A stretch of 64,000 bases of DNA from the IMG/VR virus record IMGVR_UViG_3300025313_000944, positions 1 through 64,000 of that record. One strand, written 5' to 3'. Below the pieces are notes generated by a model that saw only the letters and a program-made list of their open reading frames with translations, was not told where the DNA came from and did no database searches. Origin of the DNA: a virus. A program made the translations under genes and the position numbers. This document shows, piece by piece, positions 1 to 64,000 of this stretch (within the stretch, counting starts at the first letter, position 1; each line of letters opens with the position of its first letter).

Positions 1-108
1 TGTACCATCCGCATTGGTCGGGGAGGGATCAAACAGGGTGATCTCCATATCCTCCACACTCACAGGTGTGGGCGCAACAGGTCGGGCCGGAAGGGGTGAA
101 TCTGCCAT
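1..108 (-). CDS. N-terminal fragment of a virion-type protein, cut by the window edge
   Basis: The ATG at 108 follows a good Shine-Dalgarno (AGGAG) with about 8 bases of spacing. The frame stays open for 36 codons and leaves the window at base 1. The product starts MADSPLPARPVAPTPVS, a Pro/Ala-rich N-terminus. It lies directly downstream of the tail-fibre-like gene in the leftward structural operon, so a virion or tail role is likely from context only. If the window ends are joined, its frame continues into the leftward gene at 63614-64000. Confidence 0.6.
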   Translation of the reverse strand, partial: MADSPLPARPVAPTPVSVEDMEITLFDPSPTNADGT

Positions 109-120
109 AAATTTCATCTC

Positions 121-1377
121 CTATGCTGTAGGTGCACTATAAAAAGGCACATAATAAAAACCGTCCGTAATGGGATTAGTTGCTTGGTCATCCTGCACAT
201 AAATTTTCAACCACCCTACAATCGAACCTGGTGTTGTCATATCAGCCGCATCAACTAAAGATTGAGAAGCATTAGTTGTAGAAGTGCCGATGAAATGGAT
301 GAATTCCTCGGATACGTCGGCCTGATCCAGAAGCAAAACCGGCTTAGCCGCAGTAGTGGAAGTCTGATCAATGTGCAAGCTGGCTGCCGGAGCCTGCGCG
401 AACATGCCAATCGCCCCAGATGTTATTCGCATCTGTTCAGCCGCGCTAACGAAAAATCGAGTAGTGGCAGCCACTTCTGACCCAAGTACCAGGCCGCGCG
501 AAGGACCTGAGCCACCCTTATCTGTAATGATACGAAATTCATTAGCAACCCAATACATGTGTACACGAGAAAAATTGGTTGCTTCATCGGCTGTATTGTA
601 TAGAGCAATACCCTCCGATGCCGCCGGAAAACTCAACGCGGTTTGAGGAGTTGGCGTGCCTGCTCCAATCCTCCCATTGGTCGTATCCACCACCAGCACG
701 TTGTCTTTGATGCCGTCCTGCTCGACCAACAACGCCACAGCCGAGTTGACGTTGATCTTCTGCACCGCCGTGAACACGTTGGCCAGCGCCAGACCGGCTT
801 TCTCGGTGTCCAACTCATCGATAGCCGCCTGCACTGTCACAGCGGCAATGTTGCCAGCCGCCACGTTGGTAATCAGGCTGGCGGTGTAATCTCCGGCTGT
901 AGCCACGACTGCGCCGGTACGGGTGAAGACGCTGGTCACACCGCCACTCACTACAGCCCAGGCTGCGTCTTGGCGAGCGTATTGGCTGCCGTTAGAAGGA
1001 GCATCGTCGATGATAGCCATACTGCCCAGGCCAAGCGAGGTTCTGGCCGTTGCTCCATTTTCAGCAACCCAAGTGCTGCCGTTACCCACGATAAAGTTTC
1101 CATCTGTAATGGCTAAAGCGGCGATAGCAGCTAGTTCTGCATCGTAAGCTTGTACATCTACCCCGACTTCTAATTCCAAATTGACGCGAGCCGTAGGAAC
1201 GTCATCTAAATCACTTAAGTTATTGGAACCAAGCAAGTAGCGAGCATCCAACGTGGACAATACAAGCTTTTTACTTTGGTCATTTTCGCTCGGCTCAGAT
1301 ATATCTACTATATAAAGTAGATCACCGGAAGCTGGTGTGGTTAGTTCCGTTAATGCACTTAGTTTTGCATCTGCCAT
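121..1377 (-). CDS. Tail-fibre/appendage-like structural protein
   Basis: 418 aa, probably a virion surface protein (fibre, spike or appendage). The N-terminal ~20 residues (MADAKLSALTELTTPASGDL) resemble the opening of many phage fibre proteins. Residues ~130-200 carry the repeat-like GDYTASLITNVAAGNIAA and VQAAIDELDTEKAG, motifs common in phage fibres and baseplate decorations. The centre is rich in Ala/Thr/Ser/Gly with short beta-type segments, and the C-terminal ~45 residues look like a small beta domain ending FYYVPFYSAPTA. No enzymatic motif or chaperone triad was seen. It is last in the recognisable head operon. Receptor binding is plausible but not shown. Confidence 0.7.
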   Translation of the reverse strand: MADAKLSALTELTTPASGDLLYIVDISEPSENDQSKKLVLSTLDARYLLGSNNLSDLDDVPTARVNLELEVGVDVQAYDAELAAIAALAITDGNFIVGNGSTWVAENGATARTSLGLGSMAIIDDAPSNGSQYARQDAAWAVVSGGVTSVFTRTGAVVATAGDYTASLITNVAAGNIAAVTVQAAIDELDTEKAGLALANVFTAVQKINVNSAVALLVEQDGIKDNVLVVDTTNGRIGAGTPTPQTALSFPAASEGIALYNTADEATNFSRVHMYWVANEFRIITDKGGSGPSRGLVLGSEVAATTRFFVSAAEQMRITSGAIGMFAQAPAASLHIDQTSTTAAKPVLLLDQADVSEEFIHFIGTSTTNASQSLVDAADMTTPGSIVGWLKIYVQDDQATNPITDGFYYVPFYSAPTA

Positions 1378-1379
1378 AT

Positions 1380-1919
1380 TTAATAATCTATATCTATTCT
1401 ATCAATTTTAGGTTGTGCGTCAACCTGTTCCATAGCCGAAAGTGCTTCTTTAATATATTCCACAGTTCTCACCGGCCGGTTGAGTTGTTCGGCTTTCAAC
1501 AGAAAGCGTCTAATAGGAACAGATGAAGTAAATTCGTCTAATTTATTCTTGAGCGCGAAGAAAGGCTGTAATAGAATACTTTCTATCTCCGCATCGTCGA
1601 TTTGGTTAACCGTGGGAATATCTTCTTCGACACCAGAAAATTCAATCAAAGTACCATCCTGAAGGTGTATCTTGTTATTCCTGCGTAAATAGATATCCTC
1701 GGCTGCTGACCAAACCTTGATGACCAATTCTTCTACGTCTCCGGTTTCTGGGTCACCATTAAGTACCACTTCGGCTGGTATCAACCGAATGGGGTCCAGA
1801 TAGCGCACCAAAACACGAGCCATAATTGTCTTCTTATAAATTTTATAAGGAGGCTTATTTCCTTGTAAAGCCTCGTAGATATCCTGCCTTATTGATTCGT
1901 CCTTCAATCCTGTAACCAT
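1380..1919 (-). CDS. Hypothetical virion-operon protein
   Basis: 179 aa, not recognised. Starts at an ATG behind AGAGGAGATTTAA. It is mixed alpha/beta and acidic, with no membrane segment. It sits between the fibre-like gene and a small beta-rich protein in the structural operon, three bases upstream of the fibre gene start. The position after the major capsid protein fits a head-completion, neck or tail-adaptor role, but nothing in the sequence proves it. Confidence 0.6.
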   Translation of the reverse strand: MVTGLKDESIRQDIYEALQGNKPPYKIYKKTIMARVLVRYLDPIRLIPAEVVLNGDPETGDVEELVIKVWSAAEDIYLRRNNKIHLQDGTLIEFSGVEEDIPTVNQIDDAEIESILLQPFFALKNKLDEFTSSVPIRRFLLKAEQLNRPVRTVEYIKEALSAMEQVDAQPKIDRIDIDY

Positions 1920-1931
1920 TTAAATCTCCTC

Positions 1932-2393
1932 TTAAGTATAGTATCCACCAACTGTTATAGCTACCTCTGTATTTTTGTGGCCGGGCTTTACTTTAGCTGT
2001 AAGTACAGAACCAGAAGGAATAATTATCTGATCACTCAAATGAATTATATTCTCTTCCAAAACTGGCAATACAGTAAATGTAACACCATCTTTGCGCAAA
2101 TCTACCAGAGAGACAACATTGTTTCCGGTTTGAGCTAATATTATTGTATTTATCAATAAATCAGCATTGGCCGTAATGGAGAATTGTGTAGCCGTGTTGG
2201 TATTGTATAGGTCGTGAAAGCCTGTAGTGTTAGGCCACACATCCGTGTGATAGGCATGTTTCCATACGTAATCGTCCAGAGGTACACCGGGCGGTGTTGG
2301 GCTAAAAGCAGATGGAGCCAAAACATGTATCCGCCCATAAACATCGTGAGCAACCACCAAACCATTTTCTATTACAACTTGATCTATAAACAT
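1932..2393 (-). CDS. Hypothetical beta-rich virion protein
   Basis: 153 aa with ATG start behind CAGAGGTATTATAG. It has alternating hydrophobic residues and many Val/Ile/Thr, typical of a small beta-sandwich such as a head decoration or tail protein. No cysteines, membrane segments or catalytic motifs were seen. It is the first gene after the terminator that follows the capsid gene, so it may be expressed at a lower level than the capsid protein (inference). Confidence 0.6.
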   Translation of the reverse strand: MFIDQVVIENGLVVAHDVYGRIHVLAPSAFSPTPPGVPLDDYVWKHAYHTDVWPNTTGFHDLYNTNTATQFSITANADLLINTIILAQTGNNVVSLVDLRKDGVTFTVLPVLEENIIHLSDQIIIPSGSVLTAKVKPGHKNTEVAITVGGYYT

Positions 2394-2409
2394 CTATAAT
2401 ACCTCTGGA

Positions 2410-2440
2410 TAAAAGGGGGAGCCAAATAAGACTCCCCCTG
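2410..2440 (-). terminator. Intrinsic terminator/attenuator after the capsid gene
   Basis: On the minus strand an 8-bp perfect stem (AGGGGGAG at 2439-2432 with CTCCCCCT at 2421-2414) closes a 10-base loop and is followed by TTTATCC. It lies 9 bases past the capsid stop codon and before the next gene, so it probably reduces rather than abolishes downstream expression. Confidence 0.75.
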
Positions 2441-2447
2441 ATTATTT

Positions 2448-3371
2448 TTAGGTCAAACCACCAACGACCACAATTCCAATCTGGCGGTCTATAATCATTC
2501 CGAACTGAAGATAGAACTCAGTATTGTAAACTGGTGGCGTTGGTTCCCAGTTGGTCCACTGCTTGTGCTTGACATCGCCGTAGGTAATGAATTCGCCTAC
2601 GTTCTCGCCAATGACCAGAACTTTATTTTCAGGAAGCTGAGCGGTATAATCCACTTCGTTGTCCCAAATTTGATCTAGCCCTATGATGCGGGCACCGAAA
2701 TAATTTCCAAGAAAGCCGGTACGGCTAATCTCTTCGATAGCTGAAGGAATACCCACACCCCAAGAGGTTGGAGAGGCATCGTAAGGTACATAATTACCAA
2801 ACTTGGTAATAGGCGTCATAGCTTTGCGGGTACCAACAACGGCTCGCACCGCACCAACTCGGTAGTTAACTTCATTAATGGCAGTCTCAAGAGCCGTGGC
2901 GGTCAAAGCACCACCAACATTGATGAAGTTGCTAGGTGTATTGGTGGCACTCCACAACGTAGCCAGCTTGGTAAAGACTTGGGTCATGAAGTAGTCCTTG
3001 ATCTTGGCCTTCATCTCGGCTTCGATCTCGCCAATGGTACCAAGCTCACCGGATTCAAGTTCCCACTCATTTGCATGGACACGAACATCTATGCCGGAAA
3101 GATGGTAATTAGCCCGGTCGACCACACTTACTTCACTAGCCATATGCACGGCTCCTGGCACTAAGGTCCTCACGGTTATGCCCTTACGGACCTTCTTTAC
3201 TAATTGAGTGCCTGGGGCCAGACTACGAGTATTCAACAACATTGATACAAAGTCGGTGGTAATATGGTTTGGTTGAAGGTATTCCACGATAAGCGTGGCG
3301 AAAGCTTCGCGGTCGGTCTTAGCCAAAGACGCAAGAGCTTCACGGTACTGAGTTTCTTTCTGCTTATCCAT
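2448..3371 (-). CDS. Major capsid protein (HK97-fold type)
   Basis: 307 aa. Assigned from position (portal, protease/scaffold, one small gene, then this) and sequence character: a helical N-arm (residues 1-50), an extended loop/P-domain region with charged long helix (~105-145, GELGTIGEIEAEMKAKIKD), and a C-terminal A-domain ending in beta strands (IGIVVVGGLT). Length suits the smaller HK97-like capsid proteins. It starts at an ATG behind GAGGGGAATTAATC. The terminator just downstream is common after highly expressed capsid genes. An encapsulin-like or linocin-type relative is the main alternative. Confidence 0.8.
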   Translation of the reverse strand: MDKQKETQYREALASLAKTDREAFATLIVEYLQPNHITTDFVSMLLNTRSLAPGTQLVKKVRKGITVRTLVPGAVHMASEVSVVDRANYHLSGIDVRVHANEWELESGELGTIGEIEAEMKAKIKDYFMTQVFTKLATLWSATNTPSNFINVGGALTATALETAINEVNYRVGAVRAVVGTRKAMTPITKFGNYVPYDASPTSWGVGIPSAIEEISRTGFLGNYFGARIIGLDQIWDNEVDYTAQLPENKVLVIGENVGEFITYGDVKHKQWTNWEPTPPVYNTEFYLQFGMIIDRQIGIVVVGGLT

Positions 3372-3373
3372 GA

Positions 3374-3904
3374 TTAATTCCCCTCACCATAGGTACGGAA
3401 CGTCAATTTCTTATACGTAAGATCAATGGCAGTACATACTGCCACAGCCGTACCACTAGATTTCTTGGTAAGCTGCCCACGAGTACTGGAACTAGTGGAC
3501 ACTTCCAACGTGGTTCCAATCACGATGGTGGCGTCATAAATCCACTGACCGGAACCAACAGTAAACTCACCCTTATCGTAGAGAAGTGCCCCAGTACCAG
3601 AGGGAATAGTCTGAGCTTCGTCTACCAGACCCGGGTAAGTGTAATAAAGCGTAGCTGACGTGACAGGTAGGTTCGTGGCTTTCTCGAAGCCATAGCGGAG
3701 CGCCTGAGTATAGCTAGGATAGGTTTGATAAATCGGTGGTTCCCGATTATCTACCGGCCAAGCTACCAGATAACGCGCCAAAGCTGCTTCGGTAGAGTTT
3801 ACCGGCAGTTTGGCTCCCGCAGCCGACAGGAGGGCCATACGCCCTTCGTATACATCTTGAGTCAGCGTGACGCCAAGAATGTCTGTAAATTTGTGAACTT
3901 CCAT
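3374..3904 (-). CDS. Hypothetical head protein between scaffold and capsid genes
   Basis: 176 aa. The N-terminus is helical (MEVHKFTDILGVTLTQDVYEG) and residues ~100-176 are Thr/Ser/Gly-rich beta, with phrases such as GSGQWIYDATIVIGTTLEVS. The gene ends two bases before the capsid start and starts four bases after the protease/scaffold stop. The position fits a head decoration or stabilisation protein, but no family was recognised. Confidence 0.6.
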   Translation of the reverse strand: MEVHKFTDILGVTLTQDVYEGRMALLSAAGAKLPVNSTEAALARYLVAWPVDNREPPIYQTYPSYTQALRYGFEKATNLPVTSATLYYTYPGLVDEAQTIPSGTGALLYDKGEFTVGSGQWIYDATIVIGTTLEVSTSSSTRGQLTKKSSGTAVAVCTAIDLTYKKLTFRTYGEGN

Positions 3905-3907
3905 GAA

Positions 3908-4897
3908 TTACGACTCCTTCTTGCGTCGTTCGTTCAAGAACTCGCGTACAAGGTCTTCCGGTTTCTTGTTTTCGTCCCCACCAACCGGAATAGGCGGAGT
4001 ACCAGTTGAAGCCTGTGTCTCCTTGGCAGGAGTATTAACCAACATCTTAAGCACGAAAGAGAAAGCGTTGTCGTCCATACCGAGCCAACGGTCGGCTTCG
4101 GCCTCGAACTCTTCACGCTTCATCTCAACACCGGCTTCAGCGATCTGCTTGAAGCGGGCATTTAGACGATCAGCACGTTCGCGCTGAGCTTCTACTTCTT
4201 GCTTAAAGGTACGCAGGCTCTCAAGCTCTTTGAGTTGATCTTTCAACTCTTCCAAAGAAGCATCAGCCACTTCAAGCTTTCCCTCAAGCTCTTCGACCTT
4301 CTGCTCTTTGACTTCAAGCTGTGCTTTCAATTGTTCAAGTTCCATGCTTGATTCGCCTTCATCTTTTTGGGTTGTCGAGATAGATTTCGCAGCCACAGCT
4401 AGAATGGGTGTTCTGCCCTCATAAGCTGGCATACTAACTACAGTTGCAGCGCGGGTAATAATATCTCGTAACCAAGACACTCCGGCTTGATCGACTTCCT
4501 CACGTCCGTAAAGCAATTCCCAAGAGACGTGAAGAGGTTGATCGTTGGCCTTGGCTTCTCGAAGCTGAGTTGCATCATCGGGATATTCTTTTTCCCAAAC
4601 AGCCGCAATAGCTTCAATGCGGTTTTCTATTTCTTCCAAACCGACGATGGTTCCAATCGGAACTGCTCCATCGTGATTTATACCTATGATACCACCTGTC
4701 ATCTTCTTGAAAGGCTTGAACTTGCCAGTCTTAACTATGCTGGCAAATTCATCCTTTGGTACTGCCTGCTTGTTGGCGTTAGGTCCGTCGTCGGTGAAGA
4801 TAAACTTCACCCACATGACATTATCACCAAGTAGGCTGGCTTCAGTTTCTAGATGGCCAGGTCGTTCAGCTAGGATTTCAAAACTAGCTTGTTTCAT
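3908..4897 (-). CDS. Prohead protease fused to a coiled-coil scaffold
   Basis: 329 aa. Residues 1-170 resemble phage prohead (U35-type) serine proteases: His75 in GINHDGAVPIGT and Ser125 in HVSWELLYG sit at the expected catalytic spacing, followed by VVSMPAYEGR. Residues 185-270 are a long Glu/Lys/Leu coiled coil typical of internal scaffolds, and the C-terminus is acidic/basic. An in-frame Met185 (codon at 4345) begins exactly at the scaffold part, so a separate nested scaffold product is possible. Role: scaffold the capsid, then cleave the scaffold during maturation. The 14-bp overlap with the upstream gene suggests translational coupling. Confidence 0.8.
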   Translation of the reverse strand: MKQASFEILAERPGHLETEASLLGDNVMWVKFIFTDDGPNANKQAVPKDEFASIVKTGKFKPFKKMTGGIIGINHDGAVPIGTIVGLEEIENRIEAIAAVWEKEYPDDATQLREAKANDQPLHVSWELLYGREEVDQAGVSWLRDIITRAATVVSMPAYEGRTPILAVAAKSISTTQKDEGESSMELEQLKAQLEVKEQKVEELEGKLEVADASLEELKDQLKELESLRTFKQEVEAQRERADRLNARFKQIAEAGVEMKREEFEAEADRWLGMDDNAFSFVLKMLVNTPAKETQASTGTPPIPVGGDENKKPEDLVREFLNERRKKES

Positions 4898-5126
4898 CTG
4901 CTAAAAATCCTAGCAATTTTTCCACGTCTTCAACAAGCTTTATTTGTGCTTCGGCCTGTTGTGGAGTTACACCGTGTCGTTTGGTAAATGTAGCAGCAGC
5001 CACTCTCTTGGCATACTGCATACAAGTCTCATCCTCCTTCTTGCCCTTGGGTGGGCTGCCTTTGCGCATCTCTGCTACGCAATTTTGGTGGATGCTGTCT
5101 CTCATTTTTCGGTACTCTTGTGGAAT
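4884..5126 (-). CDS. Small hypothetical head-operon protein, probable ATT start
   Basis: About 80 aa beginning (M/I)PQEYRKMRDSIHQNC, with a basic centre and a helical C-terminus. The only strong Shine-Dalgarno (GGAGG, 5137-5133) overlaps the end of the portal gene and points to an ATT codon at 5126 with 6 bases of spacing. The frame is also open upstream to a GTG inside the portal gene, but that site has no ribosome binding signal, and the first ATG (about 20 codons in) is too far away. It lies between portal and protease genes. Function unknown. Confidence 0.55.
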   Translation of the reverse strand: MPQEYRKMRDSIHQNCVAEMRKGSPPKGKKEDETCMQYAKRVAAATFTKRHGVTPQQAEAQIKLVEDVEKLLGFLADETS

Positions 5127-5127
5127 G

Positions 5128-6627
5128 TTACACCTCCACTGGTTCGCCCGGTACACTGGGTTTGGGTGAGAAAGGTAGAGCAGGAACCTCTGGAACGTCG
5201 AATTCTTTCATCAATTCGCGCTCAGTAGATTTCTTTTCTAATTCTTCCTCGAAGTTGTAACCAGCTATACCAGCCAAACTCGTTAAACTTAGAGCATTGT
5301 TTTGATACAATGTCGTTGCGATCTCTGTTAACTTACCTAAATCGTATAGACGCAATTCCTCGAAACTAACTTTTATCCTGTTTTCAAAGCTGTTTCGAGT
5401 TTTTATTTGATCTATGAGTTCCTCAACCCATAAGAGGATATCTTCTCTAAATCGTTTGATTGTCTCCGCAGGCGAAAACATTGCGAACTCAGCTTGTGAG
5501 GTAGCCGAGCGTAAAGTCTCACCACTAACGAGGATTCTAGGCATACCCAAAGCGTTGAATATATCTTCGTTAACAGCTTGATATTTCTCTTGGTTAAGCA
5601 TAGCCTCGGTGTCGGGGTAAATCCATTCGATGTTCAGCGTGTGGTTAGCAAAAAGTTGAAACACCCGGTCGATGTTTTTAGGTTGACTTCGCCACAACAT
5701 TTGAGTTTTCAAATCGTCTAATTGGTCTTCATCATCCTCTGTGAGAGGAAAATCATCATTACCAAGTTTAATTAATTGAATGGCCCCGATCACCCTAGAA
5801 GCGATAGCATAATCCATTTTCTTGAGGTTGCGCTTAAAAGCTAGAGATTCCAACGCCGAGAGTAGATACGGAGTTGGGTTGGGATCATAGGTTTTGGGTC
5901 TGCGTCTTATTACGAATGCTTTCTCTAGTAAAAGAGTGCTTTGTCCTTTTTTAATTGCATTTACAAATTCAGGAAATTCTTCTGTTAAACGCGACATAGT
6001 TTCTGTATCTGTAGAACCATCCGGTCGCTTACCACCCTCCAAGACGAACTTCCTGATGTTCTCTGGAATCATCATGTAAACTTCAACGTCTGTTGAAAAC
6101 GGTACCCACTGTAAAGTCAAAAGGAATGGATCAATTATCCAACATTTTTCCGGCAATTCATAACGCCGAACAGTGTCCAGATTTAATTCATCCGGTGTGA
6201 ATTGCCGCCAAGCAGCTTGGGGTACCACTAAACCTGACAATAAATATTCTAATGCGGCTTCCTTGAGGTACTTGAGAAATAATTTTTCCGCAGTTTGATA
6301 GACTGTAAATTCTTCGTCGGTGCAATTGTTTCGGTCAAAAACCAACTTGTTAATACCAACGTCGATAATCTTATTTATAGCTGTGCTGGCAATGGGGTCT
6401 ACTTCGTAATAGTAACGTACCCAGGCTATTCTCTCTTTATAGTCAGTCGGCAATTTCATTTTGTCCGGTTCGTTAGTGCCACCAGATAAGAGAATAGGGC
6501 TTATATCACCATACAACTGTATCGAGCCATAAGGATTAGTTACCCAAGCCGCGAAGGCATTTTTCACTCGTTGAGGTTGTGTTTCTTTGGGAAGTCTTTC
6601 CTCAATTTCGATTTCTATATTTTCCAT
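5128..6627 (-). CDS. Portal protein
   Basis: 499 aa. Forms the dodecameric vertex ring through which DNA is packaged. It lies directly after the terminase and small zinc-ribbon genes and before the protease/scaffold gene, the standard order. The sequence has the portal pattern: an N-terminal region with YYYEVDPIASTAINKIID, a central clip/stem, and a C-terminal segment with PAETIKRFREDILLWVEELI and EDIFNALGMPRILVSGE, common in SPP1/HK97-like portals. The ATG at 6627 overlaps the upstream stop as TAATG; a longer frame exists but would overlap that gene by 25 bases. Confidence 0.85.
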   Translation of the reverse strand: MENIEIEIEERLPKETQPQRVKNAFAAWVTNPYGSIQLYGDISPILLSGGTNEPDKMKLPTDYKERIAWVRYYYEVDPIASTAINKIIDVGINKLVFDRNNCTDEEFTVYQTAEKLFLKYLKEAALEYLLSGLVVPQAAWRQFTPDELNLDTVRRYELPEKCWIIDPFLLTLQWVPFSTDVEVYMMIPENIRKFVLEGGKRPDGSTDTETMSRLTEEFPEFVNAIKKGQSTLLLEKAFVIRRRPKTYDPNPTPYLLSALESLAFKRNLKKMDYAIASRVIGAIQLIKLGNDDFPLTEDDEDQLDDLKTQMLWRSQPKNIDRVFQLFANHTLNIEWIYPDTEAMLNQEKYQAVNEDIFNALGMPRILVSGETLRSATSQAEFAMFSPAETIKRFREDILLWVEELIDQIKTRNSFENRIKVSFEELRLYDLGKLTEIATTLYQNNALSLTSLAGIAGYNFEEELEKKSTERELMKEFDVPEVPALPFSPKPSVPGEPVEV

Positions 6628-6860
6628 TAAAAATCTTCTCGATTGTCCCAAATTAAATAAGGCCAGACAGTGCTAGCTTTTACCATGTTAGTTCCAGAGT
6701 TTCCGTATATACCTTTAATGGTATTGCAATTTGAGCATTTCTCCACAAACGGTGCCCATATGGAGCCACACACTGGACATTGCCAGCCAACTGGGGTTGA
6801 TGTGCCTGAAACCACATCACAAGCATAAGTTGAATCTTTTCTTCCATTTATAATACACAT
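6627..6860 (-). CDS. Zinc-ribbon protein between terminase and portal
   Basis: 77 aa with one clear zinc ribbon: CPVC and, 14 residues on, CSNC. Starts one base after the terminase stop and overlaps the portal start (TAATG), so it is translationally coupled to both. Not recognised as a named family. A DNA- or protein-binding accessory to packaging is a guess from position. Confidence 0.65.
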   Translation of the reverse strand: MCIINGRKDSTYACDVVSGTSTPVGWQCPVCGSIWAPFVEKCSNCNTIKGIYGNSGTNMVKASTVWPYLIWDNREDF

Positions 6861-9476
6861 TTATAATAACCACCTACTGCGGAGCAATTTAGGTTTACTC
6901 GGTCTGAATTCCAATGAATCATATTTCTCAAATAACACCATGACGAAAGTTAAAAGTGCGGCAAAATTATGATCGTCACCGCGATCACTACCCAGTGGAG
7001 TAACTGCCTTATAAACAGGATTGCCGGTAGCAGTCCTGTAATAAGTTATCCTCTCTAATTCTGTGAGCAAATCTTGATCTCGCTTGGAGAAAGCTATGTC
7101 ATGGTTATTGGCCATCTGTTGCAACTTAGAGGCAGAGAATTGTTTGATGCGCTCTTTCATCTCGTTGCCACCTTCGTCGAAGCCAACCACGACCGTACCA
7201 CCGAACTCCACGGGCAACATACGTTTGACGAAATCTTTATCTCTGTATGTATCTGAATGTACGAAGTTGTGGTAAAGTGACTTACCCTGACCCCCTGAGC
7301 CAACGTCCATACCCAAGAAGCTTGGATTATATTTAGTATCCAACCGGTTGATTATCTTCTCTTGTTCATCATAGTTTATTTGGAAAAGTTCCAACCGGAA
7401 CAAGAAGTACCAAACGTGGCTATCTTGTAATCTATATAAAGCATTGATAGCCGTTGGCTGCGTGTTTCCTTGTATGGCTACTCTACCATTTCTCCTAGTT
7501 ATATAGAAGCCAGTTCTGGTTTTGAAGCAATAAATTTTTCCACTGTAGTGCACCAACTTTATATTTTTCTTTTTAGAAAGTTCATTCTCTTTTCTTTTCA
7601 TGACTGATGCACTATACATGCCACCACTAGACTTGTGAAATCCCACGGTGGATGAATACCCTAATATTAATGCTAATCTTTGAAATTGGTCAATTAAAGT
7701 TTTTGATTGGGTCCAATATTGAGGTGATCTTTCACAATTTATTCTTGAACCATCCCCCAACAATAATGTTCTCAGAAATAATTCTTGATCTTCAGTGGAG
7801 CAATTAAAAATAAATTCCGGTATTTTTTTGTTTTTAGAATGTATTCCACAATTATCTCTAAGCCACAAACAAAGTTCTTTGCAAGTTATTGTCCACTTAA
7901 CTTGCTCTTTACCCCATTGATTTATGTATTCTTGCCTGGTAACTGTATAGGGTAATTGTTTTAATACTTTATCAATTTCATCAGCATATCTATTCTTAGA
8001 TTGTGTTAGATTGACTTCCCATTGATGGTTTGCTGTTGCCGAGCCCTCAGAAACGAACCATGCTAGAAATTGTACCCAAACGGACATGGGTACATCTGTA
8101 GATTTTTGTACTCGGTCCTTTCTGTTGGAATAATAGTATGGAACAGTGAATGTGGATTTTCCTATTGTATTTCTTCGGTTTGGGGCAATTTTAACTCTGA
8201 ACCTATCATTTGCCAGTTTCAACAAATCCACCGCTTGCATTTCCTCATAATCTTGAGGAACATAACCTTTTGTCTTGCAAGCCCAAACAGAATGTTCTGG
8301 CGACACCATAAAATTTGTGCTTTTTCCAGAAACCTCAATCATCTTACCGTCATAGTCTAATTCTCGCAAGAATAGTGGTTTATCCCAAATTATTTCATTT
8401 GTATTAGTGTCGAAACAAGCTATGATATCATTCTCATTGGTTTCTTGGTGTTTCAACCAACCCCTAGAGGTTAGCACCTCAGTGTCCTCGGAATAACAAT
8501 AACCCAAGTCGATGCCAAGTATCAAGTCGCTGGTATATTTAGGAGCATTGGGTAAATTTAAAATCACACGATATGGTAATTGAGAATCTCTTTTAAGCTG
8601 TTCTCCATAGAGGCGGATAACTGGAACGTCGTAATCCTCCAACCGCAACATCTCTCTATCGAAAACAGCATAAGTCGGGGTCCCATGTTCCCCCAAAACC
8701 TGCCTAATAAAGTCTTGGCTATCCTTTCCTCCATATTGGTCAATCGCACGTTTCTCTGCATCTTCGGTGAACCTAGGATTACGATACGCAGAAATTCTAT
8801 GCTTACTGTAATCAGGGCTGTTGTCACAATGGTAGCACACACTCTTCTCGCGCCGACCATCGGGGACACCAGAGACCAATATTTGATAGCCAAGTTCCCA
8901 GTCGTTGATGACTGGTTGCATTTCCAACCAAACATTCCAAGGGAAGTATGCCGATTCGTCAAGGAATATGATTGGAACGTGTAAACCAACTACGTTAACA
9001 CCGGTACCGGTGGTACCAGCAATACGGCAGATGAGTGTAAACCCATTCACGAATTTAATAATAAATTGCTGGGCATTTACACTAAACCTATTTATCCACC
9101 AACGTAGAAGTGGATTTAGTCTAAATTGTCTTTGGAGCTGTAAAAATACTGGATCGAGATGTGAACGATTAGGTACCACGAATAAGGCTTCGTCGAAGAA
9201 TTTATTCATGGCGTGCCACATCAGTTTGGTGACGAGTACTTGGGTCTTTCCCACACCGCGGCCTGCTCTCAAAGATACTTGACTGGAATAATCCATCAAG
9301 AATTCATATTGATAATCGGTATGAACCCAAGCTTCTCCTTCGTCTTCATCCTTTTCGAGATTTCTAACGAATTCTCCACACCAAGCTGGATGTCTTAAAA
9401 GCTCGTAAACAGCCCATTCCTCTTCAGTTAATTTTTCGACCAGCGCCAATATACGGTACCGAACCTGTCCTTCCAA
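6861..9476 (-). CDS. terL: Terminase large subunit, interrupted by an intein
   Basis: 871-aa precursor; about 526 aa after splicing. The packaging ATPase has Walker A at 71-78 (AGRGVGKT) and Walker B at 169-174 (IIFLDE). The C-terminal RNase H-fold nuclease has Asp323 in GIDLGY, Asp723 in GMDVGSGGQG and Asp residues near RGDDHNFAA. Residues 327-671 are an intein inserted right after GIDLGY, within nuclease motif I, so the nuclease can only form after splicing. The start is the TTG at 9476, with no convincing Shine-Dalgarno and a terminator ending eight bases upstream; an in-frame TTG at codon 10 is an alternative. Confidence 0.9.
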   Translation of the reverse strand: MEGQVRYRILALVEKLTEEEWAVYELLRHPAWCGEFVRNLEKDEDEGEAWVHTDYQYEFLMDYSSQVSLRAGRGVGKTQVLVTKLMWHAMNKFFDEALFVVPNRSHLDPVFLQLQRQFRLNPLLRWWINRFSVNAQQFIIKFVNGFTLICRIAGTTGTGVNVVGLHVPIIFLDESAYFPWNVWLEMQPVINDWELGYQILVSGVPDGRREKSVCYHCDNSPDYSKHRISAYRNPRFTEDAEKRAIDQYGGKDSQDFIRQVLGEHGTPTYAVFDREMLRLEDYDVPVIRLYGEQLKRDSQLPYRVILNLPNAPKYTSDLILGIDLGYCYSEDTEVLTSRGWLKHQETNENDIIACFDTNTNEIIWDKPLFLRELDYDGKMIEVSGKSTNFMVSPEHSVWACKTKGYVPQDYEEMQAVDLLKLANDRFRVKIAPNRRNTIGKSTFTVPYYYSNRKDRVQKSTDVPMSVWVQFLAWFVSEGSATANHQWEVNLTQSKNRYADEIDKVLKQLPYTVTRQEYINQWGKEQVKWTITCKELCLWLRDNCGIHSKNKKIPEFIFNCSTEDQELFLRTLLLGDGSRINCERSPQYWTQSKTLIDQFQRLALILGYSSTVGFHKSSGGMYSASVMKRKENELSKKKNIKLVHYSGKIYCFKTRTGFYITRRNGRVAIQGNTQPTAINALYRLQDSHVWYFLFRLELFQINYDEQEKIINRLDTKYNPSFLGMDVGSGGQGKSLYHNFVHSDTYRDKDFVKRMLPVEFGGTVVVGFDEGGNEMKERIKQFSASKLQQMANNHDIAFSKRDQDLLTELERITYYRTATGNPVYKAVTPLGSDRGDDHNFAALLTFVMVLFEKYDSLEFRPSKPKLLRSRWLL
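7464..8498 (-). mobile_element. Intein with LAGLIDADG endonuclease in terminase
   Basis: 345 residues, Cys1 (CYSEDTEVLTSRGW, block A) to Asn345 (end AIQGN), followed by Thr+1. The block B-like phrase is FMVSPEHSVWAC. Two dodecapeptide-like motifs (LAWFVSEGSATA and LRTLLLGDGSRI) mark a LAGLIDADG homing endonuclease, so this is a full-size mobile intein. The insertion point GIDLGY/TQPTAIN is the conserved nuclease motif I of terminases, a typical target. It looks intact; splicing activity is inferred. Confidence 0.9.
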
Positions 9477-9483
9477 TAGAAAT

Positions 9484-9512
9484 GAAAAAGAGCAATCGTC
9501 ATTGATTGCTCT
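9484..9512 (-). terminator. Intrinsic terminator between tRNA region and terminase
   Basis: Minus strand: 9-bp perfect stem AGAGCAATC (9512-9504) with GATTGCTCT (9497-9489), 6-base loop, then TTTT and C. It ends eight bases before the terminase start codon, so terminase must be reached by read-through or an unrecognised promoter within the RNA region. Confidence 0.75.
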
Positions 9513-9516
9513 AGAT

Positions 9517-9578
9517 ATTAATAAGGAAGATAGCTCCGCTCGTCAACGGGGGAGTCCCTAGCTATCTTCCTAGTTAAT
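9517..9578 (-). repeat. Long near-perfect hairpin upstream of terminase
   Basis: Arms 9517-9535 and 9560-9578 pair over 19 bp with one G-T and one A-A mismatch; the inner 11 bp (GGAAGATAGCT) are perfect. The 24-base loop can itself fold. It sits between the terminator at 9484-9512 and the tRNA genes. It may be a processing signal, a structured small RNA or part of a packaging-site element. Confidence 0.6.
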
Positions 9579-9884
9579 CATTACAAGTTTTAACGGTAAA
9601 CTTGTTAACCTTAACGTACCCATACTTGGCTAGACTCAACATTGAGTACACGGAATGATCCCGACTTTCACCAGAGTGTGAGTTTCATAGGCTAGGGCTG
9701 GATTTGCACCTGTTTTGCTCTCGGTTTAAACCCATCAAGGGCCGAAGACCGACTCTAACGGTCCTAGCAATTAGAGACAACTTGCAAGTGTCGGGCCGGC
9801 GATCCTATCCTCCGGCAGAGCAACTTATATAAGTGCAACCTAAAGCCTAAGCTCTAGGTGGGACTAACGTACTTGATAACCAGA
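9579..9884. other. Non-coding, structured DNA; tRNA-like remnant
   Basis: No credible gene. It contains an 8-bp stem with 7-base loop around 9583-9605 (ACAAGTTT/AAACTTGT). On the minus strand at 9768-9691 a tRNA-like segment has paired ends (GCTAGG/CCTAGC) and a T-arm-like GGTGCAAATCC, but no acceptable cloverleaf with a clear anticodon could be drawn. It could be a decayed tRNA or a phage small RNA. A covariance-model scan of this interval would decide. Confidence 0.4.
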
Positions 9885-9952
9885 CACGTGAGATAGGAAT
9901 TGAACCTACTTGGTCAAAATTTGGAGTTTCAACCCCGTCCAACGGCTCACGC
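9885..9952 (-). tRNA. tRNA-Trp (anticodon CCA)
   Basis: Folds on the minus strand: acceptor GCGTGAG/CTCACGT (one G-U), anticodon stem TGAAA/TTTTG with the classic tryptophan loop CTCCAAA (anticodon at 9924-9922), T-arm GTAGG-TTCAATT-CCTAT, discriminator G. CCA is not encoded. The D-arm is unusually short (CCG-TTGGA-CGG), giving only about 68 bases. It lies two bases from tRNA-Pro, implying joint transcription and processing. Confidence 0.75.
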
Positions 9953-9954
9953 AG

Positions 9955-10027
9955 TAGGGATAGGAAGGTACGATCTTCCGCCATCTCACTCCCAAAGCGA
10001 GCGTGCTGCCAGTTACACCATATCCCT
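9955..10027 (-). tRNA. tRNA-Pro (anticodon TGG)
   Basis: Complete 73-base cloverleaf on the minus strand: acceptor AGGGATA/TATCCCT, D-stem GTGT/GCAC with loop AACTGGCA, anticodon stem CTCGC/GTGAG with loop TTTGGGA (TGG at 9994-9992, G37 as usual for Pro), variable loop ATGGC, T-arm GGAAG-ATCGTAC-CTTCC, discriminator A, no encoded CCA. The T-loop lacks the usual A58. Its 5' end overlaps the upstream stop codon by two bases. Confidence 0.85.
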
Positions 10028-10190
10028 ATTTATTTGGAATAATATGAACAGCTTTGATTTCTACTTTGGTTATTGGTGGCTTGGATTCTATTACTTTAAG
10101 TTCAGCCACCACGCCAGGTGAAATACTTTTAAAGGTTATGGTGTCAGGTTCATATTTTACATTCGTGAAAATTTTGGAAAATATTGACAT
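10026..10190 (-). CDS. Small hypothetical protein upstream of tRNA-Pro
   Basis: 54 aa, starting MSIFSKIFTNVKYEPDT, with a likely beta-strand C-terminal half (VVAELKVIESKPPITKVEIK). The ATG at 10190 overlaps the stop of the upstream gene (TAATG) and its TAG touches the tRNA-Pro 5' end. Coupling to the possible small terminase gene supports it as real. Function unknown. Confidence 0.6.
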   Translation of the reverse strand: MSIFSKIFTNVKYEPDTITFKSISPGVVAELKVIESKPPITKVEIKAVHIIPNK

Positions 10191-10804
10191 TACTTATATG
10201 GATTCGCTTTTTCTATTTCTATGGCATCTTTGCTCGTAAAGTTGGATTTAGCTCCACACTTTTTGCAGGTCAATCTTATTTCGTTGTCTTCTTCAGGATA
10301 CAAGAAATTAACCGTGCTGAGGATGATCCCGCAACCGGGACAGGCTAGGTAAGCTAACCGCTCTTTATAAAATTTGGCGGCTCTCCTCTTGATGTCCTCA
10401 AATAGTACCCTTGGATTGTCTTCCGCTTTATCCTTACGGCGTACACGGGTTATATTTAGTGCATTCTGAATTTCGATGATGTCCCGCTGCATACTGCTCA
10501 AACGTTGTTCTTCCCGCAAAGCATCGCCAGAAGTGATCTGGTCACTATCTTTTAATTCTTTGAGAAGTTTTTCTTCCTCGTCAAGCCGCTCACTCAAGCT
10601 GGCCCAACGTTTGAGCAAAGCATGGTCGTTGGATTTCATATCTGATAGATCGAAATCCTCTCCCAATTTATCTAACCGCGCCTGAACCTTGGCTTCAAAT
10701 GTAGATGATTCTAAATAATCCAAGAGTTCAGCGTCACTCTTATCCCTGAATTGTGGCAAGTTTTTGAGGCTAGCCACACTCTTTCCACGTTTGGTCATAT
10801 CCAC
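10190..10804 (-). CDS. Candidate small terminase subunit with C-terminal zinc ribbon (hypothetical)
   Basis: 204 aa. Residues 1-140 are almost wholly helical and charged, with a coiled-coil stretch (~65-120, LSERLDEEEKLLKELKDSD). The C-terminus carries a zinc ribbon: CPGC at ~155 and CKKC at ~183. It lies upstream of terminase with only a tiny gene and the tRNA region between, the usual place for the DNA-recognising small subunit; helical oligomeric proteins with a DNA-binding end are common there. No family was positively recognised, so this is inference. An AACTTTATTTCTTG motif lies 36-51 bases upstream. Confidence 0.5.
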   Translation of the reverse strand: MDMTKRGKSVASLKNLPQFRDKSDAELLDYLESSTFEAKVQARLDKLGEDFDLSDMKSNDHALLKRWASLSERLDEEEKLLKELKDSDQITSGDALREEQRLSSMQRDIIEIQNALNITRVRRKDKAEDNPRVLFEDIKRRAAKFYKERLAYLACPGCGIILSTVNFLYPEEDNEIRLTCKKCGAKSNFTSKDAIEIEKANPYK

Positions 10805-10830
10805 CTATAGGTTTCTATAGAAAACATGTT

Positions 10831-10856
10831 GTCCTATATACAAGAAATAAAGTTTG
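10831..10856 (-). promoter_or_regulatory. Copy 1 of the AACTTTATTTCTTG motif
   Basis: Minus strand reads CAAACTTTATTTCTTG then TATATAGGAC, upstream of the gene starting at 10804. The same core occurs at 16189-16214 (minus) and 16345-16374 (plus), each pointing at a gene start, so it may be a phage-specific promoter or activator site. Nearby TTCTATAG-type sequences also recur at 16324. Confidence 0.5.
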
Positions 10857-10862
10857 ATGGTT

Positions 10863-11141
10863 TTATGTATTGTTGGATTGCTTTTTTTCAATAATTCGTT
10901 CCAAAACTATAGGGTCAACTGGTATTTCTTCTACATAATATTTTGATTTCCTGCGTTTATCCATTTTCTGTTGCTCATTGCATAAAAATTTCAGCCACTC
11001 AGGCCAAGTTTTGTAAGGTTGTTTATAAGTGCCATGTTCAATTGCACACTCTCTACATACGTAAAACCTAGCCAACCTAGACCTTTTGCATCCTGGGATT
11101 ATACATCTAAGCATTTCCTTTACCTGTCCTTTATTGTTCAT
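10863..11141 (-). CDS. Small zinc-finger protein
   Basis: 92 aa. Four cysteines near the N-terminus (CIIPGC, then CREC 12 residues on, with a following His) form a likely zinc-binding knuckle; the rest is basic and helical. SD AGAGG precedes the ATG at 11141 by about 8 bases. Possibly nucleic-acid binding. No family recognised. Confidence 0.6.
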   Translation of the reverse strand: MNNKGQVKEMLRCIIPGCKRSRLARFYVCRECAIEHGTYKQPYKTWPEWLKFLCNEQQKMDKRRKSKYYVEEIPVDPIVLERIIEKKQSNNT

Positions 11142-11154
11142 ATTATGTCCTCTT

Positions 11155-11454
11155 TTAAGTGCTTGATTGTACGAATTGTGCTACACTGGGGATTGCAAAT
11201 AAATGCTCCTGAGTTAAGTCGAGCGCCCACTTTATACTCTTGATAGCTACTTCTGTATTTACTCTTTCACTTTCCATAAACCAAGCCAGTTGATAATCTT
11301 TGACTAACAAAGCTTGATCCCGCTGAAGAGTACATTGTGCAGATATAAATTGTAGAGTTTTCAGAGCTTCGTCAATCTCTGCTCTCTTGCGCGGTTTGTA
11401 TTCCGACGTAATAATGGTTTTTGGGCTTTGCGCCAGCTTTAATAGTGAGTCCAT
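11155..11454 (-). CDS. Hypothetical helical protein
   Basis: 99 aa, predicted mostly alpha-helical (KRAEIDEALKTLQFISAQ and similar). It overlaps the 3' end of the upstream gene by 83 bases in another frame, an unusually long overlap here, so a later start is possible, though no ATG with a better signal was seen. GGAG lies 12 bases upstream of the ATG. Function unknown. Confidence 0.5.
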   Translation of the reverse strand: MDSLLKLAQSPKTIITSEYKPRKRAEIDEALKTLQFISAQCTLQRDQALLVKDYQLAWFMESERVNTEVAIKSIKWALDLTQEHLFAIPSVAQFVQSST

Positions 11455-11623
11455 CTATGTGTATATCTCCTGTGTAATCTTCTGGAACCAAGACCATGTT
11501 TGGTTTTAGCCCCGTCAAGGTAGTGTAATTGTATACAACCTCTTCGATGAATTTATTGTAATCGGTCTTTGGTCCCTTGGTAAAACCCAGCATATCCCCC
11601 GGCCTTAATGTCTTAGAGCGCAT
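11372..11623 (-). CDS. Hypothetical protein
   Basis: 83 aa starting MRSKTLRPGDMLGFTKGPK. The alternating strand pattern (NMVLVPEDYTGDIHIDGLTIK) suggests a small beta barrel such as an SH3-like or lysozyme-inhibitor-like fold, but no family was recognised. It overlaps the nuclease gene upstream by 11 bases, consistent with coupled translation. Confidence 0.55.
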   Translation of the reverse strand: MRSKTLRPGDMLGFTKGPKTDYNKFIEEVVYNYTTLTGLKPNMVLVPEDYTGDIHIDGLTIKAGAKPKNHYYVGIQTAQESRD

Positions 11624-12437
11624 CGGTTATATCCTCTGTAGTATCCATTCTTAGCCGACTTAAAGACCAACCTCGCATACAATGATTGTAGTAGCCACAC
11701 CATTTTTCTGAGCAATACCAATTGCCAGGATCGGTTTTTGGATAAATATCTTTAGATAGCAATTCTTGGGCCACATCTATACGCTGGATATATTCTCCTA
11801 TTTGATGTTCAGTTCTTGCTGTTCCTATTACTTGTATCTCGGCTTTACCCGTCTTTGGAGCCACATCATATAGAAAGAAGCTTGGCTCTTTATCAAATAA
11901 ACGTATGAATGATAAGTAATACGCGGTTGGCTGTAATTCGGAATGTGCTCTGCTTTCTGCCCAGCGTTTGTTGGAAGTTTTATGATCTACTAAATAATCA
12001 TCACCATGACTATCCATGGCTACCAAATCTATAACCCCAATAAATGGTTTATCTATTTCTGGTAAAGTTATTTCAAATTTGTATTCAGCCAGTTTAGGTT
12101 CTCGGTTGGGGGAAACCTCTTTCATGTAATTACCAATTAATGCCACACCACGATCCCCCAAATGTCCTTGGTTATCTTTTTCCTCAAATTCCCACTCGAT
12201 TTCTGCTGCATCCCGCTTCCACTCATCCACGAATATATCTTTTACTTGCTCCAATGACATATCTCTGCCAGATTGGATACGATGATCAGCATTGGCTTTC
12301 ATGGTTCTGTGGTAAGATAACCCAAATTGTAACGCTGCACCTGGTGGTATTTTCCAACCTAGAATATAACGATACCAAAATTGTCGGGGGCAACGGCTCA
12401 GCATGGCTATCTTGGAATTACTCCAATTATCTATCAT
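11613..12437 (-). CDS. RecB/Cas4-family PD-(D/E)XK nuclease
   Basis: 274 aa. Residues 1-25 (NWSNSKIAMLSRCPRQFWYRY) match the N-terminal signature of RecB-like/Cas4 nucleases. FIGVIDLVAMD followed by YLVDHKTSNK is the catalytic D...(D)xK core, and the C-terminal cluster CSEKWCGYYNHC supplies cysteines for an iron-sulphur or zinc site. Likely a DNA exonuclease or end-processing enzyme in recombination or host DNA degradation. The ATG at 12437 overlaps the upstream stop by 11 bases; a longer frame lacks a signal. Sequence similarity to Cas4 does not imply CRISPR, and no array is present. Confidence 0.8.
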   Translation of the reverse strand: MIDNWSNSKIAMLSRCPRQFWYRYILGWKIPPGAALQFGLSYHRTMKANADHRIQSGRDMSLEQVKDIFVDEWKRDAAEIEWEFEEKDNQGHLGDRGVALIGNYMKEVSPNREPKLAEYKFEITLPEIDKPFIGVIDLVAMDSHGDDYLVDHKTSNKRWAESRAHSELQPTAYYLSFIRLFDKEPSFFLYDVAPKTGKAEIQVIGTARTEHQIGEYIQRIDVAQELLSKDIYPKTDPGNWYCSEKWCGYYNHCMRGWSLSRLRMDTTEDITDAL

Positions 12438-12696
12438 GATTAAATATCTCCGCCAATCCTTTAGTATAATCATCATTTGCTGTGTGTATCCAGATAAAGT
12501 CTCGCCAAATACCCTCCGCATAAGGTTGAATTTGTTGTTCTATATACAGACCGGTTGGGTGCAAACCAGCATCTTCTGTGAAGCAATTAATTGCTTTATG
12601 TTTAGCTTCTTCTGAAGTTTCTGCCAAAATATAATATACCGCTTCTTGTCTATGGGTTCCCCCGCTGTGCAACCGTACTTTGTAGAGAATTTTCAT
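12427..12696 (-). CDS. Hypothetical protein
   Basis: 89 aa. The pattern KILYKVRLHSGGTHRQEAVYYILAETSEEAKHK reads as beta strands followed by a helix, like small phage proteins of unknown function that handle a peptide or nucleotide. It overlaps the methyltransferase stop by four bases and the nuclease start by 11. No cysteines or membrane segment. Confidence 0.55.
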   Translation of the reverse strand: MKILYKVRLHSGGTHRQEAVYYILAETSEEAKHKAINCFTEDAGLHPTGLYIEQQIQPYAEGIWRDFIWIHTANDDYTKGLAEIFNHDR

Positions 12697-13514
12697 TTTA
12701 TAAATTCTACCCTAGATTCGTTGAACATGTCCAATTGCTTGCCGTCAGGATATTCCCCCAAATAAGCTCGTATGTATTCTTCCATATCCAGATTTCTTTC
12801 AATGCAAATAGAGTTGCGATCAAGGTTGCGAGTAACCCTAGTAACAGTGCAACTGCCAGCAAAAGGATCGAGTACCCAATCATTTTCTCCCGTGTACATC
12901 CTGATAAACCGATACGGTAATTCCTCTGGAAACTTGGCAAGTTTGAAGCCTTTGACATTTTCATTGCTCCTCACAGAACTAAAACTCCAAATAGAATCAG
13001 TCCAAGCAATTCTTTCCTCATCAGTCATGTCCACATTTTTGATGGGTGCTTGGCCTTCACCTTGCTTGCGCCACACGAAGATATATTCCCAATTAGGAGC
13101 TACCCGCATCTGACCTGTTTTATTATTCTTGTGGGCAAGATGTTGTGTACCTTCTGTGAAAACATCTTTCTTATCCCAAATTATTCTGGCCCACAAATCG
13201 AAACCAGCAGCCTGCATGATTGCATCGAATTTGTGGGCATATAATACCTCACAAGGTCGGCCCAACAACCGGGCGTTGGCGTATCTATCTGGAAAATTTA
13301 TAGCTACTTTGCCAAAAGGTTCCACCAACCTGTCCATTTTGAGGAATACAGCTAACATTAAATTCCAATAATCATCTTCGTCTTTGAGATAAGATTCATA
13401 TTCCCTGCCGACGAAGTAAGGTGGGGAAGTTACACAAAGAGCTATACTTTCTGGTTCTAATTCATCCAAAACGATTCGGCTGTCACCAAAAACAATTTTA
13501 TGCCGGCTTGGCAT
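12693..13514 (-). CDS. DNA methyltransferase, SPPY type
   Basis: 273 aa, SAM-dependent amino-methyltransferase of DNA (N4-cytosine or N6-adenine). Motif IV is TSPPY at 29-33, and the SAM-binding motif I lies late (DPFAGSCTV, ~216-224), so the order is the beta class, as in phage and restriction-modification enzymes. SPPY usually marks N4-cytosine enzymes but is not exclusive. No restriction partner nearby, so it probably protects phage DNA or marks it for regulation. It ends overlapping the next gene (ATGA). Confidence 0.85.
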   Translation of the reverse strand: MPSRHKIVFGDSRIVLDELEPESIALCVTSPPYFVGREYESYLKDEDDYWNLMLAVFLKMDRLVEPFGKVAINFPDRYANARLLGRPCEVLYAHKFDAIMQAAGFDLWARIIWDKKDVFTEGTQHLAHKNNKTGQMRVAPNWEYIFVWRKQGEGQAPIKNVDMTDEERIAWTDSIWSFSSVRSNENVKGFKLAKFPEELPYRFIRMYTGENDWVLDPFAGSCTVTRVTRNLDRNSICIERNLDMEEYIRAYLGEYPDGKQLDMFNESRVEFIK

Positions 13515-13701
13515 CTCGATTTAATTCTCCCACCAGCTTGGAAGTAGGTACACCTACCACCGTATTACCTAACATCTGAGCAATGGCTGTATCGTTATCC
13601 TCGAAATCTGTGATGACCAATATGGTCAAGCTTAGCAATGTATCCCCAATGTCAACACTGCTGTCCACAGCAATTTCCACGTCGCCAATCTTTACCTTCA
13701 T
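13498..13701 (-). CDS. Hypothetical protein
   Basis: 67 aa, acidic, with strands (MKVKIGDVEIAVDSSVDIG) and a hydrophobic stretch SLTILVITDF too short for a clear membrane span. It overlaps both neighbours by 4-17 bases. Unrecognised. Confidence 0.5.
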   Translation of the reverse strand: MKVKIGDVEIAVDSSVDIGDTLLSLTILVITDFEDNDTAIAQMLGNTVVGVPTSKLVGELNRDAKPA

Positions 13702-13928
13702 CGACTAATTCCCACCTTATATTTTAATAATTTTTCCACTACTTTTTGATTAAAATTAAATCCGCTGGCACTGGCCATAGTTACATCTCTGATCAGTTCT
13801 TTCCATTCTGCCCGCTCCAAGCCAACATAGATGATATCATGGCTGAGCGTGCACTTATCACAAGCAACCTCGTTATCATAAGATTTTCCACAATGCTTAC
13901 AGATAAATTCTTCCTTAACTTGGCGCAT
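13698..13928 (-). CDS. Zinc-finger protein
   Basis: 76 aa. N-terminal FICKHCGKSYDNEVACDKC gives a CxxC-x9-CxxC zinc ribbon close to C2C2 fingers; the remainder is helical and charged. Probably binds nucleic acid or a protein partner. It overlaps neighbours by 4 and 14 bases in the same operon. Confidence 0.6.
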   Translation of the reverse strand: MRQVKEEFICKHCGKSYDNEVACDKCTLSHDIIYVGLERAEWKELIRDVTMASASGFNFNQKVVEKLLKYKVGISR

Positions 13929-14196
13929 CGAGTAATTTCTTGGTGGTCGTAGCTTCTCTGATGGCTGCTTGAACCACTTTATCCACGGTGTTGTACAGGT
14001 CTTCGAAGGTTTCAGAAGTAAAAGTCAGACTCTTTTCGGCTTTTAGTTCGTACCTACCACCCTCACCGTCGGTAACCAAAACCTTAGTATAAACATCGAA
14101 GGTTTGTTCGTCGTCTTCTTTGGATTCTAATTCCGTAACCGCCAAAACATAACGGTCATTCCAACCAAACCCGAATTCGCTATTCAATCTCAACAT
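13915..14196 (-). CDS. Hypothetical protein
   Basis: 93 aa, strongly acidic with a beta-rich centre (DRYVLAVTELESKEDDEQTF) and a helical tail. No motif recognised. Overlaps the downstream zinc-finger gene by 14 bases and the upstream gene by 17. Confidence 0.5.
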   Translation of the reverse strand: MLRLNSEFGFGWNDRYVLAVTELESKEDDEQTFDVYTKVLVTDGEGGRYELKAEKSLTFTSETFEDLYNTVDKVVQAAIREATTTKKLLDAPS

Positions 14197-14365
14197 TTTC
14201 TGTCTCCTCTAAAATATTTGCATCTGGAAAACATATATAATATAGTTCTAAGATATTAAGTAATGTGTCGATAGCCCCTTGGTAATAAGGATTAGCCCCA
14301 TCTGCATCATGATATGTTCTGTACAGAGTTAGAAGTTGCCTCAACCCCTTCCTAAAGTCATTCAT
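14180..14365 (-). CDS. Hypothetical helical protein
   Basis: 61 aa from the ATG at 14365 (MNDFRKGLRQLLTLYRTYHD), chosen because GGGG lies 8 bases upstream; a GTG at 14398 would add 11 residues without a signal. Two or three helices with aromatic residues and an acidic C-terminus. Function unknown. Confidence 0.5.
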   Translation of the reverse strand: MNDFRKGLRQLLTLYRTYHDADGANPYYQGAIDTLLNILELYYICFPDANILEETENVEIE

Positions 14366-14366
14366 T

Positions 14367-14735
14367 TCAATGCCCCAAAAATTGTTTGCTTTGGTCACCA
14401 GGCCACCAGATTAGTTTACAATCTATCTGTCCGATAAGGTCGGAAGCCCTTTGGTAAAAAGGTTTCAAGCTCTCAGAGCTAACCTGCCACAAGCCATTTA
14501 ATTGATTGATCACTAATCTGGAATCACCTAGAATCAAGACTTCTTCGCCTGAATAATTTGATTGTAAAGATTCCAATGCGCGAATAAGAGCAAGGTATTC
14601 GGCTTCGTTGCTTGTTTTGACCTGCTCACTGATTCTATTCCCACGACCGATTAATTTATCGCCTTTAAAAATCAGGAACGAAAAATAAGTTCCTTGTTTA
14701 TTTTTACCACCATCAAATACGAGAATATAGCCCAT
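14367..14735 (-). CDS. RNase H-like ribonuclease
   Basis: 122 aa. Bacterial RNase HI/ribonuclease H-like pattern: Asp in LVFDGGKN near the N-terminus, Glu in SNEAEYLALIRALE, Asp in LILGDSRLVINQL, and a fourth acidic position in WWPGDQSKQF. Cleaves RNA in RNA-DNA hybrids, for example replication primers. The ATG at 14735 comes one base after the upstream HNH gene stop; the usual RBS is missing, as if the HNH gene had been inserted at its 5' end. Shorter than full RNase HI (~155 aa), and the C-terminal end appears clipped. Confidence 0.7.
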   Translation of the reverse strand: MGYILVFDGGKNKQGTYFSFLIFKGDKLIGRGNRISEQVKTSNEAEYLALIRALESLQSNYSGEEVLILGDSRLVINQLNGLWQVSSESLKPFYQRASDLIGQIDCKLIWWPGDQSKQFLGH

Positions 14736-14736
14736 A

Positions 14737-15213
14737 TTATAAATGACGCCAAGTTCTATTATGTTTAATGTGCTGAACAGTTGTCTCACCAACTGAATAT
14801 TTAAGTGCTAATTTAATGCTGGACAAATTACTTTGTCTAATTTCCAAAACTTCTTTTTCAGTCAATCTTGATCGACCATTCCGTTGACCAAATGATGACC
14901 TGCCCTTATTAACCATGTCAGATAAGTTATCCTTATAAGTCCCTGTAAATAAATGGTTTGGATTGACACATTTTCGGTTGTCACATCTATGACATATACA
15001 TAATCCTTCAGGTATTTCCCCGAAATGCAACATCCAACTAAAGCGGTGCGCTAGAACTTGTTTTGAGTTGGCCCAAAATTGGCCATAACCTCCATACAAT
15101 AAAGCTCCCTTCCATTCCCAACAATCACTGTTCTTATCAACTTTATTCCAAAATCTGTTTATTACATCTTGATTGATTTCTGTTTCATTAAACTTAGTAT
15201 TTTTATAGCCCAT
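14737..15213 (-). CDS. HNH homing endonuclease
   Basis: 158 aa. The HNH core is visible: LAHRFSWMLHFGEIPEG, then CHRCDNRKCVNPNHLFTGT and DNLSDMVNKGR, typical of phage free-standing HNH endonucleases. The C-terminal ~50 residues (RLTEKEVLEIRQS...SVGETTVQHIK) are a helix-turn-helix DNA-binding part. Likely a selfish element next to RNase H; both genes start ATGGGCTAT, which may mark the insertion boundary. Confidence 0.85.
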   Translation of the reverse strand: MGYKNTKFNETEINQDVINRFWNKVDKNSDCWEWKGALLYGGYGQFWANSKQVLAHRFSWMLHFGEIPEGLCICHRCDNRKCVNPNHLFTGTYKDNLSDMVNKGRSSFGQRNGRSRLTEKEVLEIRQSNLSSIKLALKYSVGETTVQHIKHNRTWRHL

Positions 15214-15327
15214 TTAATGCCCGCCAAGATACGTGATTATCACCGCCAATGCTAGAATTAGAATTATTATGGCCCCAATAGTGTAACACCCCTTTGGATC
15301 ACTCGGTGGTGTATTTACGCTGAACAA
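15214..15327 (-). CDS. Tiny single-span membrane protein
   Basis: 37 aa from a TTG at 15327 directly after the upstream stop; the C-terminal half (AIIILILALAVIITYLGGH) is a clear transmembrane helix preceded by a short polar head with Cys. The start codon is uncertain, as no ATG or good RBS is available. Its stop is just before the HNH ATG. Seen only by reading the gap between genes. Confidence 0.45.
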   Translation of the reverse strand: MFSVNTPPSDPKGCYTIGAIIILILALAVIITYLGGH

Positions 15328-15663
15328 CTAACTGGTTCTCACTCCTATATAATTTAATGCATCTGGAACTACTTCTACTAAATCCTTGCCGGGCACAACT
15401 ACCACATCACAATCCATAAATCTAATTATAGAGTGTGGCCTTTGGTAGACTTTTTGGGACATGTGCAACAGCAATTCTAGATAATTTTTATAACCCAAAA
15501 CGATATATTTAGGGGCTAAGTTGTGTTCATTCTGCAAGATACCCATCTGTTTAACGATACGATCTACAGTTCTCAAATAATTTAATTCTTGTTTCTCGCC
15601 GTTAACTTTTTTATTTAGTCGTTTCAATATGCTTATTGCCACTAACCACCAACCGTTTATCAT
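15328..15663 (-). CDS. Hypothetical protein downstream of sortase
   Basis: Up to 111 aa; the first ~20 residues overlap the sortase gene by 53 bases and may not be translated, so the true start could lie near 15600. The body is alpha/beta (KYIVLGYKNYLELLLHMSQ, DVVVVPGKDLVEVVP), resembling small phage proteins of unknown role. No Cys/His cluster and no signal peptide. Confidence 0.5.
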   Translation of the reverse strand: MINGWWLVAISILKRLNKKVNGEKQELNYLRTVDRIVKQMGILQNEHNLAPKYIVLGYKNYLELLLHMSQKVYQRPHSIIRFMDCDVVVVPGKDLVEVVPDALNYIGVRTS

Positions 15664-16003
15664 TCCCCAAGCAAGTAACTAACACCAAATCTGATCCCGA
15701 CAAAATTTTAGTAAACTTTGAATGTTCATGTTCCCCCAAGATATAGACTTCAGTCACCTCGTATTCTCTATTGGCAAACGTTATTATGTCACCAACCTCG
15801 ACTAAATGCAGATCGGAAAATATTCCAGGATTATGCCCGATGATATATTTCACCTGACCGTATTGGCACCAACAAGCTGACTTTTCCGGCACAACACAAA
15901 AGTTACCAGTTAAATAATCTATAGTCATAAATTCCCGTTGGCAGGGAGACACCGGTGTTATTATACTTCCGATGATCAACACCACTAAAATTATCATGTT
16001 CAT
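15611..16003 (-). CDS. Sortase-like transpeptidase
   Basis: 130 aa (128 if the ATG at 15997 is used). N-terminal hydrophobic stretch 1-19 is a signal peptide or anchor. The sortase core follows: His57 in IIGHNPGIFSDL, then VEVGDIITF, the strand EYEVTEVYIL, Cys111 in LVLVTCLG and Arg117 in NDKRLVV, the His-Cys-Arg triad in the right order and spacing. Sortases cut LPxTG-like signals and join proteins to the cell wall, acting outside the membrane. Length is near the minimal catalytic domain. It is the first gene behind a strong promoter (16006-16034). A candidate substrate is encoded at 59114-59974. Phage sortases are uncommon. Confidence 0.75.
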   Translation of the reverse strand: MNMIILVVLIIGSIITPVSPCQREFMTIDYLTGNFCVVPEKSACWCQYGQVKYIIGHNPGIFSDLHLVEVGDIITFANREYEVTEVYILGEHEHSKFTKILSGSDLVLVTCLGNDKRLVVSGNKHIETTK

Positions 16004-16005
16004 AT

Positions 16006-16034
16006 ATTATATCACATTCCAAGCTACTTGTCAA
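16006..16034 (-). promoter_or_regulatory. Sigma70-type promoter driving the leftward block
   Basis: Minus strand: TTGACA (16034-16029), 17-base spacer ending TGTGA, TATAAT (16011-16006). Upstream GAAATTGGGACTTGACA matches the promoter family at 55404, 56624, 60454 and 55107. The predicted start near 15999 lies inside or just after the first ATG of the sortase gene, so its mRNA would be leaderless or nearly so from the ATG at 15997. Confidence 0.8.
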
Positions 16035-16136
16035 GTCCCAATTTCGAGTTAACATAATGTCTTGGGATTTAGATATAGCTTGCCTTAAGTCCTACAGTTA
16101 TATTCTATTTTTATTATCGAGCTTTTTAATCTAGTC

Positions 16137-16166
16137 GTGTTTGATTTCGCTACGCTCATCAAACAC
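16137..16166. repeat. Inverted repeat in the divergent intergenic region
   Basis: GTGTTTGAT (16137-16145) and ATCAAACAC (16158-16166) are perfectly complementary across 12 bases, followed on the plus strand by a T/G-rich run. It lies between leftward and rightward blocks; either a regulator site or a weak plus-strand terminator. The rest of 16035-16378 is AT-rich with no gene. Confidence 0.55.
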
Positions 16167-16188
16167 CTGTTTGTTGTTTGTTTTGTTC

Positions 16189-16214
16189 GTCCTACAAACA
16201 AGAAATAAAGTTTG
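16189..16214 (-). promoter_or_regulatory. Copy 2 of the AACTTTATTTCTTG motif
   Basis: Minus strand AAACTTTATTTCTTG then TTTGTAGGAC; 25 of 26 positions align with few changes to the copy at 10831-10856. It points toward the leftward block but lies about 190 bases upstream of its first gene. Confidence 0.45.
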
Positions 16215-16344
16215 GGCGTTTGGTGCATCAAAAGAATTAAAATTCATTAAAAATGCCAAACTGCTTGACATAATAAGTATTCTCATATTTTTATTCTTAT
16301 ATAAAGAAGAAATAAGAATTCATCTATAGAAAGCTGTTCAAGTT

Positions 16345-16374
16345 CTATAAGAACTTTATTTCTTGATAGTACAG
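16345..16374 (+). promoter_or_regulatory. Copy 3 of the AACTTTATTTCTTG motif
   Basis: Plus strand AACTTTATTTCTTG then ATAGTACAG, 39-60 bases before the first gene of the rightward block. No good TTGACA/TATAAT pair exists here (TTGACA at 16264 has no matching -10), so this motif is the best candidate control element for the replication operon. Confidence 0.5.
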
Positions 16375-16411
16375 AGATGTGAAGAAAAATTCAAATCTCG
16401 GAGGTGTCGAG

Positions 16412-16891
16412 TTGATAATGCCAACGACTGTTCTTACAACTGTTGATTTTGCTGATACCCCGTTGGCAGAGTTTGGTGATTTGATAAATAGATATGCGGA
16501 AGAGAATTTGTTAGACCCATATATTGTTGCCGCAGTTATAATGGTTGAGAGCAGTGGTAAACCAGAAGCTTACAACTCAATGAGTAAAGCCACCGGCCTT
16601 GGTGGTATCATGCCGAGAGAAGCTGGTGCTGTGTTTGAGGATAGACCAACCATCGAAGAATTGAAAGACCCTGAAATTAACATAGCTTGGCTGTGTAAAA
16701 TCTTAGGGTATTACAGAAATAAATATCACGATATAGAAGCGGCTTTATACCAATATAGTGGTGGTTCAGTTTGGCCAGACAGAAAACAATTCAAGGAAAA
16801 ATATTTCAATCGAATAATGGGGTATTATGCTAAATATAGAACTGCACACGTCGATAGAGAGCCTGTTGCCGAAGTCTCCACAAATCCTTAG
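16412..16891 (+). CDS. Lytic transglycosylase (SLT-like)
   Basis: About 159 aa. Goose-lysozyme/SLT pattern: catalytic Glu in MVESSGKPEAYN, then SKATGLGGIMP (the usual S-xx-GLxQ-M region with GG replacing Q), EINIAWLCKILGYYRNKY and YQYSGGSVWP. Cleaves peptidoglycan glycan strands; as no signal peptide is present it may act as an endolysin released by a holin, or from the virion. GGAGGT at 16400 fits a TTG start at 16412 (spacing 6); ATG 16418 and GTG 16379 are alternatives. It overlaps polA by 65 bases. Confidence 0.75.
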   Translation: MIMPTTVLTTVDFADTPLAEFGDLINRYAEENLLDPYIVAAVIMVESSGKPEAYNSMSKATGLGGIMPREAGAVFEDRPTIEELKDPEINIAWLCKILGYYRNKYHDIEAALYQYSGGSVWPDRKQFKEKYFNRIMGYYAKYRTAHVDREPVAEVSTNP

Positions 16892-18569
16892 TTACCCGGC
16901 TTTGGCCATAGACGTTGAGACTAATGGGCTTGATCCTTATCTTAACAATTTGGTATCAGTACAGATTGCCAACTCAGAGAATAACGATGTGCATATTTTA
17001 GATGTGCGCAAAGATAACTTTCAACAATTCTTCAATTGGTTGGCAGTCTATAAAGGAAAAGTCTATTTTCAAAATGCCAAATTCGATCTCAAGTTTCTCA
17101 AGACTGTGTTTAATGTTTTATATTTTGATCTATATGATACCATGATTGCGGAACGGCTTCTAACTTGTGGCTTGCAAGAACATGGTTCAGGTTTGGATGT
17201 TCTGGCTAAGAAGTATCTTAATATAGATATGGATAAAGGCATTAGAAATGAATTCACGCTGCCACTATTTGCCAACTTGGACTTTAGTGATGCACAACAG
17301 CATTATGCTGCCTTGGATGCTTGGGTATTGCCACGCATTGCAGAAATACAACAAAAGCAGGCCAAGCAGGATGGGTTGGAAAGAATATTCGATTTGGAGT
17401 TTAAAGTAATTCCGGTTGTTACCAAAGCTGAATTGCGGGGATTTAAATTAGATACCAAATTATGGAATGAAATCTATCAGGATGAGGTTCAAAAAGCCAA
17501 TAACCTGAAAACTAAGATGTTCGCCGTAGCTGGCAAGATATTTAATCCCAACAGTCCTGATCAAATAAAAGATGTGATGCATTCGCTTGGTTTGACTGTG
17601 CCGGTAGTTGGAGGCAAAGAAACAACCAAAGAAGAATTTATCTACAAGATAGATCACGACTTCATAAGGTTGTTGATAGATTATAGATCGGCCTTTAGGC
17701 GAGCTTCAACTTATGGTGAAGAATTTCTGAATAATATACACCCACTAACTGGTGCCATTCATGCTGATTTTGACCAAACCGGCACGGATACAGGCCGTAT
17801 GAGTAGTAAAAATCCAAATGCCCAAAATATACCTAAGCGCGGTGAGGGAGACGAAAGATTTAGGCGAGCTTTTATAGCTAGAGATGGTTGGAAAATAATT
17901 AGTTGTGATTACAATCAACAGGAGGTGCGTGTCCAAGCTGAATTATCTCGTGACCCGTTATTGATAGATATTTACGAAAAAGATTTGGACAGACATACAG
18001 TTACGGCCTCAAACAAGCTAGGCATACCTTACGATCAGGTAACTCTTGATCAACGAAGATTCTACAAGAATATGACTTTTGCACTATCGTACGGTTCAGC
18101 AGCTTGGAATATTGCCAATAAATTCAATATGTCTATTGAAGAAGCTGAGGAACAAATCAAAGATTATTGGAGTCTTTATAAGGTTCTTCAACAATGGTCG
18201 CGCAGGGAAGGTTTATTAGCCTTCGCTAAGGGTTATTCGGAGACTATGTGGGGCAGACGGCGGTACTACGATACCAAAGCTATGCGTAAAGATGAGGTCA
18301 TGCGACAAGGTGCCAACCATGCTGTCCAAGGGACCTCCGCTGATATGTTGAAACTTGCTATTTACCAATGTGATAAGCAATTTGTAGATAGACATTATAA
18401 TTCTACTCTGATAAATTTCGTGCACGATGAATTGGAAGCAGAAACTTTGAGTAATGAGGCTGAAGAGATAGCTTGGGTTTGTAAAGAGGAAATGGAGAAA
18501 GCAGGCCAAGAATTTGTGAAAATTATTCCCATTCCGGCGGAGGTAAAGATAGGGGGTCATTGGTTATGA
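16827..18569 (+). CDS. polA: DNA polymerase I-type (family A) with 3'-5' exonuclease
   Basis: 580 aa, replicative polymerase. Exonuclease: motif I Asp29/Glu31 (AIDVETNGL), II Asn83-Asp87 (FQNAKFD), III Tyr160-Asp164 (YAALD), all intact, so proofreading is likely. Polymerase: TGRMSSKNPNAQNIP 322-336, motif A Asp361 (SCDYNQQEVR), motif B Arg411...Lys414...Tyr422-Gly423 (O-helix), motif C His533-Asp534 (VHDE). No 5' nuclease domain. Position 418 in the O-helix is Phe, so discrimination may be normal. The ATG at 16827 lies within the preceding gene with a weak GGGG signal. Ends overlapping recA (ATGA). Confidence 0.93.
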   Translation: MLNIELHTSIESLLPKSPQILSYPALAIDVETNGLDPYLNNLVSVQIANSENNDVHILDVRKDNFQQFFNWLAVYKGKVYFQNAKFDLKFLKTVFNVLYFDLYDTMIAERLLTCGLQEHGSGLDVLAKKYLNIDMDKGIRNEFTLPLFANLDFSDAQQHYAALDAWVLPRIAEIQQKQAKQDGLERIFDLEFKVIPVVTKAELRGFKLDTKLWNEIYQDEVQKANNLKTKMFAVAGKIFNPNSPDQIKDVMHSLGLTVPVVGGKETTKEEFIYKIDHDFIRLLIDYRSAFRRASTYGEEFLNNIHPLTGAIHADFDQTGTDTGRMSSKNPNAQNIPKRGEGDERFRRAFIARDGWKIISCDYNQQEVRVQAELSRDPLLIDIYEKDLDRHTVTASNKLGIPYDQVTLDQRRFYKNMTFALSYGSAAWNIANKFNMSIEEAEEQIKDYWSLYKVLQQWSRREGLLAFAKGYSETMWGRRRYYDTKAMRKDEVMRQGANHAVQGTSADMLKLAIYQCDKQFVDRHYNSTLINFVHDELEAETLSNEAEEIAWVCKEEMEKAGQEFVKIIPIPAEVKIGGHWL

Positions 18570-20401
18570 CACTATTAGATGAACTAAGGAAAGAATATAC
18601 CATTGCAACTCTCGAAGAGTTAGAACGAAAGTGGGCTGAAGAACCAACCAAGTCTTATTCGACTGGTGTTCCCAAGCTGGATAGAGATACCGGAGTTGGT
18701 GGCATTCCCGCAGGTAGGATAACTGAGATACATGGACCAGATCATTGTTTAGCTTGGGATTCATTTATTCTTTACAATATTATAGATAAGGGGGGACGCC
18801 GTCAAAATAAAAAAGGTGGAACTATACAGCACCTATATGAAAGATTCCATAAAATTTATGGCAACAAACGGAAAGAAACCAAAGATTCTGACTTTTATGT
18901 TGCTTCCATAAATGAAAAGGATTGTATAACGTTAAATAAAATAATGGATGTTGTTAAAACTGGAAACCAGAATTGTTATGAGGTGATAACAGAAAGAGGA
19001 CACAAATTAATCTGTACTAAGGAGCACCAATTTTATATTGGTAATGGTAAGTATGAAAAATTGGAAAAACTGGATGCTGGTAGCTGGGTTTTTATTCACG
19101 AAAATATACCCAATAGAAAGCATTATAAACAGATTAGATATTCAGAATTATTCGTAAAGTATCATCCATCTAATAGAATTAAGTCAATTACTGCAAATGA
19201 TAGGACTGGTTTTAAAAAATATAATTATATTAGATATAGGGTTAAAAATGCAAATATAATAGTAGAAGCAGACAGAAATGGATTAACATATAGAGAATAT
19301 ATTAACCTATTAAATAATGGTGTAAAAGAAGAAATAGATTCGCTATGGACAATTCCAACTGGGTTTGTGGTGCACCATAAAGATTTTAATTCAGGGAATG
19401 ATGATTTATCAAATCTTGAGCTAATGTTAGATGTGGAGCATCGCAGGTTGCACGCAATTCTCAGTCATAATAATTTAAGGTTTGTGGTAATACCAGACAA
19501 AATCAAGTCCATTAAATATGTTGGAGAAATGGAAACTTATGATATAAAATGTTTAGTTCCCTATAATAATTATGTTGCAAATAAATTCGTGGTACACAAC
19601 TCAGGTAAAACCAGTTTGGCTTTATCTACAGTGGCAGAATTGCATAAAGCAAATGCAGATGAACTAGCTTTATACATAGATGCAGAGAACGCTTTGGATT
19701 ATGAATATGCTTTAAAATTCAACGTGGACAGAAAAAGATTAATTGTCTTATATCCAGAGCAAGGTGAGGAAGTGTTTACTGTTGCGGAAAAGGCAGTTAG
19801 AAGTGGTGAATTTGCCATAGTGGTGGTTGATTCGGTGCCATCTGTTTCCCCAAGGAAGGAAATGGAGGGAGAAATAGGTGATGCCCACGTAGGATTAGTG
19901 CCTAGGTTGGTATCTCAGTTTTTGAGGAAGACTGCTTTTGCGGTGAGAGAATCAGGTGTGGCCGTTATATTTACCAATCAGATGAGAGACAGAATTGGTA
20001 GAGTACCATTGCCACCGGATTCACCTGGTGGTCGAGCTTTGAAGCACCATGCTTCTTTAAGAATATATCTATATAACGTAGAGCCGATTAAACAAGGTAA
20101 TGAAATTCTAGGCTCGAAGATTCAATACACTATAAAGAAGAACAAGGTTGGACCATCTTACGGCAATGGCGTGTTCGAGATTTGGAATGACAGAGGAATC
20201 TGCAAAGAGGCAGGATTGCTGGATATGGCGGTAGAATTAGGCATAATTCAGCAAAGGGGGGCTTGGTTTATTCACAACGAGAACACAATTGGTCAAGGCA
20301 GGTCTAGCACTATAAAAGCATTAAGTGAACCAGAATTATATAAAATTATATTACAGGAGTTAAAAGATGCAGAAAGGACCAACCACATGGAACACAATTG
20401 A
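18566..20401 (+). CDS. recA: RecA-like recombinase with an intein in the Walker A loop
   Basis: 611-aa precursor, about 326 aa after splicing. The P-loop GPDH-SGKTS is split by the intein at residues 61-345; ATP binding thus needs splicing. Downstream: YIDAENALDYEYA, VVVDSVPSVSPRKEMEGE, LVSQFLRKTAFAVRESGVAVIFTNQMRD (core and L1/L2 region), SPGGRALKHHASLRI. Shorter than bacterial RecA; the LexA/C-terminal region is reduced. Catalyses strand exchange in phage recombination and replication. The ATG at 18566 overlaps the polA stop, with AGGGGG 9 bases upstream. Confidence 0.93.
   Translation: MTLLDELRKEYTIATLEELERKWAEEPTKSYSTGVPKLDRDTGVGGIPAGRITEIHGPDHCLAWDSFILYNIIDKGGRRQNKKGGTIQHLYERFHKIYGNKRKETKDSDFYVASINEKDCITLNKIMDVVKTGNQNCYEVITERGHKLICTKEHQFYIGNGKYEKLEKLDAGSWVFIHENIPNRKHYKQIRYSELFVKYHPSNRIKSITANDRTGFKKYNYIRYRVKNANIIVEADRNGLTYREYINLLNNGVKEEIDSLWTIPTGFVVHHKDFNSGNDDLSNLELMLDVEHRRLHAILSHNNLRFVVIPDKIKSIKYVGEMETYDIKCLVPYNNYVANKFVVHNSGKTSLALSTVAELHKANADELALYIDAENALDYEYALKFNVDRKRLIVLYPEQGEEVFTVAEKAVRSGEFAIVVVDSVPSVSPRKEMEGEIGDAHVGLVPRLVSQFLRKTAFAVRESGVAVIFTNQMRDRIGRVPLPPDSPGGRALKHHASLRIYLYNVEPIKQGNEILGSKIQYTIKKNKVGPSYGNGVFEIWNDRGICKEAGLLDMAVELGIIQQRGAWFIHNENTIGQGRSSTIKALSEPELYKIILQELKDAERTNHMEHN
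18746..19600 (+). mobile_element. Intein with HNH endonuclease in RecA
   Basis: 285 residues, Cys1 (CLAWDSFILYN) to Asn285 (end KFVVHN), followed by Ser+1 of SGKT. Block B-like LICTKEHQFYIGNG. The endonuclease is of the HNH type, not LAGLIDADG: FVVHHKDFNSGNDDLSNLEL then EHRRLH. The AT-rich codons differ from the flanking extein, fitting separate descent. Block F/G end TYDIKCLVPYNNYVANKFVVHN-like. Inserted in the most conserved ATP-binding loop. Confidence 0.88.
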
Positions 20402-20900
20402 TTTATCTAATAAAAGATTTGGCAGATTGGTAGCATTAAAATTAGTTGGTATGAAGAAATACTGTGCCATGTGGTTGTGTCAATGTGACTGTGGAAATGA
20501 AAAAATAGTTAATGGTTACAATTTACGCAGCGGCAATACAATGTCTTGCGGTTGCTTACACAAAGAAAAATCTGGTGATGTAAATAGAAAACATGGCATG
20601 ACAGAAACCCCCGAATACACTACTTGGTGCAGTATGAAAGCCAGATGTTATAATCCAAATAACAAAGAATATAATTATTGGGGAGGCCGCGGTATAAAAG
20701 TTTGTGACGAGTGGTTAAATGATTTTGAATCGTTTTATAACCACATCGGTCCTAAACCTGGCCCTGGGTTCTCTATTGATAGAATTGACAATGAGGGCAA
20801 CTACGAGCCAGGAAATGTAAGGTGGGCAACTGCTTTGGAACAATCCAATAATAAACGGACTTATAAAAAAGGAAGGAAAAATAATGAAGAGAGTGTTTAA
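20367..20900 (+). CDS. Free-standing homing endonuclease-like protein (AP2/HNH type)
   Basis: 177 aa. CQCDCGNEKIVNGYNLRSGNTMSCGC followed by WGGRGIKVCDEWLNDFESFY and FSIDRIDNEGNYEPGNVRWAT is the phage AP2/HNH-like endonuclease pattern with catalytic His replaced by the DRIDN...GNY...RWA core. AGGAG 7 bases before the ATG. It overlaps the end of recA by 35 bases and lies just beside an intein-bearing gene, a typical place for such selfish genes. Could also act as a regulator, since many relatives are uncharacterised. Confidence 0.75.
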   Translation: MQKGPTTWNTIDLSNKRFGRLVALKLVGMKKYCAMWLCQCDCGNEKIVNGYNLRSGNTMSCGCLHKEKSGDVNRKHGMTETPEYTTWCSMKARCYNPNNKEYNYWGGRGIKVCDEWLNDFESFYNHIGPKPGPGFSIDRIDNEGNYEPGNVRWATALEQSNNKRTYKKGRKNNEESV

Positions 20901-21153
20901 TGTGACAAGGGTGTATCCGTTGGGAGCCTACAAAAACGTAAAGTACGAAAACACGTTAGAAGTTGAAGGAGAAGAACTGGAAGAATTGTTAAATAAGTAC
21001 AATGGCCCGATTGGTGTTTTTGAAAATTTAACCACAGAAATTTACCAAGCCTTTTTCAAACACGTTGATATGGCATTATCTTTTGAAGCCGCTCCAACAA
21101 TTGATGCTAAACGTGAAGCTTTTGAAGAATATCTAAACAATAAAGGAGAATAA
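20884..21153 (+). CDS. Hypothetical protein
   Basis: 89 aa; the N-terminal strand KRVFNVTRVYPLGAYKNVKYE and acidic helices (EGEELEELLNKYN). Overlaps the homing gene by 17 bases and is separated from the next by three. No motif recognised; no cysteines. Confidence 0.6.
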   Translation: MKRVFNVTRVYPLGAYKNVKYENTLEVEGEELEELLNKYNGPIGVFENLTTEIYQAFFKHVDMALSFEAAPTIDAKREAFEEYLNNKGE

Positions 21154-21156
21154 GAA

Positions 21157-21360
21157 ATGAATCTTGAGTGGTTGAAGGCATTGTTGGTTAGCCGCAAATT
21201 CTGGCTGGCTTTTATAGCTACGCTAGTTGCAGTCGTGCTGTACATTCAGGGAGCCATTGACGCTGAGACTTTGATTAATGCTATCGTAGCTTTGATGGTT
21301 GTCTTGGTTGGTTCTATCGCCGCCGAAGATATTGCAACTAAACTTAATGGTAAGAAATAA
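21157..21360 (+). CDS. Two-span membrane protein, holin candidate
   Basis: 67 aa with two hydrophobic helices (FWLAFIATLVAVVLYIQGAI and LINAIVALMVVLVGSIAAED) joined by a short loop and a basic C-terminus (KLNGKK), a class II holin-like layout. The SD GGAG lies just upstream of the ATG. Function as a holin is a reasonable guess from size and topology, but it lies in the replication operon rather than with the transglycosylase. Confidence 0.6.
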   Translation: MNLEWLKALLVSRKFWLAFIATLVAVVLYIQGAIDAETLINAIVALMVVLVGSIAAEDIATKLNGKK

Positions 21361-21372
21361 GGAGAACTAGAA

Positions 21373-22167
21373 ATGGCATTTTTTAACGAGACTCAATCAG
21401 GCACGAAAAAACGAAGAAATTGGCAAGATACATTCGTAATGTTGACGCCGGAACACCCCAGTGTGGTGCAGATTATTGAGCCAAAATATGCCTCTATTTG
21501 GAGACATTGGATACCTCAGGCTAGACGAAAGAATGGTGGGCGTGGTATCTATGTGGTCTGTCCAGGTATGGATATTTGTCCGATCTGTATCCGCAACAAG
21601 GAATTGCCGGATCGAGACCATCCTGACTACATCGGTGCCAGCAAGCGTTATGTAATCAATGTCTTGGATTTGACGCCGAGAAAGCAGTGCCCTCTGTGTG
21701 AGACAGTTAGTTATACTAATAACTGTTCTTATTGTGGTACTGAGCTTAAGGAAGTTGAGAAGATAGCACCTGAAGTTCGGTTGTTGGAGCGCGGTCGGGA
21801 ATTGTTTGACCAATTGAATACCATCGAAGATACTATCGTTAAATCTTACGATCCTAAAGACCCAACCAACGATCCAGAAATTTTTGATTATTCAAAGTAT
21901 AGTCCGGGTGACGATGTTCCAGTAGGTATCATGCACTATCCAATTACATTGAAGCTCAATGAGCAAACTAAGAAACCTACGCCGGTTGCTGGGCAGATCA
22001 ATAACCTCAATTGGCGGGATTGGCAGGAACAATTGATCAATTCAGAGGAAGCTTACATTGAGTTGACCCCACCTGAAATCGTAGAACTTCTGAGGGGTGG
22101 TTCCCTCTCAGAACTCTTAAAAGCACGCAACCAAGAAGATACCAGTGAAGAAGAATTAGGTCTGTAA
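21373..22167 (+). CDS. Single-stranded DNA-binding protein, gp32-like
   Basis: 264 aa. The T4 gp32/phage SSB pattern: an N-terminal basic region (KKRRNWQD), an OB-fold region with PSVVQIIEPKYASIWRHW, and zinc-binding cysteines CPGMDICPIC and CPLC...CSYCG, then YVINVLDLTP. The C-terminal tail is acidic (EDTSEEEL), as used to recruit replication partners. It coats ssDNA at the fork. It lies next to recA, helicase and primase genes. An SD GGAG precedes the ATG. The zinc ribbon is longer than in T4 gp32. Confidence 0.8.
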   Translation: MAFFNETQSGTKKRRNWQDTFVMLTPEHPSVVQIIEPKYASIWRHWIPQARRKNGGRGIYVVCPGMDICPICIRNKELPDRDHPDYIGASKRYVINVLDLTPRKQCPLCETVSYTNNCSYCGTELKEVEKIAPEVRLLERGRELFDQLNTIEDTIVKSYDPKDPTNDPEIFDYSKYSPGDDVPVGIMHYPITLKLNEQTKKPTPVAGQINNLNWRDWQEQLINSEEAYIELTPPEIVELLRGGSLSELLKARNQEDTSEEELGL

Positions 22168-22175
22168 ATTTGTGA

Positions 22176-22199
22176 GGGGAGAAGGGAAACTTTCTCCCC
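22176..22199 (+). terminator. Hairpin after the SSB gene
   Basis: GGGGAGAA (22176-22183) pairs with TTCTCCCC (22192-22199) over an 8-base loop. No T-run follows, so it is more likely an mRNA stabiliser or partial terminator than a full stop. The next gene starts 15 bases later. Confidence 0.55.
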
Positions 22200-22213
22200 C
22201 ATTGGAGATTGAA

Positions 22214-22564
22214 ATGAACTACAGGAAAATGTTAGAGATATCTCCTAAGCCTTACCATACGCTGATGCAAGCGTATACAGAGATTACCAACGAGGTAATT
22301 TCACAACAATTGATGCAAAAACTTCTTAAGGAATACGATGCTAATTTAATACTAGATGCCATAGAATTGATGCGAGGTAGGATTGTAGACAAGCCGGTGC
22401 CTTATTTGGTTGGTATTTGTAGAAACTTGCGGAGTAAACAAGTTGAAAAGTTTGTGGAAAGCAAACGTGTAGATACACTCGTGGATACGTTTCTGGACGA
22501 AAAAACCAGAACTGATCGACCAATTTTGAGGAGACCGTTGTTACATGTCGAATCTACCATATAG
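22214..22564 (+). CDS. Hypothetical replication-operon protein
   Basis: 116 aa from the ATG at 22214, which has GGAG 7 bases upstream; an upstream GTG would start inside the hairpin. All-helical and basic (KQVEKFVESKRVDTL). It lies between ssb and the helicase gene and overlaps the latter by 20 bases. A helicase-loader role is possible from position only. Confidence 0.6.
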   Translation: MNYRKMLEISPKPYHTLMQAYTEITNEVISQQLMQKLLKEYDANLILDAIELMRGRIVDKPVPYLVGICRNLRSKQVEKFVESKRVDTLVDTFLDEKTRTDRPILRRPLLHVESTI

Positions 22565-23828
22565 TCTAGAGGCGGAAAAAGCTGTATTAGGGTCGTTATT
22601 GATTGATAGTAGTGTAACTTTTTTGGCTACACCATTATTAGAGGTCAAATTCTTTTGGGAAAAGTCACACCAGCTTATCTACCAAGCCATCTTGGACGTG
22701 ATAACTGAGGGTATTCCCGTAGATTTCGTGACGGCTAGCAGCCGCTTGCAGCAGGTAAATAAACTAGACGAGGTTGGTGGTATAAATTACTTGACTGAAT
22801 TGATGCAATCCACACCATCTAGTTTGCACGCCGAGTATTATGCCAGCATAGTTAAGAATTATCATCGTTTAAGATCGTTGATAACCACTGCTCACCGCAT
22901 AATCAAGAATGCTGAGAGTGCTGGACCAGACGAAGTAGCCTCAGCTCTAGATGAATCATTAGATGCTTTATATGGTGTCTTCGGAGAAAAAGAACGCATA
23001 AAGAATTCATCGTATATGATGGATGAATTCCTGAACCATTTCGAGAAGAGGTACAACAATCCAAGCCAGACTGATATTTCTACCGGCTTCTTGGAGTTAG
23101 ATGCTGTCATTGGTGGCTACATACCAACCGATTTGATCGTGATTGCGGGCAGACCCTCGTGGGGCAAGACAGCCTTTATGATGAATTCAATGTTAAAGCT
23201 AAGCAGGGCTGGTATTCCCAGTGTCTTATTCGCTTACGAGATGTCTAGAGTTCAGACTGAACAAAGGTTTATAGCTTTAGAATCTGGCATAGCCTTGCAA
23301 AAAATAAAAACAGCTTCAGGCTTGAGCCAAACAGAATTAGATAAAGTAGTTCAGGCTGCCAGTGATTTTACCAATTATCGGTTGTACATTGACAACCACA
23401 CCGCCGGTGACGTATATTATCTAACTTCGGCTATCCGGCAATACGTGCAACAATTTGGCATCAAAGTAATCTTCATAGATTATTTGCAGAGGATACCCAC
23501 GTTGGGGCAGGACTTAACCCAAGAGACAGGTAAGATTACCACTATCCTTAAAACTTTGGCTACCTCACTTGGTATAACCATAGTCTTGGTTTGTCAGTTA
23601 AATAGAGATATAGAGCGCCGCCAAGGTAAACCAATACTTTCAGATTTGCGGCAGAGTGGAAGAATAGAAGAAGATAGTGATGTAGTTCTGTTTATCCACC
23701 GCGATCCAGATGGAGACACACCAGAAGATACAGAGGTAATCATTGGTAAAAATCGTAATGGTCCCATTGGTAGCTTTACACTTTATTTTGACCAACAAAC
23801 TACAAAATTTATAGGTCGTGAGAGATGA
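22545..23828 (+). CDS. dnaB: DnaB-family replicative helicase
   Basis: 427 aa. N-terminal domain typical of DnaB (LPYSLEAEKAVLGSLLID; residues 1-140) and RecA-like motor: Walker A GRPSWGKT 202-209, YEMS 231-234, Walker B VIFIDY 308-313, CQLNR 350-354, and SDLRQSGRIEEDSDVVLFIHR (arginine finger region). Unwinds DNA as a hexamer at the fork. Overlaps the previous gene by 20 bases and the next as ATGA. Length is standard. Confidence 0.95.
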   Translation: MSNLPYSLEAEKAVLGSLLIDSSVTFLATPLLEVKFFWEKSHQLIYQAILDVITEGIPVDFVTASSRLQQVNKLDEVGGINYLTELMQSTPSSLHAEYYASIVKNYHRLRSLITTAHRIIKNAESAGPDEVASALDESLDALYGVFGEKERIKNSSYMMDEFLNHFEKRYNNPSQTDISTGFLELDAVIGGYIPTDLIVIAGRPSWGKTAFMMNSMLKLSRAGIPSVLFAYEMSRVQTEQRFIALESGIALQKIKTASGLSQTELDKVVQAASDFTNYRLYIDNHTAGDVYYLTSAIRQYVQQFGIKVIFIDYLQRIPTLGQDLTQETGKITTILKTLATSLGITIVLVCQLNRDIERRQGKPILSDLRQSGRIEEDSDVVLFIHRDPDGDTPEDTEVIIGKNRNGPIGSFTLYFDQQTTKFIGRER

Positions 23829-24283
23829 CCAAAAAGATACCCAAACCTCAACCTAAGGATAGAGGAGGCAAATCAGCTAAACAGTCAGGTAATTATTTTG
23901 AATATATGGCTGAAGATTACTTTGATAAGTCGAATATAGCCTCAGCTACCAGAATTGTAGGTTCTGGTGCCTTTGGTAAGATAAGTAGGGAGCCAAGATT
24001 GTTGGGTGATTTGCACATAGATTTCGACATATTGAACCACCCCATCTTGGCAGAATTAAAATTCGGCTATGGTGGCCCCACTCAAATAACGATCAAGAAG
24101 GAATGGATCGAAAAAATAACTCAAGAAGCCGAATTGACTAATAGATATCCAGCTTTGATATTTAAATTTAAAGGAGCCAGAGGAAAAAATTCTAGAATGA
24201 TTGCCTTTTCTTGGGAAGTATTTATGTCTATTATGAAGGATTTAGCTGAGTATATTGCTTTTTTGGAGAAGAAAAATGGATGA
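23825..24283 (+). CDS. Resolvase-like PD-(D/E)XK nuclease
   Basis: 152 aa. KQSGNYFEYMAEDYF and RIVGSGAFGKISREPRLLGDLHIDF then ILAELKFGYGG give the Glu...Asp...Glu-x-Lys catalytic layout of Holliday-junction resolvase/nuclease folds (Hjc- or RusA-like in role). Probably cuts branched recombination or replication intermediates. It sits between helicase and small genes; ATGA overlap with dnaB. The exact family is uncertain. Confidence 0.7.
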   Translation: MTKKIPKPQPKDRGGKSAKQSGNYFEYMAEDYFDKSNIASATRIVGSGAFGKISREPRLLGDLHIDFDILNHPILAELKFGYGGPTQITIKKEWIEKITQEAELTNRYPALIFKFKGARGKNSRMIAFSWEVFMSIMKDLAEYIAFLEKKNG

Positions 24284-24476
24284 GATTAAAGATATAGATA
24301 TGCTTGAACCATACTCCATCGGGCTGGGTTTGGTAACTCTAACAATACCAACATTTGTAGCTTGGCAATTGGCAGAGGATTTGAAACAGGCTTTATTGGA
24401 TGAATATGAGATGGTTCCTGGCATACCTACGCCGAACAATCCACAGCCAGCACCTAAGCTTAAACTTAAGGAGTAA
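24276..24476 (+). CDS. Small hypothetical protein
   Basis: 66 aa from the ATG at 24276, with GGAGAAG 5 bases upstream; it overlaps the upstream gene by 8 bases. A hydrophobic run (YSIGLGLVTLTIPTFVAWQL) could be a membrane helix; the C-terminus is Pro/Lys-rich. Confidence 0.6.
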   Translation: MDEIKDIDMLEPYSIGLGLVTLTIPTFVAWQLAEDLKQALLDEYEMVPGIPTPNNPQPAPKLKLKE

Positions 24477-24482
24477 TACACA

Positions 24483-24869
24483 ATGGCTTTTATGAACATA
24501 GAAAGTGGTCCCGGTTTCGATTATGATGACCTCTTCACCGCTTGGAAGCAAATGGCTAATCTGGAAGAGATGGTATCTGAACATACTCGGTTGTTAGATG
24601 CTGCACGAGCATTATTTAAGCAGCAATGTTTAGTCACCAGAGAATATTGGCACAATGATAAACAACCCTCTATGGAGTATTTGAAGCAAGTAATACATTA
24701 CGTAGGTAATACCGAAGCAGATAGGGATTATCTCGAATTACGCGAGAAAGAATTGCAAAAATTGCAAAAGGCATTAATCGAAGCCAAAGGTCGTCTGGAT
24801 GCTATGCACGAACAAATAAGGATTTGGCAATCGGCTGGCGCTAATGCGAGAAAGACATTAATAGAATGA
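24483..24869 (+). CDS. Coiled-coil protein
   Basis: 128 aa. The C-terminal half (KELQKLQKALIEAKGRLDAMHEQ) is a heptad-rich coiled coil; the N-terminal half is helical. Not recognised; overlaps the next gene as ATGA. Possibly an assembly or regulator protein. Confidence 0.6.
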   Translation: MAFMNIESGPGFDYDDLFTAWKQMANLEEMVSEHTRLLDAARALFKQQCLVTREYWHNDKQPSMEYLKQVIHYVGNTEADRDYLELREKELQKLQKALIEAKGRLDAMHEQIRIWQSAGANARKTLIE

Positions 24870-25282
24870 GTGCTTTAGTGAGAGCTTTATTACACATCTA
24901 CGCTGATCTAGAAAACCGTAATGAGGTCGATGATTTCCTTTCGTGGAAGATCGACCTAGATCGGGCTTTCAAAATCTTATCTGAATCTAGGACCTTGACA
25001 GATATGGAACGCCAAGTGGTCATGATGGTGAGTACCGGTTGCTCAAACAACCAAGGTTCCAAAGAATTGGGCTTGCCGAGAACTAAGTATCTGGATTTAT
25101 TGAGATCAGCCAGCATCAAGATGGCCGACTTTTTGGGCAAGGAATATTCTGATAATATAATCCTGACGAAGATTGAGCACCGACTAGGCAGAACCTTGAG
25201 TAATAGGGAGACCAGAAAAGTCTTGCATGCTCTAACTTCTGCAAATAGTGATTACAAAAAAGATGGCATATTGGGAGAATAA
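24866..25282 (+). CDS. Sigma region 4-like HTH protein
   Basis: 138 aa. Residues 50-95 (LTDMERQVVMMVSTGCSNNQG then SKELGLPRTKYLDLLRSAS) read like the region 4/LuxR-type helix-turn-helix that grips a -35 box; a second similar helical part (LGRTLSNRETRKVLHALT) follows. No region 2 was seen, so it could be a regulator, anti-sigma partner or truncated phage sigma. A plausible candidate for recognising one of the phage-specific motifs seen here. Confidence 0.55.
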   Translation: MSALVRALLHIYADLENRNEVDDFLSWKIDLDRAFKILSESRTLTDMERQVVMMVSTGCSNNQGSKELGLPRTKYLDLLRSASIKMADFLGKEYSDNIILTKIEHRLGRTLSNRETRKVLHALTSANSDYKKDGILGE

Positions 25283-25284
25283 TT

Positions 25285-26793
25285 GTGGAACAAAAAGAAA
25301 TCATCGATTCAATAAAAGCCAAGGTAGGTACCAGTCTGACATTAGCCGAAATCCCCAAATTGAGGTGTATCCACCGGCATGTAATCGAAGAGCACCCCAT
25401 GTGTTTTTTAAACGGGGATATTAAATGGCCTACAGACAAAGCATTTGAAAAATATAATGATGTGCCTTGGTTTATGTGGCCTGGGCATAAAATCGGTTAC
25501 TTGGACATAGAAACCAGTGGACTAAACGTCAACTTTGGTACCATGCTATCTTGGGCAATAAAAGAAAAAGGCGGTGGTATTCATTATGATGTAATCACCA
25601 AGGATGATATTTTTGATAGAAACATTCGTGATTTAAAATTGGTAACCAGTTTGCTGGAAGAATTGAAAAAATATAGCATAGTGGTTACATATTATGGCTG
25701 TGTGACTCCTGGTCACAAGATTTTAACTAAAGACCTACGTTGGGTCAATGTTGAAACTCTTAAGCCAGGAGATGAGTTATTGTCTTTTGAGGACAACCCA
25801 TCAAAAAGATCAAGACAGTATACCGAAAGTGTTGTGATGAATAATGTTCCTATTGTAAAGGATGTTTTTGAAATCACGCTTTCTAATGGACAAAAGTTAG
25901 TAGCAACAGGAGACCACCCTTGGCTGGTTAAAAGACAACGTGTCTGGTGTTGGAGAAAAACAAGCGAATTACTGAATAAGGGTCAAGTAACTAAACTGGA
26001 CAAGATCATAGATGTGTGGGAAGAATCTAATTCTAGAGAATCTGGATACTTAGCTGGATTCTTTGACTCTGAGGGTGGAGTTTACCAAGTAAATAGAAAA
26101 GATAGAGACGGAGAGTATACATTTTCCGTGTGGGCATCTCAGAATGAAGAAAGTAATGGGAACATAATTGATGAAGTTGTTAGAGCAGCAAGATCAGAAG
26201 GTTTTGAATTATTAGTTCATAGTTATGATAAAGAACACCCAAGGCAGATGTCTATAGGTGTGGGTGGATCGAAGCAAGAAAAATTGAAGTTTCTTGGTAA
26301 AATTAGACCACAGAAGTTAAAGAAACTGGACGTGAATATACTAGGGGAGATTGGTAGAGAAGATTCTATAGAAATAGTATCAATTATCCCATTGGGAAAA
26401 CAGGTTGTTTGTGGTCTGGAAACGTCTAGTAAAACTTATATAGTGGATGGATTTGGTAGTCACAATACTAATTTCGACGTTCCCTTCATTCGCGCCAAAG
26501 CTTTGCATTATAACCTAGAGGGCTTAGAGTACGGTTCCGCTTTCCATCTCGATCTTTACTTCACCATAAAAAGCAAATTTGCACTGAGCAGAAAATCTCT
26601 GGCAGTAGCCACAGAATATTTTGGCATACCCGGAAAGACACCTATAGAATATTCTGTGTGGTATGATGCACAATTTGGAGAGCCAGAAGAATTGGCTATA
26701 GTTCTAGAACACAATATTGCAGATGTAGAGATAACTGAGAAACTTCACGACAAGATCACTCCCTATAGAAAGTGGCTACGTAAAAGTGTTTAA
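25285..26793 (+). CDS. YprB-like 3'-5' exonuclease inter-rupted by an intein
   Basis: 502-aa precursor, about 246 aa after splicing. DnaQ/RNase H-like: motif I Asp74/Glu76 (GYLDIETSGL), motif II split by the intein as VTYYG/TNFDVPFIRAKAL, and late Asp in HNIADVEIT. Fits predicted ribonuclease H-like exonucleases (YprB/RNase_H_2). The N-terminal ~60 residues have Cys/His (CIHRHVIEEHPMC). Probably DNA or RNA end trimming in replication. GTG start, GGGAG eight bases upstream. Confidence 0.8.
   Translation: MEQKEIIDSIKAKVGTSLTLAEIPKLRCIHRHVIEEHPMCFLNGDIKWPTDKAFEKYNDVPWFMWPGHKIGYLDIETSGLNVNFGTMLSWAIKEKGGGIHYDVITKDDIFDRNIRDLKLVTSLLEELKKYSIVVTYYGCVTPGHKILTKDLRWVNVETLKPGDELLSFEDNPSKRSRQYTESVVMNNVPIVKDVFEITLSNGQKLVATGDHPWLVKRQRVWCWRKTSELLNKGQVTKLDKIIDVWEESNSRESGYLAGFFDSEGGVYQVNRKDRDGEYTFSVWASQNEESNGNIIDEVVRAARSEGFELLVHSYDKEHPRQMSIGVGGSKQEKLKFLGKIRPQKLKKLDVNILGEIGREDSIEIVSIIPLGKQVVCGLETSSKTYIVDGFGSHNTNFDVPFIRAKALHYNLEGLEYGSAFHLDLYFTIKSKFALSRKSLAVATEYFGIPGKTPIEYSVWYDAQFGEPEELAIVLEHNIADVEITEKLHDKITPYRKWLRKSV
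25699..26466 (+). mobile_element. Intein with LAGLIDADG-type domain in the exonuclease
   Basis: 256 residues, Cys1 (CVTPGHKILTKDLRWV) to Asn256 (FGSHN), then Thr+1. Block A and B (KLVATGDHPWLV with the conserved THxH-like DHP) are clear. One dodecapeptide, LAGFFDSEGGVY, is seen; the second is not obvious, so the endonuclease may be small, single-motif or decaying. Inserted within exonuclease motif II. Confidence 0.88.
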
Positions 26794-26983
26794 TGTGTGG
26801 AAATATGAACGTCGGGAAAGAAAATTAGAATCTCGTAAGAAGAGAATACCTAAACATAGTAAGGAACTCGGTGAACTATATGCTAATGCGATACTCAAAC
26901 GAGCCAAGGTGAAGCACCGCAAAAGTCGGGGAAACTCAGGCTTGACAAAGCAATCACCAGATGCTAATATAGAGGAAGATTGA
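26786..26983 (+). CDS. Small basic protein
   Basis: 65 aa, highly Arg/Lys-rich (KYERRERKLESRKKRIPKHS) with an acidic tail. GTG start overlapping the exonuclease stop by eight bases; an in-frame GTG three codons on is an alternative. Likely nucleic-acid binding; unrecognised. Confidence 0.5.
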   Translation: MFNVWKYERRERKLESRKKRIPKHSKELGELYANAILKRAKVKHRKSRGNSGLTKQSPDANIEED

Positions 26984-26999
26984 AAAGGAGAAATAAAGA

Positions 27000-27122
27000 A
27001 TGAGTGAACATTTTGTAGCCCACTTTATTATAGTAGGCAACCAACTTCTCGACGTTGTTGGGGTATTATTGGTTGTTCTGGCTTACGAGGGCCTTAGGTT
27101 CTTGGTTAAAAACATATTCTAA
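27000..27122 (+). CDS. Tiny single-span membrane protein
   Basis: 40 aa: MSEHFVAHFIIVGNQLLDV then a hydrophobic stretch VVGVLLVVLAYEGL and a short basic C-terminus. An excellent ribosome site AAAAGGAGAAATAAAG precedes the ATG, and the next gene repeats the same AAAAGGAGAAATTT arrangement, which supports real translation. Confidence 0.7.
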   Translation: MSEHFVAHFIIVGNQLLDVVGVLLVVLAYEGLRFLVKNIF

Positions 27123-27135
27123 AAGGAGAAATTTA

Positions 27136-28197
27136 ATGAGTTCTTTAGTGGTTGAGGTTTGTGAAGTTAAAAAGGTGGAGACACACCCTAATGCCGATAG
27201 GTTAGAATTAGCCATGGTCAAGGGTTGGCAAACAATTATCGGCAAAGGAGATCACCAGGTTGGTGATTTAGTTATCTTCGTGCCACCTGATTCTATCTTG
27301 CCGGAAAATTTAATTAAGCGATTTAATATTACTTATCTTAAGGGTAAGAATGGTAGAGTTGGTGTAGTAAAATTGCGGGGAGTATTCTCTTATGGTTTAA
27401 TTCTACCCAACGAGGATAGTCACAGGTTGGGAACCAACGTAGCCGATATTTACGGCATTATTAAATGGGAACCACCATCGGAAGTACACACAGTTGGTGG
27501 TCGCCGCAGCAGGAACCAGAAAGGCAATCCTAACTTCTTTAAGTATACTGATATTGAGAATTACCGTAACTTCGAGGATGTCCTGCGGGAAGGTGAGCGA
27601 GTTGTGATCACCGAAAAAATTCACGGCACAAATCTAAGGCTGGGGTGGGTAGAGAAGCCAATTGGTAACCTCCACAAATTTATTCGTAACCTGTTCAAGT
27701 TGGGACCAGTCTATGAATTTATAGTTGGTTCCCGCAACGTACAATACAATTACTATAGAGATATTACTTATTACGGCATCAATATCTATATACTTATGTC
27801 AGTTAGGTTGGGCTTGACTAGGCTGCCCAAAGGTTATACAGTCTATGGAGAAATCTATGGGCCAAGTATCCAAGATTTAACTTATAGTGCTCAGAAATTA
27901 GGTGTGGTTTTCTTCGACGTGATGTGGAAAGGTAGATACCTAGATTACACCGATGCTCGTATGTTTTTCAGCAGACAAGAATTGCCAACCGTGCCGATGT
28001 TATATGCAGGTCCTTGGAGCTACGAGAAAGGCCAAGAGTTGGTTACTGGCTTATCGAAGATGGACAACAAAACTATAAGAGAAGGCATCGTCATTCGCCC
28101 GGTTCACGAACGAGTTGACCCCAAACTTGGCCGAGTTATTGTCAAGCTAATAAATCCTGATTATCTCGTTCGCAAAGGTGCTTCGGAGAATAAATAA
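27136..28197 (+). CDS. RNA ligase, DRB0094/Rnl5 family
   Basis: 353 aa. N-terminal OB-type domain (VEVCEVKKVETHPNADRL) as in Deinococcus DRB0094, followed by the nucleotidyltransferase: motif I Lys161 in EKIHGTN, motif IIIa-like YTVYGEIYGP, IV REGIVIRPV and V VIVKLINPDYL. Seals RNA ends using ATP; phage ligases often repair tRNAs cut by host defences, and this phage encodes tRNAs. The start at 27136 has AAAAGGAG 7 bases upstream. Family length is ~340 aa. Confidence 0.85.
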   Translation: MSSLVVEVCEVKKVETHPNADRLELAMVKGWQTIIGKGDHQVGDLVIFVPPDSILPENLIKRFNITYLKGKNGRVGVVKLRGVFSYGLILPNEDSHRLGTNVADIYGIIKWEPPSEVHTVGGRRSRNQKGNPNFFKYTDIENYRNFEDVLREGERVVITEKIHGTNLRLGWVEKPIGNLHKFIRNLFKLGPVYEFIVGSRNVQYNYYRDITYYGINIYILMSVRLGLTRLPKGYTVYGEIYGPSIQDLTYSAQKLGVVFFDVMWKGRYLDYTDARMFFSRQELPTVPMLYAGPWSYEKGQELVTGLSKMDNKTIREGIVIRPVHERVDPKLGRVIVKLINPDYLVRKGASENK

Positions 28198-28493
28198 TGA
28201 GAAGGTTTGTAATCCGCACAATCAAAAATGGGCAAGTAAAAATCTTTGGCAAGATATTTGAACCAGACAACAAATTTATGGAGTATGATGGTAGATTGGA
28301 TGGCCTGCGCTATGCGTTTGGCTTGTATTATACACCCATATTGTTGGATGAACAAACTGTTGGCTATGATATATTTTCTGTAAATCTTTGGGGACCAGAA
28401 GAAAACTACAAAAACCCAGTTACTCAGACGTGGGCAATTGATCCACAGATTGTGGAAGGTCATTATCCTTGGTTGATTTGGTGGAGAGTTTGA
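28197..28493 (+). CDS. Hypothetical protein
   Basis: 98 aa, starting TAATG overlapped with the ligase. Beta/aromatic pattern (KIFGKIFEPDNKFMEYDG, then GLYYTPILLDEQTVGYD, ending LIWWRV). No motif; conserved-looking small phage protein. Confidence 0.55.
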   Translation: MRRFVIRTIKNGQVKIFGKIFEPDNKFMEYDGRLDGLRYAFGLYYTPILLDEQTVGYDIFSVNLWGPEENYKNPVTQTWAIDPQIVEGHYPWLIWWRV

Positions 28494-29336
28494 ATGTTCT
28501 TTATGCCAGAGATCGAAGCCAGATACACGAGTGAGCAACTTTTGGCTTTGCCAAATTCTTACCTTAAAAGTAGGAAGAATGGTGAATATAGTTCAGCCTG
28601 TATTGTGTGTGGTGGTGAGGATAGGTTTCAATTTTGGCCCAGTGTTGGTAATTATTTTTGCCGGCAATGTGGCTTGCGAGGATTTGTGGGTGATGCGCCG
28701 GCAATCAAAGATAAAACTTTGGCCAAGATCATCAATGATAAGTTGACCAGCATAACTCCCGAAGTTGTAACTTGGCGGCAATACCATTATGACTTATTGA
28801 TTAATGAATTGGCTTTAAATTATTGGTACAGAGAGTTGGGACCAGAAGCAGATAGGGCCATCGATCATTTTGGATTAGGATTTTGTGCAGACTATAAAGG
28901 TTTAGGTCCTAGTGTAACTATACCTATTAGTTATTCTGACAAGGTTTACGTAATCAAACATCGTTTGTTGGCACCGCCCAAGGAGAAATACATAACTGAA
29001 CCAAGTGGCCGAGGAGCTATGTTGCTCAACTTAGATGAAGCATTAATCTCGCCGAGAGTTATCATAACTGAGGGGGAAAAGAAAGCCATTAGATTGTGGC
29101 TGGAAGGTTATGTAGCAGTGTCACCTACCAATGGGGCTGATGGTTTCCAAGATAATTGGGCTATCTTCTTCTTGGGCAAGGAGGTCTATGTTATCTTTGA
29201 TCCAGATTCTAATGGGCAGAAAAATGCTAAACGAGTTGCAGACTTGTTAGGTGGAAAGGTAATTGATTTACCGGATAAAGTAGATACTTGGATTAACAGT
29301 GGTGGTAATATTAAGGAAATTCTAGGAGAGTGGTGA
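28494..29336 (+). CDS. DNA primase-like (zinc and TOPRIM)
   Basis: 280 aa. Zinc module near the N-terminus: CIVCGG and CRQCG, with the typical RFQFWPSVGNYFC phrase. TOPRIM: Glu in VIITEGEKKAI and Asp-x-Asp in YVIFDPDSNGQ. Makes RNA primers for replication. The region between zinc module and TOPRIM (~95 residues) is short, like T7 gp4-type primases without a helicase, which is encoded separately as DnaB. ATG at 28494 has GGAGAG about 6 bases upstream. Confidence 0.85.
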   Translation: MFFMPEIEARYTSEQLLALPNSYLKSRKNGEYSSACIVCGGEDRFQFWPSVGNYFCRQCGLRGFVGDAPAIKDKTLAKIINDKLTSITPEVVTWRQYHYDLLINELALNYWYRELGPEADRAIDHFGLGFCADYKGLGPSVTIPISYSDKVYVIKHRLLAPPKEKYITEPSGRGAMLLNLDEALISPRVIITEGEKKAIRLWLEGYVAVSPTNGADGFQDNWAIFFLGKEVYVIFDPDSNGQKNAKRVADLLGGKVIDLPDKVDTWINSGGNIKEILGEW

Positions 29337-29337
29337 A

Positions 29338-29583
29338 ATGGACACAGGAAATTTTTGGCAATCGAAATATGACAATCTGGTTTCTAGTTTGACGGAGACG
29401 CAAAAGGAAGCTTTATCACAATGGTTGGATGGTACACCTTTGGTCGTTGAAAAATTTCCACACACCCAAGGTTGTAGTGTGGTAATTTATGGTGGAGATG
29501 AAGAAATAATTTTTGAATTTGATACAAAAGGAAATTTTGTAAGCCTTGATGCCTTTGAGGTGGGTAGGTTCGGATGGAAATAA
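29338..29583 (+). CDS. Hypothetical protein
   Basis: 81 aa; begins MDTGNFWQSKYDNL with GGAGAG shortly before the ATG. Helical first half, then strands (SVVIYGGDEEIIFEFDTKG). Overlaps the next gene by ten bases. Unrecognised. Confidence 0.55.
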   Translation: MDTGNFWQSKYDNLVSSLTETQKEALSQWLDGTPLVVEKFPHTQGCSVVIYGGDEEIIFEFDTKGNFVSLDAFEVGRFGWK

Positions 29584-29783
29584 TTCTATATAGTCTATTG
29601 GGATTGAGTTATTTGGTAATTTTTTCTCTGTTGGTGACCTTTGTCAATTTGGTGAAAGGTGAAATCTATTGGTTGAGTTTATTAATAATATTATTCTGGC
29701 CCATTACTCTGCCGATTTTATTTCTGGTTTCATTGTTTCAGGTATTGTTGAGGAGATATATGGATGGACATCTATTTGGCTAG
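29574..29783 (+). CDS. Two-span membrane protein
   Basis: 69 aa, two hydrophobic helices (IILYSLLGLSYLVIFSLLV and IILFWPITLPILFLVSLF) separated by a short charged loop. Small-holin or envelope-regulator size. Overlaps both neighbours. Function unknown. Confidence 0.6.
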   Translation: MEIILYSLLGLSYLVIFSLLVTFVNLVKGEIYWLSLLIILFWPITLPILFLVSLFQVLLRRYMDGHLFG

Positions 29784-30207
29784 ACCGATAAATGGTTACT
29801 CTTATTTGGAAGTTATGGATTGGTATAAAAAGACACGAGGAGAGTTGGAATACTTTTATACGATCTTATCACCTATGAGCAACAAAGAAGCCTTGAGAAC
29901 AGAAACCAAATTCAGAGCACATGGATACGATAATAATCCAGTCTCAACCAATCACGCTATCATAGAACGAGATAGGTGGATGGTTTCCAGAGCAGATGTT
30001 GTCTTTATGGATTTGAGTAACACGGCTGAAGTATCTATCGGATGTATGATGGAACTGGCTTGGGCGCACCAGCTTGGTAAACACACCATTGTAGTTATGT
30101 CTGAAGATAATATACATCAACATGCTTTCGTTTTAGAGGCGGCTGATATTGTATTTACAACTTATGAAGATGCTATCTGGTATTTACAAGAGTTAATAGG
30201 AGGTTAA
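29764..30207 (+). CDS. Nucleoside 2-deoxyribosyltransferase-like protein
   Basis: 147 aa. MDIYLARPINGYSYLEVMDW matches the NDT opening (substrate-binding loop), and RADVVFMDLSNTAEVSIGCMM with ELAWAHQLGKHTIVVM gives the catalytic Asp/Glu-type layout (DxS...E-x-A). Transfers deoxyribose between bases, for salvage or for base modification. It lies with DUF1599, MazG and RNR genes in a nucleotide-metabolism stretch. Confidence 0.75.
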   Translation: MDIYLARPINGYSYLEVMDWYKKTRGELEYFYTILSPMSNKEALRTETKFRAHGYDNNPVSTNHAIIERDRWMVSRADVVFMDLSNTAEVSIGCMMELAWAHQLGKHTIVVMSEDNIHQHAFVLEAADIVFTTYEDAIWYLQELIGG

Positions 30208-30208
30208 A

Positions 30209-30412
30209 ATGTGGGAATATTTAGCACCAGAATATCCAGCAATTGTAGATGTGGAAAATGAACCGAGTATTCGTGAATGTTTATCTAGCTTTGAAAGAGA
30301 TAGAGTTACAAATTTGTTAGACGAAATTCGTTCATTTATTATGAATAGTAAACCACTTCATGCATTATTTGCTTTAGATGAATTAATGAAAATTCTGAAG
30401 TTGGAGGATTAA
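30209..30412 (+). CDS. Hypothetical protein paralogous to the next gene's C-terminus
   Basis: 67 aa. Residues 28-67 (DRVTNLLDEIRSFI then FALDELMKILKL) resemble residues ~113-155 of the next protein (VVNLLNEVRSCL, FALDELEQIF), so the two share a small helical domain by duplication. It begins one base after the upstream stop. Function unknown. Confidence 0.55.
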   Translation: MWEYLAPEYPAIVDVENEPSIRECLSSFERDRVTNLLDEIRSFIMNSKPLHALFALDELMKILKLED

Positions 30413-30413
30413 G

Positions 30414-30893
30414 ATGTGGGAAGATTTGGCAACTGGGGAAAGTGGCAATTTAGAATTAGAGCAAGCTTGGTTACGCAAAGCCAAAGAGGTGTTTGATCTC
30501 TTCTGTCAGAAACAGATCGGATATGGCCCCTTCAACATAGCTCAAACCAGAGAAACCGGTGTAACCATTCGATTGAATGACAAAATGAAACGGTTGCTCA
30601 CGTTACATCTTGGTGACAGAGAAAGTCCATTGGAGGATGAAAGTCTGCGTGATACGGTTTTAGACATAGCTGATTATGGAATTATTTGGTTGTTGTGCCA
30701 CGATGGTGATTGGCCGGAATATGAAGAGTTAGATTTGTCCGGTTTCGGAGAAAACAAAGTTGTTAATTTATTGAATGAAGTACGTTCATGTCTTAGAGAT
30801 CATGATTGTTCCCAACATGATCACGAATTGAGATATGCAAAGTTTGCTTTAGATGAATTAGAACAAATCTTCGGAGAGAATGAAAATGGATGA
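30414..30893 (+). CDS. DUF1599/Nmad1-like protein
   Basis: 159 aa. Residues ~15-100 match the nucleotide modification-associated domain 1 (DUF1599): FCQKQIGYGPFNIAQTRETG, IRLNDKMKRLLTL and DESLRDTVLDIADYGIIW. Such domains occur beside hypermodified-base biosynthesis genes. The C-terminal helical part is shared with the gene before. Suggests (inference) a nucleotide-sensing or modification step. Confidence 0.7.
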   Translation: MWEDLATGESGNLELEQAWLRKAKEVFDLFCQKQIGYGPFNIAQTRETGVTIRLNDKMKRLLTLHLGDRESPLEDESLRDTVLDIADYGIIWLLCHDGDWPEYEELDLSGFGENKVVNLLNEVRSCLRDHDCSQHDHELRYAKFALDELEQIFGENENG

Positions 30894-31269
30894 GATACAA
30901 AAGGGAGTTTTAACTTTCCATAAAGAAACAGGTTTGTATTATGCCGATAAACCAACTATGTTACCTGAACGAGAAATGAATATCTCTATTCGTTTAATCG
31001 AGGAAGAGTTCGATGAGTACGTAGAAGCTTATGAAAAAGACGATATAATTGGTATGGCTGATGCCTTAGGTGATCTACTGTATGTGGTGTATGGAGCCGC
31101 CGTCAGGTTGGGAGTGGATATGTCGAACATCATGGAAGAAATCCAACGCAGTAATATGACCAAGACTGGCGGACATTTAGATGAGCGGGGAAAATTTATA
31201 AAACCGGAAACCTATTCTCCGCCAAGAATTCGGCAGGTGCTTGAATGGCAGGGGTGGGTAGAGAAATGA
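30886..31269 (+). CDS. MazG-like nucleotide pyrophosphohydrolase
   Basis: 127 aa from ATG 30886, overlapping the previous stop by 8 bases and having GGAGAG about 7 bases upstream; ATG 30880 is an alternative. The EExxE...D metal pattern of all-alpha NTP-PPases is visible: RLIEEEFDEYVEAY and DIIGMADALGDLLYVVYG. Hydrolyses (d)NTPs, cleaning the pool or depleting a host alarmone. ATGA overlap with the next gene. Confidence 0.8.
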   Translation: MDEIQKGVLTFHKETGLYYADKPTMLPEREMNISIRLIEEEFDEYVEAYEKDDIIGMADALGDLLYVVYGAAVRLGVDMSNIMEEIQRSNMTKTGGHLDERGKFIKPETYSPPRIRQVLEWQGWVEK

Positions 31270-31466
31270 GAAAATTTATCTTGGGATTGTTAATGGTATT
31301 ATTCTTAACTTCGGGAGTGAATGTGTCGCAAGGCTGTCAAGCTTATAAACAAGTGCGTGTATGCAGAGGCAACATCTGCGAATATAGGTGGGAATGTGTT
31401 AGGTACGCAAATAGGTACACCCCACCGTTGCGTCAACCCAGACCTAATAGAATACCCAGACGATAA
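31266..31466 (+). CDS. Small secreted protein with Cys pairs
   Basis: 66 aa. Signal peptide MRKFILGLLMVLFLTSGVNVSQG, then cysteines at CQAYKQVRVC and ICEYRWEC (two likely disulphides) and a Pro/Arg tail. Envelope or extracellular. ATG 31266 overlaps the upstream stop (ATGA). Unrecognised. Confidence 0.6.
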   Translation: MRKFILGLLMVLFLTSGVNVSQGCQAYKQVRVCRGNICEYRWECVRYANRYTPPLRQPRPNRIPRR

Positions 31467-31483
31467 GTTGAAGGAAGATAATC

Positions 31484-32105
31484 ATGAAAAAGGAGAATGA
31501 TGCCTTGGTGGATCAGAAATACAACATCGTGTTGGCCGATCCGCCATGGCGCTGAATGCTTCAAAAACTGGTCTATGTCTGAATTAGTCAAGCGTGGGGA
31601 AAAGTGGGCACGCAAGAATGGTAGAAGTCCTTATCCTGTCATGCTGACAGAAGATATCGCTAAGTTGCCTGTATCTAATTTATCTGCGAAAGACAGTGTA
31701 TTATTTCTGTGGGCAACTTATCCAAAACTTGAAGATGCTTTATATGTTATGAAAAGCTGGGGTTGGGAGTACAAAACGGTTGCCTTCTCGTGGGTAAAAT
31801 TAAATCCATCTGGTGTAGGTTTCCACTTCGGGTTGGGGTACTGGACAAGGCAAAATCCTGAATTATGTCTACTGGGAACTAGAGGTCATCCCAAGCGGGT
31901 GAATAATTCTGTACCCAATTTGGTTATCTATCCGCGTGGAAAGCACAGTGCCAAGCCACCTGAAGTCAGAGATAGGATCGTTAAATTGATGGGTGATTTA
32001 CCGCGCGTAGAGTTGTTTGCCACAGAGGTAGTAGAGGATTGGGATGCCATTGGAGATCAAATAGACGGTCATGATATTCGTGAGGTATTAAATGAAACCA
32101 TTTAA
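31484..32105 (+). pseudogene. MT-A70-family DNA adenine methyltransferase, split by a +1 frameshift
   Basis: From ATG 31484 (AAGGAAG upstream) the frame reads YNIVLADPPWR, the essential motif IV, then hits TGA at 31553-31555. The rest of the enzyme continues without interruption in the +1 frame (CFKNWSMSELVK, SPYPVMLTEDIAKLP, DSVLFLWATYPKLEDALYVM, FSWVKLN, NPELCLLGTRG, KPPEVRDRIVKLMGD). Joining by skipping one base at CGC-TGA restores a normal MT-A70 order. So it is either a recent inactivation, a programmed +1 shift at a stop codon (as in prfB), or a sequencing error. Confidence 0.7.
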
Positions 32106-32304
32106 AGTACACTATAAGCTGAGTGAAGTTCTTAAGGGTGAACATTTCATTCAACGTGGATTAGTTCTTTACCGCAAGACTGAAGATGGTTACAAAGTGG
32201 TAGACACTGCTTTCGGGGAAGACCCCAACTTGGAAATTGAACAAGATGAAATAGTAGAAATAGTAAATCCACACGAGTGGTATTATACCACGGAGGAGAA
32301 TTAG
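32092..32304 (+). CDS. Hypothetical protein
   Basis: 70 aa, acidic C-terminal half (EDPNLEIEQDEIVEIV). Overlaps the methyltransferase end by 14 bases. No recognisable motif. Confidence 0.5.
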   Translation: MKPFKVHYKLSEVLKGEHFIQRGLVLYRKTEDGYKVVDTAFGEDPNLEIEQDEIVEIVNPHEWYYTTEEN

Positions 32305-32305
32305 G

Positions 32306-32617
32306 ATGGCTACAGTAGAGGTTTTTAATTATTTGAATGAAGTACCTGGTATACATTTGGCTTTACCAACGCGGTGTAAGTTGCCAGAATGTTATAGCAT
32401 GGTTTATTTTCCATACCATGTTTGGCGGCTTACTCTCAAGGAGAATAATTATTCGATGTTCTGGTTGTTTTGTTGTGAAGATCATAAAGCTAAATGGTTA
32501 GAGTTAATGTATAGTCAGTTCCACACTAGCATGGGTATAATGCAGCATGCTATTATTAAAGAGTTGGAACGAGTAAAAAAGGCGGCTGAATTATTGGAGG
32601 TTGAAAGTAATGGTTGA
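32306..32617 (+). CDS. Hypothetical protein
   Basis: 103 aa. Contains Cys residues (CKLPECYSMVYF and FCCEDHKAKW) that could bind zinc with nearby His; the C-terminus is helical. SD GGAGGAG before the ATG. Unrecognised. Confidence 0.55.
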   Translation: MATVEVFNYLNEVPGIHLALPTRCKLPECYSMVYFPYHVWRLTLKENNYSMFWLFCCEDHKAKWLELMYSQFHTSMGIMQHAIIKELERVKKAAELLEVESNG

Positions 32618-32756
32618 GTTGGCTTTATTTTTGGCTGGATTTTTTGTAGGGTCGTTCATCTTCGGTTGGTTATACGCCAACGAGCGTGATAAAGTTAAAG
32701 AATTGACTGTTTTACTTAACACCCGCTTGGGTGATATTGCTAGAAAGGTTAAATGA
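32610..32756 (+). CDS. Small membrane-anchored protein
   Basis: 48 aa: MVELALFLAGFFVGSFIFGW is an N-terminal membrane helix, followed by a charged helix ERDKVKELTVLLNTRLGDI. GGAGG lies 9 bases before the ATG. It overlaps the upstream stop by eight bases and the next ATG by four. Confidence 0.65.
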   Translation: MVELALFLAGFFVGSFIFGWLYANERDKVKELTVLLNTRLGDIARKVK

Positions 32757-33160
32757 TGATTAAAGAGTTGCTACTTACAGGGTTGGTATTAGCCAGTTGT
32801 GTGTCTTCTCAACCTCCAGTTAGCCCGGTACCAACACCGATTGTGTGTGATGTAGAGTGGGCTGATTTAGAGTATAGCATTCCGCTCTATCCGGCGGGAG
32901 AATACTTGCTTACCTTTGAAGCCAAATCCGTGGAACAATATGGTGAGCATGCTTTGGTAGTTGGTGTAGAAGTTAACACCGGTCAGGTAGTCGAGATGGG
33001 TGAGTATCAAGGTGAGTTGTTGATAGTTGGAACCCTCTATACAGTACGAGCCATATTCATGTCCTCCCAAGATGGTAGACCTATCTTCGCTTTAATTGAG
33101 GTAGTTAAGGTGGAGAGTGTAGTTGAACCTACGCCGGCTATTATAGGAGACCAGGTTTAA
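32753..33160 (+). CDS. Predicted lipoprotein
   Basis: 135 aa. Signal peptide with lipobox LVLASC (Cys16), then a Pro-rich linker and a beta-rich domain (YLLTFEAKSVEQYG, ALVVGVEVNTGQVVEMG) like small OB/SH3-type barrels. Exported and lipid-anchored, so possibly a superinfection-exclusion or envelope protein. It starts at ATG 32753 or 32756. Confidence 0.65.
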   Translation: MMIKELLLTGLVLASCVSSQPPVSPVPTPIVCDVEWADLEYSIPLYPAGEYLLTFEAKSVEQYGEHALVVGVEVNTGQVVEMGEYQGELLIVGTLYTVRAIFMSSQDGRPIFALIEVVKVESVVEPTPAIIGDQV

Positions 33161-35181
33161 TGGAGCATAAGCTTACGCCAATGGCAGAACAAATCCTACA
33201 GAAGAGATATGTTCATTCTGCTTTGGGAGAAAAGGATTGGAGTGACGTTGTCGAAAGAGTGTTGAATCATGTCATCCCACAAGAAAAAGATAAATACCGT
33301 GAGATTTTACTTGAACGCTATTTCGTACCCAATAGCCCTACTCTTGTTAATGCTGGCTCCTCTAATCTTAGCCTTTCTGCTTGCTATGTTGTACCTTTCG
33401 AGGATTCATTAGAAGACATTGCACATACTAAATATGCTTTTCTTAAAGTGTGCCAGAAAGGTGGTGGTTGTGGTACTACACTTTCTAATTTAAGACCTCA
33501 AGGAATGCCTGTTGCTGGTAGTGCTCACTCTATAGCAGCAGGGCCGATTGGATTTTTTAGTTCTATTTGTAGAGATATGGAAATTATGTCGGAGACTAGG
33601 TTCAGACATATGGCCATGATGGGTACGATGAGTTGTTCTCATCCTGACATAGAGAAATTCATTTTGGCTAAAACTGAAGAAGGTACATTACCAACCACTA
33701 ACATCTCAGTGATGGCTACAGATGAATTCATGCAAGCAGCCATTGATGGGGAAAATTGGTTAGCTGCGTTCTATGGCCCACACGATACGAGTATATCCAG
33801 AACCTTCAGTGCCAAGCGACTGTTAGATTTAATAGCCAAACAGGCTTGGCTTAATGGTGAACCTGGTTTGCTGTTTGAAACCAGAATAAATGAAGACACA
33901 CCATATAAATATTCTGGTCAATATATTTATGCAACCAATCCTTGCGGTGAACAACCGTTGCCACCATATGGTGTTTGCAATCTTGGCAGCATTGATCTCA
34001 GTAAATATTATAAATCATATATATCAGACTTGAGTAAAGTTATAGATTGGGAATTGTTGGGGCAGCACATAAGATTGGCTGTAGAATTTCTGGATAATAT
34101 AATTGATGTTTCGGTTTGGCCTTTGCCGGAAATAGAAGAGTGGGTTAAAGACAACCGCCCAATCGGTTTAGGTGTTATGGGTTTTGCCGATCTGTTACTA
34201 ATGATGGGTATAGAATATGGAAGTTTGGAATCAATCAATTTGGCCGAAGATTTGGGTGAATTTATTTATGAGGTTGCCCACAAAAGAAGTATCGAGCTTG
34301 GTCAAGAAAGAAATATACCACAAGCATGTAAAGTATTGCCTGAACCTAGACGTAATGTTACTATAATCTCTGTGGCCCCAACGGGCACTATCAGTCTATT
34401 AGCCGGGTGTAGTTCTGGCATAGAGCCAATTTATGCTCCTACAACAATTAGAACGGACAAGACAGGGACTTATACGCTAAGACATCCTTATGAGACAACA
34501 TCTTATTTCAAGTCAGCTATAAATGATGATCCCAACAAAGTCGTTACGTGGAAAGAACACATCGACATTCAAGCAGCTTGGCAAAAGCATTGTGACAGCG
34601 GAATCTCCAAGACAATTAATTTCCCCAACACAGCCACAGTGGATGATATTCGGGATGCTTTTGTATATGCTTGGCGCTCTGGCTGTAAAGGCGTTGCGGT
34701 CTATCGAGATGGTTCCAGACAGGAACAAGTTCTGAGTCAGAAAAAATTTTGGCCAAAGAATGAGCCGGTTACACAGGAAATTACACCCAAAGAGAGACCC
34801 TATACTTTAGATTCAAAGACTGTCAAGGTGACTAATGGTGGTGAGGGGAATGTTTACATCACGGTATCATACCAAGACGCTGCACCCAGAGAGGTTTTCG
34901 TCAATACTGCAAACCTACTTCTACATGAAGTTCAAGCCAGGGATGGCTTTGCTAGGTTATCTTCTTTGGCTTTGAAGTATGGTGTTCCAATCACAGAATT
35001 GATAAAAGAATTGAGACAAATTCCAGCCCAATCTTTGAAATCTGTACCTCTAATGATAGCTAAAGTATTAGAAGAATTAGAAATGCCGCAGGGTACCTGC
35101 CCCAGTTGTAAAGTTGGGGTATTAGAAATGGTTGAAGGTTGCAAAAAATGTTCAACTTGTGGCTTTAGTGAGTGTAATTAA
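33160..35181 (+). CDS. nrdJ: Class II (adenosylcobalamin-dependent) ribonucleotide reductase
   Basis: 673 aa. NPCGEQPLPPYGVCNLGSID and the N-terminal SPTLVNAGSSNLSLSACYVVP are characteristic of the B12-type/NrdJ family; GGGCGTTLSNLRPQG and VAPTGTISLLAGCSSGIEP also fit. The C-terminus has the zinc/redox cysteines CPSCKVGV...CKKCSTCGFSEC. It reduces ribonucleotides to dNTPs without oxygen or a second subunit, so works with host-supplied cobalamin. Starts overlapping the lipoprotein stop. No phage thioredoxin seen. Confidence 0.93.
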   Translation: MEHKLTPMAEQILQKRYVHSALGEKDWSDVVERVLNHVIPQEKDKYREILLERYFVPNSPTLVNAGSSNLSLSACYVVPFEDSLEDIAHTKYAFLKVCQKGGGCGTTLSNLRPQGMPVAGSAHSIAAGPIGFFSSICRDMEIMSETRFRHMAMMGTMSCSHPDIEKFILAKTEEGTLPTTNISVMATDEFMQAAIDGENWLAAFYGPHDTSISRTFSAKRLLDLIAKQAWLNGEPGLLFETRINEDTPYKYSGQYIYATNPCGEQPLPPYGVCNLGSIDLSKYYKSYISDLSKVIDWELLGQHIRLAVEFLDNIIDVSVWPLPEIEEWVKDNRPIGLGVMGFADLLLMMGIEYGSLESINLAEDLGEFIYEVAHKRSIELGQERNIPQACKVLPEPRRNVTIISVAPTGTISLLAGCSSGIEPIYAPTTIRTDKTGTYTLRHPYETTSYFKSAINDDPNKVVTWKEHIDIQAAWQKHCDSGISKTINFPNTATVDDIRDAFVYAWRSGCKGVAVYRDGSRQEQVLSQKKFWPKNEPVTQEITPKERPYTLDSKTVKVTNGGEGNVYITVSYQDAAPREVFVNTANLLLHEVQARDGFARLSSLALKYGVPITELIKELRQIPAQSLKSVPLMIAKVLEELEMPQGTCPSCKVGVLEMVEGCKKCSTCGFSECN

Positions 35182-35182
35182 A

Positions 35183-35350
35183 ATGGGATTATTTAGTAAA
35201 GCTAAAGAAATTGAAATTGCTGTGGAAAAGATTGCCAAAGCTCTACAGTCCGGTGTTGAAGAAGTTGCCGAGATACAACAAGCCTTGAATGATGTATCTA
35301 AAAGTTATGCCAAATTGAGTAAGATTTTGGATAAGAAAGGTAAACAATGA
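35183..35350 (+). CDS. Small helical protein
   Basis: 55 aa from ATG 35183 (one base after the nrdJ stop). Entirely helical, amphipathic (KAKEIEIAVEKIAKALQSG, SKSYAKLSKILDKKGKQ). Overlaps the next gene by four bases (ATGA). Unknown; perhaps an oligomerising regulator. Confidence 0.6.
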   Translation: MGLFSKAKEIEIAVEKIAKALQSGVEEVAEIQQALNDVSKSYAKLSKILDKKGKQ

Positions 35351-35544
35351 AAGATTATAAGGAAACAACTTCGTTTGAAATCTATGGGGAAGATGACCAA
35401 CCACTATCTTTAGAATTTAAATGTCCAATTTGTGGTGATCATATTTATTGGGATGAAGACAAAGAAGGGGATGTTTGGATAGTTACTTGTCTTAATTGTT
35501 TCAATGCAATTGATGTTCATTTGAAATTGGTATTGGAATGGTAA
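35347..35544 (+). CDS. Zinc-ribbon protein
   Basis: 65 aa with FKCPICGDHIYWDEDKEGDV and TCLNCFNAI: CxxC...CxxC zinc ribbon. Likely binds nucleic acid or partner. Ends one base before the next ATG. Confidence 0.6.
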   Translation: MKDYKETTSFEIYGEDDQPLSLEFKCPICGDHIYWDEDKEGDVWIVTCLNCFNAIDVHLKLVLEW

Positions 35545-35545
35545 A

Positions 35546-36067
35546 ATGATTTGGTTCACTTCTGATCACCACCTAGGTCATGCCAACATAATCAAGTACT
35601 GTAATAGACCGTTCTCCAACGTAGAAGAAATGGACCAAGAGTTGATCCGGCGCTGGAATGAGGTGGTAAACCACAACGATATAGTTTATCACCTAGGAGA
35701 TTTAACCTTGGGGGATGCCCGCGTTGCCCGAAATTATGTGAAGCAATTGAATGGCAATATCCGAGTTCTAGGTGCAGATTATCACCACGACAAACGTTGG
35801 ATACATGGTGCTCAGATCGAATCCAAAAGCGGAATAAAATTAACCGTGCTTCAGCCGGTAGAAGTCTTGCTGGGTTTGTTGGAAGTGCCCATAGTGTTAT
35901 GTCACTTCCCATTCGCAATATGGGATAGAAAACATTTCGGATCAATCCACCTCCACGGCCACAGCCATTGCAATTATAAAGGTGAAGGTAAAATCTTGGA
36001 CGTTGGTGCAGATTGTTGGAGCTTTTATCCAATGTCTCTAGATGAAATTAGAAAGAGGTTTGAATGA
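35546..36067 (+). CDS. Calcineurin-like metallophosphoesterase
   Basis: 173 aa. TSDHHLGHANIIKYC (D-x-H with following His), HLGDLTLGD (GDxx), GADYHHDKRW in place of GNHD, CHFPFAIWD and HLHGHSHCNY (GHxH) complete the two-metal site. Related phage enzymes are cyclic-phosphate or nucleotide phosphodiesterases. May repair RNA ends with the ligase, or remove signalling nucleotides. Four-base overlap with the next gene. Confidence 0.8.
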   Translation: MIWFTSDHHLGHANIIKYCNRPFSNVEEMDQELIRRWNEVVNHNDIVYHLGDLTLGDARVARNYVKQLNGNIRVLGADYHHDKRWIHGAQIESKSGIKLTVLQPVEVLLGLLEVPIVLCHFPFAIWDRKHFGSIHLHGHSHCNYKGEGKILDVGADCWSFYPMSLDEIRKRFE

Positions 36068-36438
36068 AGATAGGAATTGATATTGATGGTACGCTGACCA
36101 AATACCCAGAATTCTTTATGGAGTTGGGTAGGTTATTTCGACAAGCGGGACACAAAGTTTATTTGATTACCGGGTTGGGTGAGGATGGTTTGAATAAACG
36201 CATAGATAAATATTGGGGCAACATTTTTTTGGATGATTCCTTCTATGACCATATTTATACTACAGCTTATTATAATTCGGATGAGATAAAATTAATAGGT
36301 ATAGAACCGGACAATGAGAAAATAGTTGGTAGATTTAAACAAAGAATGTGCAAAGAGTTAGGTGTAGATATAATGTTTGATGACCAAGCTTCTACTCATA
36401 GAGAGTTTGGCGATGTGCCTATATTTGAGGTGAAATAA
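36064..36438 (+). CDS. HAD-superfamily phosphatase
   Basis: 124 aa. N-terminal DxDGT motif in GIDIDGTLTKYPEFF, later ITGLGEDG and MFDDQASTH (acidic motif IV DD). Small 5'-nucleotidase-like enzyme, likely dephosphorylating deoxynucleotides or another small phosphate. Overlaps both neighbours. Confidence 0.75.
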   Translation: MKIGIDIDGTLTKYPEFFMELGRLFRQAGHKVYLITGLGEDGLNKRIDKYWGNIFLDDSFYDHIYTTAYYNSDEIKLIGIEPDNEKIVGRFKQRMCKELGVDIMFDDQASTHREFGDVPIFEVK

Positions 36439-37196
36439 TGTCAGAACAAATTTATGTTAATGATTTAAGACTTGATGGTGATTCGACTTTTTCTCTTGTC
36501 CCACGCTGTACTACGTTTGAGGATATCAACCGGTACTTCTTTACTACTATTGATCGCCAGTATGGTTGGGATTTGGCTCCCAACGGGGAACTAGTTTTTA
36601 AGTTGGTCGGGTTTAGTATACGAACTGGCCCATCTTTCTTTAATAAAGTTATGAAGCCAGACGCTACCCCATTGCCTGGGGTACTGATGAATGCTTACTA
36701 CCCCAATTTTCAGGCAGACCCAAGTTGGGAGCCACTACCACGCTACGAAGCCCGTGCCTTCGGCGACTTTACGAATAGTGAGGGTGTTTGGGGATTGGCT
36801 ATTGGGGGATTGCTTCTAAATTTAGAAGGTAGAAAAGGGCCACTGACGTTATGGCCGTTCATTGGTGCAAATAATACTCCACCTAGATACAGTGATGCCG
36901 TTCGCAATGTCGGTTGGTACCCAGCTACCGACCACCTAGCGGTACACCCAGAGTGGCAAATCGTTATGAAGACGGGTGGTGTTACACCACCTAGTGGTAA
37001 CACCGGTCTGTGGCTGTACAAAGATGGTCAAGCTTATGCTTTCATTCCGGCAATCGGCGGGCAACCACCCACCTCTGGATTTAATGGTCTGGCTTTCGAC
37101 GATGGTACCAATCTAGCTTGGCACGTAGAAGGTCAGCTTGGTACGCCGGAAACAAGAAGCCTTTTCGCCAGAGTGAGAGGTTGGCTAAATGGTTAA
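36438..37196 (+). CDS. Hypothetical protein, possibly a carbohydrate-binding or structural protein
   Basis: 252 aa, rich in aromatic, Pro and Gly residues (DPSWEPLPRYEARAFGDF, NNTPPRYSDAVRNVGW), with beta-type phrases GLWLYKDGQAYAFIP. It resembles secreted or virion beta proteins more than an enzyme, but lies in the replication/metabolism block and lacks a signal peptide. Not recognised. Overlaps the next gene by eight bases. Confidence 0.55.
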   Translation: MSEQIYVNDLRLDGDSTFSLVPRCTTFEDINRYFFTTIDRQYGWDLAPNGELVFKLVGFSIRTGPSFFNKVMKPDATPLPGVLMNAYYPNFQADPSWEPLPRYEARAFGDFTNSEGVWGLAIGGLLLNLEGRKGPLTLWPFIGANNTPPRYSDAVRNVGWYPATDHLAVHPEWQIVMKTGGVTPPSGNTGLWLYKDGQAYAFIPAIGGQPPTSGFNGLAFDDGTNLAWHVEGQLGTPETRSLFARVRGWLNG

Positions 37197-37452
37197 GAGA
37201 AAGTTGATGCCTTTCCCCAAAGCCGAGCAACCAATTGTCTTGGTAATAAATAGATTTGAAACTCTATGTGGAGAATGCAATAAGAATATAGACAGTATGG
37301 CTAAAGTCTGCAAATTTTGCGGAGCCAAGTTTACCCATTCAACTACAACCTGTCCACTGACTTGGATGGTGAGCAATGTTCAAAACTTGAGAAAAGATTT
37401 GGCTTTTATATCCAAGGAAGAATTGGTAAACTTGGGAAAAATTTATTTGTAG
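37189..37452 (+). CDS. Zinc-ribbon protein, last gene of the rightward block
   Basis: 87 aa: CGECNKNI then CKFCGAKF form the zinc ribbon (x15 between pairs); a helical tail follows (NLRKDLAFISKEELVNLG). Followed by a 180-base intergenic region and a terminator shared with the leftward block. Confidence 0.6.
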   Translation: MVKRKLMPFPKAEQPIVLVINRFETLCGECNKNIDSMAKVCKFCGAKFTHSTTTCPLTWMVSNVQNLRKDLAFISKEELVNLGKIYL

Positions 37453-37566
37453 TTTGAAAAAAATTCTGGGCAGAAAATCGTGCCTTTTATAGAATTCTGA
37501 CTTTCTGTTTATCACCAAGCTTAGCTAATAGGTATAGCTATAAGATGCTATAGGAAGAGATAAAAC

Positions 37567-37577
37567 GGTAGCATACC
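37567..37577 (+). repeat. GGTAGCATACC element (solitary copy)
   Basis: Exact copy of the 11-base element (GGTA-GCA-TACC) repeated at 55153, 60426, 60505, 60634, 60665 (inverted) and 60878. It lies between convergent blocks here. The rest of 37453-37599 holds no gene. Confidence 0.6.
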
Positions 37578-37599
37578 CCAAGCGGCTATGGGCAAAAGA

Positions 37600-37629
37600 A
37601 AACCCCCACCCTACTTAGGGTGAGGGTTT
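37600..37629 (-). terminator. Intrinsic terminator for the leftward block C, probably shared
   Basis: AAACCCCCACCCTA (37600-37613) pairs with TAGGGTGAGGGTTT (37616-37629) with one mismatch; on the minus strand it is followed by TTCTTTTG. It lies five bases beyond the final leftward stop, between convergent operons, so it likely stops leftward transcription and may also slow rightward transcription. Confidence 0.8.
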
Positions 37630-37634
37630 GATCC

Positions 37635-37832
37635 CTACATATATGTATGTAATGAGGGCTCCCTATTGGTTCGACCTCTGTATTTTATAATCCAACCACT
37701 TGGTATCATTTGTTTGGATTTTGTCAAAGCTTCTTCTCTATCCTTTCCATCTTGGACTATCCAACCATGTTGGCCTGTATTTCCCCAACCGTGACCGCCG
37801 TCAACACACCTGATTAGGAACATGTAATTCAT
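37635..37832 (-). CDS. Hypothetical protein
   Basis: 65 aa from ATG 37832 behind AAGGAGAAAAAA: MNYMFLIRCVDGGHGWGNTG, a His/Gly/Trp-rich short beta protein. Last gene of the leftward block. No family recognised. Confidence 0.55.
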   Translation of the reverse strand: MNYMFLIRCVDGGHGWGNTGQHGWIVQDGKDREEALTKSKQMIPSGWIIKYRGRTNREPSLHTYM

Positions 37833-37842
37833 TTTTTTCTCC

Positions 37843-38139
37843 TTAAGTATAGAATAGGTTGCCCGCTTCCGAGTTCCAGCGGTGCAACTTGACCACCTCT
37901 TTATAAATAGCACTTCTTTCAGCAGCGGTAGATGGCTGACCACCTACAAAGAGTGGTTGATATTTTGCTTCGATTTCTCGTTGGAGTTCTAACAGCTTGG
38001 CCAAGTATTCCTCATTAGCCAGCATTAGGGTTTGGAAATCTTCAGCAGAGACCGGGACTGAGTAACCTTTTTCATCAACGGTGTCAATAACCAGGTAACT
38101 GTTATCCTTGGTGTCGATTGGTGCAAATTGCAAATCCAT
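37843..38139 (-). CDS. Hypothetical protein, paralogue of 39029-39325
   Basis: 98 aa. Paralogous over its whole length to the gene at 39029 (EYLAKLLELQREIEAKYQP versus EYLTKLLDLQENIRIKYEP, then GGQP-x-xxxERxAI). N-terminal strands and a coiled-coil C-terminal half. Function unknown. Confidence 0.65.
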   Translation of the reverse strand: MDLQFAPIDTKDNSYLVIDTVDEKGYSVPVSAEDFQTLMLANEEYLAKLLELQREIEAKYQPLFVGGQPSTAAERSAIYKEVVKLHRWNSEAGNLFYT

Positions 38140-38150
38140 TTTATTTCTTC

Positions 38151-38534
38151 TTATATGTCAAATATTCGTATGCCATCACGAGTGATAGTAATAGATGGCA
38201 ACCCACTTTTTGAGCCAAACCCCACGTCCAACTTGGCTGATGCATAGCTAGGAATGTAGATATGAATTTCAGCATGACCCTCGCCGGTTTCCTCCACCCA
38301 AATATTTAGCTGTTCGCGGTTGGCTCTCTTGAGATTATGTTGGAAAGTTGCAGTTTGTTGGTGGATATAATCTGCTGTTATGCGAGGTAGGAACTTCTCA
38401 AGAAAGTGTACCCATTCCTGCATCTCTGCCGGATAGCACCTAGGACAGAAAGCTTGACCCAAGATGAAACTGGGGGGTCCACCGAACCTTTCAGAATTTT
38501 CCGCACCACACTTGTTGCACTCGTACTCTGGCAT
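38151..38534 (-). CDS. Zinc-finger-containing hypothetical protein
   Basis: 127 aa. CNKCGAEN and, 19 residues on, CPRCYP form the zinc ribbon at the N-terminus; the C-terminus is a small beta domain (HAEIHIYIPSYASAKLD, ending ITRDGIRIFDI). Overlaps the upstream gene by one base. Confidence 0.6.
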   Translation of the reverse strand: MPEYECNKCGAENSERFGGPPSFILGQAFCPRCYPAEMQEWVHFLEKFLPRITADYIHQQTATFQHNLKRANREQLNIWVEETGEGHAEIHIYIPSYASAKLDVGFGSKSGLPSITITRDGIRIFDI

Positions 38535-38728
38535 TATGAACGTACCTCCGTAAAATCGTAGAATGTTTTCAGGACCATATCCATGACATGGTCCAAGTCA
38601 CTACTTTCCGCAAAGTCAAGGTCGAATTCGCGCGGAAAATTCTCTACCGAATCATATACATATAGATACGGCATCATGATCTTGACCAATTTTTGCAGAA
38701 ATTCTAGGTCTCTTTTTGAGCTTCTCAT
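38534..38728 (-). CDS. Hypothetical protein
   Basis: 64 aa, helical and acidic (DLDFAESSDLDHVMDMVLKT). Adjacent stop/start with both neighbours. Unrecognised. Confidence 0.5.
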   Translation of the reverse strand: MRSSKRDLEFLQKLVKIMMPYLYVYDSVENFPREFDLDFAESSDLDHVMDMVLKTFYDFTEVRS

Positions 38729-39019
38729 TCAGGCATTCCCATCGTAATTTGGTGTTGGGGTGGGTGTTACCGGAACCACCGGCTTGGCTGCTTGTGGAGG
38801 CCAAGTGAACCCCACAGATGGCTGCTCCCACCATTCAGCTTTCTGCAATTCTAGAATGTAGTTATCACATAGTGATTGGTGTCCGGTGTCGGCCATGCAC
38901 TTGTCCCAAATTCCGCGGTAGTATTCTTGCTCCATTTTATTTTCTGTCAGCCTACCCAACAGTAAGCCCAAGATTATACCCAAAACCACAGTGATGATTG
39001 ATACTTTACCGAATTTCAT
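38729..39019 (-). CDS. Membrane-anchored hypothetical protein
   Basis: 96 aa. N-terminal single membrane helix (VSIITVVLGIILGLLLGRL), then a helical region with two Cys (CMADTGHQSLC) and a Pro/Thr-rich C-terminus (VPVTPTPTPNYDGNA). Likely anchored outside the membrane. SD AGGAGG before ATG. Confidence 0.6.
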   Translation of the reverse strand: MKFGKVSIITVVLGIILGLLLGRLTENKMEQEYYRGIWDKCMADTGHQSLCDNYILELQKAEWWEQPSVGFTWPPQAAKPVVPVTPTPTPNYDGNA

Positions 39020-39028
39020 TTTAACCTC

Positions 39029-39325
39029 CTAATGGTAATACAATCCCTTTTTGGCTGTATCGTTCAACTTGGTAAGTTCAGATAACTTATTGTCAATTGC
39101 ATCTCTTTCTTGCCATGTGGCTGGTTGTCCTCCTTTAAGTTGTGGTTCATATTTGATTCTGATATTTTCTTGCAAATCCAGCAACTTGGTTAGGTATTCA
39201 TCTTGGGCCAAGATTAGGGTACGGTAGTCTTCCAGCGAATTAAGAAATCGCTCCCAACCATTATCCGCCACGATCTCAATGATATCGCATTCTTTGGAGT
39301 CTATTTGTGCAAACCTGAATTTTAT
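39029..39325 (-). CDS. Hypothetical protein, paralogue of 37843-38139, probable ATA start
   Basis: 98 aa if started at ATA (39325), which lies five bases after a perfect AGGAGG and aligns codon-for-codon with the ATG of its paralogue (FRFAQIDSKECDII versus LQFAPIDTKDNSYL), giving exactly the same length. The first standard start, GTG at 39271, would lose 18 conserved residues and has no ribosome site. So an unusual ATA start is likely. Confidence 0.6.
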   Translation of the reverse strand: MKFRFAQIDSKECDIIEIVADNGWERFLNSLEDYRTLILAQDEYLTKLLDLQENIRIKYEPQLKGGQPATWQERDAIDNKLSELTKLNDTAKKGLYYH

Positions 39326-39327
39326 TT

Positions 39328-39525
39328 TTACCTCCTACCCTCAGGGGTGACTGACACTAGGGGCACGTCTGGTACGCCAAATGTAGCCCTGTAATCCACA
39401 GTAACTTGGGACGTGATGGGATACGGTGCCTCGGTAAATTTTGGAATTCGTGGGTCTAAGTCACAGGCTAGCGACATTGCTAGCAATACCACCACAGCCA
39501 ATAGAATCATTAGGTACTTTTTCAC
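39328..39525 (-). CDS. Predicted lipoprotein
   Basis: 65 aa. Signal peptide (KKYLMILLAVVVLLAMSLAC) with lipobox Cys in SLAC, then a short extracellular part (DLDPRIPKFTEAPYPI). GTG start overlapping the previous stop as GTGA, GGAGG six bases upstream; a GTG three bases earlier is an alternative. Function unknown. Confidence 0.6.
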   Translation of the reverse strand: MKKYLMILLAVVVLLAMSLACDLDPRIPKFTEAPYPITSQVTVDYRATFGVPDVPLVSVTPEGRR

Positions 39526-39722
39526 CACCAGCCTCCACTGTCTGAGTTGCCCCCACCGGATGAACTACCACCACTATCTTTACCTTGATCTTTACCTTGA
39601 TCTTTACCCCCATCTTTTTCCGCAGGTGGTGGGGGTGGTGGCATAGCGCCGCCTTTACTTTCCTCGCCGGGTTTCGACCGCTCCCCTTGGTACTCATCCC
39701 ACGTGATCTTGTCTTTAGACAT
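39522..39722 (-). CDS. Low-complexity Pro/Gly/Ser-rich protein
   Basis: 66 aa: a charged start (MSKDKITWDEYQGERSK), then a PPPPPP stretch, the triple repeat GKDQGKDQGKDSGG and a Gly/Ser tail ending GGWW. Disordered. AAGGAGCTTAAGA precedes the ATG. Repetitive DNA (TCTTTACCTTGA-type) around 39585-39610 encodes the repeat. Perhaps a linker or secretion-partner protein. Confidence 0.55.
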   Translation of the reverse strand: MSKDKITWDEYQGERSKPGEESKGGAMPPPPPPAEKDGGKDQGKDQGKDSGGSSSGGGNSDSGGWW

Positions 39723-39831
39723 TCTTAAGCTCCTTTTTCCAAGTGATAACCGTGTTGCCTGTGCGGGTGTTCAGCACCCTGTCTATCTCGCGCCAACCGT
39801 ACTTCTCTAGGATATGGTTCTCGACCGCCAT
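39715..39831 (-). CDS. Small hypothetical protein
   Basis: 38 aa (MAVENHILEKYGWREIDRVL, ending WKKELKNV), helical with a basic end. Overlaps the next start by eight bases, suggesting coupling. Weak ribosome signal, so moderate support. Confidence 0.45.
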   Translation of the reverse strand: MAVENHILEKYGWREIDRVLNTRTGNTVITWKKELKNV

Positions 39832-39832
39832 C

Positions 39833-39916
39833 TTACTTCTTGCCAACATTAGGAATTACCACACCAGTACCGCCACTACAGTGCAGATTTGGTGTCTGAC
39901 ATACCCATTTGTTCAT
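39833..39916 (-). CDS. Tiny Cys-containing protein
   Basis: 27 aa, MNKWVCQTPNLHCSGGTGVV then IPNVGKK. The ATG overlaps the upstream stop (ATGA) with AGGTGG eight bases upstream, so probably translated. Two cysteines; function unknown. Confidence 0.5.
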   Translation of the reverse strand: MNKWVCQTPNLHCSGGTGVVIPNVGKK

Positions 39917-40272
39917 TTCTTTGCCCACCTTTTCATTAGGTTGTAGCACGTGTTGTGTTGTTTGAGTAGAAAAGATAACCACCTATTTAAATCTTTGAAT
40001 GGTGGTTCCTCACCGGGATCGGTCATGTAGGGGCACCACCATATCCACCAGTCTCCGTCTTCAGCCCAGTGTTTCTCACCCCAGTATGGTGAACTTTCTA
40101 GCAGCGGGCACAGGGCCTCCACCAACTTTTTGTGGAACCCGAAGTGCCACCGAACTCGCTTAGACCCCGTGTAAGTCTCGGTAGTGCAGTACACCCTCAG
40201 TGGTTGATCACCTGCATCTGAGCCGATTATGTCTGGGTATTCTCTGTGTAGAGTTAAGCTATCTCGGTTCAT
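39913..40272 (-). CDS. Hypothetical protein
   Basis: 119 aa, Trp/His-rich (RVRWHFGFHKKLVEALCPLLE, GEKHWAEDGDWWIWWCPY). Helical C-terminus. No family recognised. Short intergenic three bases from the next gene. Confidence 0.55.
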   Translation of the reverse strand: MNRDSLTLHREYPDIIGSDAGDQPLRVYCTTETYTGSKRVRWHFGFHKKLVEALCPLLESSPYWGEKHWAEDGDWWIWWCPYMTDPGEEPPFKDLNRWLSFLLKQHNTCYNLMKRWAKK

Positions 40273-40275
40273 CTT

Positions 40276-40743
40276 TTACCATCCTATAGGGGCTAAATCC
40301 AGCAATCTAGTTTTGGCACAAAATAACCAATCTCGGTCATTCTTGGTGGTTTCTAAAGTGTCGGCAAAAACCACCGCCTTCGTAGCTGCTTCAAACCAGT
40401 CAGGCTTTATATCATCTGGTAGCTGGACGATGTGGCTACCTTCCCATAATGGGTACATACCTTTTTCCGGCCCGTTTGGTTCATTTAGAATCTTAATCAC
40501 CTCAGCCGCAGCTACCTCACCCAGCGCCTCTCTACACAGACTTACCAATTCTTGCGTTGCCTCCTTGCGACGGGCAAATACTAACTCAACATCTTCCTGA
40601 TAAACAGATACCAATTCCCCGTTTTGCCAGTGGTAGCCTGTACCAGCTACGAAGAATAGGTGAAATAGCACGTGCTTCTCGGTGGGAAAAAGCTCAGGGT
40701 AGTATTTCATTAACCGATCTTTAGTTTCCGCGTAAGATGCCAT
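40276..40743 (-). CDS. Hypothetical helical protein
   Basis: 155 aa, largely alpha-helical (FARRKEATQELVSLCREALGE, PDWFEAATKAVVFADTL). No motif seen. GGAGGTAACC precedes the ATG and lies inside the upstream small gene. Confidence 0.55.
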   Translation of the reverse strand: MASYAETKDRLMKYYPELFPTEKHVLFHLFFVAGTGYHWQNGELVSVYQEDVELVFARRKEATQELVSLCREALGEVAAAEVIKILNEPNGPEKGMYPLWEGSHIVQLPDDIKPDWFEAATKAVVFADTLETTKNDRDWLFCAKTRLLDLAPIGW

Positions 40744-40882
40744 GGTTACCTCCTAGATGGTGAACTTCTTTGAAATTAATAGATTCCACGTTTAAAAATT
40801 TCAACTTGTGCTTGCCGAGGAAAATGACAACCGACGTTGGTTTGTAATCTTTGTCGTAATGCACTATGATTCTAATCTGCAT
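40721..40882 (-). CDS. Small hypothetical protein
   Basis: 53 aa, MQIRIIVHYDKDYKPTSVVI then FLGKHKLKFLNVESI, beta-rich. It overlaps the ends of both neighbours (19 and 23 bases). Supported by the otherwise empty 120-base gap and continuous frame; ribosome signal weak. Confidence 0.45.
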   Translation of the reverse strand: MQIRIIVHYDKDYKPTSVVIFLGKHKLKFLNVESINFKEVHHLGGNHGILRGN

Positions 40883-41637
40883 GTTTTATTCACCGGAAAG
40901 TCAATCTTATCCAATTCAGATTTGGGCATGTACCACACCGCCGTGTGCTCCGGCCAAGTTCCGCTTGTTACGGACCATGGACCGCTATAAATATGTTTAT
41001 CTGTAAAGTAAAGTTTATCTGTAAAGTAAAATTTAAGATGCCTGTACCAATTGCTTAAACTTTGGTATTGAGTTCTTATTTTCAAACTGGATAAATCATA
41101 ACCAAAAATTGAGCCGTCCAAGTCCTTGTGGTAATTTTCCCAAATACTGAGCAGTTCAAGTGAACATTCAATGTCAGGTTTGTAAACCGGGCACCAAACG
41201 TCCGGTGACACCTCGTAAGCTACGAAGTTCTGCACACCCCTCTGTCTGCTGGCTACCTCGTTGGGAACTCTATAGTTCTTGAAGATGTATATTGCCAGCT
41301 TGAGCAGGTCGAAGTTGTAACCACGACCTTCTCTCAGGTAACGTAGAATTGCGTGCAGCACCGGCCTAGGTGTGGTTGGATCAACGTCGGCCATTTCCTC
41401 AGCCGACTGTAAAACTATAGGTTGGTAGACTCCGTCTAGTATAGTGTTTGCTTTACCCACCCACTTGGCGAATTCGATTAGCTTTGCTGAATCCGGTGCC
41501 AATTTCCAGTAGCTAGAGACGGTGTGTATCCTGATTGAGTCTATTACCGAAACATTCTTGTAGAAGCACGTTGCAGTTTCGGCACAATGCGAGCTTACGT
41601 CTTGGCCGTTTACATGTACATAGTTGTAGCCACTCAT
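40864..41637 (-). CDS. Hypothetical protein beside the ATP-grasp gene
   Basis: 257 aa, no recognised fold. N-terminus MSGYNYVHVNGQDVSSHCAE; central PRPVLHAILRYLREGRGYNFD; an internal duplication TDKLYFTDKH. It shares one base with the ATP-grasp stop, so it belongs to the amide-bond cluster. May be a substrate-handling or accessory protein. Confidence 0.55.
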   Translation of the reverse strand: MSGYNYVHVNGQDVSSHCAETATCFYKNVSVIDSIRIHTVSSYWKLAPDSAKLIEFAKWVGKANTILDGVYQPIVLQSAEEMADVDPTTPRPVLHAILRYLREGRGYNFDLLKLAIYIFKNYRVPNEVASRQRGVQNFVAYEVSPDVWCPVYKPDIECSLELLSIWENYHKDLDGSIFGYDLSSLKIRTQYQSLSNWYRHLKFYFTDKLYFTDKHIYSGPWSVTSGTWPEHTAVWYMPKSELDKIDFPVNKTCRLES

Positions 41638-42500
41638 TAACCCTCTCCTATGAATAGGTAATCAGTATAAGATCGTGAATCAAGTAGCGGGTAATGCTCT
41701 CTCTCCCCGCTAAGTAACCAATCGAAATATTTAGCGTATTTACCCTGAGCATAATCTTCTAAAGTAGGTGAGGTGTTTACCTCACACACTACACATTGTG
41801 GATGATCCGGGCCATCCTCGGTTCTTGTCGGGTTAGCCATGATGTCTACCGCACCGTAATCCAAGCCGAGAACTTCTACAGCCTGAATTGCCAGCCTAAT
41901 CTCGTCTATGGGCCAATTAGACCGCCTTAGCACAACAAATTCAAAGTCATTGGTGGCGTGATTCCACACCGGTAGATTTACCTTATCTTCTTCACCCTCT
42001 CTCGGTCTCTTTTCGTTGACCAATAGAACTTTGCCATGAGCCACATGAACCCTGTATTCGTTTTGTTTCGGGTAGAACTCTGAGAAATACGAACCCACAA
42101 ACGGTGGTGGCGTGTGGTGTAATTCGTCCTCATCCTCGATCAGCCAAAAATTCTGACCACCTTGGTGAAACTGCGGCCTAAGAACTACCGGAAAGTTTAA
42201 TGTCCAGTCTTGTATCGGCTTAGTCCAGACAATGGTTTTGGGAACAGACACGCCAGCTTCTTGCAGCACCAGCCTTGCCCGGCCTTTGTCGCTGGCTAAG
42301 CCTATTCCCGACGATTGGTTGATTGTCTTTTTGGCGGGAATGTTAACACGACTTGCCCACCTAATCAACAATTCTACATTCTCAGGTGGGGCATCCCCTC
42401 TCCGCAAGCGCAACAATTGAATTTGGTCTTTGGTCTGCATCTTGTCGTAGATGCCTTGGACCGTCCTATGCCCGTTAGAAGCGCAAGTTAACAGGTTCAT
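41637..42500 (-). CDS. ATP-grasp ligase (RimK-like)
   Basis: 287 aa. ATP-grasp features: NFPVVLRPQFHQGG (105-115, glycine-rich nucleotide loop), EFYPKQNEYRVHV (Glu148/Arg150), VNEKRP, Asp219 in YGAVDIM, and Glu240-Asn242 in CEVNTSPTLEDY (metal ligands). Forms amide bonds by acyl-phosphate activation of a carboxylate. The first 10 residues MNLLTCASNG resemble the next small protein (ILTCANNGH). Lies among amidoligases and glutaminases, so likely joins amino acids or peptides to a product or protein. Confidence 0.8.
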   Translation of the reverse strand: MNLLTCASNGHRTVQGIYDKMQTKDQIQLLRLRRGDAPPENVELLIRWASRVNIPAKKTINQSSGIGLASDKGRARLVLQEAGVSVPKTIVWTKPIQDWTLNFPVVLRPQFHQGGQNFWLIEDEDELHHTPPPFVGSYFSEFYPKQNEYRVHVAHGKVLLVNEKRPREGEEDKVNLPVWNHATNDFEFVVLRRSNWPIDEIRLAIQAVEVLGLDYGAVDIMANPTRTEDGPDHPQCVVCEVNTSPTLEDYAQGKYAKYFDWLLSGEREHYPLLDSRSYTDYLFIGEG

Positions 42501-42733
42501 TCTAATACCTCCTCTACCTCTATGCTTATAATCCTGTGGTTAGGTATCTCCAATAAGTTGGCAGCATGACCAGTCTCCAACAGAACATTTAGTTGGGTTC
42601 TCGTCAAATTACTATACGGCAGATTGGTTGTAAGTTCACCTATAGGCATTTTATAGGTGACCGTAACAATCCATTTACTTTTTTCCTCTCTGCCCGCGCT
42701 GTGACCATTATTAGCACAAGTTAGTATTTTCAC
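42497..42733 (-). CDS. Small protein sharing the LTCAxNGH start with the ATP-grasp
   Basis: 78 aa from GTG 42733 (GTGA overlap with the upstream stop, AGAGG eight bases away). KILTCANNGHSAG at the N-terminus mirrors the ATP-grasp protein's first residues, then a beta-rich region (KWIVTVTYKMPIGELTTNLP). May be a modified substrate, a carrier or a diverged duplicate of the ligase N-terminus. Unrecognised. Confidence 0.55.
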   Translation of the reverse strand: MKILTCANNGHSAGREEKSKWIVTVTYKMPIGELTTNLPYSNLTRTQLNVLLETGHAANLLEIPNHRIISIEVEEVLE

Positions 42734-43311
42734 TTCAAATACCTCTGTAGATAGGCTATGATTTGATGTAACTGACCCAGCACTTCTGGGTGCCATTGAA
42801 CTGACACCACCGGTTTGTCTGGGTGCCAGATAGCTTCTATGATGCCGTCTTCAGCCACCGCTGCTACTTCCCAACTTGGCGGCACATCTTTGACGGCCTG
42901 GTGGTGCATAGAGTTGGCGCGAATGATTCTGGTGCCAAAAATTTCTTGCAGAATATTAGGCCCGGTTACGTGAACTGGGCCATGATGATGCCACCCAATC
43001 ACCACACCATCAAGCTCTATATCTTGGTAGAGACTACCACCAGCAGCGGCGGCGATGATTTGGTGCCCCCTACAGATGCCTACCATGGGGTGGTTCAATT
43101 CCAACAACCTTTTAGCTAGGTCGAATTCTCGTTTGTCGATGGCTGGCATCCACGGCCTAGAATGTGTATTCTCTTCCCCATACAGGCTGGGGTCGATATC
43201 CATACCCCCAGGGAACACCCAAGGTAAGTCGAGCGGTGGATTTTCTAGAAATTCTTGGTATTCTGCCTGTGTATAGTTTCTAGCAGGCCAGTCTGAATAA
43301 TAAAAATTCAT
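42730..43311 (-). CDS. Class I glutamine amidotransferase-like (peptidase C26/PuuD-like)
   Basis: 193 aa. Nucleophile Cys80 in GICRGHQ, then MHHQAV and the His174/Glu176 dyad in VQWHPEV; PGGMDIDPSLYGEE matches gamma-glutamyl hydrolase relatives. Hydrolyses gamma-glutamyl amides or supplies ammonia. In the cluster, it may edit gamma-glutamyl products made by the ligases. A second copy lies at 49337. Confidence 0.85.
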   Translation of the reverse strand: MNFYYSDWPARNYTQAEYQEFLENPPLDLPWVFPGGMDIDPSLYGEENTHSRPWMPAIDKREFDLAKRLLELNHPMVGICRGHQIIAAAAGGSLYQDIELDGVVIGWHHHGPVHVTGPNILQEIFGTRIIRANSMHHQAVKDVPPSWEVAAVAEDGIIEAIWHPDKPVVSVQWHPEVLGQLHQIIAYLQRYLK

Positions 43312-44048
43312 TATAAGTCCCTAGCCAATTCCAGCACCGCAGGTGGTGCTACTTCTTGCTCGCCGAAGAGAGACCACGCACCATAAGGCTCGTACCAGCC
43401 TCCATAGCTACAGCAAGCCTTAATTCTTTTGGCAAAAACTTGGTAACTGTTATTGATATTGCCCTCCAACCTGAGTTCAAAGACACCAAACCTGTTGCAG
43501 CGGTTACACTTACCCACCTGTGGTAGTAAGCTGAGAATTTCTTCTTTGTCTAAGAACAAGGCTGCCATGTAACCATCAAGGCCATCGTGATCTTCCACCA
43601 TGGACCTGCGCCTGATGAAGAATGGGTGCAATTCTGCCAAGGTGAATTCACCCAACAAAAAGCTCATAGCCCCGTCCCAAGTATCTTCACACCAATCTTC
43701 CTCTTGCTGTAATAAGCCCATATCTGCCAGTACCTTGAGGAGCAGGTGGTCGAATTCCCACCACCCATCTTCGTAGCAGCCTCGGATGATACCAGCCGCA
43801 GCGTGTACCGCGGCCAGGTGGATGTCAGCAAGCTTGAGGGTTACTTTGTTTGACTCGAAAAAATCATCGAATTTTTTCTCGGCCTGCATGCCGAAGCTAT
43901 TAACCAATGCTATGCGGTCATCTATTCCACCCCAGTTGGGTGAGTAGATGGTTAACAGCGCAGGTGAGTGGCTTCTTATTTGCCGTAGCATAGTTTCGCG
44001 GCAGGAGGTCGAGGACACTGCCGTACTGATGTAAAATTTGGTCGTCAT
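43311..44048 (-). CDS. Hypothetical protein in the amide-bond cluster
   Basis: 245 aa from ATG 44048 (ATGA overlap with the amidoligase; GGAGG 7 bases upstream). Residues ~1-45 (KFYISTAVSSTSCRETML) and ~85-130 are helical; CNRCNRF (~186) and a later CC pair may bind zinc. No known family. Its tight coupling to the amidoligase suggests shared work. Confidence 0.55.
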   Translation of the reverse strand: MTTKFYISTAVSSTSCRETMLRQIRSHSPALLTIYSPNWGGIDDRIALVNSFGMQAEKKFDDFFESNKVTLKLADIHLAAVHAAAGIIRGCYEDGWWEFDHLLLKVLADMGLLQQEEDWCEDTWDGAMSFLLGEFTLAELHPFFIRRRSMVEDHDGLDGYMAALFLDKEEILSLLPQVGKCNRCNRFGVFELRLEGNINNSYQVFAKRIKACCSYGGWYEPYGAWSLFGEQEVAPPAVLELARDL

Positions 44049-44950
44049 TTCCAAGCCTCCATAATATAGTTTTTCGGTGGTGCGGGTGCTTGTACACCGA
44101 AAAATTCAGAAACATTAGAAAATAATTGCTTGGCCGCTTCTGGATCACAGTTGTTTATGGTGGGTACCACTCGCCCAAAGTCTAATTGATTGATAAATTC
44201 AAACGGGTTATAACCATCTTCGATTAAAACGTGCACCATTTTAGCCAGACCCAGTAGACCGGCAGTTAATTCAGGATTGGTACTGGCCACACTACTGGGG
44301 GTGCGGTATTCTACACCCCAAGGCTGGATACGGAACTTTCCAGCCCGACCATACATCTGCCTACGTTGGCGGCCTAGGTCGGTGCTCTCGATCAGTACAT
44401 CATATAACCCTAACGTACAGTCGAGTAGCATCACCAAGCCTTGGACCTTGTTCATGTCCTTGTGAATTTCACTGATAGAGAAGTGAATGTGAAATCCGCC
44501 TGTCCGCCAAGTTATCTTGCGTGGGTCTTGCCAGGGACAGGTGGACAGGTCATACAAGCACTTGTCCGGCGAGCAGCCCAGTACCCTAAGTTCGGGGTGG
44601 TCTACCAAGTCTCTTGGGTCTAAGTAAACCAGCGGTGCTGCTGATAAGATATAACCGTTGTCATCAGCTAGTTTCCAAGCCTCACGCAAACCTTCGTAGA
44701 GGTGTTGCATCAGGCTATCCACCTCTCGCTCCGGTGTAACTGGGACCTCCAAAGCCAACCCATCCTCAGTCAGCTTGGAGTTTGCCAGCGTCACCTCGGC
44801 TGTCCAGTAGCCACCGTCGGCGATGTCTGAACCTATTTCTTTGAAGATCGGCCTGTGTTGCTTGGAAGCAACTAGTACATCTTTAGCCGGCTTGGCCAAG
44901 CCTGATGGAGACTGGTAAAAATATTCACAATCTAAGCCTATCAAGTTCAT
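44045..44950 (-). CDS. Amidoligase (phage phiEco32-like COOH-NH2 ligase type)
   Basis: 301 aa. Glutamine-synthetase-fold ligase features: GLDCEYFY at the start, GYWTAEVTLANS (glutamate metal ligand), ITWRTGGFHIHFS (GxHxH) and VEYRTPSS with conserved Arg. Such ligases couple a carboxylate to an amine with ATP, and in phages are found with ATP-grasp and glutaminase genes. Target (peptidoglycan peptide, phage protein or small molecule) is unknown. GAGG five bases before ATG 44950. Confidence 0.8.
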   Translation of the reverse strand: MNLIGLDCEYFYQSPSGLAKPAKDVLVASKQHRPIFKEIGSDIADGGYWTAEVTLANSKLTEDGLALEVPVTPEREVDSLMQHLYEGLREAWKLADDNGYILSAAPLVYLDPRDLVDHPELRVLGCSPDKCLYDLSTCPWQDPRKITWRTGGFHIHFSISEIHKDMNKVQGLVMLLDCTLGLYDVLIESTDLGRQRRQMYGRAGKFRIQPWGVEYRTPSSVASTNPELTAGLLGLAKMVHVLIEDGYNPFEFINQLDFGRVVPTINNCDPEAAKQLFSNVSEFFGVQAPAPPKNYIMEAWK

Positions 44951-44951
44951 T

Positions 44952-45587
44952 TTATCCTCTACCCGTATTGTATGTAGTTGTTGTGGGACCTGCCCACCTA
45001 ATATATTGTCGGACACTCTCTCTTGCTTGCGCCATACCTTCTAAATTTTCTGAACTTGGTTGTTCTAGTTCATCGTCTGGTTCATCATCCTCTTCTAAAT
45101 CTAGTGACGCTGGTTCTGGCTCCGTGACAGAGTGCCTCGGCTTGATAATAGTGATGACGGGGTTGTATTTCTCCTCTATTTTGCGCAAGTTCGTGGCTTG
45201 ACATTCTCTGACCAAGGCGCACGTTTTGCAAGCAACTTTATGTACACAGTTGGGGCAAACTATAGCCGCGTATCTGGCACACCAACCCAGCTTGTCGGTG
45301 ATGTTGCCACACCGGCAGACATCTATTAGATCGAAATCCACAAGTTGCCCGCCGGTGCCACAGCTTGTGCACGTTATAAATTCTATGTCGTGCACGGTTA
45401 CGTTGTGCAATTTCTTCTTGGAAGAAAGGTTGAAGTTGGTAATCCTGTCCTCCGCCGACAAGCCTTGGGTTTCTAACAGAGCTTTGGTGGCTTGTCCCAT
45501 CAGTTGTAGGCTGAGGCATTCCAGTAACAAGTCAGCCTTAACCGCACCTTTGATGTCAGTGCCACCACACGTTTTACACCTAAGCAT
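44952..45587 (-). CDS. Multi-zinc-ribbon protein
   Basis: 211 aa. Zinc-binding pairs: CKTC (4-7), CTSC (~75), CRCG (~91), CPNC/CKTC/C (~112-125). C-terminal ~60 residues are acidic and disordered (LEEDDEPDDELEQ). Likely nucleic-acid or protein binding adaptor. Not recognised as a family. Ends overlapping neighbours closely. Confidence 0.6.
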   Translation of the reverse strand: MLRCKTCGGTDIKGAVKADLLLECLSLQLMGQATKALLETQGLSAEDRITNFNLSSKKKLHNVTVHDIEFITCTSCGTGGQLVDFDLIDVCRCGNITDKLGWCARYAAIVCPNCVHKVACKTCALVRECQATNLRKIEEKYNPVITIIKPRHSVTEPEPASLDLEEDDEPDDELEQPSSENLEGMAQARESVRQYIRWAGPTTTTYNTGRG

Positions 45588-45933
45588 TTAAATACCTCCT
45601 GACCGATGTATCGTTTATATATCTAACCTCTTTGGGGTCGAGCCTTAGTATCGGAGCCACCATATATTTGTCGATAAATAAATCACTCCTGATTAATACA
45701 TTATTATCCTTGTCCAGCTCCATGACCACGAACCTGCCCGCCCACACGTTTCTGGCGGTGGGCCACATGTAATTGGTAAAGATGATGGTTTCGACCTCGC
45801 CATCTTCAATCAGGCTTATATAATAGCCTAGTAGATTGCGGTTGACCTGCATACCACCTGCCCCACCTGTAACTACCATGGGTGACAGCTTGGTGCTTTG
45901 CCGAAACTCACTTAGCAATTGCTTTATATTCAT
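45580..45933 (-). CDS. Hypothetical protein
   Basis: 117 aa. Alternating strands (YYISLIEDGEVETIIFTNYM, GRFVVMELDKDNNVLI) suggest a small beta domain; ends TSVRRYLNA. Overlaps both neighbours by 4-8 bases in the cluster. Confidence 0.55.
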   Translation of the reverse strand: MNIKQLLSEFRQSTKLSPMVVTGGAGGMQVNRNLLGYYISLIEDGEVETIIFTNYMWPTARNVWAGRFVVMELDKDNNVLIRSDLFIDKYMVAPILRLDPKEVRYINDTSVRRYLNA

Positions 45934-46277
45934 TGGGGTTTATCCCTCGGCAGGAATACCAACTCCACTCTACTCTTTAATTTCTGGCTGGTTTCTACCG
46001 TCCATTTTCTGCTAATGCGTTCTGTTTCTTCTCCTTCCACGAATACCTTTATTCTGTTGGGGAAGAAAACCACACCGTTTATGTTGAATGGGCAAGACTT
46101 ACCATAAAATGAGTGGGTTTTTCCTCTGAATTTGTAAACCTTACCTTGTGATAGTTGCTTGGCGGTATCGACAAACCGAAAATTTAACAAATCTTTTTCG
46201 GTTACAATCTCCACCTTGACTACTTGGTCATTAAAATTGCTTTCTAACATCTGGTAGTGGAGGTCCTTAATCTTCAA
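45930..46277 (-). CDS. Hypothetical protein
   Basis: 115 aa, beta-rich and basic at the C-terminus (KVYKFRGKTHSFYGKSCPFN, RVELVFLPRDKPQ). No motif seen. Overlaps the preceding gene by 11 bases. Confidence 0.5.
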   Translation of the reverse strand: MKIKDLHYQMLESNFNDQVVKVEIVTEKDLLNFRFVDTAKQLSQGKVYKFRGKTHSFYGKSCPFNINGVVFFPNRIKVFVEGEETERISRKWTVETSQKLKSRVELVFLPRDKPQ

Positions 46278-46959
46278 CCTGCACCTCCGCAGCCTTGAAC
46301 ATATTTTCCAACATGGTCTTGTACGCCCTAGCTGTTACACCATAGAAGGCCGATTTTAACTTGTTTTGAGTCTCGGCGGTGTCGATAGTTTGTAGGTGGC
46401 CACTTAACACTAGCGAGAACAGCCCATAGGTTATTAGACCCAACATATCATCTGCCTTTTTTAGACTCAAAGTAGTCACACCTAAATCACGAACGGCGAT
46501 GTAAGCCAAGGCTACCAAAGCCATTATGCCGGTGATCTTCCACTTCTGGTCTGGTTCATCTTCAAACCAGATTGTGCAATCGTTCTTATCGAAGTCGGTT
46601 TTGAGCAGCTCTACTACCAGTTTATCTATCGAATCCACCGTGTGCTGCACACTCTTGTTGAAGACCGTACCCGAATCGAACACCACCCGCACGATCTCCC
46701 CGTGCCGGTTGAAGGTTACGATACTTTGGTTGTCGTCCCAAGCAGGTACCAACAACTTGTCCTTTATCTTGGGAAAGCTTTGTGTTCCCCGCAAGGTTCT
46801 ATCGTCTTGGGTGGCTATAAATGCTGGCATACCGTCGATGTCTACCACAAGTCCGCGCTCAAAAGCCAAACCTGTGACAACGTGATCGACGAAAGCTTTG
46901 GTATCCAGCAAATTTCTATCGTAAGAACTCTCAGCTAAAAACTTGTCAATTGTCCACAT
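46267..46959 (-). CDS. Hypothetical protein with a hydrophobic C-terminal half
   Basis: 230 aa. N-terminal half is alpha/beta (MPAFIATQDDRTLRGT, SIVTFNRHGEIVRVVFD); residues ~140-190 contain hydrophobic stretches (GIMALVALAYIAVRDL, ITYGLFSLVLSGHL), perhaps membrane-associated. Overlaps the AAA gene by 14 bases; GAGG seen about 9 bases before ATG. Confidence 0.5.
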   Translation of the reverse strand: MWTIDKFLAESSYDRNLLDTKAFVDHVVTGLAFERGLVVDIDGMPAFIATQDDRTLRGTQSFPKIKDKLLVPAWDDNQSIVTFNRHGEIVRVVFDSGTVFNKSVQHTVDSIDKLVVELLKTDFDKNDCTIWFEDEPDQKWKITGIMALVALAYIAVRDLGVTTLSLKKADDMLGLITYGLFSLVLSGHLQTIDTAETQNKLKSAFYGVTARAYKTMLENMFKAAEVQVED

Positions 46960-47686
46960 ATACTTCCCTACCTCTAGGTGTAATTCTGATCAGTTGTTTT
47001 TGTAAGAGAAAAGGTTCTATCTCTTCCTCCACGGTTTCTCTCGGCAATCCCAAGCTGGCTGAAATAACTCTGGCTGAAACTGGTCCTCTCTTACTAACAA
47101 ATTCTAAATAACTCCTATCATTGCCGGTGAAGCCAGCAGCTTGGTAGCCTAGAGTTTCCAGCATTTGGTCATACTCGGTTTGTGTTGCCTGAGAATATCT
47201 GTAGTATTGCTCCAAACTTATTACCTCTTTGGCCAACGTGACCGCCACTCTAGGTGAACCTCTACACCTAATTGATATCCTGTTAGCAGCCAAGTCACTG
47301 ATCGGAACGTGAACCTTGGCTATTTGGGCCAACTGTATTTCAGTGTATGGTTCCAGCCACAGTTCTATCATTCTGGACCTGAGCGGCTCGCTGACCGGTG
47401 CGCCGGTAGTAGTACAACCTATAAGGGTACTATAGGCATACCACGCCTCCTCATTGGGGAGCCGGTGTATCTCGTCGATAATTACCGGCTCCCCATCTTC
47501 AGGAGGGTATAATCTACCGGTGCATAGGTTGTAGTAGTATGCCTCTCTTGCAACTTGGTTGGCATACCACTTGGCTAGTAAGGTTTTACCGCTGCCGGGT
47601 GGACCACGAAACAGAGCGTTTTGGTGATTCTTGGTGGCTACCCACACTCTGATTCTAGTTTGTATGATTTCCTGTCCAATTATCAT
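46946..47686 (-). CDS. RuvB-like AAA+ ATPase
   Basis: 246 aa. RuvB-type opening IIGQEIIQTRIRVWV, Walker A GPPGSGKT (28-35), Walker B VIIDEIH (68-74), sensor LIGCTTTGAP (~89-97), arginine finger region LRSRM (~102-106), and a C-terminal winged-helix-like part. The ATG 47686 overlaps the upstream TAA (TAATG). RuvB normally drives Holliday-junction migration with RuvA, which is not seen. As its neighbours are amide-bond enzymes, it could power a remodelling step or act in recombination. Confidence 0.8.
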   Translation of the reverse strand: MIIGQEIIQTRIRVWVATKNHQNALFRGPPGSGKTLLAKWYANQVAREAYYYNLCTGRLYPPEDGEPVIIDEIHRLPNEEAWYAYSTLIGCTTTGAPVSEPLRSRMIELWLEPYTEIQLAQIAKVHVPISDLAANRISIRCRGSPRVAVTLAKEVISLEQYYRYSQATQTEYDQMLETLGYQAAGFTGNDRSYLEFVSKRGPVSARVISASLGLPRETVEEEIEPFLLQKQLIRITPRGREVYVDN

Positions 47687-48960
47687 TATGTACCAGCTAT
47701 CAAGGCTAGGTCTTGTAAATCTATGACCTCGTTGTGGAAATAAGGAACGTCGAAATCTCGGCCTAATACCTCCTTTGCCAGTACATACAAACTCTCTACC
47801 GTTATCAACCCACTCATGTGGGAAGCGGTAGAGAAAGCCAACCACAACTGTTCTTTCTCCTCATTCGGAGCCAGCTCTGGTTTGGTTTCCCAAGCCCACT
47901 TCAATAGGTCGGTTAGCTCCCCAATTTCTATAGCCTCATAATTAGCCACACTTAACAGATCGTGGCCGGTCAGTTCTTTCAACGTCAGGCGGTGGGTTTC
48001 CTCACTCACCTTGGGGGACAGCCCAAACAACTTGACCAACGCCTCTACTCTGGCAATAGCCTCTTCCACATCTATTTCACCAGCAATGGTTTGGTAATCT
48101 TCAACATCATAGTTGGCTTGCCAACCATAATTATACTTGGTGGTTGTGTTGGTATATTTTTTGGGTGGGTCATTTACGTTCTTCACTTCCTTGAATTCAG
48201 CAATGGTTTGCAACTCACCTTTATTTAAAACGTGAAGGCTATATTCTGGCAGAGCTTTGGGTTTCTCTACTACCTCTAGCAGAGGCAGGTTGAACGCAGC
48301 CAAGCCAAAGTTGACTGCCTCGGCTAAATCACTCAAATTGGCCTCGGTTGTGTTTAAGAGCAAGCCATAATTGGTGTTCATAGTATACAAGGTACGATTA
48401 CCGCGTACCACGAACACCTCCGGTCGGCCAAGTTGCCGGATGAGTAAGGAATATTCAGCCTCACCCACCTGTTTTAACACCTCTACTAATTTATCTTCGA
48501 CCTTAGCCCCACCCAATTGGTTGGCCAAGTAGGCCGTGAAAACATGGCTGTCGGTGGCATCCCTTAGATTAACTTCTTTGGCCAGACGGTCATGCTCCTT
48601 GAAAATACCGTTGTGCATGACCAACACCCCACCCACTACGAATGGGTGGGCGTGCTCCGTTGGATGGTTTTGGCCGTACTGCACCCGCCACTCTGTCGAG
48701 GCGTTCCTGACGTGACCAATCAAGGTATCCTTGTAGCCATCTACTTTTTGGAACCAGTTGTGCCACGGTTCCAAAAATACTAACTCCTTGGCGGGCTTGC
48801 CAATCTTGAGGAATGGTAATCTATCTACCGTGTTGGCTGAGATGCCTATTCCGTTGGTGTTGCCCAGCCTAGCCGACAACAAAGTTAATACTCCGAACAC
48901 ATATAAGTCATTGACCTCAACTATAGGGTCACGTTTTGACATGGCAATTAATCTGCACAT
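47686..48960 (-). CDS. Class II (Ntn) glutamine amidotransferase-like protein
   Basis: 424 aa. Catalytic Cys2 exposed after Met removal (MCRLIAMSK), then GHVRNAST, HAHPF and MHNGIF typical of GATase type II. The C-terminal ~200 residues have no known domain. It hydrolyses glutamine and could pass ammonia to the amidoligase. GGAG six bases before ATG; overlaps the next gene by 13 bases. Confidence 0.85.
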   Translation of the reverse strand: MCRLIAMSKRDPIVEVNDLYVFGVLTLLSARLGNTNGIGISANTVDRLPFLKIGKPAKELVFLEPWHNWFQKVDGYKDTLIGHVRNASTEWRVQYGQNHPTEHAHPFVVGGVLVMHNGIFKEHDRLAKEVNLRDATDSHVFTAYLANQLGGAKVEDKLVEVLKQVGEAEYSLLIRQLGRPEVFVVRGNRTLYTMNTNYGLLLNTTEANLSDLAEAVNFGLAAFNLPLLEVVEKPKALPEYSLHVLNKGELQTIAEFKEVKNVNDPPKKYTNTTTKYNYGWQANYDVEDYQTIAGEIDVEEAIARVEALVKLFGLSPKVSEETHRLTLKELTGHDLLSVANYEAIEIGELTDLLKWAWETKPELAPNEEKEQLWLAFSTASHMSGLITVESLYVLAKEVLGRDFDVPYFHNEVIDLQDLALIAGT

Positions 48961-49325
48961 AATTTCTCCTGCAAAACCCTGCGGTGGATTTCAGACCGCC
49001 AAGGTCTTTCCTGTGTTCTTTCTTCTATTTCCACTTTATAATGCCACTCCATATTGTCCGGTATTTTGGTCCACGCCATTGGCTGAACTTTGTGGTCGGG
49101 AAAGTCAATGCCTAGTTCTTTGCACAAATTTTTGACATAAGAAGCACCCATGTCCACCCAACCACAGCCGTTCCAAAATGCAGGAATGGTGTGGGTCTCA
49201 CCTCTAGCGGAATTGTGCAACCCTCTGTATCTATCCTCTGCTGTATACTCGGTGGTAATAAGAGCTTCCCACCCCGCATCTTCATCGAAGTATAGCTGAC
49301 CATCAATCAATTCCAAGTTTACCAT
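48948..49325 (-). CDS. Hypothetical protein in the amide-bond cluster
   Basis: 125 aa from ATG 49325 (GGAAAATAAAA upstream): MVNLELIDGQLYFDEDAGWE and WHYKVEIEERTQERPW. Mixed beta; two Cys. Not recognised. A longer frame upstream lacks any signal. Confidence 0.55.
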   Translation of the reverse strand: MVNLELIDGQLYFDEDAGWEALITTEYTAEDRYRGLHNSARGETHTIPAFWNGCGWVDMGASYVKNLCKELGIDFPDHKVQPMAWTKIPDNMEWHYKVEIEERTQERPWRSEIHRRVLQEKLCAD

Positions 49326-49336
49326 TTTTATTTTCC

Positions 49337-49960
49337 TTAGCTTAAAATATGGGCGAGTAGGTATTCGGATATACCATCGTAAATTTCTTCTGGGTGCCAT
49401 TGTACACCAGCTATTGGCAAATCCTCATGAAGCACGGCCTCTACTATATCGTCCCCCGAATAGCTAATTGGTCTTAACTCTACCCCCAATTCGCCCACAG
49501 CTTGGTGGTGCATGCTATTCACCTTTATGCTTTTCCTTGCTCCTAGTGCAAAACTTACCTCATGTACAAGTTGGGTTCTTGGGTCTGAGTGTGGGTGACT
49601 TAGTAAATTCTGTATCAGAGTGCCACCAAAGTGCACATTTAGGGTTTGCAGTCCACGACAAATGCCGAAGATGGGAAGCTTGGCTTTGACCAAGCTCGGT
49701 AAGATGTTGATATCGAAATACTCCAAGTGTTGGTCGCTATCATACAAGATGAAATTAGGCGCTTGCCGATAGCGCATTGTATTCAGGTCACTACCACCCG
49801 GTAGGACCACCAACCCAAAAAATCTGACTATATCTTCGGCGGTGGCAGTTGGTGGTATGGGGTAAACTGGACCCCATTGGCTCAAATACTCCATGTATGG
49901 GGCACCTACACCGAAAAAGCTGTCTTGGTAAGAAACCCGACCTGCTATGCCAATATTCAT
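49337..49960 (-). CDS. Class I glutamine amidotransferase-like (second copy)
   Basis: 207 aa. Cys101 in GICRGLQTLNVHFGG, MHHQAV, and His189/Glu191 in VQWHPEE, with LPGGSDLNTMRYRQ. Same family as 42730-43311 but closer to peptidase C26/PuuD. Two paralogues in one cluster hint at two cleavage or ammonia-supply steps. ATG follows the previous gene after one base. Confidence 0.85.
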   Translation of the reverse strand: MNIGIAGRVSYQDSFFGVGAPYMEYLSQWGPVYPIPPTATAEDIVRFFGLVVLPGGSDLNTMRYRQAPNFILYDSDQHLEYFDINILPSLVKAKLPIFGICRGLQTLNVHFGGTLIQNLLSHPHSDPRTQLVHEVSFALGARKSIKVNSMHHQAVGELGVELRPISYSGDDIVEAVLHEDLPIAGVQWHPEEIYDGISEYLLAHILS

Positions 49961-49961
49961 T

Positions 49962-50048
49962 TTAGCACCCCCTCAGAACCAAGAGTATTATTACAAGTAC
50001 CACCAAATATAGAAACCATAGGTAGAGTTGTCCTTCGTTTAATCTCAT
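49962..50048 (-). CDS. Tiny membrane protein
   Basis: 28 aa: MRLNEGQLYLWFLYLVVLVI then ILLVLRGC. AAAGGAG about 8 bases before ATG supports translation. One hydrophobic span; possibly modulates envelope enzymes. Seen by reading the intergenic space. Confidence 0.6.
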   Translation of the reverse strand: MRLNEGQLYLWFLYLVVLVIILLVLRGC

Positions 50049-50070
50049 TTTATTTTCTCCTTTTATTCTT

Positions 50071-51153
50071 TTAATCGTAGTAACCATTGTCCCAAATGGA
50101 CCGAATAAATTCTCTGTCAACCACCGGCGGTACCAAGCGACTGTCCATAGCTTCCAGATTCACGTAGGCGCTCTGGTTCCTACATAGATGATTTATCTGT
50201 GGGCCTTGAACACCTAGTTGCCAGTCCGATTTAGACCACAACCGGTACAGCTTATCCAAGGTGTAGTCCTCCATAGGAACCACAGCCAGTAGGTCTTCCA
50301 ACGTATAATCTTCGTAGGTTTTCCCCAAAGGAAAGCGAGGGATATCCAATTCCACCGGTTTGGCGTAGGCGGCTCTAACCACCGCCAGACACAGGTGTAC
50401 CCAAGCTTCCACGTTTTTGAAATCCAGTGTTTGATTAAAACACCGGAATTCGATAGTGCCTTGCCTTAGAAGTGGCACCGGGTTTAGCCAGTAATAGCGT
50501 GGCGGTATCCACTTGCTTCTCTGCTGGTCGGCTCTACCCCAAGCCTGCAATACCTCTTCGGTAGAATTAGCATACATGATTATTCTGTCAACATCGAAGC
50601 ATTGCCGCCAATGCTCATTACCATCTTTAACATATTGTGGACCAGCACCGGTCAATGGCCGACAGTACATGTAATCGTTATGACTGATACCACGATGGTA
50701 CAACAACTCAGCCACAGAAAGTCTGAACATAGGCGCTTCTATCCTAGTAGCAATTTCCAGGATGTTCTTAATGACCTCGACCGGTGGTAATGTTCCCATG
50801 TAAACGTGGACATGTACTGAGGTCAAAGTCGAGAGGTACTCTCCGTACCTCTTCAGTAGCTTGGTTAAAGCTTGAATATCCTCTCTGAACTTGGCTGAGG
50901 TTAGTTTACTGTAGACAGGTGAAACCAGTTCCCCGCCGACTTGGCGGGATGGCAGGATGTCAAGCAACGAATCTCCACGGTCTACCTCTAGGCGGATACC
51001 ATCTACCTCTAGTCCCCGCTTGGTGCAGGAGCCATCTCGCGTCAGAGACCAACCCCTCAGATCAGATTTCTTGGGGGGCCAATGACCGTCGATGTCGAAG
51101 CTGTTGAATTCGTACTCTACGCCGAAGCTACTACCTATTTCGTAGATTGCCAT
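50071..51153 (-). CDS. Amidoligase (GS-fold, amidoligase_2 type)
   Basis: 360 aa. GVEYEFNSFD (11-20), GGELVSP (73-79), SVHVHVYMG (112-120) and GTIEFRCFN (232-240) match the metal- and ATP-binding signatures of the second amidoligase family. Makes amide bonds between carboxyl and amino groups. Clustered with a second ligase and glutaminases. AAGGAGCAAAAC precedes ATG 51153. Confidence 0.85.
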   Translation of the reverse strand: MAIYEIGSSFGVEYEFNSFDIDGHWPPKKSDLRGWSLTRDGSCTKRGLEVDGIRLEVDRGDSLLDILPSRQVGGELVSPVYSKLTSAKFREDIQALTKLLKRYGEYLSTLTSVHVHVYMGTLPPVEVIKNILEIATRIEAPMFRLSVAELLYHRGISHNDYMYCRPLTGAGPQYVKDGNEHWRQCFDVDRIIMYANSTEEVLQAWGRADQQRSKWIPPRYYWLNPVPLLRQGTIEFRCFNQTLDFKNVEAWVHLCLAVVRAAYAKPVELDIPRFPLGKTYEDYTLEDLLAVVPMEDYTLDKLYRLWSKSDWQLGVQGPQINHLCRNQSAYVNLEAMDSRLVPPVVDREFIRSIWDNGYYD

Positions 51154-51163
51154 GTTTTGCTCC

Positions 51164-51625
51164 TTAACTATGTACCAAATACAACCATACTTCACTGTTT
51201 ATTCCAGCATGGTACAGTTTGGATTTAGCTTGACGATGCTTGGCTGCCAACTCCATAATGTCATACCCACCGAATCGAGGCCGTTGAACCCGCACTGTTG
51301 TGCCAGAATAGTCATCGGATAATTCGGCCAAAGTTACACCAAGTATTCCATTAAGGACACCACCCTTGGGGGCATAATAACTGACATGCAGATCGAGGCC
51401 GTGTTCTTCCTTGAACCAATCTTGATACCAGTCGAGGTCGTATTCCAATACGCCAAATTTGAGAAGTTCAACCTCTTTGGTCTCTAAAGCTGGCTCGCCT
51501 TGGCTGTCGTGCAAGTAATAAATATTTGCACCCAATACAATGCTTTTCTTAATCTTGATCTGTTTGATAGTAGGTTTAAGGTAATCTTCAGCCCGCACGC
51601 CTACCATCAAAGTTACCTCGCTCAT
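51164..51625 (-). CDS. Hypothetical protein
   Basis: 153 aa from ATG 51625 (AAGGAG seven bases upstream): MSEVTLMVGVRAEDYLKPT, central YYLHDSQGEPALETKEVELL. Mixed alpha/beta. May belong to the amidoligase cluster by position. Unrecognised. Confidence 0.55.
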   Translation of the reverse strand: MSEVTLMVGVRAEDYLKPTIKQIKIKKSIVLGANIYYLHDSQGEPALETKEVELLKFGVLEYDLDWYQDWFKEEHGLDLHVSYYAPKGGVLNGILGVTLAELSDDYSGTTVRVQRPRFGGYDIMELAAKHRQAKSKLYHAGINSEVWLYLVHS

Positions 51626-51702
51626 TTTAATCTCCTTGAAATACTGGTCCAAAAGCGGACCGTGAAATAGATTAACCCGATTAACAAGGCTATCTCAATC
51701 AT
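51622..51702 (-). CDS. Tiny membrane-type protein
   Basis: 26 aa, MIEIALLIGLIYFTVRFWTS then ISRRLK: hydrophobic helix plus basic tail. Overlaps neighbours at both ends. Weak RBS; supported by filling the gap and by coupling. Confidence 0.4.
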   Translation of the reverse strand: MIEIALLIGLIYFTVRFWTSISRRLK

Positions 51703-52468
51703 TGGGGTACTTTCTGCGTGGCTTGACCAAGATAGCGTAAGATTTCCTATTTTCCATTGGAAGCTTCAACCAATCCCTAAATGCAGACCAAGCATACATT
51801 GGTAGGGTTTCTACTATTACAGCACCAACTTTAGCTGTTCGGTAAATATGCTTATATAGGTTCAGCATATTCATCTCACGGCTTATGGGTTGGTACATAT
51901 AAATTATGTCATAAGGCTTGAAATCATGCTCGAAAGCATCTCCCAAAATGAAGGTTGGCCTCGGTTTGTTGGGGTAGAGATCCATGAACTTCTTGCTTAG
52001 GAACTTACCGGCGTAATAACTATCGGGTGTGTATTCTATCCCGTAGGCCGTCAAGTTGAAGTAATCGCTGGCCAAGAAAGCTTTGTCCCCGATACCAGAA
52101 CCCACATCTATGAATTTTTTAGCTCTAGGCTTTGTGAGCAAGGCAGCACTGATGGCAACTACGAAATCGGCAGGCGGCAGTGGTATGTAGGCGTAGTCAC
52201 CACGCTTATAGGCTAATTCGTCTTTGATATCCGAGCATGACAACCTATCTGGTTCTAAACCAAATATCAACTTCAAGGCCGCGGTCAGAGACCTGTTCAG
52301 TGCTGAGTAATAATATTCTGCCTTACCCTCCTTGGCCCAGTCCAATAAGAACCAATAGTCTGCTATGCTCACATTTTTGAAGTCAACATTGGTCGTGCAC
52401 TTGGCACACATGTAAAACTTGCTAGACAAGGCCCTCATCTCACCACATTCTCTGCATTTTCCAGCCAT
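51695..52468 (-). CDS. Zinc-ribbon plus class I SAM methyltransferase
   Basis: 257 aa. N-terminal CRECGEM/CAKC zinc module, then the Rossmann methyltransferase: FIDVGSGIGDKAFLA (motif I), GIEYTPDSYYAGKFL, FILGDAFEHDF and YDIIYMYQP. Substrate unknown; DOT1-like phrases (VGSGIGDKAFLA) suggest a protein or small-molecule target rather than DNA. Could complete the amide product's modification. Confidence 0.75.
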   Translation of the reverse strand: MAGKCRECGEMRALSSKFYMCAKCTTNVDFKNVSIADYWFLLDWAKEGKAEYYYSALNRSLTAALKLIFGLEPDRLSCSDIKDELAYKRGDYAYIPLPPADFVVAISAALLTKPRAKKFIDVGSGIGDKAFLASDYFNLTAYGIEYTPDSYYAGKFLSKKFMDLYPNKPRPTFILGDAFEHDFKPYDIIYMYQPISREMNMLNLYKHIYRTAKVGAVIVETLPMYAWSAFRDWLKLPMENRKSYAILVKPRRKYPND

Positions 52469-52531
52469 GATAACCCTCCTGAGGGGCTAATCAAAATTTG
52501 TAATTTCTTACTTGACATAACCTCTGGTGGT

Positions 52532-52819
52532 TTATTCTTCCTCGAAACCAGCCTCGCAGGTTTCACAGAGGTTGTTGTCGTTTAGTGGTTCGAGTTCACC
52601 ACATTCCTCACATAGCTGTATTTCCCAACTCTCCACCGTATCCTTACCCACCACCAGAAGATTATCATAGTATTCAGGGTCTTGGAATATTACCAATCCT
52701 TCCGGTGTAATGCACGCAGGTAATCTATCTGACTTTATATTTGCGCGGATAGCTTGGTCGGTGCTCTCCACCGGCCTAATTTTTTGGGAATGAATAACCT
52801 CATGGTGCCATTTAAACAT
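52532..52819 (-). CDS. Small zinc-ribbon protein
   Basis: 95 aa from ATG 52819 (AAAAAGGAGAAATCTA upstream). C-terminal ribbon CEECGELEPLNDNNLCETC. Paralogous to the frameshifted gene at 54524-54816 (CNNCDDIQPLNENGICEDC). Function unknown. Confidence 0.65.
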   Translation of the reverse strand: MFKWHHEVIHSQKIRPVESTDQAIRANIKSDRLPACITPEGLVIFQDPEYYDNLLVVGKDTVESWEIQLCEECGELEPLNDNNLCETCEAGFEEE

Positions 52820-53045
52820 TAGATTTCTCCTTTTTAACCACAATATTTTCTTCTTTTAGAAACTCTAAGATGCTATCGGCCAAGCCTATGTTCGAGGCGA
52901 TCTGCACATCGGTTACTACCATACAGTCAGTAGACCAAGTGGTTACTCCGAAGAAAAATTGAATCTTGAGCATTTGGTCTATATCCTCTAGGGCTTGTCG
53001 CAACCCTTGGCGGTCGTCGGCTTGTATAGCTGCAATTAGTATCAT
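52812..53045 (-). CDS. Hypothetical protein
   Basis: 77 aa, alpha/beta (MILIAAIQADDRQGLRQALE, then VTTWSTDCMVVTDVQIASN, ending in Lys-rich residues). Possibly a PII- or ferredoxin-like beta-alpha fold. Overlaps the next gene by eight bases. Confidence 0.55.
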   Translation of the reverse strand: MILIAAIQADDRQGLRQALEDIDQMLKIQFFFGVTTWSTDCMVVTDVQIASNIGLADSILEFLKEENIVVKKEKSNV

Positions 53046-53070
53046 TCTACCTCCATTTTTAGTAAGGCTT

Positions 53071-53256
53071 TCATAAGGTCATGAACCCACAAATTCTAAT
53101 AAGAACCCCAAGGCATGCCATAAACCAGAGTGCCGCCAACCAAGCTAGTAGAGGGTAACCAGTGGATGCGGCTAAAAATAGCGGGGCGACAGTTATTGAA
53201 ACAAACAAGCCTAGTGCTAGCCCGGCAGCAGCACCTTTACAGACATGTTTCAACAT
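53071..53256 (-). CDS. Two-span membrane protein
   Basis: 61 aa with two hydrophobic helices (AAAGLALGLFVSITVAPLFL and LLAWLAALWFMACLGVLIRI). Short N-terminus with Lys/His. Holin-like or small transporter accessory; unknown. Confidence 0.6.
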   Translation of the reverse strand: MLKHVCKGAAAGLALGLFVSITVAPLFLAASTGYPLLAWLAALWFMACLGVLIRICGFMTL

Positions 53257-53265
53257 TTTAACCTC

Positions 53266-53634
53266 CTATAGTACAAACATAACTTCCACCTCGGTAGGTG
53301 GTCGAATAATAGTTACACGTTCTTTGGGTGCAGGCAACAGCGGTCGGTCGAATTGGTACTCAGGGTTGATGATAGTTTCCCGCACCAAACCCATCACGAA
53401 GTAATCCCGCCGCAAGATGTCAGGTGTATCCCGTACCACCTTGGAGTTTTGCAAAGCGTATTCGATTAGCTTGTTGAACAGTTCCCAGTTGGTAGACGAG
53501 TACACCAACTGGAACTCTTTACCCTCGTTGTAGACGTGGGTGACCTTCTGACCATCCTCGAAAATATCGGCTGCGAATGAGAGAACATCCTTGGTCTCTT
53601 CTGGATAGGTTCTCAAGTTTCTGATGTTGTACAT
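53266..53634 (-). CDS. Hypothetical protein
   Basis: 122 aa; GGAGGGGTAAC precedes the ATG. N-terminal beta (KVTHVYNEGKEFQLVYSS), a central helix, and a beta C-terminus (RVTIIRPPTEVEVMFVL). No motif. Confidence 0.55.
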   Translation of the reverse strand: MYNIRNLRTYPEETKDVLSFAADIFEDGQKVTHVYNEGKEFQLVYSSTNWELFNKLIEYALQNSKVVRDTPDILRRDYFVMGLVRETIINPEYQFDRPLLPAPKERVTIIRPPTEVEVMFVL

Positions 53635-53655
53635 GTTACCCCTCCAAAAACTTTC

Positions 53656-53724
53656 TCAGTTGCCCAAGTTTGGCGTATACAAAAACTTGGGTTGATCCAC
53701 CTCATTTAGCAACTTTGTTAACAT
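53656..53724 (-). CDS. Tiny protein or leader peptide
   Basis: 22 aa, MLTKLLNEVDQPKFLYTPNL, then GN. GGAGGG four bases upstream. It lies just upstream of the gene at 53266, so it may be a leader peptide. Low support. Confidence 0.35.
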   Translation of the reverse strand: MLTKLLNEVDQPKFLYTPNLGN

Positions 53725-53733
53725 TTTACCCTC

Positions 53734-54069
53734 CTAATCTGGGTAACTTGGGAAGTAGTTTGTGTCCAAGCTGTGCTCGATCACCATGTATCTAGCAACC
53801 TGTGCTTGCTGTGCTTGGCCCCTGTAGACAAAACCATCCCAAGCCACGACCCCATAGTAGTGAGGTCTTACTTCTGTGATTTCCTTGACCGACGGTGGGT
53901 CACCCGTCTTGTCATACCTACTACCACGATCATACCCTATGCCGTGGCTCAAGAATATCTCGGCAGCCTCTTGCACCGAGTCCGCCAAGACAATCGGATC
54001 GTGGTAATAATTATGTGGGTCGTCCCTATCTACATCAGTACTTCTGCTCATGAAAACGTAGAGATTCAT
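53734..54069 (-). CDS. Hypothetical protein
   Basis: 111 aa, acidic start then MSRSTDVDRDDPHNYYHDPI and helix SVQEAAEIFLSHGIGYDRG. No recognised fold. AGAGGTATAAAA before ATG. Confidence 0.55.
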   Translation of the reverse strand: MNLYVFMSRSTDVDRDDPHNYYHDPIVLADSVQEAAEIFLSHGIGYDRGSRYDKTGDPPSVKEITEVRPHYYGVVAWDGFVYRGQAQQAQVARYMVIEHSLDTNYFPSYPD

Positions 54070-54081
54070 TTTTATACCTCT

Positions 54082-54303
54082 TTATCCCCTAATAGATATT
54101 ACCAGTGTGCTATTCTCAACTACCCCCCAAGCCACATCTTTTAATTCAAATTCTAAGGGTGGAAAATAGCCATTCCTAAAAGACAGCAGGTACTTGGAGG
54201 GCTTGGTTAATTTGGCGTGAAAAACATCGAAGGTGTTGAAATCTGCGTAGACTTCTTTACCTAAGAATTGGTCCAATAGTTCATGTGTAATTTCTTGTGA
54301 CAT
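54082..54303 (-). CDS. Hypothetical protein
   Basis: 73 aa from ATG 54303 (MSQEITHELLDQFLGKEVYA). Helix followed by strands (LLSFRNGYFPPLEFELKDVA). A TTG 24 bases upstream is an alternative start. Unrecognised. Confidence 0.5.
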   Translation of the reverse strand: MSQEITHELLDQFLGKEVYADFNTFDVFHAKLTKPSKYLLSFRNGYFPPLEFELKDVAWGVVENSTLVISIRG

Positions 54304-54317
54304 TTTACATCTTTTAC

Positions 54318-54521
54318 TTATTTCCAAGCTTGGGTAGGAAATATAGCCACCGCTGAGGTGACCGTTGCTTTTTCCTGTTGGGCAATAGCATACGCATATA
54401 CTTTGGTGAATGTAACACTGTGCCTACCAAACCCAGTTTCAAACTCATCCAACCGAAAATCGTAGAATAGCGGAGTTTTACCTTTATATTTGACTATTGC
54501 GTATAGCTTTATTTGTGCCAT
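54318..54521 (-). CDS. Hypothetical protein
   Basis: 67 aa, beta/alpha (KLYAIVKYKGKTPLFYDFRL, HSVTFTKVYAYAIAQQEKAT). AAGGAGG upstream of ATG. Directly downstream of the frameshifted zinc-ribbon gene. Confidence 0.55.
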   Translation of the reverse strand: MAQIKLYAIVKYKGKTPLFYDFRLDEFETGFGRHSVTFTKVYAYAIAQQEKATVTSAVAIFPTQAWK

Positions 54522-54523
54522 TT

Positions 54524-54816
54524 TTATTCTGCCTCCTTATAGTTAACACAATCCTCACAGATGCCATTCTCATTTAGCGGTTGAATATCATCACAATTGT
54601 TGCACATTCTGAATTCGATGTGTTGGTAGGTATTCGTAGTTATATCGACTGCTGTGAGACCCCAAGGGTTGTCAGCATTGGCTACCAACAGCTTGTCTCC
54701 CACCCGAATTGGTGCGTCATAGCCAACATCCGTTATTTTCTTCAGTGCGGCTTCAAAGGTTGGAGTAAGACTTTGCTTTCCGCCAGAACGTCGTAGTGGT
54801 GCTTAAATTTTGCCAT
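54524..54816 (-). pseudogene. Frameshifted zinc-ribbon paralogue
   Basis: Reads MAKFKHHYDV from ATG 54816, then the frame is broken; a -1 shift near 54786 restores SGGKQSLTPTFEAALKK, VGYDAPIRVGDKLLVAN and the C-terminal ribbon CNNCDDIQPLNENGICEDC, homologous to 52532-52819. Without the shift a TGA comes after 24 codons. Either a degenerate duplicate, programmed frameshift or sequencing error. First gene of block C. Confidence 0.6.
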
Positions 54817-54897
54817 TTCCGTTTTTATTCTCCTTGAAAAATTTTTGCCTAAATAATTGGCCCTGTTACCTCGAAACCGAGGCCGGTGAGAAACACA

Positions 54898-54948
54898 AAA
54901 TCCTAGCGCAACCACGGTCCGGTCAAGAACCTAGGTCGGCTAGGATTT
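54898..54948. repeat. 10-bp inverted repeat upstream of block C
   Basis: AAATCCTAGC (54898-54907) and GCTAGGATTT (54939-54948) form a perfect stem over a 31-base loop. It lies in the 5' leader of the leftward transcript from the promoter at 55084-55112, so could regulate it. At 54841-54871 a copy of the CTGTTACCT-type repeat also occurs. Confidence 0.55.
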
Positions 54949-55083
54949 CATTAGAAACCACAATTGATGGTTCCGAGATTGGTGGTAGCAATCTTGGGTG
55001 GTACTGACCCCACATAATTCATATCTCTCAGGTTCTACGATAATTTGGTGCAAACTGGTTAATTCCAGTGTCTAACTGTAGGA

Positions 55084-55112
55084 ATTGTAGCACGAGGTAC
55101 TTTGGCTGTCAA
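55084..55112 (-). promoter_or_regulatory. Promoter for leftward block C
   Basis: Minus strand TTGACA (55112-55107), 17 bases ending GTGC (extended -10), TACAAT (55089-55084). Its upstream GGTAAATCTACTGCTTGACA is close to the -35 block of 56624 (GGTGAAACTACTGCTTGACA). Transcripts would have a ~260-base leader. Confidence 0.8.
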
Positions 55113-55403
55113 GCAGTAGATTTACCTATAGCAATCTATAGCTTAACTAGCTGGTAGCATACCTAGGCAGGGAGAAAGCACATATATAATGAAACACGGT
55201 AATTAACCGCAAATTGCGTATTCGGTGCACTAAATTAAATTAACTGGGTGACATACCAAGGCAGGGCGTGAAGCATATATAATGAAGGCCGGTGAACGAC
55301 CGTGATTTACGTATTAGGTACGTTATTTTTACCTTGAGCGGTAGCATATCTTGGACTGCTGACCAGCTCTAGGTAGCCTACCCAAACTCGGTGAAACTGG
55401 TTC
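55113..55403. promoter_or_regulatory. Divergent control region with repeats
   Basis: No gene. Contains GGTAGCATACC at 55153-55163, near-copies GGTGACATACC (55247-55257), GGTAGCATATC (55340-55350) and GGTAGCCTACC (55372-55382). Two similar segments each contain AAGCA(C)ATATATAATGAA (around 55177 and 55268), which recurs at 60981 and looks like a TATATAAT -10 box. Probably repressor or activator binding and tandem promoters for two divergent operons. Confidence 0.6.
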
Positions 55404-55432
55404 TTGACAATGCACTCACCGTGTGCTATAGT
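55404..55432 (+). promoter_or_regulatory. Promoter for rightward block D
   Basis: TTGACA (55404-55409), 17 bases with TGC extended -10, TATAGT (55427-55432). Preceded by GGTGAAACTGGTTC. The leader contains a CCACCC/GGGTGG hairpin before the first gene, 70 bases later. Confidence 0.85.
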
Positions 55433-55501
55433 AGACCTAGTGATTGGAGTATTGGCAACCCACCCCTAGCTGGGTGGAACTAGCTCATTGGAGGTGAGCA
55501 A

Positions 55502-55723
55502 ATGAGAACGATTAGATGCCCTCGCTGCGGTAACTTTCACACGATTGGGCAGAATAGTGCCGACTTGATCTGCCCCACCTGTAGAGACCGAGAGTACCAA
55601 GAAACGTTGAGTCACCGAGTCGTCCCTCGCAAACCAGGGTTGTATTTTCTGTCAGCCCCGGTCGGTTGGGTTCGTATCAATAACGATGACAACCAAGATG
55701 AGGTGAATAATGTCGAAATTTGA
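55502..55723 (+). CDS. Zinc-ribbon protein
   Basis: 73 aa: CPRCGNFHTIGQNSADLICP then TCRD, a rubredoxin/ribbon-like CxxC-x15-CxxC, followed by a short beta/basic part. GGAGGTGAGCAA before ATG. First gene of block D; overlaps the next by 14 bases. Confidence 0.65.
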   Translation: MRTIRCPRCGNFHTIGQNSADLICPTCRDREYQETLSHRVVPRKPGLYFLSAPVGWVRINNDDNQDEVNNVEI

Positions 55724-56627
55724 TGATCTCATCAATATGGCGGTAAAACTTGGTTACTCAATAGAAGCTGAGGAAAAAAAGAGAAGCAAAGCGGCTGCGG
55801 TTAGCCGCAAGGCCGGCAAGAAGAAGCGCCAGCCCGGTGTCAGAAAGTTTGGTGAGGATACTTACCTAACCAGTAAGCTTCTCTACAAGATAATGGATAG
55901 AACCGACAAAACTGTCCATTATGTGGCGGGCATAGGTGCCGCCGAAAAGTTGGTGGAAGGGTTAAAGACTGAGGAACACAACCTAGTTCTATTTACCACT
56001 AACACTTCAGGTGACAAGCTGGTGGCACCTAAGCACTACCAATGTATCGTATCCAGCAACGGCAAAGCCGGTTATGCTTCCTTCTTCCGACCAACAACCG
56101 AGTGGCGGCGGGCAAAAATCCACAATAAAGATGGAGCACCTGAATGGGGATTAATACAAATCCTGCCTTGGCCAATAGCACCGGGTGGGTTCTATTTCCT
56201 GCTAAAAGACATTCAGGGCGGGGAGAAAGAAGTCACCGAGGAAGAGCAACGGAAAGTTATAGTTGCCGGTCCTTACCGTGTGGCTGAGGAAAAATATTTG
56301 CAGGAATTGTCCAAAGGGGATAGGTTGGTAATCGAGGACATCTTGGATGACCGGGCTTTGTTGGACGCCGTTGAATTGGTTCTGAATTGCCACTTCTCGG
56401 AATTGTCCACTAGGAGGGCACTGGACATCCTACGCAAAGGTACGACCAGATATGCTCATGACCCGACCGAAATAGCAGAAGGTTCCAGCCGGGCTCAGAG
56501 AGACCAGCAGACGATAGAGAACCAGCAAACGGTGATCGACCGGCAAGCTAAAGAGATAGAGAGATTGAGTCTTATAGTCACCCAACAACTGGGAATAATC
56601 CAAGGTCTGGGTGAAACTACTGCTTGA
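55710..56627 (+). CDS. Hypothetical protein with coiled-coil end
   Basis: 305 aa. Basic N-terminal region (KKRSKAAAVSRKAGKKKRQ), a folded central part (GDRLVIEDILDDRALLDAVE) and a C-terminal coiled coil rich in Gln (RDQQTIENQQTVIDRQAKEI). Looks DNA- or protein-binding; no family recognised. Most abundant-looking early gene of block D by position. Confidence 0.6.
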   Translation: MSKFDDLINMAVKLGYSIEAEEKKRSKAAAVSRKAGKKKRQPGVRKFGEDTYLTSKLLYKIMDRTDKTVHYVAGIGAAEKLVEGLKTEEHNLVLFTTNTSGDKLVAPKHYQCIVSSNGKAGYASFFRPTTEWRRAKIHNKDGAPEWGLIQILPWPIAPGGFYFLLKDIQGGEKEVTEEEQRKVIVAGPYRVAEEKYLQELSKGDRLVIEDILDDRALLDAVELVLNCHFSELSTRRALDILRKGTTRYAHDPTEIAEGSSRAQRDQQTIENQQTVIDRQAKEIERLSLIVTQQLGIIQGLGETTA

Positions 56628-56652
56628 CACTGAGCTTACCCGATGCTAATCT
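56624..56652 (+). promoter_or_regulatory. Internal promoter
   Basis: TTGACA (56624-56629) overlapping the upstream stop, 17 bases ending ATGC, TAATCT (56647-56652). Upstream GGTGAAACTACTGC matches the family block. Drives the gene at 56726. Confidence 0.75.
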
Positions 56653-56725
56653 AAGACTGTAGCAGTAGACAGGCCGGTAAGCACCGGCCTAATTTATTGA
56701 TTTTACCAACAGGAGGGTAAATCAA

Positions 56726-57316
56726 ATGGCCGACAAACAACAGAATAGTGGTGACGGACAAGCCACCAAGGTCTCGGTGAGACCCCTGAAATATGCCTAC
56801 AAACCCATCGTGCCTGGGTTTGTAGGCATATTTCAGGGTCCCACCGACGACGACCTGATGGGCAAGGAAATCCGCGAGCTTACCTTGGTTCTGCCACCGA
56901 CCGAGAAGGGGGCAGAGGCTACCAGAATCGAATTCTGGAAGGATAGCAAAGAGGTAAAGCAGGACGGCAAGTTGCTTCTACCGCCTCACTACAATGAGTG
57001 GTTGCGCTTGCTGGTAGCCCACGCGGTGGCTGGGTGGACGATGAAGGGTTCTGGTTACGCTTTGAGTGTGGCCATGAACACCGAGTCCTTCAAAGAGGAC
57101 ATCAAAAAGCTGGTTGACCGCGGCGCGGTGGTGGAAGCCCGGTACGCCAAGCAGGAAAAGTGGATTTATGCACCGTTCAAGTCTCTTTACGAATACGCGG
57201 TGCTCCACGCCAGCCTGCTTAAGACCACCGCCGAACGGTGGCCAGCCGAGACAAAGGTGGCCGAGGAGATTATCTCTGGCGAACCTGAGCGCGTTGAAGT
57301 CGAGTTTTCTCTGTAG
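56726..57316 (+). CDS. Hypothetical protein with a large hairpin in its mRNA
   Basis: 196 aa. Has its own promoter and AGGAGGGTAAATCAA ribosome site. The region GPTDDDLMGKEIRELTLVLP and later helices (VDRGAVVEARYAKQEKW) show no known motif. Between codons 20 and 38 the DNA forms a 24-bp perfect hairpin (56784-56838) that encodes the palindromic-looking KYAYKPIVPGFVGIF. Could be autoregulated. Confidence 0.6.
   Translation: MADKQQNSGDGQATKVSVRPLKYAYKPIVPGFVGIFQGPTDDDLMGKEIRELTLVLPPTEKGAEATRIEFWKDSKEVKQDGKLLLPPHYNEWLRLLVAHAVAGWTMKGSGYALSVAMNTESFKEDIKKLVDRGAVVEARYAKQEKWIYAPFKSLYEYAVLHASLLKTTAERWPAETKVAEEIISGEPERVEVEFSL
56784..56838 (+). repeat. 24-bp perfect hairpin within a coding region
   Basis: Arms 56784-56807 and 56815-56838 are exact reverse complements, with a 7-base loop (TCGTGCC). 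It starts 58 bases after the start codon. An mRNA hairpin this stable is exceptional and probably functional (RNase III site, translational pause, regulator or protein target), rather than coding-driven. Confidence 0.85.
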
Positions 57317-57503
57317 TAACCTGCTGGTGCTTGGGACTGGTTGTCCCCGCCACTACACAAATCACTTTGATAGCGGTAGGACATAGCCAGAAATGGTTGT
57401 GTCCTGCTCTGAGCCTTACACTTAGTTTTTTGGGTTGTTTAATTAGCACCTAAGTGTAAGGCTCAAGGTAGGACATAATCAACCTTAAAGGAGGTGAAAC
57501 TGA
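57317..57503 (+). other. Non-coding spacer with stacked hairpins
   Basis: Direct repeats GGTAGGACATA at ~57375 and ~57467 bracket a 16-bp perfect inverted repeat (57410-57425 with 57450-57465, loop 24 bases). A further 10-bp stem-loop (GGACATAGCC/GGTTGTGTCC) lies at ~57379-57404. No gene. May be a processing/termination element or recognition site. Confidence 0.6.
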
Positions 57504-57920
57504 ATGACTATAAATACAACCAATGCCAAGGTACTTAAGGCTCGTAAGAGAATGAGCAGGTCAGATTTTGGCCACCGAAAATTGGTAGTCGAGTGTGCAG
57601 TTTGTGGTGGTCGCAAGAGGTTTAGATCACCTAGTAATCTTTGTGAAGCCTGCAAATACCTGCTGAACCAAGGCAGCTTTGATGAGAAGTTGCAAGCCAT
57701 GGTCACCAACAGACAGGTGGTCCGACGCCGCAAATTTAGGAGCAGAAAGTTTGCCCAGCCACTACCAGTCAAGCAGTATAAATCAGTATTCAGGGCATAT
57801 GTACCAACAGTAGAGGTACAAGGCATACCAATAGTGGTGGGCCAAGACCAGTGGGATGAGTTATTGGCCACTAATGATGGCGGTAACTGGTCAACCTTTC
57901 AACCCAATGGAGGTGAATAA
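57504..57920 (+). CDS. Zinc-containing basic hypothetical protein
   Basis: 138 aa. CAVCGGRKRF and CEACKYL, an N-terminal zinc-binding pair with 12 residues between; a strongly basic centre (RRRKFRSRKFAQPLPVKQYK). May bind nucleic acid. GGAGGTGAAACTGA before ATG. Confidence 0.6.
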   Translation: MTINTTNAKVLKARKRMSRSDFGHRKLVVECAVCGGRKRFRSPSNLCEACKYLLNQGSFDEKLQAMVTNRQVVRRRKFRSRKFAQPLPVKQYKSVFRAYVPTVEVQGIPIVVGQDQWDELLATNDGGNWSTFQPNGGE

Positions 57921-57922
57921 AG

Positions 57923-58129
57923 ATGTGGTCATGCCCAACACACCCGCAAATTAGGTTTGCTGCCAACAGGCCAGACACCTGCCAGCAAATAGTATCAACC
58001 GTATGTGACAAGTGTCAAGAAGCAAACCCGGTAAGTCAGTTTGGGTTTCACCCCTATGGTTGTGGTGGTAATGTAGTAGCTATTCGCTGTAGGAGAAAAT
58101 TGGAGGTAGATAAAGATGAAGGAGATTGA
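57923..58129 (+). CDS. Cys-rich small protein
   Basis: 68 aa with Cys at CPTHPQIRF, TCQQIVSTVCDKC, YGCGG and IRCRRK, at least one zinc site. GGAGGTGAATAAAG upstream. Overlaps the next gene by 14 bases. Unknown. Confidence 0.6.
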   Translation: MWSCPTHPQIRFAANRPDTCQQIVSTVCDKCQEANPVSQFGFHPYGCGGNVVAIRCRRKLEVDKDEGD

Positions 58130-58379
58130 CGAGTACAATTCTAGGTTTATCAGTGGTGTAGGCATTGCCGCCAGCAGAGTCAGGTTGTTGCTGAAAGAAT
58201 GCTTACCAATCCACGGCTCATTGGTCTACAACGGCTTGGTGGCAGAGTGCCCCAAACGGACGCCTTACCAGTCGTTCAGGTATTGGACACAAGCCTTGCG
58301 AGCGGTTGAAGGTCTGCACGCGGCACCGGCACTTCTGGAACGTCTCGGAACCGATGCGGTCCACCAGATGTCTGATTAG
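58116..58379 (+). CDS. Hypothetical helical protein
   Basis: 87 aa, MKEIDEYNSRFISGVGIAAS then helices (RYWTQALRAVEGLHAAPALL). GGAGGTAGATAAAG precedes the ATG. No motif. Confidence 0.55.
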   Translation: MKEIDEYNSRFISGVGIAASRVRLLLKECLPIHGSLVYNGLVAECPKRTPYQSFRYWTQALRAVEGLHAAPALLERLGTDAVHQMSD

Positions 58380-58421
58380 ACTAAAAACATAGGTAAAATA
58401 GCTATTTCAAGCGAAAAAACC

Positions 58422-58445
58422 GGGGGAAATGGGAAGGTTTCCCCC
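58422..58445 (+). terminator. Hairpin after 58116-58379
   Basis: GGGGGAAA (58422-58429) with TTTCCCCC (58438-58445), loop of eight. Not followed by a T-run, so a partial terminator or mRNA end-protector. Confidence 0.5.
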
Positions 58446-58477
58446 ACCGCCATTATCCAGCTTTTATCTCATTGTTC

Positions 58478-58548
58478 ACCTCCTTTCTTGAGCCCACCTA
58501 GGGTCTTGCCAACCTTAGGTGGGCATTTTCTTTTTATAGAAAGGAGGT
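58478..58548 (+). promoter_or_regulatory. Anti-Shine-Dalgarno outer stem enclosing a terminator
   Basis: ACCTCCTTTCT (58478-58488) is the exact complement of AGAAAGGAGGT (58538-58548), which is the ribosome site of the gene at 58556. The terminator hairpin 58492-58524 lies between. So the RNA can sequester the SD, or fold to terminate: an attenuator-like design. Confidence 0.65.
58492..58536 (+). terminator. Intrinsic terminator
   Basis: GCCCACCTAGGGT pairs with ACCTTAGGTGGGC over a 7-base loop (13 bp, one G-U), followed by ATTTTCTTTTT. Strong rho-independent terminator before the small membrane-protein genes. Confidence 0.85.
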
Positions 58549-58555
58549 ACACGAA

Positions 58556-58651
58556 ATGCCCGTAATCGTTATTGTAGTAATCTTGGTAGCCATTGTAGTT
58601 GTGCCAATCGCCGCAGCCTTGCTCGATGGCTACCTGTTGGGAGGTGAATAA
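58556..58651 (+). CDS. Tiny membrane protein
   Basis: 31 aa: MPVIVIVVILVAIVVVPIAA then ALLDGYLLGGE. Single very hydrophobic helix. SD AAAGGAGGT seven bases upstream, embedded in a hairpin. Possibly holin-like or a small toxin-like peptide. Confidence 0.7.
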   Translation: MPVIVIVVILVAIVVVPIAAALLDGYLLGGE

Positions 58652-58652
58652 A

Positions 58653-58751
58653 GTGGACTTGGTGACTGTTCTTTCATATTTGGTAGTATTGGAGGCCGTC
58701 ATATTCCTAGCTTACGCGGCTGACACGTGGCTAGAATGGTGGTACCGCTAA
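58653..58751 (+). CDS. Tiny membrane protein
   Basis: 32 aa, MDLVTVLSYLVVLEAVIFLA then YAADTWLEWWYR. GTG start behind GGGAGGTGAATAAA. Aromatic end. Overlaps the next ATG (TAATG). Confidence 0.65.
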   Translation: MDLVTVLSYLVVLEAVIFLAYAADTWLEWWYR

Positions 58752-59086
58752 TGCAATACCTCAAGGTAGCAATGGTACTCGTAGCCACTTGGAGGTTTTA
58801 CCGACTCGTGGCGGTGGACACCGGACCTAAATGCCTGCTGCGTAAGTTTAGGTGTTGGGTGGGTGTCAGGTACAACGGGGATTGGTCGGAGTGGAGCACC
58901 GAGAATGGGTCATTGGCTGAAATGATCACGTGCTGTAAGTGTGCTCCGGTGTGGTGGGGGGCAGCCTTTACACTCTTGTATCTATTTGCATCAGATACCT
59001 TGTTCTTCCTTATAACCCTACCATTGATAGCTAGTGCGTTCACCTTGGTGTTTGAAAACATTGTGTATGCACCAAGGGAAAAATAA
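58751..59086 (+). CDS. DUF1360-like membrane protein
   Basis: 111 aa from ATG 58751. WRFYRLVAVDTGP near the start and CCKCAPVWWGAAFTLLYLF (CxxC-xVW) are typical of DUF1360 phage/bacterial membrane proteins, with two or three hydrophobic helices. Function of the family is unknown; perhaps envelope-related. Confidence 0.7.
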   Translation: MQYLKVAMVLVATWRFYRLVAVDTGPKCLLRKFRCWVGVRYNGDWSEWSTENGSLAEMITCCKCAPVWWGAAFTLLYLFASDTLFFLITLPLIASAFTLVFENIVYAPREK

Positions 59087-59113
59087 TAGGACAACCTTTA
59101 AGGAGGTACTCAA

Positions 59114-59974
59114 ATGTCTAGCAAGCACAACCGAATATTTGTGGTACTGGTGATCTTGGCTCTCTTATTCAGTTTGGCATCGGTGGCCTACGCCGAAAAA
59201 CCAGACAATGATGGGGAACACGGTAACTCCGGCCAACACGATCCCGACGATGATGGCCGAGGCCCCGACCGGGGTGAGGGTAAGCCGGATGACACCGATG
59301 GTGATCACAACAATGGTTCAGGCAATGACCCCGATCATTGCGACGACAACGAGGGTCGGTGTGGAAATGACGGAGATGAAGGTGGACCCGAAGCTACCGA
59401 GGAACCACTTGCTGACGAGCCTACCCAAGAAGCTACTCAGGAACCTACACCAGAAGAGACAAGTGTGCCTGAGGTGACGGAGCAGCCAACTGAGGAGGCT
59501 ACGCCTGAAGTTACACCTTTGCCGGAGGAGACACCCACACCTGAGGTAACTGAGCAGCCTGAGCTTCCGCCACCTTACACACCTACTGAGCTACCACAAC
59601 CACCACAGACACCCAGAGGTGGTATCCCAGATCGAGACTGCTGGCCAACCGATGCCGATAGTTACACTTGTGGTGGTGACGAAGATACCGGACACAACAA
59701 TAATGACACCTTTGTTCCGGTGATCGACGAAGTCGTGGTAGAACAGGGCTTGGAGCCGTTGCCTATGGCGGGTGTTACAGAATTACCTACCTTGGGTTAT
59801 GGACCTCCGCCAAATAGCTTGTACTTGAATACGGTGTTTGTCTTAATTGCCTTGGCTTTTTGGGCGGGATCGCTGACAACCACCGTTGGTATCTACTTCT
59901 TAGCGCCGCGGCCTAAAGCCACCAAGCAGGAAATGCCTTACCTCGTTCTAGATAACGGTGATGATCTCTGGTAG
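59114..59974 (+). CDS. Secreted, stalk-like surface protein with LPxxG-type signal and C-terminal anchor
   Basis: 286 aa. Signal peptide with likely cleavage after Ala27 (VAYA-EKP). Residues 28-92 are Asp/Gly/Asn-rich (DDDGRGPDRGEG), 93-165 are Pro/Glu/Thr-rich repeats (PTPEETSVPEVTEQPTEEA), a wall-spanning stalk. C-terminal: LPMAG (216-220) and LPTLG (224-228), hydrophobic helix ~238-263, then RPKATK and a short cytoplasmic tail. This is the architecture of sortase substrates, though motifs are non-canonical. The phage also has a sortase (15611). AAGGAGGTACTCAA before ATG. Alternative: simple membrane anchor. Confidence 0.65.
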   Translation: MSSKHNRIFVVLVILALLFSLASVAYAEKPDNDGEHGNSGQHDPDDDGRGPDRGEGKPDDTDGDHNNGSGNDPDHCDDNEGRCGNDGDEGGPEATEEPLADEPTQEATQEPTPEETSVPEVTEQPTEEATPEVTPLPEETPTPEVTEQPELPPPYTPTELPQPPQTPRGGIPDRDCWPTDADSYTCGGDEDTGHNNNDTFVPVIDEVVVEQGLEPLPMAGVTELPTLGYGPPPNSLYLNTVFVLIALAFWAGSLTTTVGIYFLAPRPKATKQEMPYLVLDNGDDLW

Positions 59975-60000
59975 TAACCATACACAAGGTAGTTGAGTAC

Positions 60001-60030
60001 AGCCCGCAAGAAATTGCGGGCTTTCTTTTT
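60001..60030 (+). terminator. Intrinsic terminator of block D
   Basis: AGCCCGCAA (60001-60009) with TTGCGGGCT (60014-60022), GAAA tetraloop, then TTCTTTTT. Textbook terminator, closing block D. Confidence 0.9.
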
Positions 60031-60425
60031 GACCAAAACCAAGTCGGTACTTCAAAGTTTTTCTCCATCAGAAATATTTCCGCGCAAATACCCAAGCCTG
60101 TTACCTCGGAAACCTTGTGGGTACCCAACCTAGCAATAGATGAGACTACAACTGTAGACTAAGCTACCTACCAACTTTTCGCGGGAAAGATATCTTGGTT
60201 AATATAATATCTATAATAGAGTACTACTATCTTGGTAACAAAATGACTGTTTAAAATCAACACACGGTCTTGGATTAGACTACCGGCTATTTAAAATGAG
60301 GATTACTATTTAAAATGAGGATGGCTATTTAAAATGAGGATTGGTTCGGCGGTAGATTACCGGCCGGCCGGTAAGTCTTACACTCTGTAAGACTTCATCT
60401 AAACTACACTAGTCTACTATATACT
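60031..60425. other. Non-coding region E, part 1
   Basis: No gene of useful length. Contains repeat copies: GCCTGTTACCTCGG (~60095), also at 54868, 60721 and 60823; and three direct 17-base repeats (60287-60341). A candidate replication-origin or regulatory region. Confidence 0.55.
60287..60341. repeat. Iteron-like direct repeats (19-bp period)
   Basis: CTATTTAAAATGAGGAT occurs three times exactly, starting at 60287, 60306 and 60325, so spaced 19 bases apart. A degenerate fourth (CTGTTTAAAATCA) lies at 60247. Two-base spacers exclude CRISPR. Such repeats in non-coding DNA are typical of initiator binding sites. Confidence 0.8.
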
Positions 60426-60436
60426 GGTAGCATACC
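60426..60436 (+). repeat. GGTAGCATACC copy
   Basis: Exact 11-base element 17 bases before the -35 of the promoter at 60454, as at 55372 before the block D promoter. Confidence 0.7.
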
Positions 60437-60453
60437 TTAGGTGAAACTGGTAC

Positions 60454-60482
60454 TTGACAAATAAAGTACCATGTGCATAGCG
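60454..60482 (+). promoter_or_regulatory. Promoter-like site facing non-coding region
   Basis: TTGACA (60454-60459), 17 bases ending TGC, ATAGCG (60477-60482, weak -10). Upstream GGTGAAACTGGTAC is 13 of 14 identical to the block D promoter. No gene follows for about 700 bases, so it may make a small RNA or replication primer. Confidence 0.55.
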
Positions 60483-60504
60483 GTATCTTGTAAGTTTATT
60501 TCTA

Positions 60505-60888
60505 GGTAGCATACCAAACAAGATTTTGCCGCAAAAGTAGAAGTCACCCTTGTTTGGTATCTTTACTATATGTAGAACGGTACCACACCGTCAAGATATT
60601 TCCCACAAAAAGTCAAGTACAGCAAACTTGCTTGGTAGCATACCTACCCCTAGCTTGGAAGTCAGGTATGCTACCTATTCAAATTATTTCACTCCAAATA
60701 TTTTCCGCCCAAAGAGTTAAGCCCGTTACGTATAGGGACAAGACGGTACCACACCTAACTTTGCTGCAAAGATTGGCTTGGTATTATTTTACCGCTAATA
60801 AAATCTTTCCAAGTAAGTTGGCCTGTTACCTAGAGAGTGGGTGAAGTAAAGTTTGTGAGTAATTTCACTTATACTTCGGTAGCATACC
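60505..60888. repeat. Cluster of GGTA-GCA-TACC elements and hairpins
   Basis: GGTAGCATACC at 60505-60515, 60634-60644 and 60878-60888, and inverted at 60665-60675. The 60634/60665 pair makes a 12-bp hairpin. Another perfect 12-bp inverted repeat (ATACCAAACAAG, 60511-60522 with 60549-60560) overlaps the first element. Also carries GCCCGTTACG (~60721) and GCCTGTTACCTAG (~60822). Confidence 0.7.
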
Positions 60889-61137
60889 GGGCTCTTATCC
60901 TGGGACTTCGTGAAATCTTTCACACAAGGGCTGGGCGCCGTTTCCTTGTCCAGCAAAAGCTTTTTGGATACTCCCCTGCTTGAAGCACATATATAATGAA
61001 GTAACTTGTAAAATGTAGATTTAATTATATAACTGACATGTAAAGTTGATAGTTTATCGAATATCCAATGACTTCTATTTGTGAAAGGTGTCACATACTT
61101 TATGTTAATTATTCAGATGTGAATTAATTCACATCTG
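60854..61137. promoter_or_regulatory. Left cluster of TGTGA-N6-TCACA operators
   Basis: Four dyads: 60854-60869 (one mismatch), 60909-60924 (CGTGA...TCACA), 61080-61095 and 61118-61133. The last is the core of a 24-base perfect palindrome (61114-61137) 20 bases before the -35 of the promoter for module F. The pattern matches CRP/FNR-family binding sites. Confidence 0.75.
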
Positions 61138-61156
61138 TAATCTCAGTAATTCTTAG

Positions 61157-61185
61157 TTGACAAGCAGTCCATAGTAGGATATACT
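61157..61185 (+). promoter_or_regulatory. Promoter of module F
   Basis: TTGACA (61157-61162), 17 bases, TATACT (61180-61185). Near-consensus sigma70 promoter. Its first gene starts at 61200, only about 8 bases after the expected start point, so the mRNA has almost no leader. Confidence 0.85.
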
Positions 61186-61199
61186 GTGGACAATCGAAT

Positions 61200-61379
61200 A
61201 TGACAAAAAACGGAAACGCGAACACTAGGCTCCCAGGACTTCCAAGAACGCTAGGGGAGAAAACGAAAGACACTCCGCCTAGACTGAAGGAAGACAGGAA
61301 AGTTAGATTGAATCGCGTGGGAATAAACAGACGGGAAATTAATCATTCAGAGGTTTTGTATCTCAGGAGTAGACAATGA
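61200..61379 (+). CDS. Small basic hypothetical protein of module F
   Basis: 59 aa, MTKNGNANTRLPGLPRTLGE, then KTKDTPPRLKEDRKVRLNRV and a helix NHSEVLYLRSRQ. Basic, disordered first half. ATG 61200 is close to the promoter start, so leaderless or short-leader translation. Overlaps the next gene as ATGA. Confidence 0.6.
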   Translation: MTKNGNANTRLPGLPRTLGEKTKDTPPRLKEDRKVRLNRVGINRREINHSEVLYLRSRQ

Positions 61380-61522
61380 TAAGTAAAGGGGAGTTAATCG
61401 TGAGACTTCTCAACGGGGAAATTGAACTCCCCAAAGATTGGCGTCTAACACGCGCAGATACGATTAGGGCCCTGCTTTACACTCAGGATAATCGTATCCC
61501 CAAATTACTCGTAGGAGAATAA
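61376..61522 (+). CDS. Small hypothetical protein of module F
   Basis: 48 aa, MISKGELIVRLLNGEIELPK then DWRLTRADTIRALLYTQDNR. Beta-hairpin plus helix, like small DNA-binding or ribbon proteins. AGGAG six bases before ATG. Unknown. Confidence 0.6.
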   Translation: MISKGELIVRLLNGEIELPKDWRLTRADTIRALLYTQDNRIPKLLVGE

Positions 61523-61525
61523 ACA

Positions 61526-61555
61526 ATGGAAAAGATACTAGATGCACTCCAATGA
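61526..61555 (+). CDS. Possible leader peptide
   Basis: Nine residues, MEKILDALQ, after TAGGAGAATAAACA; 43 bases before the next gene's GTG. Either a leader peptide or chance. Low support. Confidence 0.3.
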   Translation: MEKILDALQ

Positions 61556-61598
61556 GCTAACTTTGTGTCTTAACAAAACTTTAGTCGAGAGAGGATAA

Positions 61599-62219
61599 GT
61601 GAACAAAATGGCTACAAAAGTAGAACAAGTTGTAAAATCGATTATGTCCCTTGGGGCGTTTGCGAGAATTGCGCAATTGCACAACCGCGCTTCACAGAAA
61701 AATTACATAGGCCAGCTTGTGCAAAACCAAGGAACGGAGTTCAATCTGGGCTCCGTCAATTTCAAAGGCTACAATTGGCAGAGTGAAAAATCGTCTCTGG
61801 ACAAATCCGCAAAGAGCAGGGGATTATCCCTCACCTGGCCGAAAGTGTTTGAGACTATCAGTCAATTGAAAACTGAGACATCGTTCACTCGCAAGATGAC
61901 AGCTTATCTAGTCGCGATGTTTGCGACTAAACTCAGCTGGCGTGATTGGCTCACAAGTCAATTCCTTATTTTTGCTTTCCACAACGACGCGGGGGAATTC
62001 GACGGGAACAAATGGGAAGCCTGGGCTCAAGCCAACGAGTACAGCATTGTGCTGCGCGACAAGCAAGGCGAAGTAGAATCCGAATTTGTCCCTTCCGCTA
62101 AACTGCTTGGTGCCTTAATCACTGCATCAGAGGAGTTAGCTAAGGTAGCAAACTACTCTTCCCACGATAATGTATCTGCTAGATCAGCAGATATCGATAT
62201 CAACAAGTTGTTTGAATAA
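61599..62219 (+). CDS. Main hypothetical protein of module F
   Basis: 206 aa, MNKMATKVEQVVKSIMSLG, with KLSWRDWLTSQFLIFAFHND and FVPSAKLLGALITASEELAK. Helical with a few aromatic positions, no motif recognised. GTG start (AGAGG four bases upstream) or ATG three codons later. Base usage appears different from the neighbouring genes (impression only). May be an exclusion or host-takeover protein. Confidence 0.6.
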   Translation: MNKMATKVEQVVKSIMSLGAFARIAQLHNRASQKNYIGQLVQNQGTEFNLGSVNFKGYNWQSEKSSLDKSAKSRGLSLTWPKVFETISQLKTETSFTRKMTAYLVAMFATKLSWRDWLTSQFLIFAFHNDAGEFDGNKWEAWAQANEYSIVLRDKQGEVESEFVPSAKLLGALITASEELAKVANYSSHDNVSARSADIDINKLFE

Positions 62220-62228
62220 AATCAAAAT

Positions 62229-62247
62229 GGGGACTATGACAGTCCCC
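62229..62247 (+). terminator. Hairpin between module F genes
   Basis: GGGGACT/AGTCCCC with an ATGAC loop, ten bases after the previous stop. Not followed by T's, so probably mRNA processing or partial termination. Confidence 0.5.
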
Positions 62248-62273
62248 TAACTTCAATAAGAGAGAATAGTCCG

Positions 62274-62435
62274 ATGAACAAGATTGTTTTGATCATTTTG
62301 ATGTTTCTGTCTTTCGTGTTGTTTGCTTGTAAAGACCAAAATTCTTGGTCTTGTACGACGTTAGACGGAACGCCAGTGCCGCCGAATTGCACCCCTGACA
62401 TTATCCCCACTCCACAGATGGGGATAGAGAAGTAA
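62274..62435 (+). CDS. Predicted lipoprotein
   Basis: 53 aa, MNKIVLIILMFLSFVLFACK: signal with lipobox LFAC, then CTTLDGTPVPPNCTPD and a Pro-rich end. Exported small lipoprotein. The layout matches the next gene; both may act on the envelope. Confidence 0.65.
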   Translation: MNKIVLIILMFLSFVLFACKDQNSWSCTTLDGTPVPPNCTPDIIPTPQMGIEK

Positions 62436-62481
62436 ACAACTTAAATCCAACGAAACTAGGATAAAGAGGTAGGAATAAGCT

Positions 62482-62670
62482 ATGTCACCCAAGACTAAGA
62501 GAAACTTCATTCTCGTGTTAGTTCCTGTCGTTATGTTCCTTGCGCAGTTAGCCTGTATAGATGACGGGCCCCCAGTCAGTGTTGTTGTTCCTACTCCTAT
62601 CATTGTTCCCAACGGAGGGGGAGTGATGGGCTGGGTAGCATGTGAGACTGGGATTGATAAGTGTGATTAA
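62482..62670 (+). CDS. Predicted lipoprotein
   Basis: 62 aa, signal NFILVLVPVVMFLAQLAC with lipobox, then a Pro/Val stretch (PPVSVVVPTPIIVPNGG) and CETGIDKC. Second exported lipoprotein of module F. Prophage and phage lipoproteins often block superinfection (analogy only). Confidence 0.65.
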   Translation: MSPKTKRNFILVLVPVVMFLAQLACIDDGPPVSVVVPTPIIVPNGGGVMGWVACETGIDKCD

Positions 62671-62703
62671 TCCCAATACTACAATAGAATAGTACATTGA
62701 GAC

Positions 62704-62740
62704 AGAGCCAAGCCTTAATTGCTTGGCTCTTTTTTATTTT
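62704..62740 (+). terminator. Intrinsic terminator of module F
   Basis: AGAGCCAAGC (62704-62713) with GCTTGGCTCT (62721-62730), 7-base loop, then TTTTTATTTT. Strong terminator. Confidence 0.92.
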
Positions 62741-63076
62741 ATTCTATTTGTGAAAAGGTGCACAAGATAGTACCCGGTGTCACAATAGTGTGAATATTAT
62801 CACAAGCCCCCCCCCTTCGTGAAAAAATTCACGAGTAGAACACCGGTTCTACGGGGTGTGGACGTTGATTATGGTTAAAGAGTTTTTGGTTAATAACTTT
62901 ACATAATATATATTGCAGGCATTAGACATGGTGTTTGTAATTATTACTCGACATAATATTTTATGTAAATACCGGTTAACAACCAGATTAAAATATTGGT
63001 ACTACTCCTAATACCAGGTAAAACATCGCTTCCCCCGAAAGTTTAATTAAGTTGTATTCAATTTAACGTGACCAAT
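62741..63076. other. Non-coding region between convergent blocks
   Basis: No gene. Includes TGTGA-N6-TCACA-type sites at 62749-62764 (GCACA end), 62789-62804 (perfect) and 62818-62833 (CGTGA...TCACG), a run of nine C, and a 9-bp inverted repeat TTTACATAA/TTATGTAAA (62898-62906, 62961-62969) in AT-rich DNA. Confidence 0.65.
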
Positions 63077-63244
63077 TTAGTGTTTCAGTTTCTCTACGTA
63101 CTTCTGAAGCATAACTTTGAACCTCTTAGAACCAGCTCCTTCTTCGGCTTGGGCTAGAAGTTGTCTGGTGTAGGCCAACAGAAGTTCACGACTATCCCTG
63201 AGTTCGTCTAGAAGTTTATCTTTAACTTCATCATACTCATCCAT
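63077..63244 (-). CDS. Small coiled-coil protein
   Basis: 55 aa, MDEYDEVKDKLLDELRDSRE, helical heptads, then basic MLQKYVEKLKH. Lies two bases from the upstream membrane gene. Last gene of leftward structural block. Function unknown. Confidence 0.6.
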   Translation of the reverse strand: MDEYDEVKDKLLDELRDSRELLLAYTRQLLAQAEEGAGSKRFKVMLQKYVEKLKH

Positions 63245-63246
63245 CT

Positions 63247-63558
63247 TTACCCCTTGGTCATGGCCGCCAATAAAGTTCTTATGGTCGCGGTTACTTCTTG
63301 TACCACAGCCGTGACTTCATCTTTAACCTTCAGCAAGGTTTGCAGGTGGGCTTCTTGCATCTCTAATTTCTCTTCTTGGAGTTCTTTGACTTCTTCTATG
63401 TGTTTTTGCAAGATAGCTTGGATTTGGTCACGCAAAGCTTCTACTCGTTTGTAGAGGTGCATGATGACCAGGATGTTGATAGCCGTGATCAAACCCAAGA
63501 TACCTTTGTCCAAAAATTTTTCTAAGAATTGGTCTAACACTGTTTTTCCTTTCTTCAT
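63247..63558 (-). CDS. Membrane-anchored coiled-coil protein
   Basis: 103 aa from ATG 63558 (GGAGG five bases upstream). Transmembrane helix GILGLITAINILVIMHLY, then a coiled coil (KHIEEVKELQEEKLEMQEAH) to the end. Could be an i-spanin-like or holin-regulator protein from layout and position after virion genes. Confidence 0.65.
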   Translation of the reverse strand: MKKGKTVLDQFLEKFLDKGILGLITAINILVIMHLYKRVEALRDQIQAILQKHIEEVKELQEEKLEMQEAHLQTLLKVKDEVTAVVQEVTATIRTLLAAMTKG

Positions 63559-63613
63559 ATACCTCCGCCCAAGGTTAATTAAATTGGTCAACCAAATTGA
63601 TACAATTTAGTGG

Positions 63614-64000
63614 TTAAGTTACTTCGTAAGTTCCATTGAAATAAATTAAATCCCCGTTAGCCAGAGCAAAGCTGGGGTTTGATCCCACGTAACCAGCTTG
63701 ATTGATGATAACTCGCCAATCGGTGGTTCCCTCGGCAAACAAGATACCCACATAGTTGGCCGTACCGGTGTCATTAACCCGGGCAAAGCCAAGTGGCATG
63801 ATGGCATTTACGCCCCGTATGGCTGCTGGTTGTCCACCGATGATGATGTCGCTCCCACCAGTACCGGCGCTGGTGATAGTTAACACAGCGTCCAAATGGC
63901 AAATCTTATTGACGACTTTATATTTGCATACGTTAGCTGTTAATGTCACTGAGACGCCCTGTGTAACAGTTGGCGTCCAGGCATTCCAACCTGTCAAGGT
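63614..64000 (-). CDS. C-terminal part of a structural protein, cut by the window edge
   Basis: 128 codons in frame to the window edge, starting ...TLTGWNAWTPTVTQ, with Gly/Ala/Thr-rich beta phrases (ITSAGTGGSDIIIGGQ, FALANGDLIYFNGTYEV) typical of tail fibre or receptor-binding tips. The real start lies outside. If the ends of the window are joined, it continues in frame from the 1-108 gene to give 164 aa. Confidence 0.65.
   Translation of the reverse strand, partial: TLTGWNAWTPTVTQGVSVTLTANVCKYKVVNKICHLDAVLTITSAGTGGSDIIIGGQPAAIRGVNAIMPLGFARVNDTGTANYVGILFAEGTTDWRVIINQAGYVGSNPSFALANGDLIYFNGTYEVT

Follow-up and report, generated by a model that had tools for sequence, protein, structure and literature searches.

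A minimal sortase-family protein encoded behind a consensus promoter in a phage genome

Introduction

Sortases are bacterial enzymes that fasten proteins to the cell wall, and they are regarded as cellular housekeeping or adhesion enzymes. To our knowledge, phages rarely have a sortase and nobody has shown its use to them. No paper on a phage-encoded sortase was found in the literature searched, and the word sortase is absent from a survey of 224 jumbo phages (PMC7824862). A short gene in the IMG/VR record IMGVR_UViG_3300025313_000944 (87,332 bp) raises the question of whether a phage may encode such an enzyme and what it would do with it. The window analyzed here is the whole stretch formed by bases 1-64000 of this record. 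Within it, the 130-aa ORF that the original prediction had placed at 15611-16003 was recovered at exactly this position, on the minus strand. The reading preferred here, with chances that we put at about even, is that its product is a minimal sortase-family cysteine transpeptidase, accessory to the phage and driven by its own host-type promoter, that alters the surface of the infected cell. Computational tools show the family, the fold, the catalytic residues, the promoter, the rarity and the accessory position; export, activity, substrate and benefit are what we infer.

Genomic context

The record is that of a phage and includes genes for terminase, portal, capsid and tape measure. Its structural genes point leftward, and from 16.4 kb onward the replication genes point rightward. 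The portal protein falls in PHROG 2739 (E 1.5e-20), one of the leftward structural genes probably encodes the major capsid protein, and the tape measure (1334 aa) is encoded past the end of the window. The leftward genes begin, at the point where the two operons diverge, with the sortase-like gene (Table 1). The rightward replication operon opens with the gene of an SLT lytic transglycosylase, which, as judged from its sequence, probably starts at TTG 16412 or ATG 16418, behind GGAGGTG. On the other side, the next gene downstream has, in its annotated form, an overlap of 53 bp with the sortase-like gene, unless it starts later. Its 111-aa product matches no Pfam family above the cut-off, and both genes are probably carried on one transcript. 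The only tRNA of the window, a tRNA-Pro (tgg) at 9954-10027 on the minus strand, has the terminase gene on one side and a zinc-ribbon gene on the other.

Table 1. Features of the sortase-like locus and of the candidate substrate gene (positions in the window)
Feature	Position	Strand	Evidence
Sortase-like gene, 130 aa	15611..16003	-	Pfam PF04203; AlphaFold2/PDB fold matches; codon score
Next gene downstream, 111-aa ORF	15328..15663	-	ORF list; codon score 0.24
Sigma-70-type promoter, TTGACA-17-TATAAT, extended -10 (TG)	16006..16034	-	12/12 consensus matches
SLT lytic transglycosylase, divergent neighbour	16379..16891	+	Pfam SLT, 50.9 bits (cut-off 21.3)
Candidate sortase substrate, 286 aa	59114..59974	+	Signal peptide, LPxxG, membrane segment, basic residues; Shine-Dalgarno AAGGAGGT
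LPMAG-VTE-LPTLG codons, possible sorting motifs immediately external to the membrane segment	59759..59797	+	Sequence

Family membership and fold

The annotated frame is favoured by codon use, with a score of +0.12; the five other frames score -0.64, -0.46 and -0.08 to -0.38. Residues 47-122 of the protein match PF04203 (sortase family, MEROPS C60) with 32.9 bits (E 5.9e-8; curated cut-off 26.6), or with 32.7 bits in a search of the whole record. The layout announced for the catalytic residues, namely His57 in GHNPGIF, Cys111 in LVTCLG and Arg117 in DKRLVV, is present, and these three residues align with the catalytic ones of sortases from Thermomicrobium, Herpetosiphon, Planococcus and a second phage described below. 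Indeed, His, Cys and Arg are all required in sortase A (PMC5148588). An AlphaFold2 model built on a 15-row alignment (pLDDT 73, pTM 0.71) places strands and helices from residue 43 onward; it is weak at residues 20-34 and the first strands are poorly modelled. In a Foldseek search of the PDB with this model, all matches at E <= 0.001 (38/38) are sortases, with TM values of 0.5-0.65 on the query, the best being 4d70, the SrtD of Clostridium perfringens (E 2.2e-5, probability 1.0). As modelled, the protein thus agrees with the eight-stranded sortase beta-barrel, and a non-sortase fold, which the original prediction had named as one refutation, was not seen.

The possibility that this is no sortase, the resemblance being due to chance or to an unrelated beta protein, is extremely improbable. 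It could draw on a Pfam score only moderately above the cut-off, on a plain sequence search of the PDB that returned no match, and on NCBIfam matches, all of them to sortase models, that stay below every class-specific cut-off. Nevertheless, the Pfam cut-off is passed, the three motifs stand in the right order and spacing, the fold search leads to sortases, and identity to the sortase of an independent phage reaches 33% (E 1e-10). The Pfam, fold and phage-sortase matches together largely refute it. Since Pfam match, fold search and catalytic-residue alignment concur, the assignment to the sortase family, as originally predicted, is well supported by sequence and model. It does not extend to a class (A-F), as the best class models reach 14.7-18.4 bits for cut-offs of 158-165.

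A second phage sortase and cellular counterparts

Searches of viral and genome collections with single-sequence patterns revealed no close relative of the protein. A pattern written for GHNPGIF at the DNA level, which detects GHNPGIF-type sortases only, matched eight contigs, seven of which were not sortases. The remaining one answers the call of the original prediction for phage relatives: it is a 49.7 kb phage (IMGVR_UViG_3300037286_000037, hereafter G001) that encodes a terminase, a major head protein and a DNA polymerase and is possibly a phage-plasmid. Its 175-aa sortase (PF04203, 63.6 bits) is 33% identical to the present one over 105 aa. Both are phage-borne, and the G001 protein has GHNPGIF, TLITC and KRLII; it differs by a full N-terminal part, with about 40 residues before strand beta-1, and by its location among probable tail genes of an otherwise different phage. 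Only four protein matches at E <= 1e-3 link the two phages, the sortase among them, so that a GHNPGIF-type sortase may move between phages, unless both phages drew on similar hosts. G001 also encodes an FtsK/SpoIIIE-like ATPase (43972-45375).

The nearest NCBIfam model to the G001 sortase is class F (40.6 bits, cut-off 166), and the nearest cellular sortases found with it as query are those of Thermomicrobium roseum and a class F enzyme of Planococcus. Cellular sortases of class D/E/F type share fold and catalytic triad with the present protein but measure 230-280 aa instead of 130 aa, whereas the latter is phage-borne and below every class cut-off. The cellular GHNPGIF sortases found come from Enterococcus and Vagococcus only (19 loci), a set biased by the pattern used. 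They have the identical GHNPGIF, the T-C motif and a conserved Trp before it, but in these class F-like proteins Asn replaces the catalytic Arg, which the phage protein keeps; they also carry a long Ser/Pro-rich N-terminal part and are chromosomal or located on megaplasmids. From their sequences, they are possibly inactive or altered.

Promoter and N-terminus

The promoter had been described as near-consensus. Its existence is upheld, but it is in fact a perfect site with an extended -10, and the only 12/12 site with such spacing in the 64-kb window. Sites with at most one mismatch number four, where 0.59 would be expected, and shuffled sequences never yielded as many. Between the -10 box and the annotated ATG of the sortase-like ORF lie 2 nt. 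The box itself contains an in-frame stop, which limits the length of the ORF and rules out an upstream in-frame extension. A frameshifted anchor was also considered and rejected, the upstream overlapping ORF in another frame (15903..16055) having no hydrophobic stretch. As read from the sequence, the transcript should begin at about 16000-15998, with the annotated ATG upstream of it. Because the -10 box abuts the ORF, a leaderless mRNA is expected, with translation probably starting at Met3 (15997). No Shine-Dalgarno is present.

The predicted signal segment is less certain. Residues 3-21 are strongly hydrophobic (Kyte-Doolittle 2.41) and score as a membrane segment, but the stretch has no basic n-region and partly overlaps strand beta-1, the first of the barrel. 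The sequence GSIITP aligns with this strand (TIEIPS in G001), and with residues 12-18 alignable to it, about 11 residues are left for an anchor. The N-terminus may therefore be a short anchor with an altered beta-1, or an intact beta-1 with an anchor stub. Export and efficient translation are uncertain because neither a basic n-region nor a Shine-Dalgarno is found.

This ambiguity is the chief doubt about function, and on it rests the alternative of a shortened, decaying or non-exported sortase, in which recombination would have joined the promoter to an anchor-less gene whose product is cytoplasmic or inactive. The position of the -10 box with its stop, the few residues available for an anchor when compared with G001, and the low model confidence at 20-34 all agree with such decay. 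Yet the protein has lost none of its catalytic residues (His, Cys and Arg) or flanking motifs, the ORF is free of internal stops and matches the phage's genes in codon use, and the hydrophobic stretch is still recognized as a membrane segment; decay is thus judged unlikely.

Rarity and accessory position

That a sortase is unusual in a phage, as had been asserted, agrees with the absence of PF04203 from all 100 other viral records tested, many of which are fragments. INPHARED matches to ordinary sortases, on short unverified fecal or Listeria scaffolds, were not counted as phage sortases; the one inspected has bacterial genes. Relatives of the phage were located through its ribonucleotide reductase (RNR) and polymerase, and three of them, G038, G039 and G003, have the structural module in common with it. 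Identities are 39-40% for the portal and 49-53% for the capsid with G039 and G038, and 31% and 57%, respectively, with G003. G038 and G039 keep the zinc-ribbon gene, the polymerase and the RecA-like gene in similar order, and G039 also the RNase H-like gene, but neither a sortase nor an SLT gene is located between the flanking genes kept, which is the pattern of cargo. A sortase-profile search likewise found nothing in the collinear relatives, for E 7.6e-42 in the present phage, whose protein is itself a member of the profile. Given these empty equivalent positions and the 100 records lacking PF04203, the sequence comparison indicates that the sortase-like gene is accessory cargo.

The comparison with the same relatives also brings out large insertions with intein-like borders (start C..., end HN or GNT) in the terminase gene (6861-9476, minus strand), the RecA-like gene (18560-20401, plus strand) and the gene of a DnaQ-like exonuclease (25285-26793, plus strand), of which G038 and G039 match the outer parts only.

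Gene position could suggest a virion-assembly enzyme making isopeptide links in tail or head. Indeed, in G001 a probable tail/virion gene runs with its 3' end into the sortase gene, which lies one gene before a tail-fibre-like protein, and the present gene heads the operon leading to the structural genes. However, no LPxTG-like C-terminal sorting signal occurs in the structural proteins of either phage, the collinear relatives assemble without a sortase, and a membrane-directed N-terminus does not fit, which makes such a role very unlikely.

Sortase-like proteins of Streptomyces phages

A fold search of viral models retrieved a protein of Streptomyces phage TP1604 (probability 0.99). It is taken to be gp43 (34395-34991, minus strand of that genome) because the length agrees (198 aa) and because gp43 contains AHN ... 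GADLVLQSC ... LLRR. This protein belongs to PHROG 17228, labelled 'peptidase', and occurs in 20 records of Streptomyces phages, where it is called 'cysteine protease', 'peptidase', exported peptidase or hypothetical protein. Like the present protein, gp43 has its AHN, SC and R motifs in sortase order, with GADLVLQSC resembling GSDLVLVTC, and it is secreted. In contrast, it has a cleavable signal and a linker, and the sequence match between both proteins spans at most 14 residues. With no Pfam sortase match for gp43, it is from motifs and model that the PHROG 17228 protein looks like a divergent sortase-like protein. PHROGs 22228 and 23668, which have no assigned function, match ordinary bacterial sortases. 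Phage sortase-like proteins thus exist but are scarcely recognised.

These annotations lend themselves to another reading, in which the present protein would be a sortase-fold peptidase rather than a transpeptidase, cutting host receptors, S-layer or pilus proteins and so preventing reinfection or aiding release. When an amine acceptor is lacking, sortases act as hydrolases, and the divergent neighbour encodes a peptidoglycan-cutting SLT enzyme. Nothing specific to the present protein points this way, sequence cannot separate hydrolysis from transpeptidation, and this reading is considered distinctly unlikely.

A candidate substrate

A transpeptidase would need a substrate, and one protein of the phage stands out. 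It is the only one among all its proteins that combines a signal peptide (aa 1-27, cleavage site AYA), an LPxxG motif next to the membrane, a C-terminal membrane segment (238-263) and basic residues. Between signal peptide and motifs, LPMAG at 216 and LPTLG at 224, lie an acidic and then a Pro/Thr-rich stretch. The canonical sorting signal consists of LPXTG followed by a hydrophobic stretch and basic residues (PMC5148588). Here, the motif is LPMAG/LPTLG instead, and the cytoplasmic tail, of about 23 residues, is longer than usual and has an acidic end. When the outer part of the protein is shuffled, 0.7% of the shuffles place LP.[TASG]G no more than 35 residues from the membrane segment, a figure to be read with the motif having been chosen after looking. 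The Shine-Dalgarno of this gene is good, unlike at the sortase-like gene, which lies 43 kb away in another operon. Directly upstream, a DUF1360 membrane protein is encoded at 58727-59086 on the plus strand (26.0 bits, cut-off 21).

No homologue of the candidate substrate was found in the related phages, so no conserved sortase-substrate pairing can be demonstrated, and none of the G001 proteins has the same combination of sorting features. A similar design is found in the sortase operon of a Herpetosiphon plasmid, which includes a Pro/Thr-rich protein with an FPVTA...TM...RR end. This Pro/Thr-rich design and the Thermomicrobium and Herpetosiphon sortase matches lead us to suspect a Chloroflexota-type host; RNR matches in the host search are distant. 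That the sortase-like protein and the candidate substrate form an enzyme-substrate pair is a hypothesis drawn from sequence. Its fullest version, a complete two-part surface-display system in which the sortase and the secreted LPxxG Pro/Thr-rich protein coat the infected host, for instance excluding competing phages, is rather doubtful.

Elsewhere in the window, a cassette at 41637-51195 on the minus strand encodes a RimK-like ATP-grasp protein, two class-I glutamine amidotransferase/C26 peptidases, a COOH-NH2 ligase, an Amidoligase_2 and an unclassified 424-aa protein starting with MCRL, and is largely kept in G039. Peptide modifications are the predicted products of amidoligase systems. It is possible that this cassette is connected with the cell wall and the sortase.

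Proposed role and significance

For the preferred reading, that of an accessory transpeptidase acting on the cell surface, the following course can be proposed. Starting at the perfect promoter, host RNA polymerase would transcribe the gene shortly after entry or while the phage persists as a lysogen or in a carrier state. Through its hydrophobic N-terminus the enzyme would sit on the outer face of the host membrane, where Cys111, with His57 and Arg117, would cleave a secreted protein at an LPxxG-type motif close to its membrane end. The most likely substrate would be the phage's own LPMAG/LPTLG protein, and the cleaved protein would then be joined to a cell-wall or surface amine. The surface of the infected cell would be changed, for example such that adsorption of competing phages is blocked.

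The finding points to relatives that had gone unrecognised, in G001 and among the Streptomyces-phage proteins filed as cysteine protease. If a phage does use a sortase in this way, it would have a covalent means to rebuild the surface of its host.
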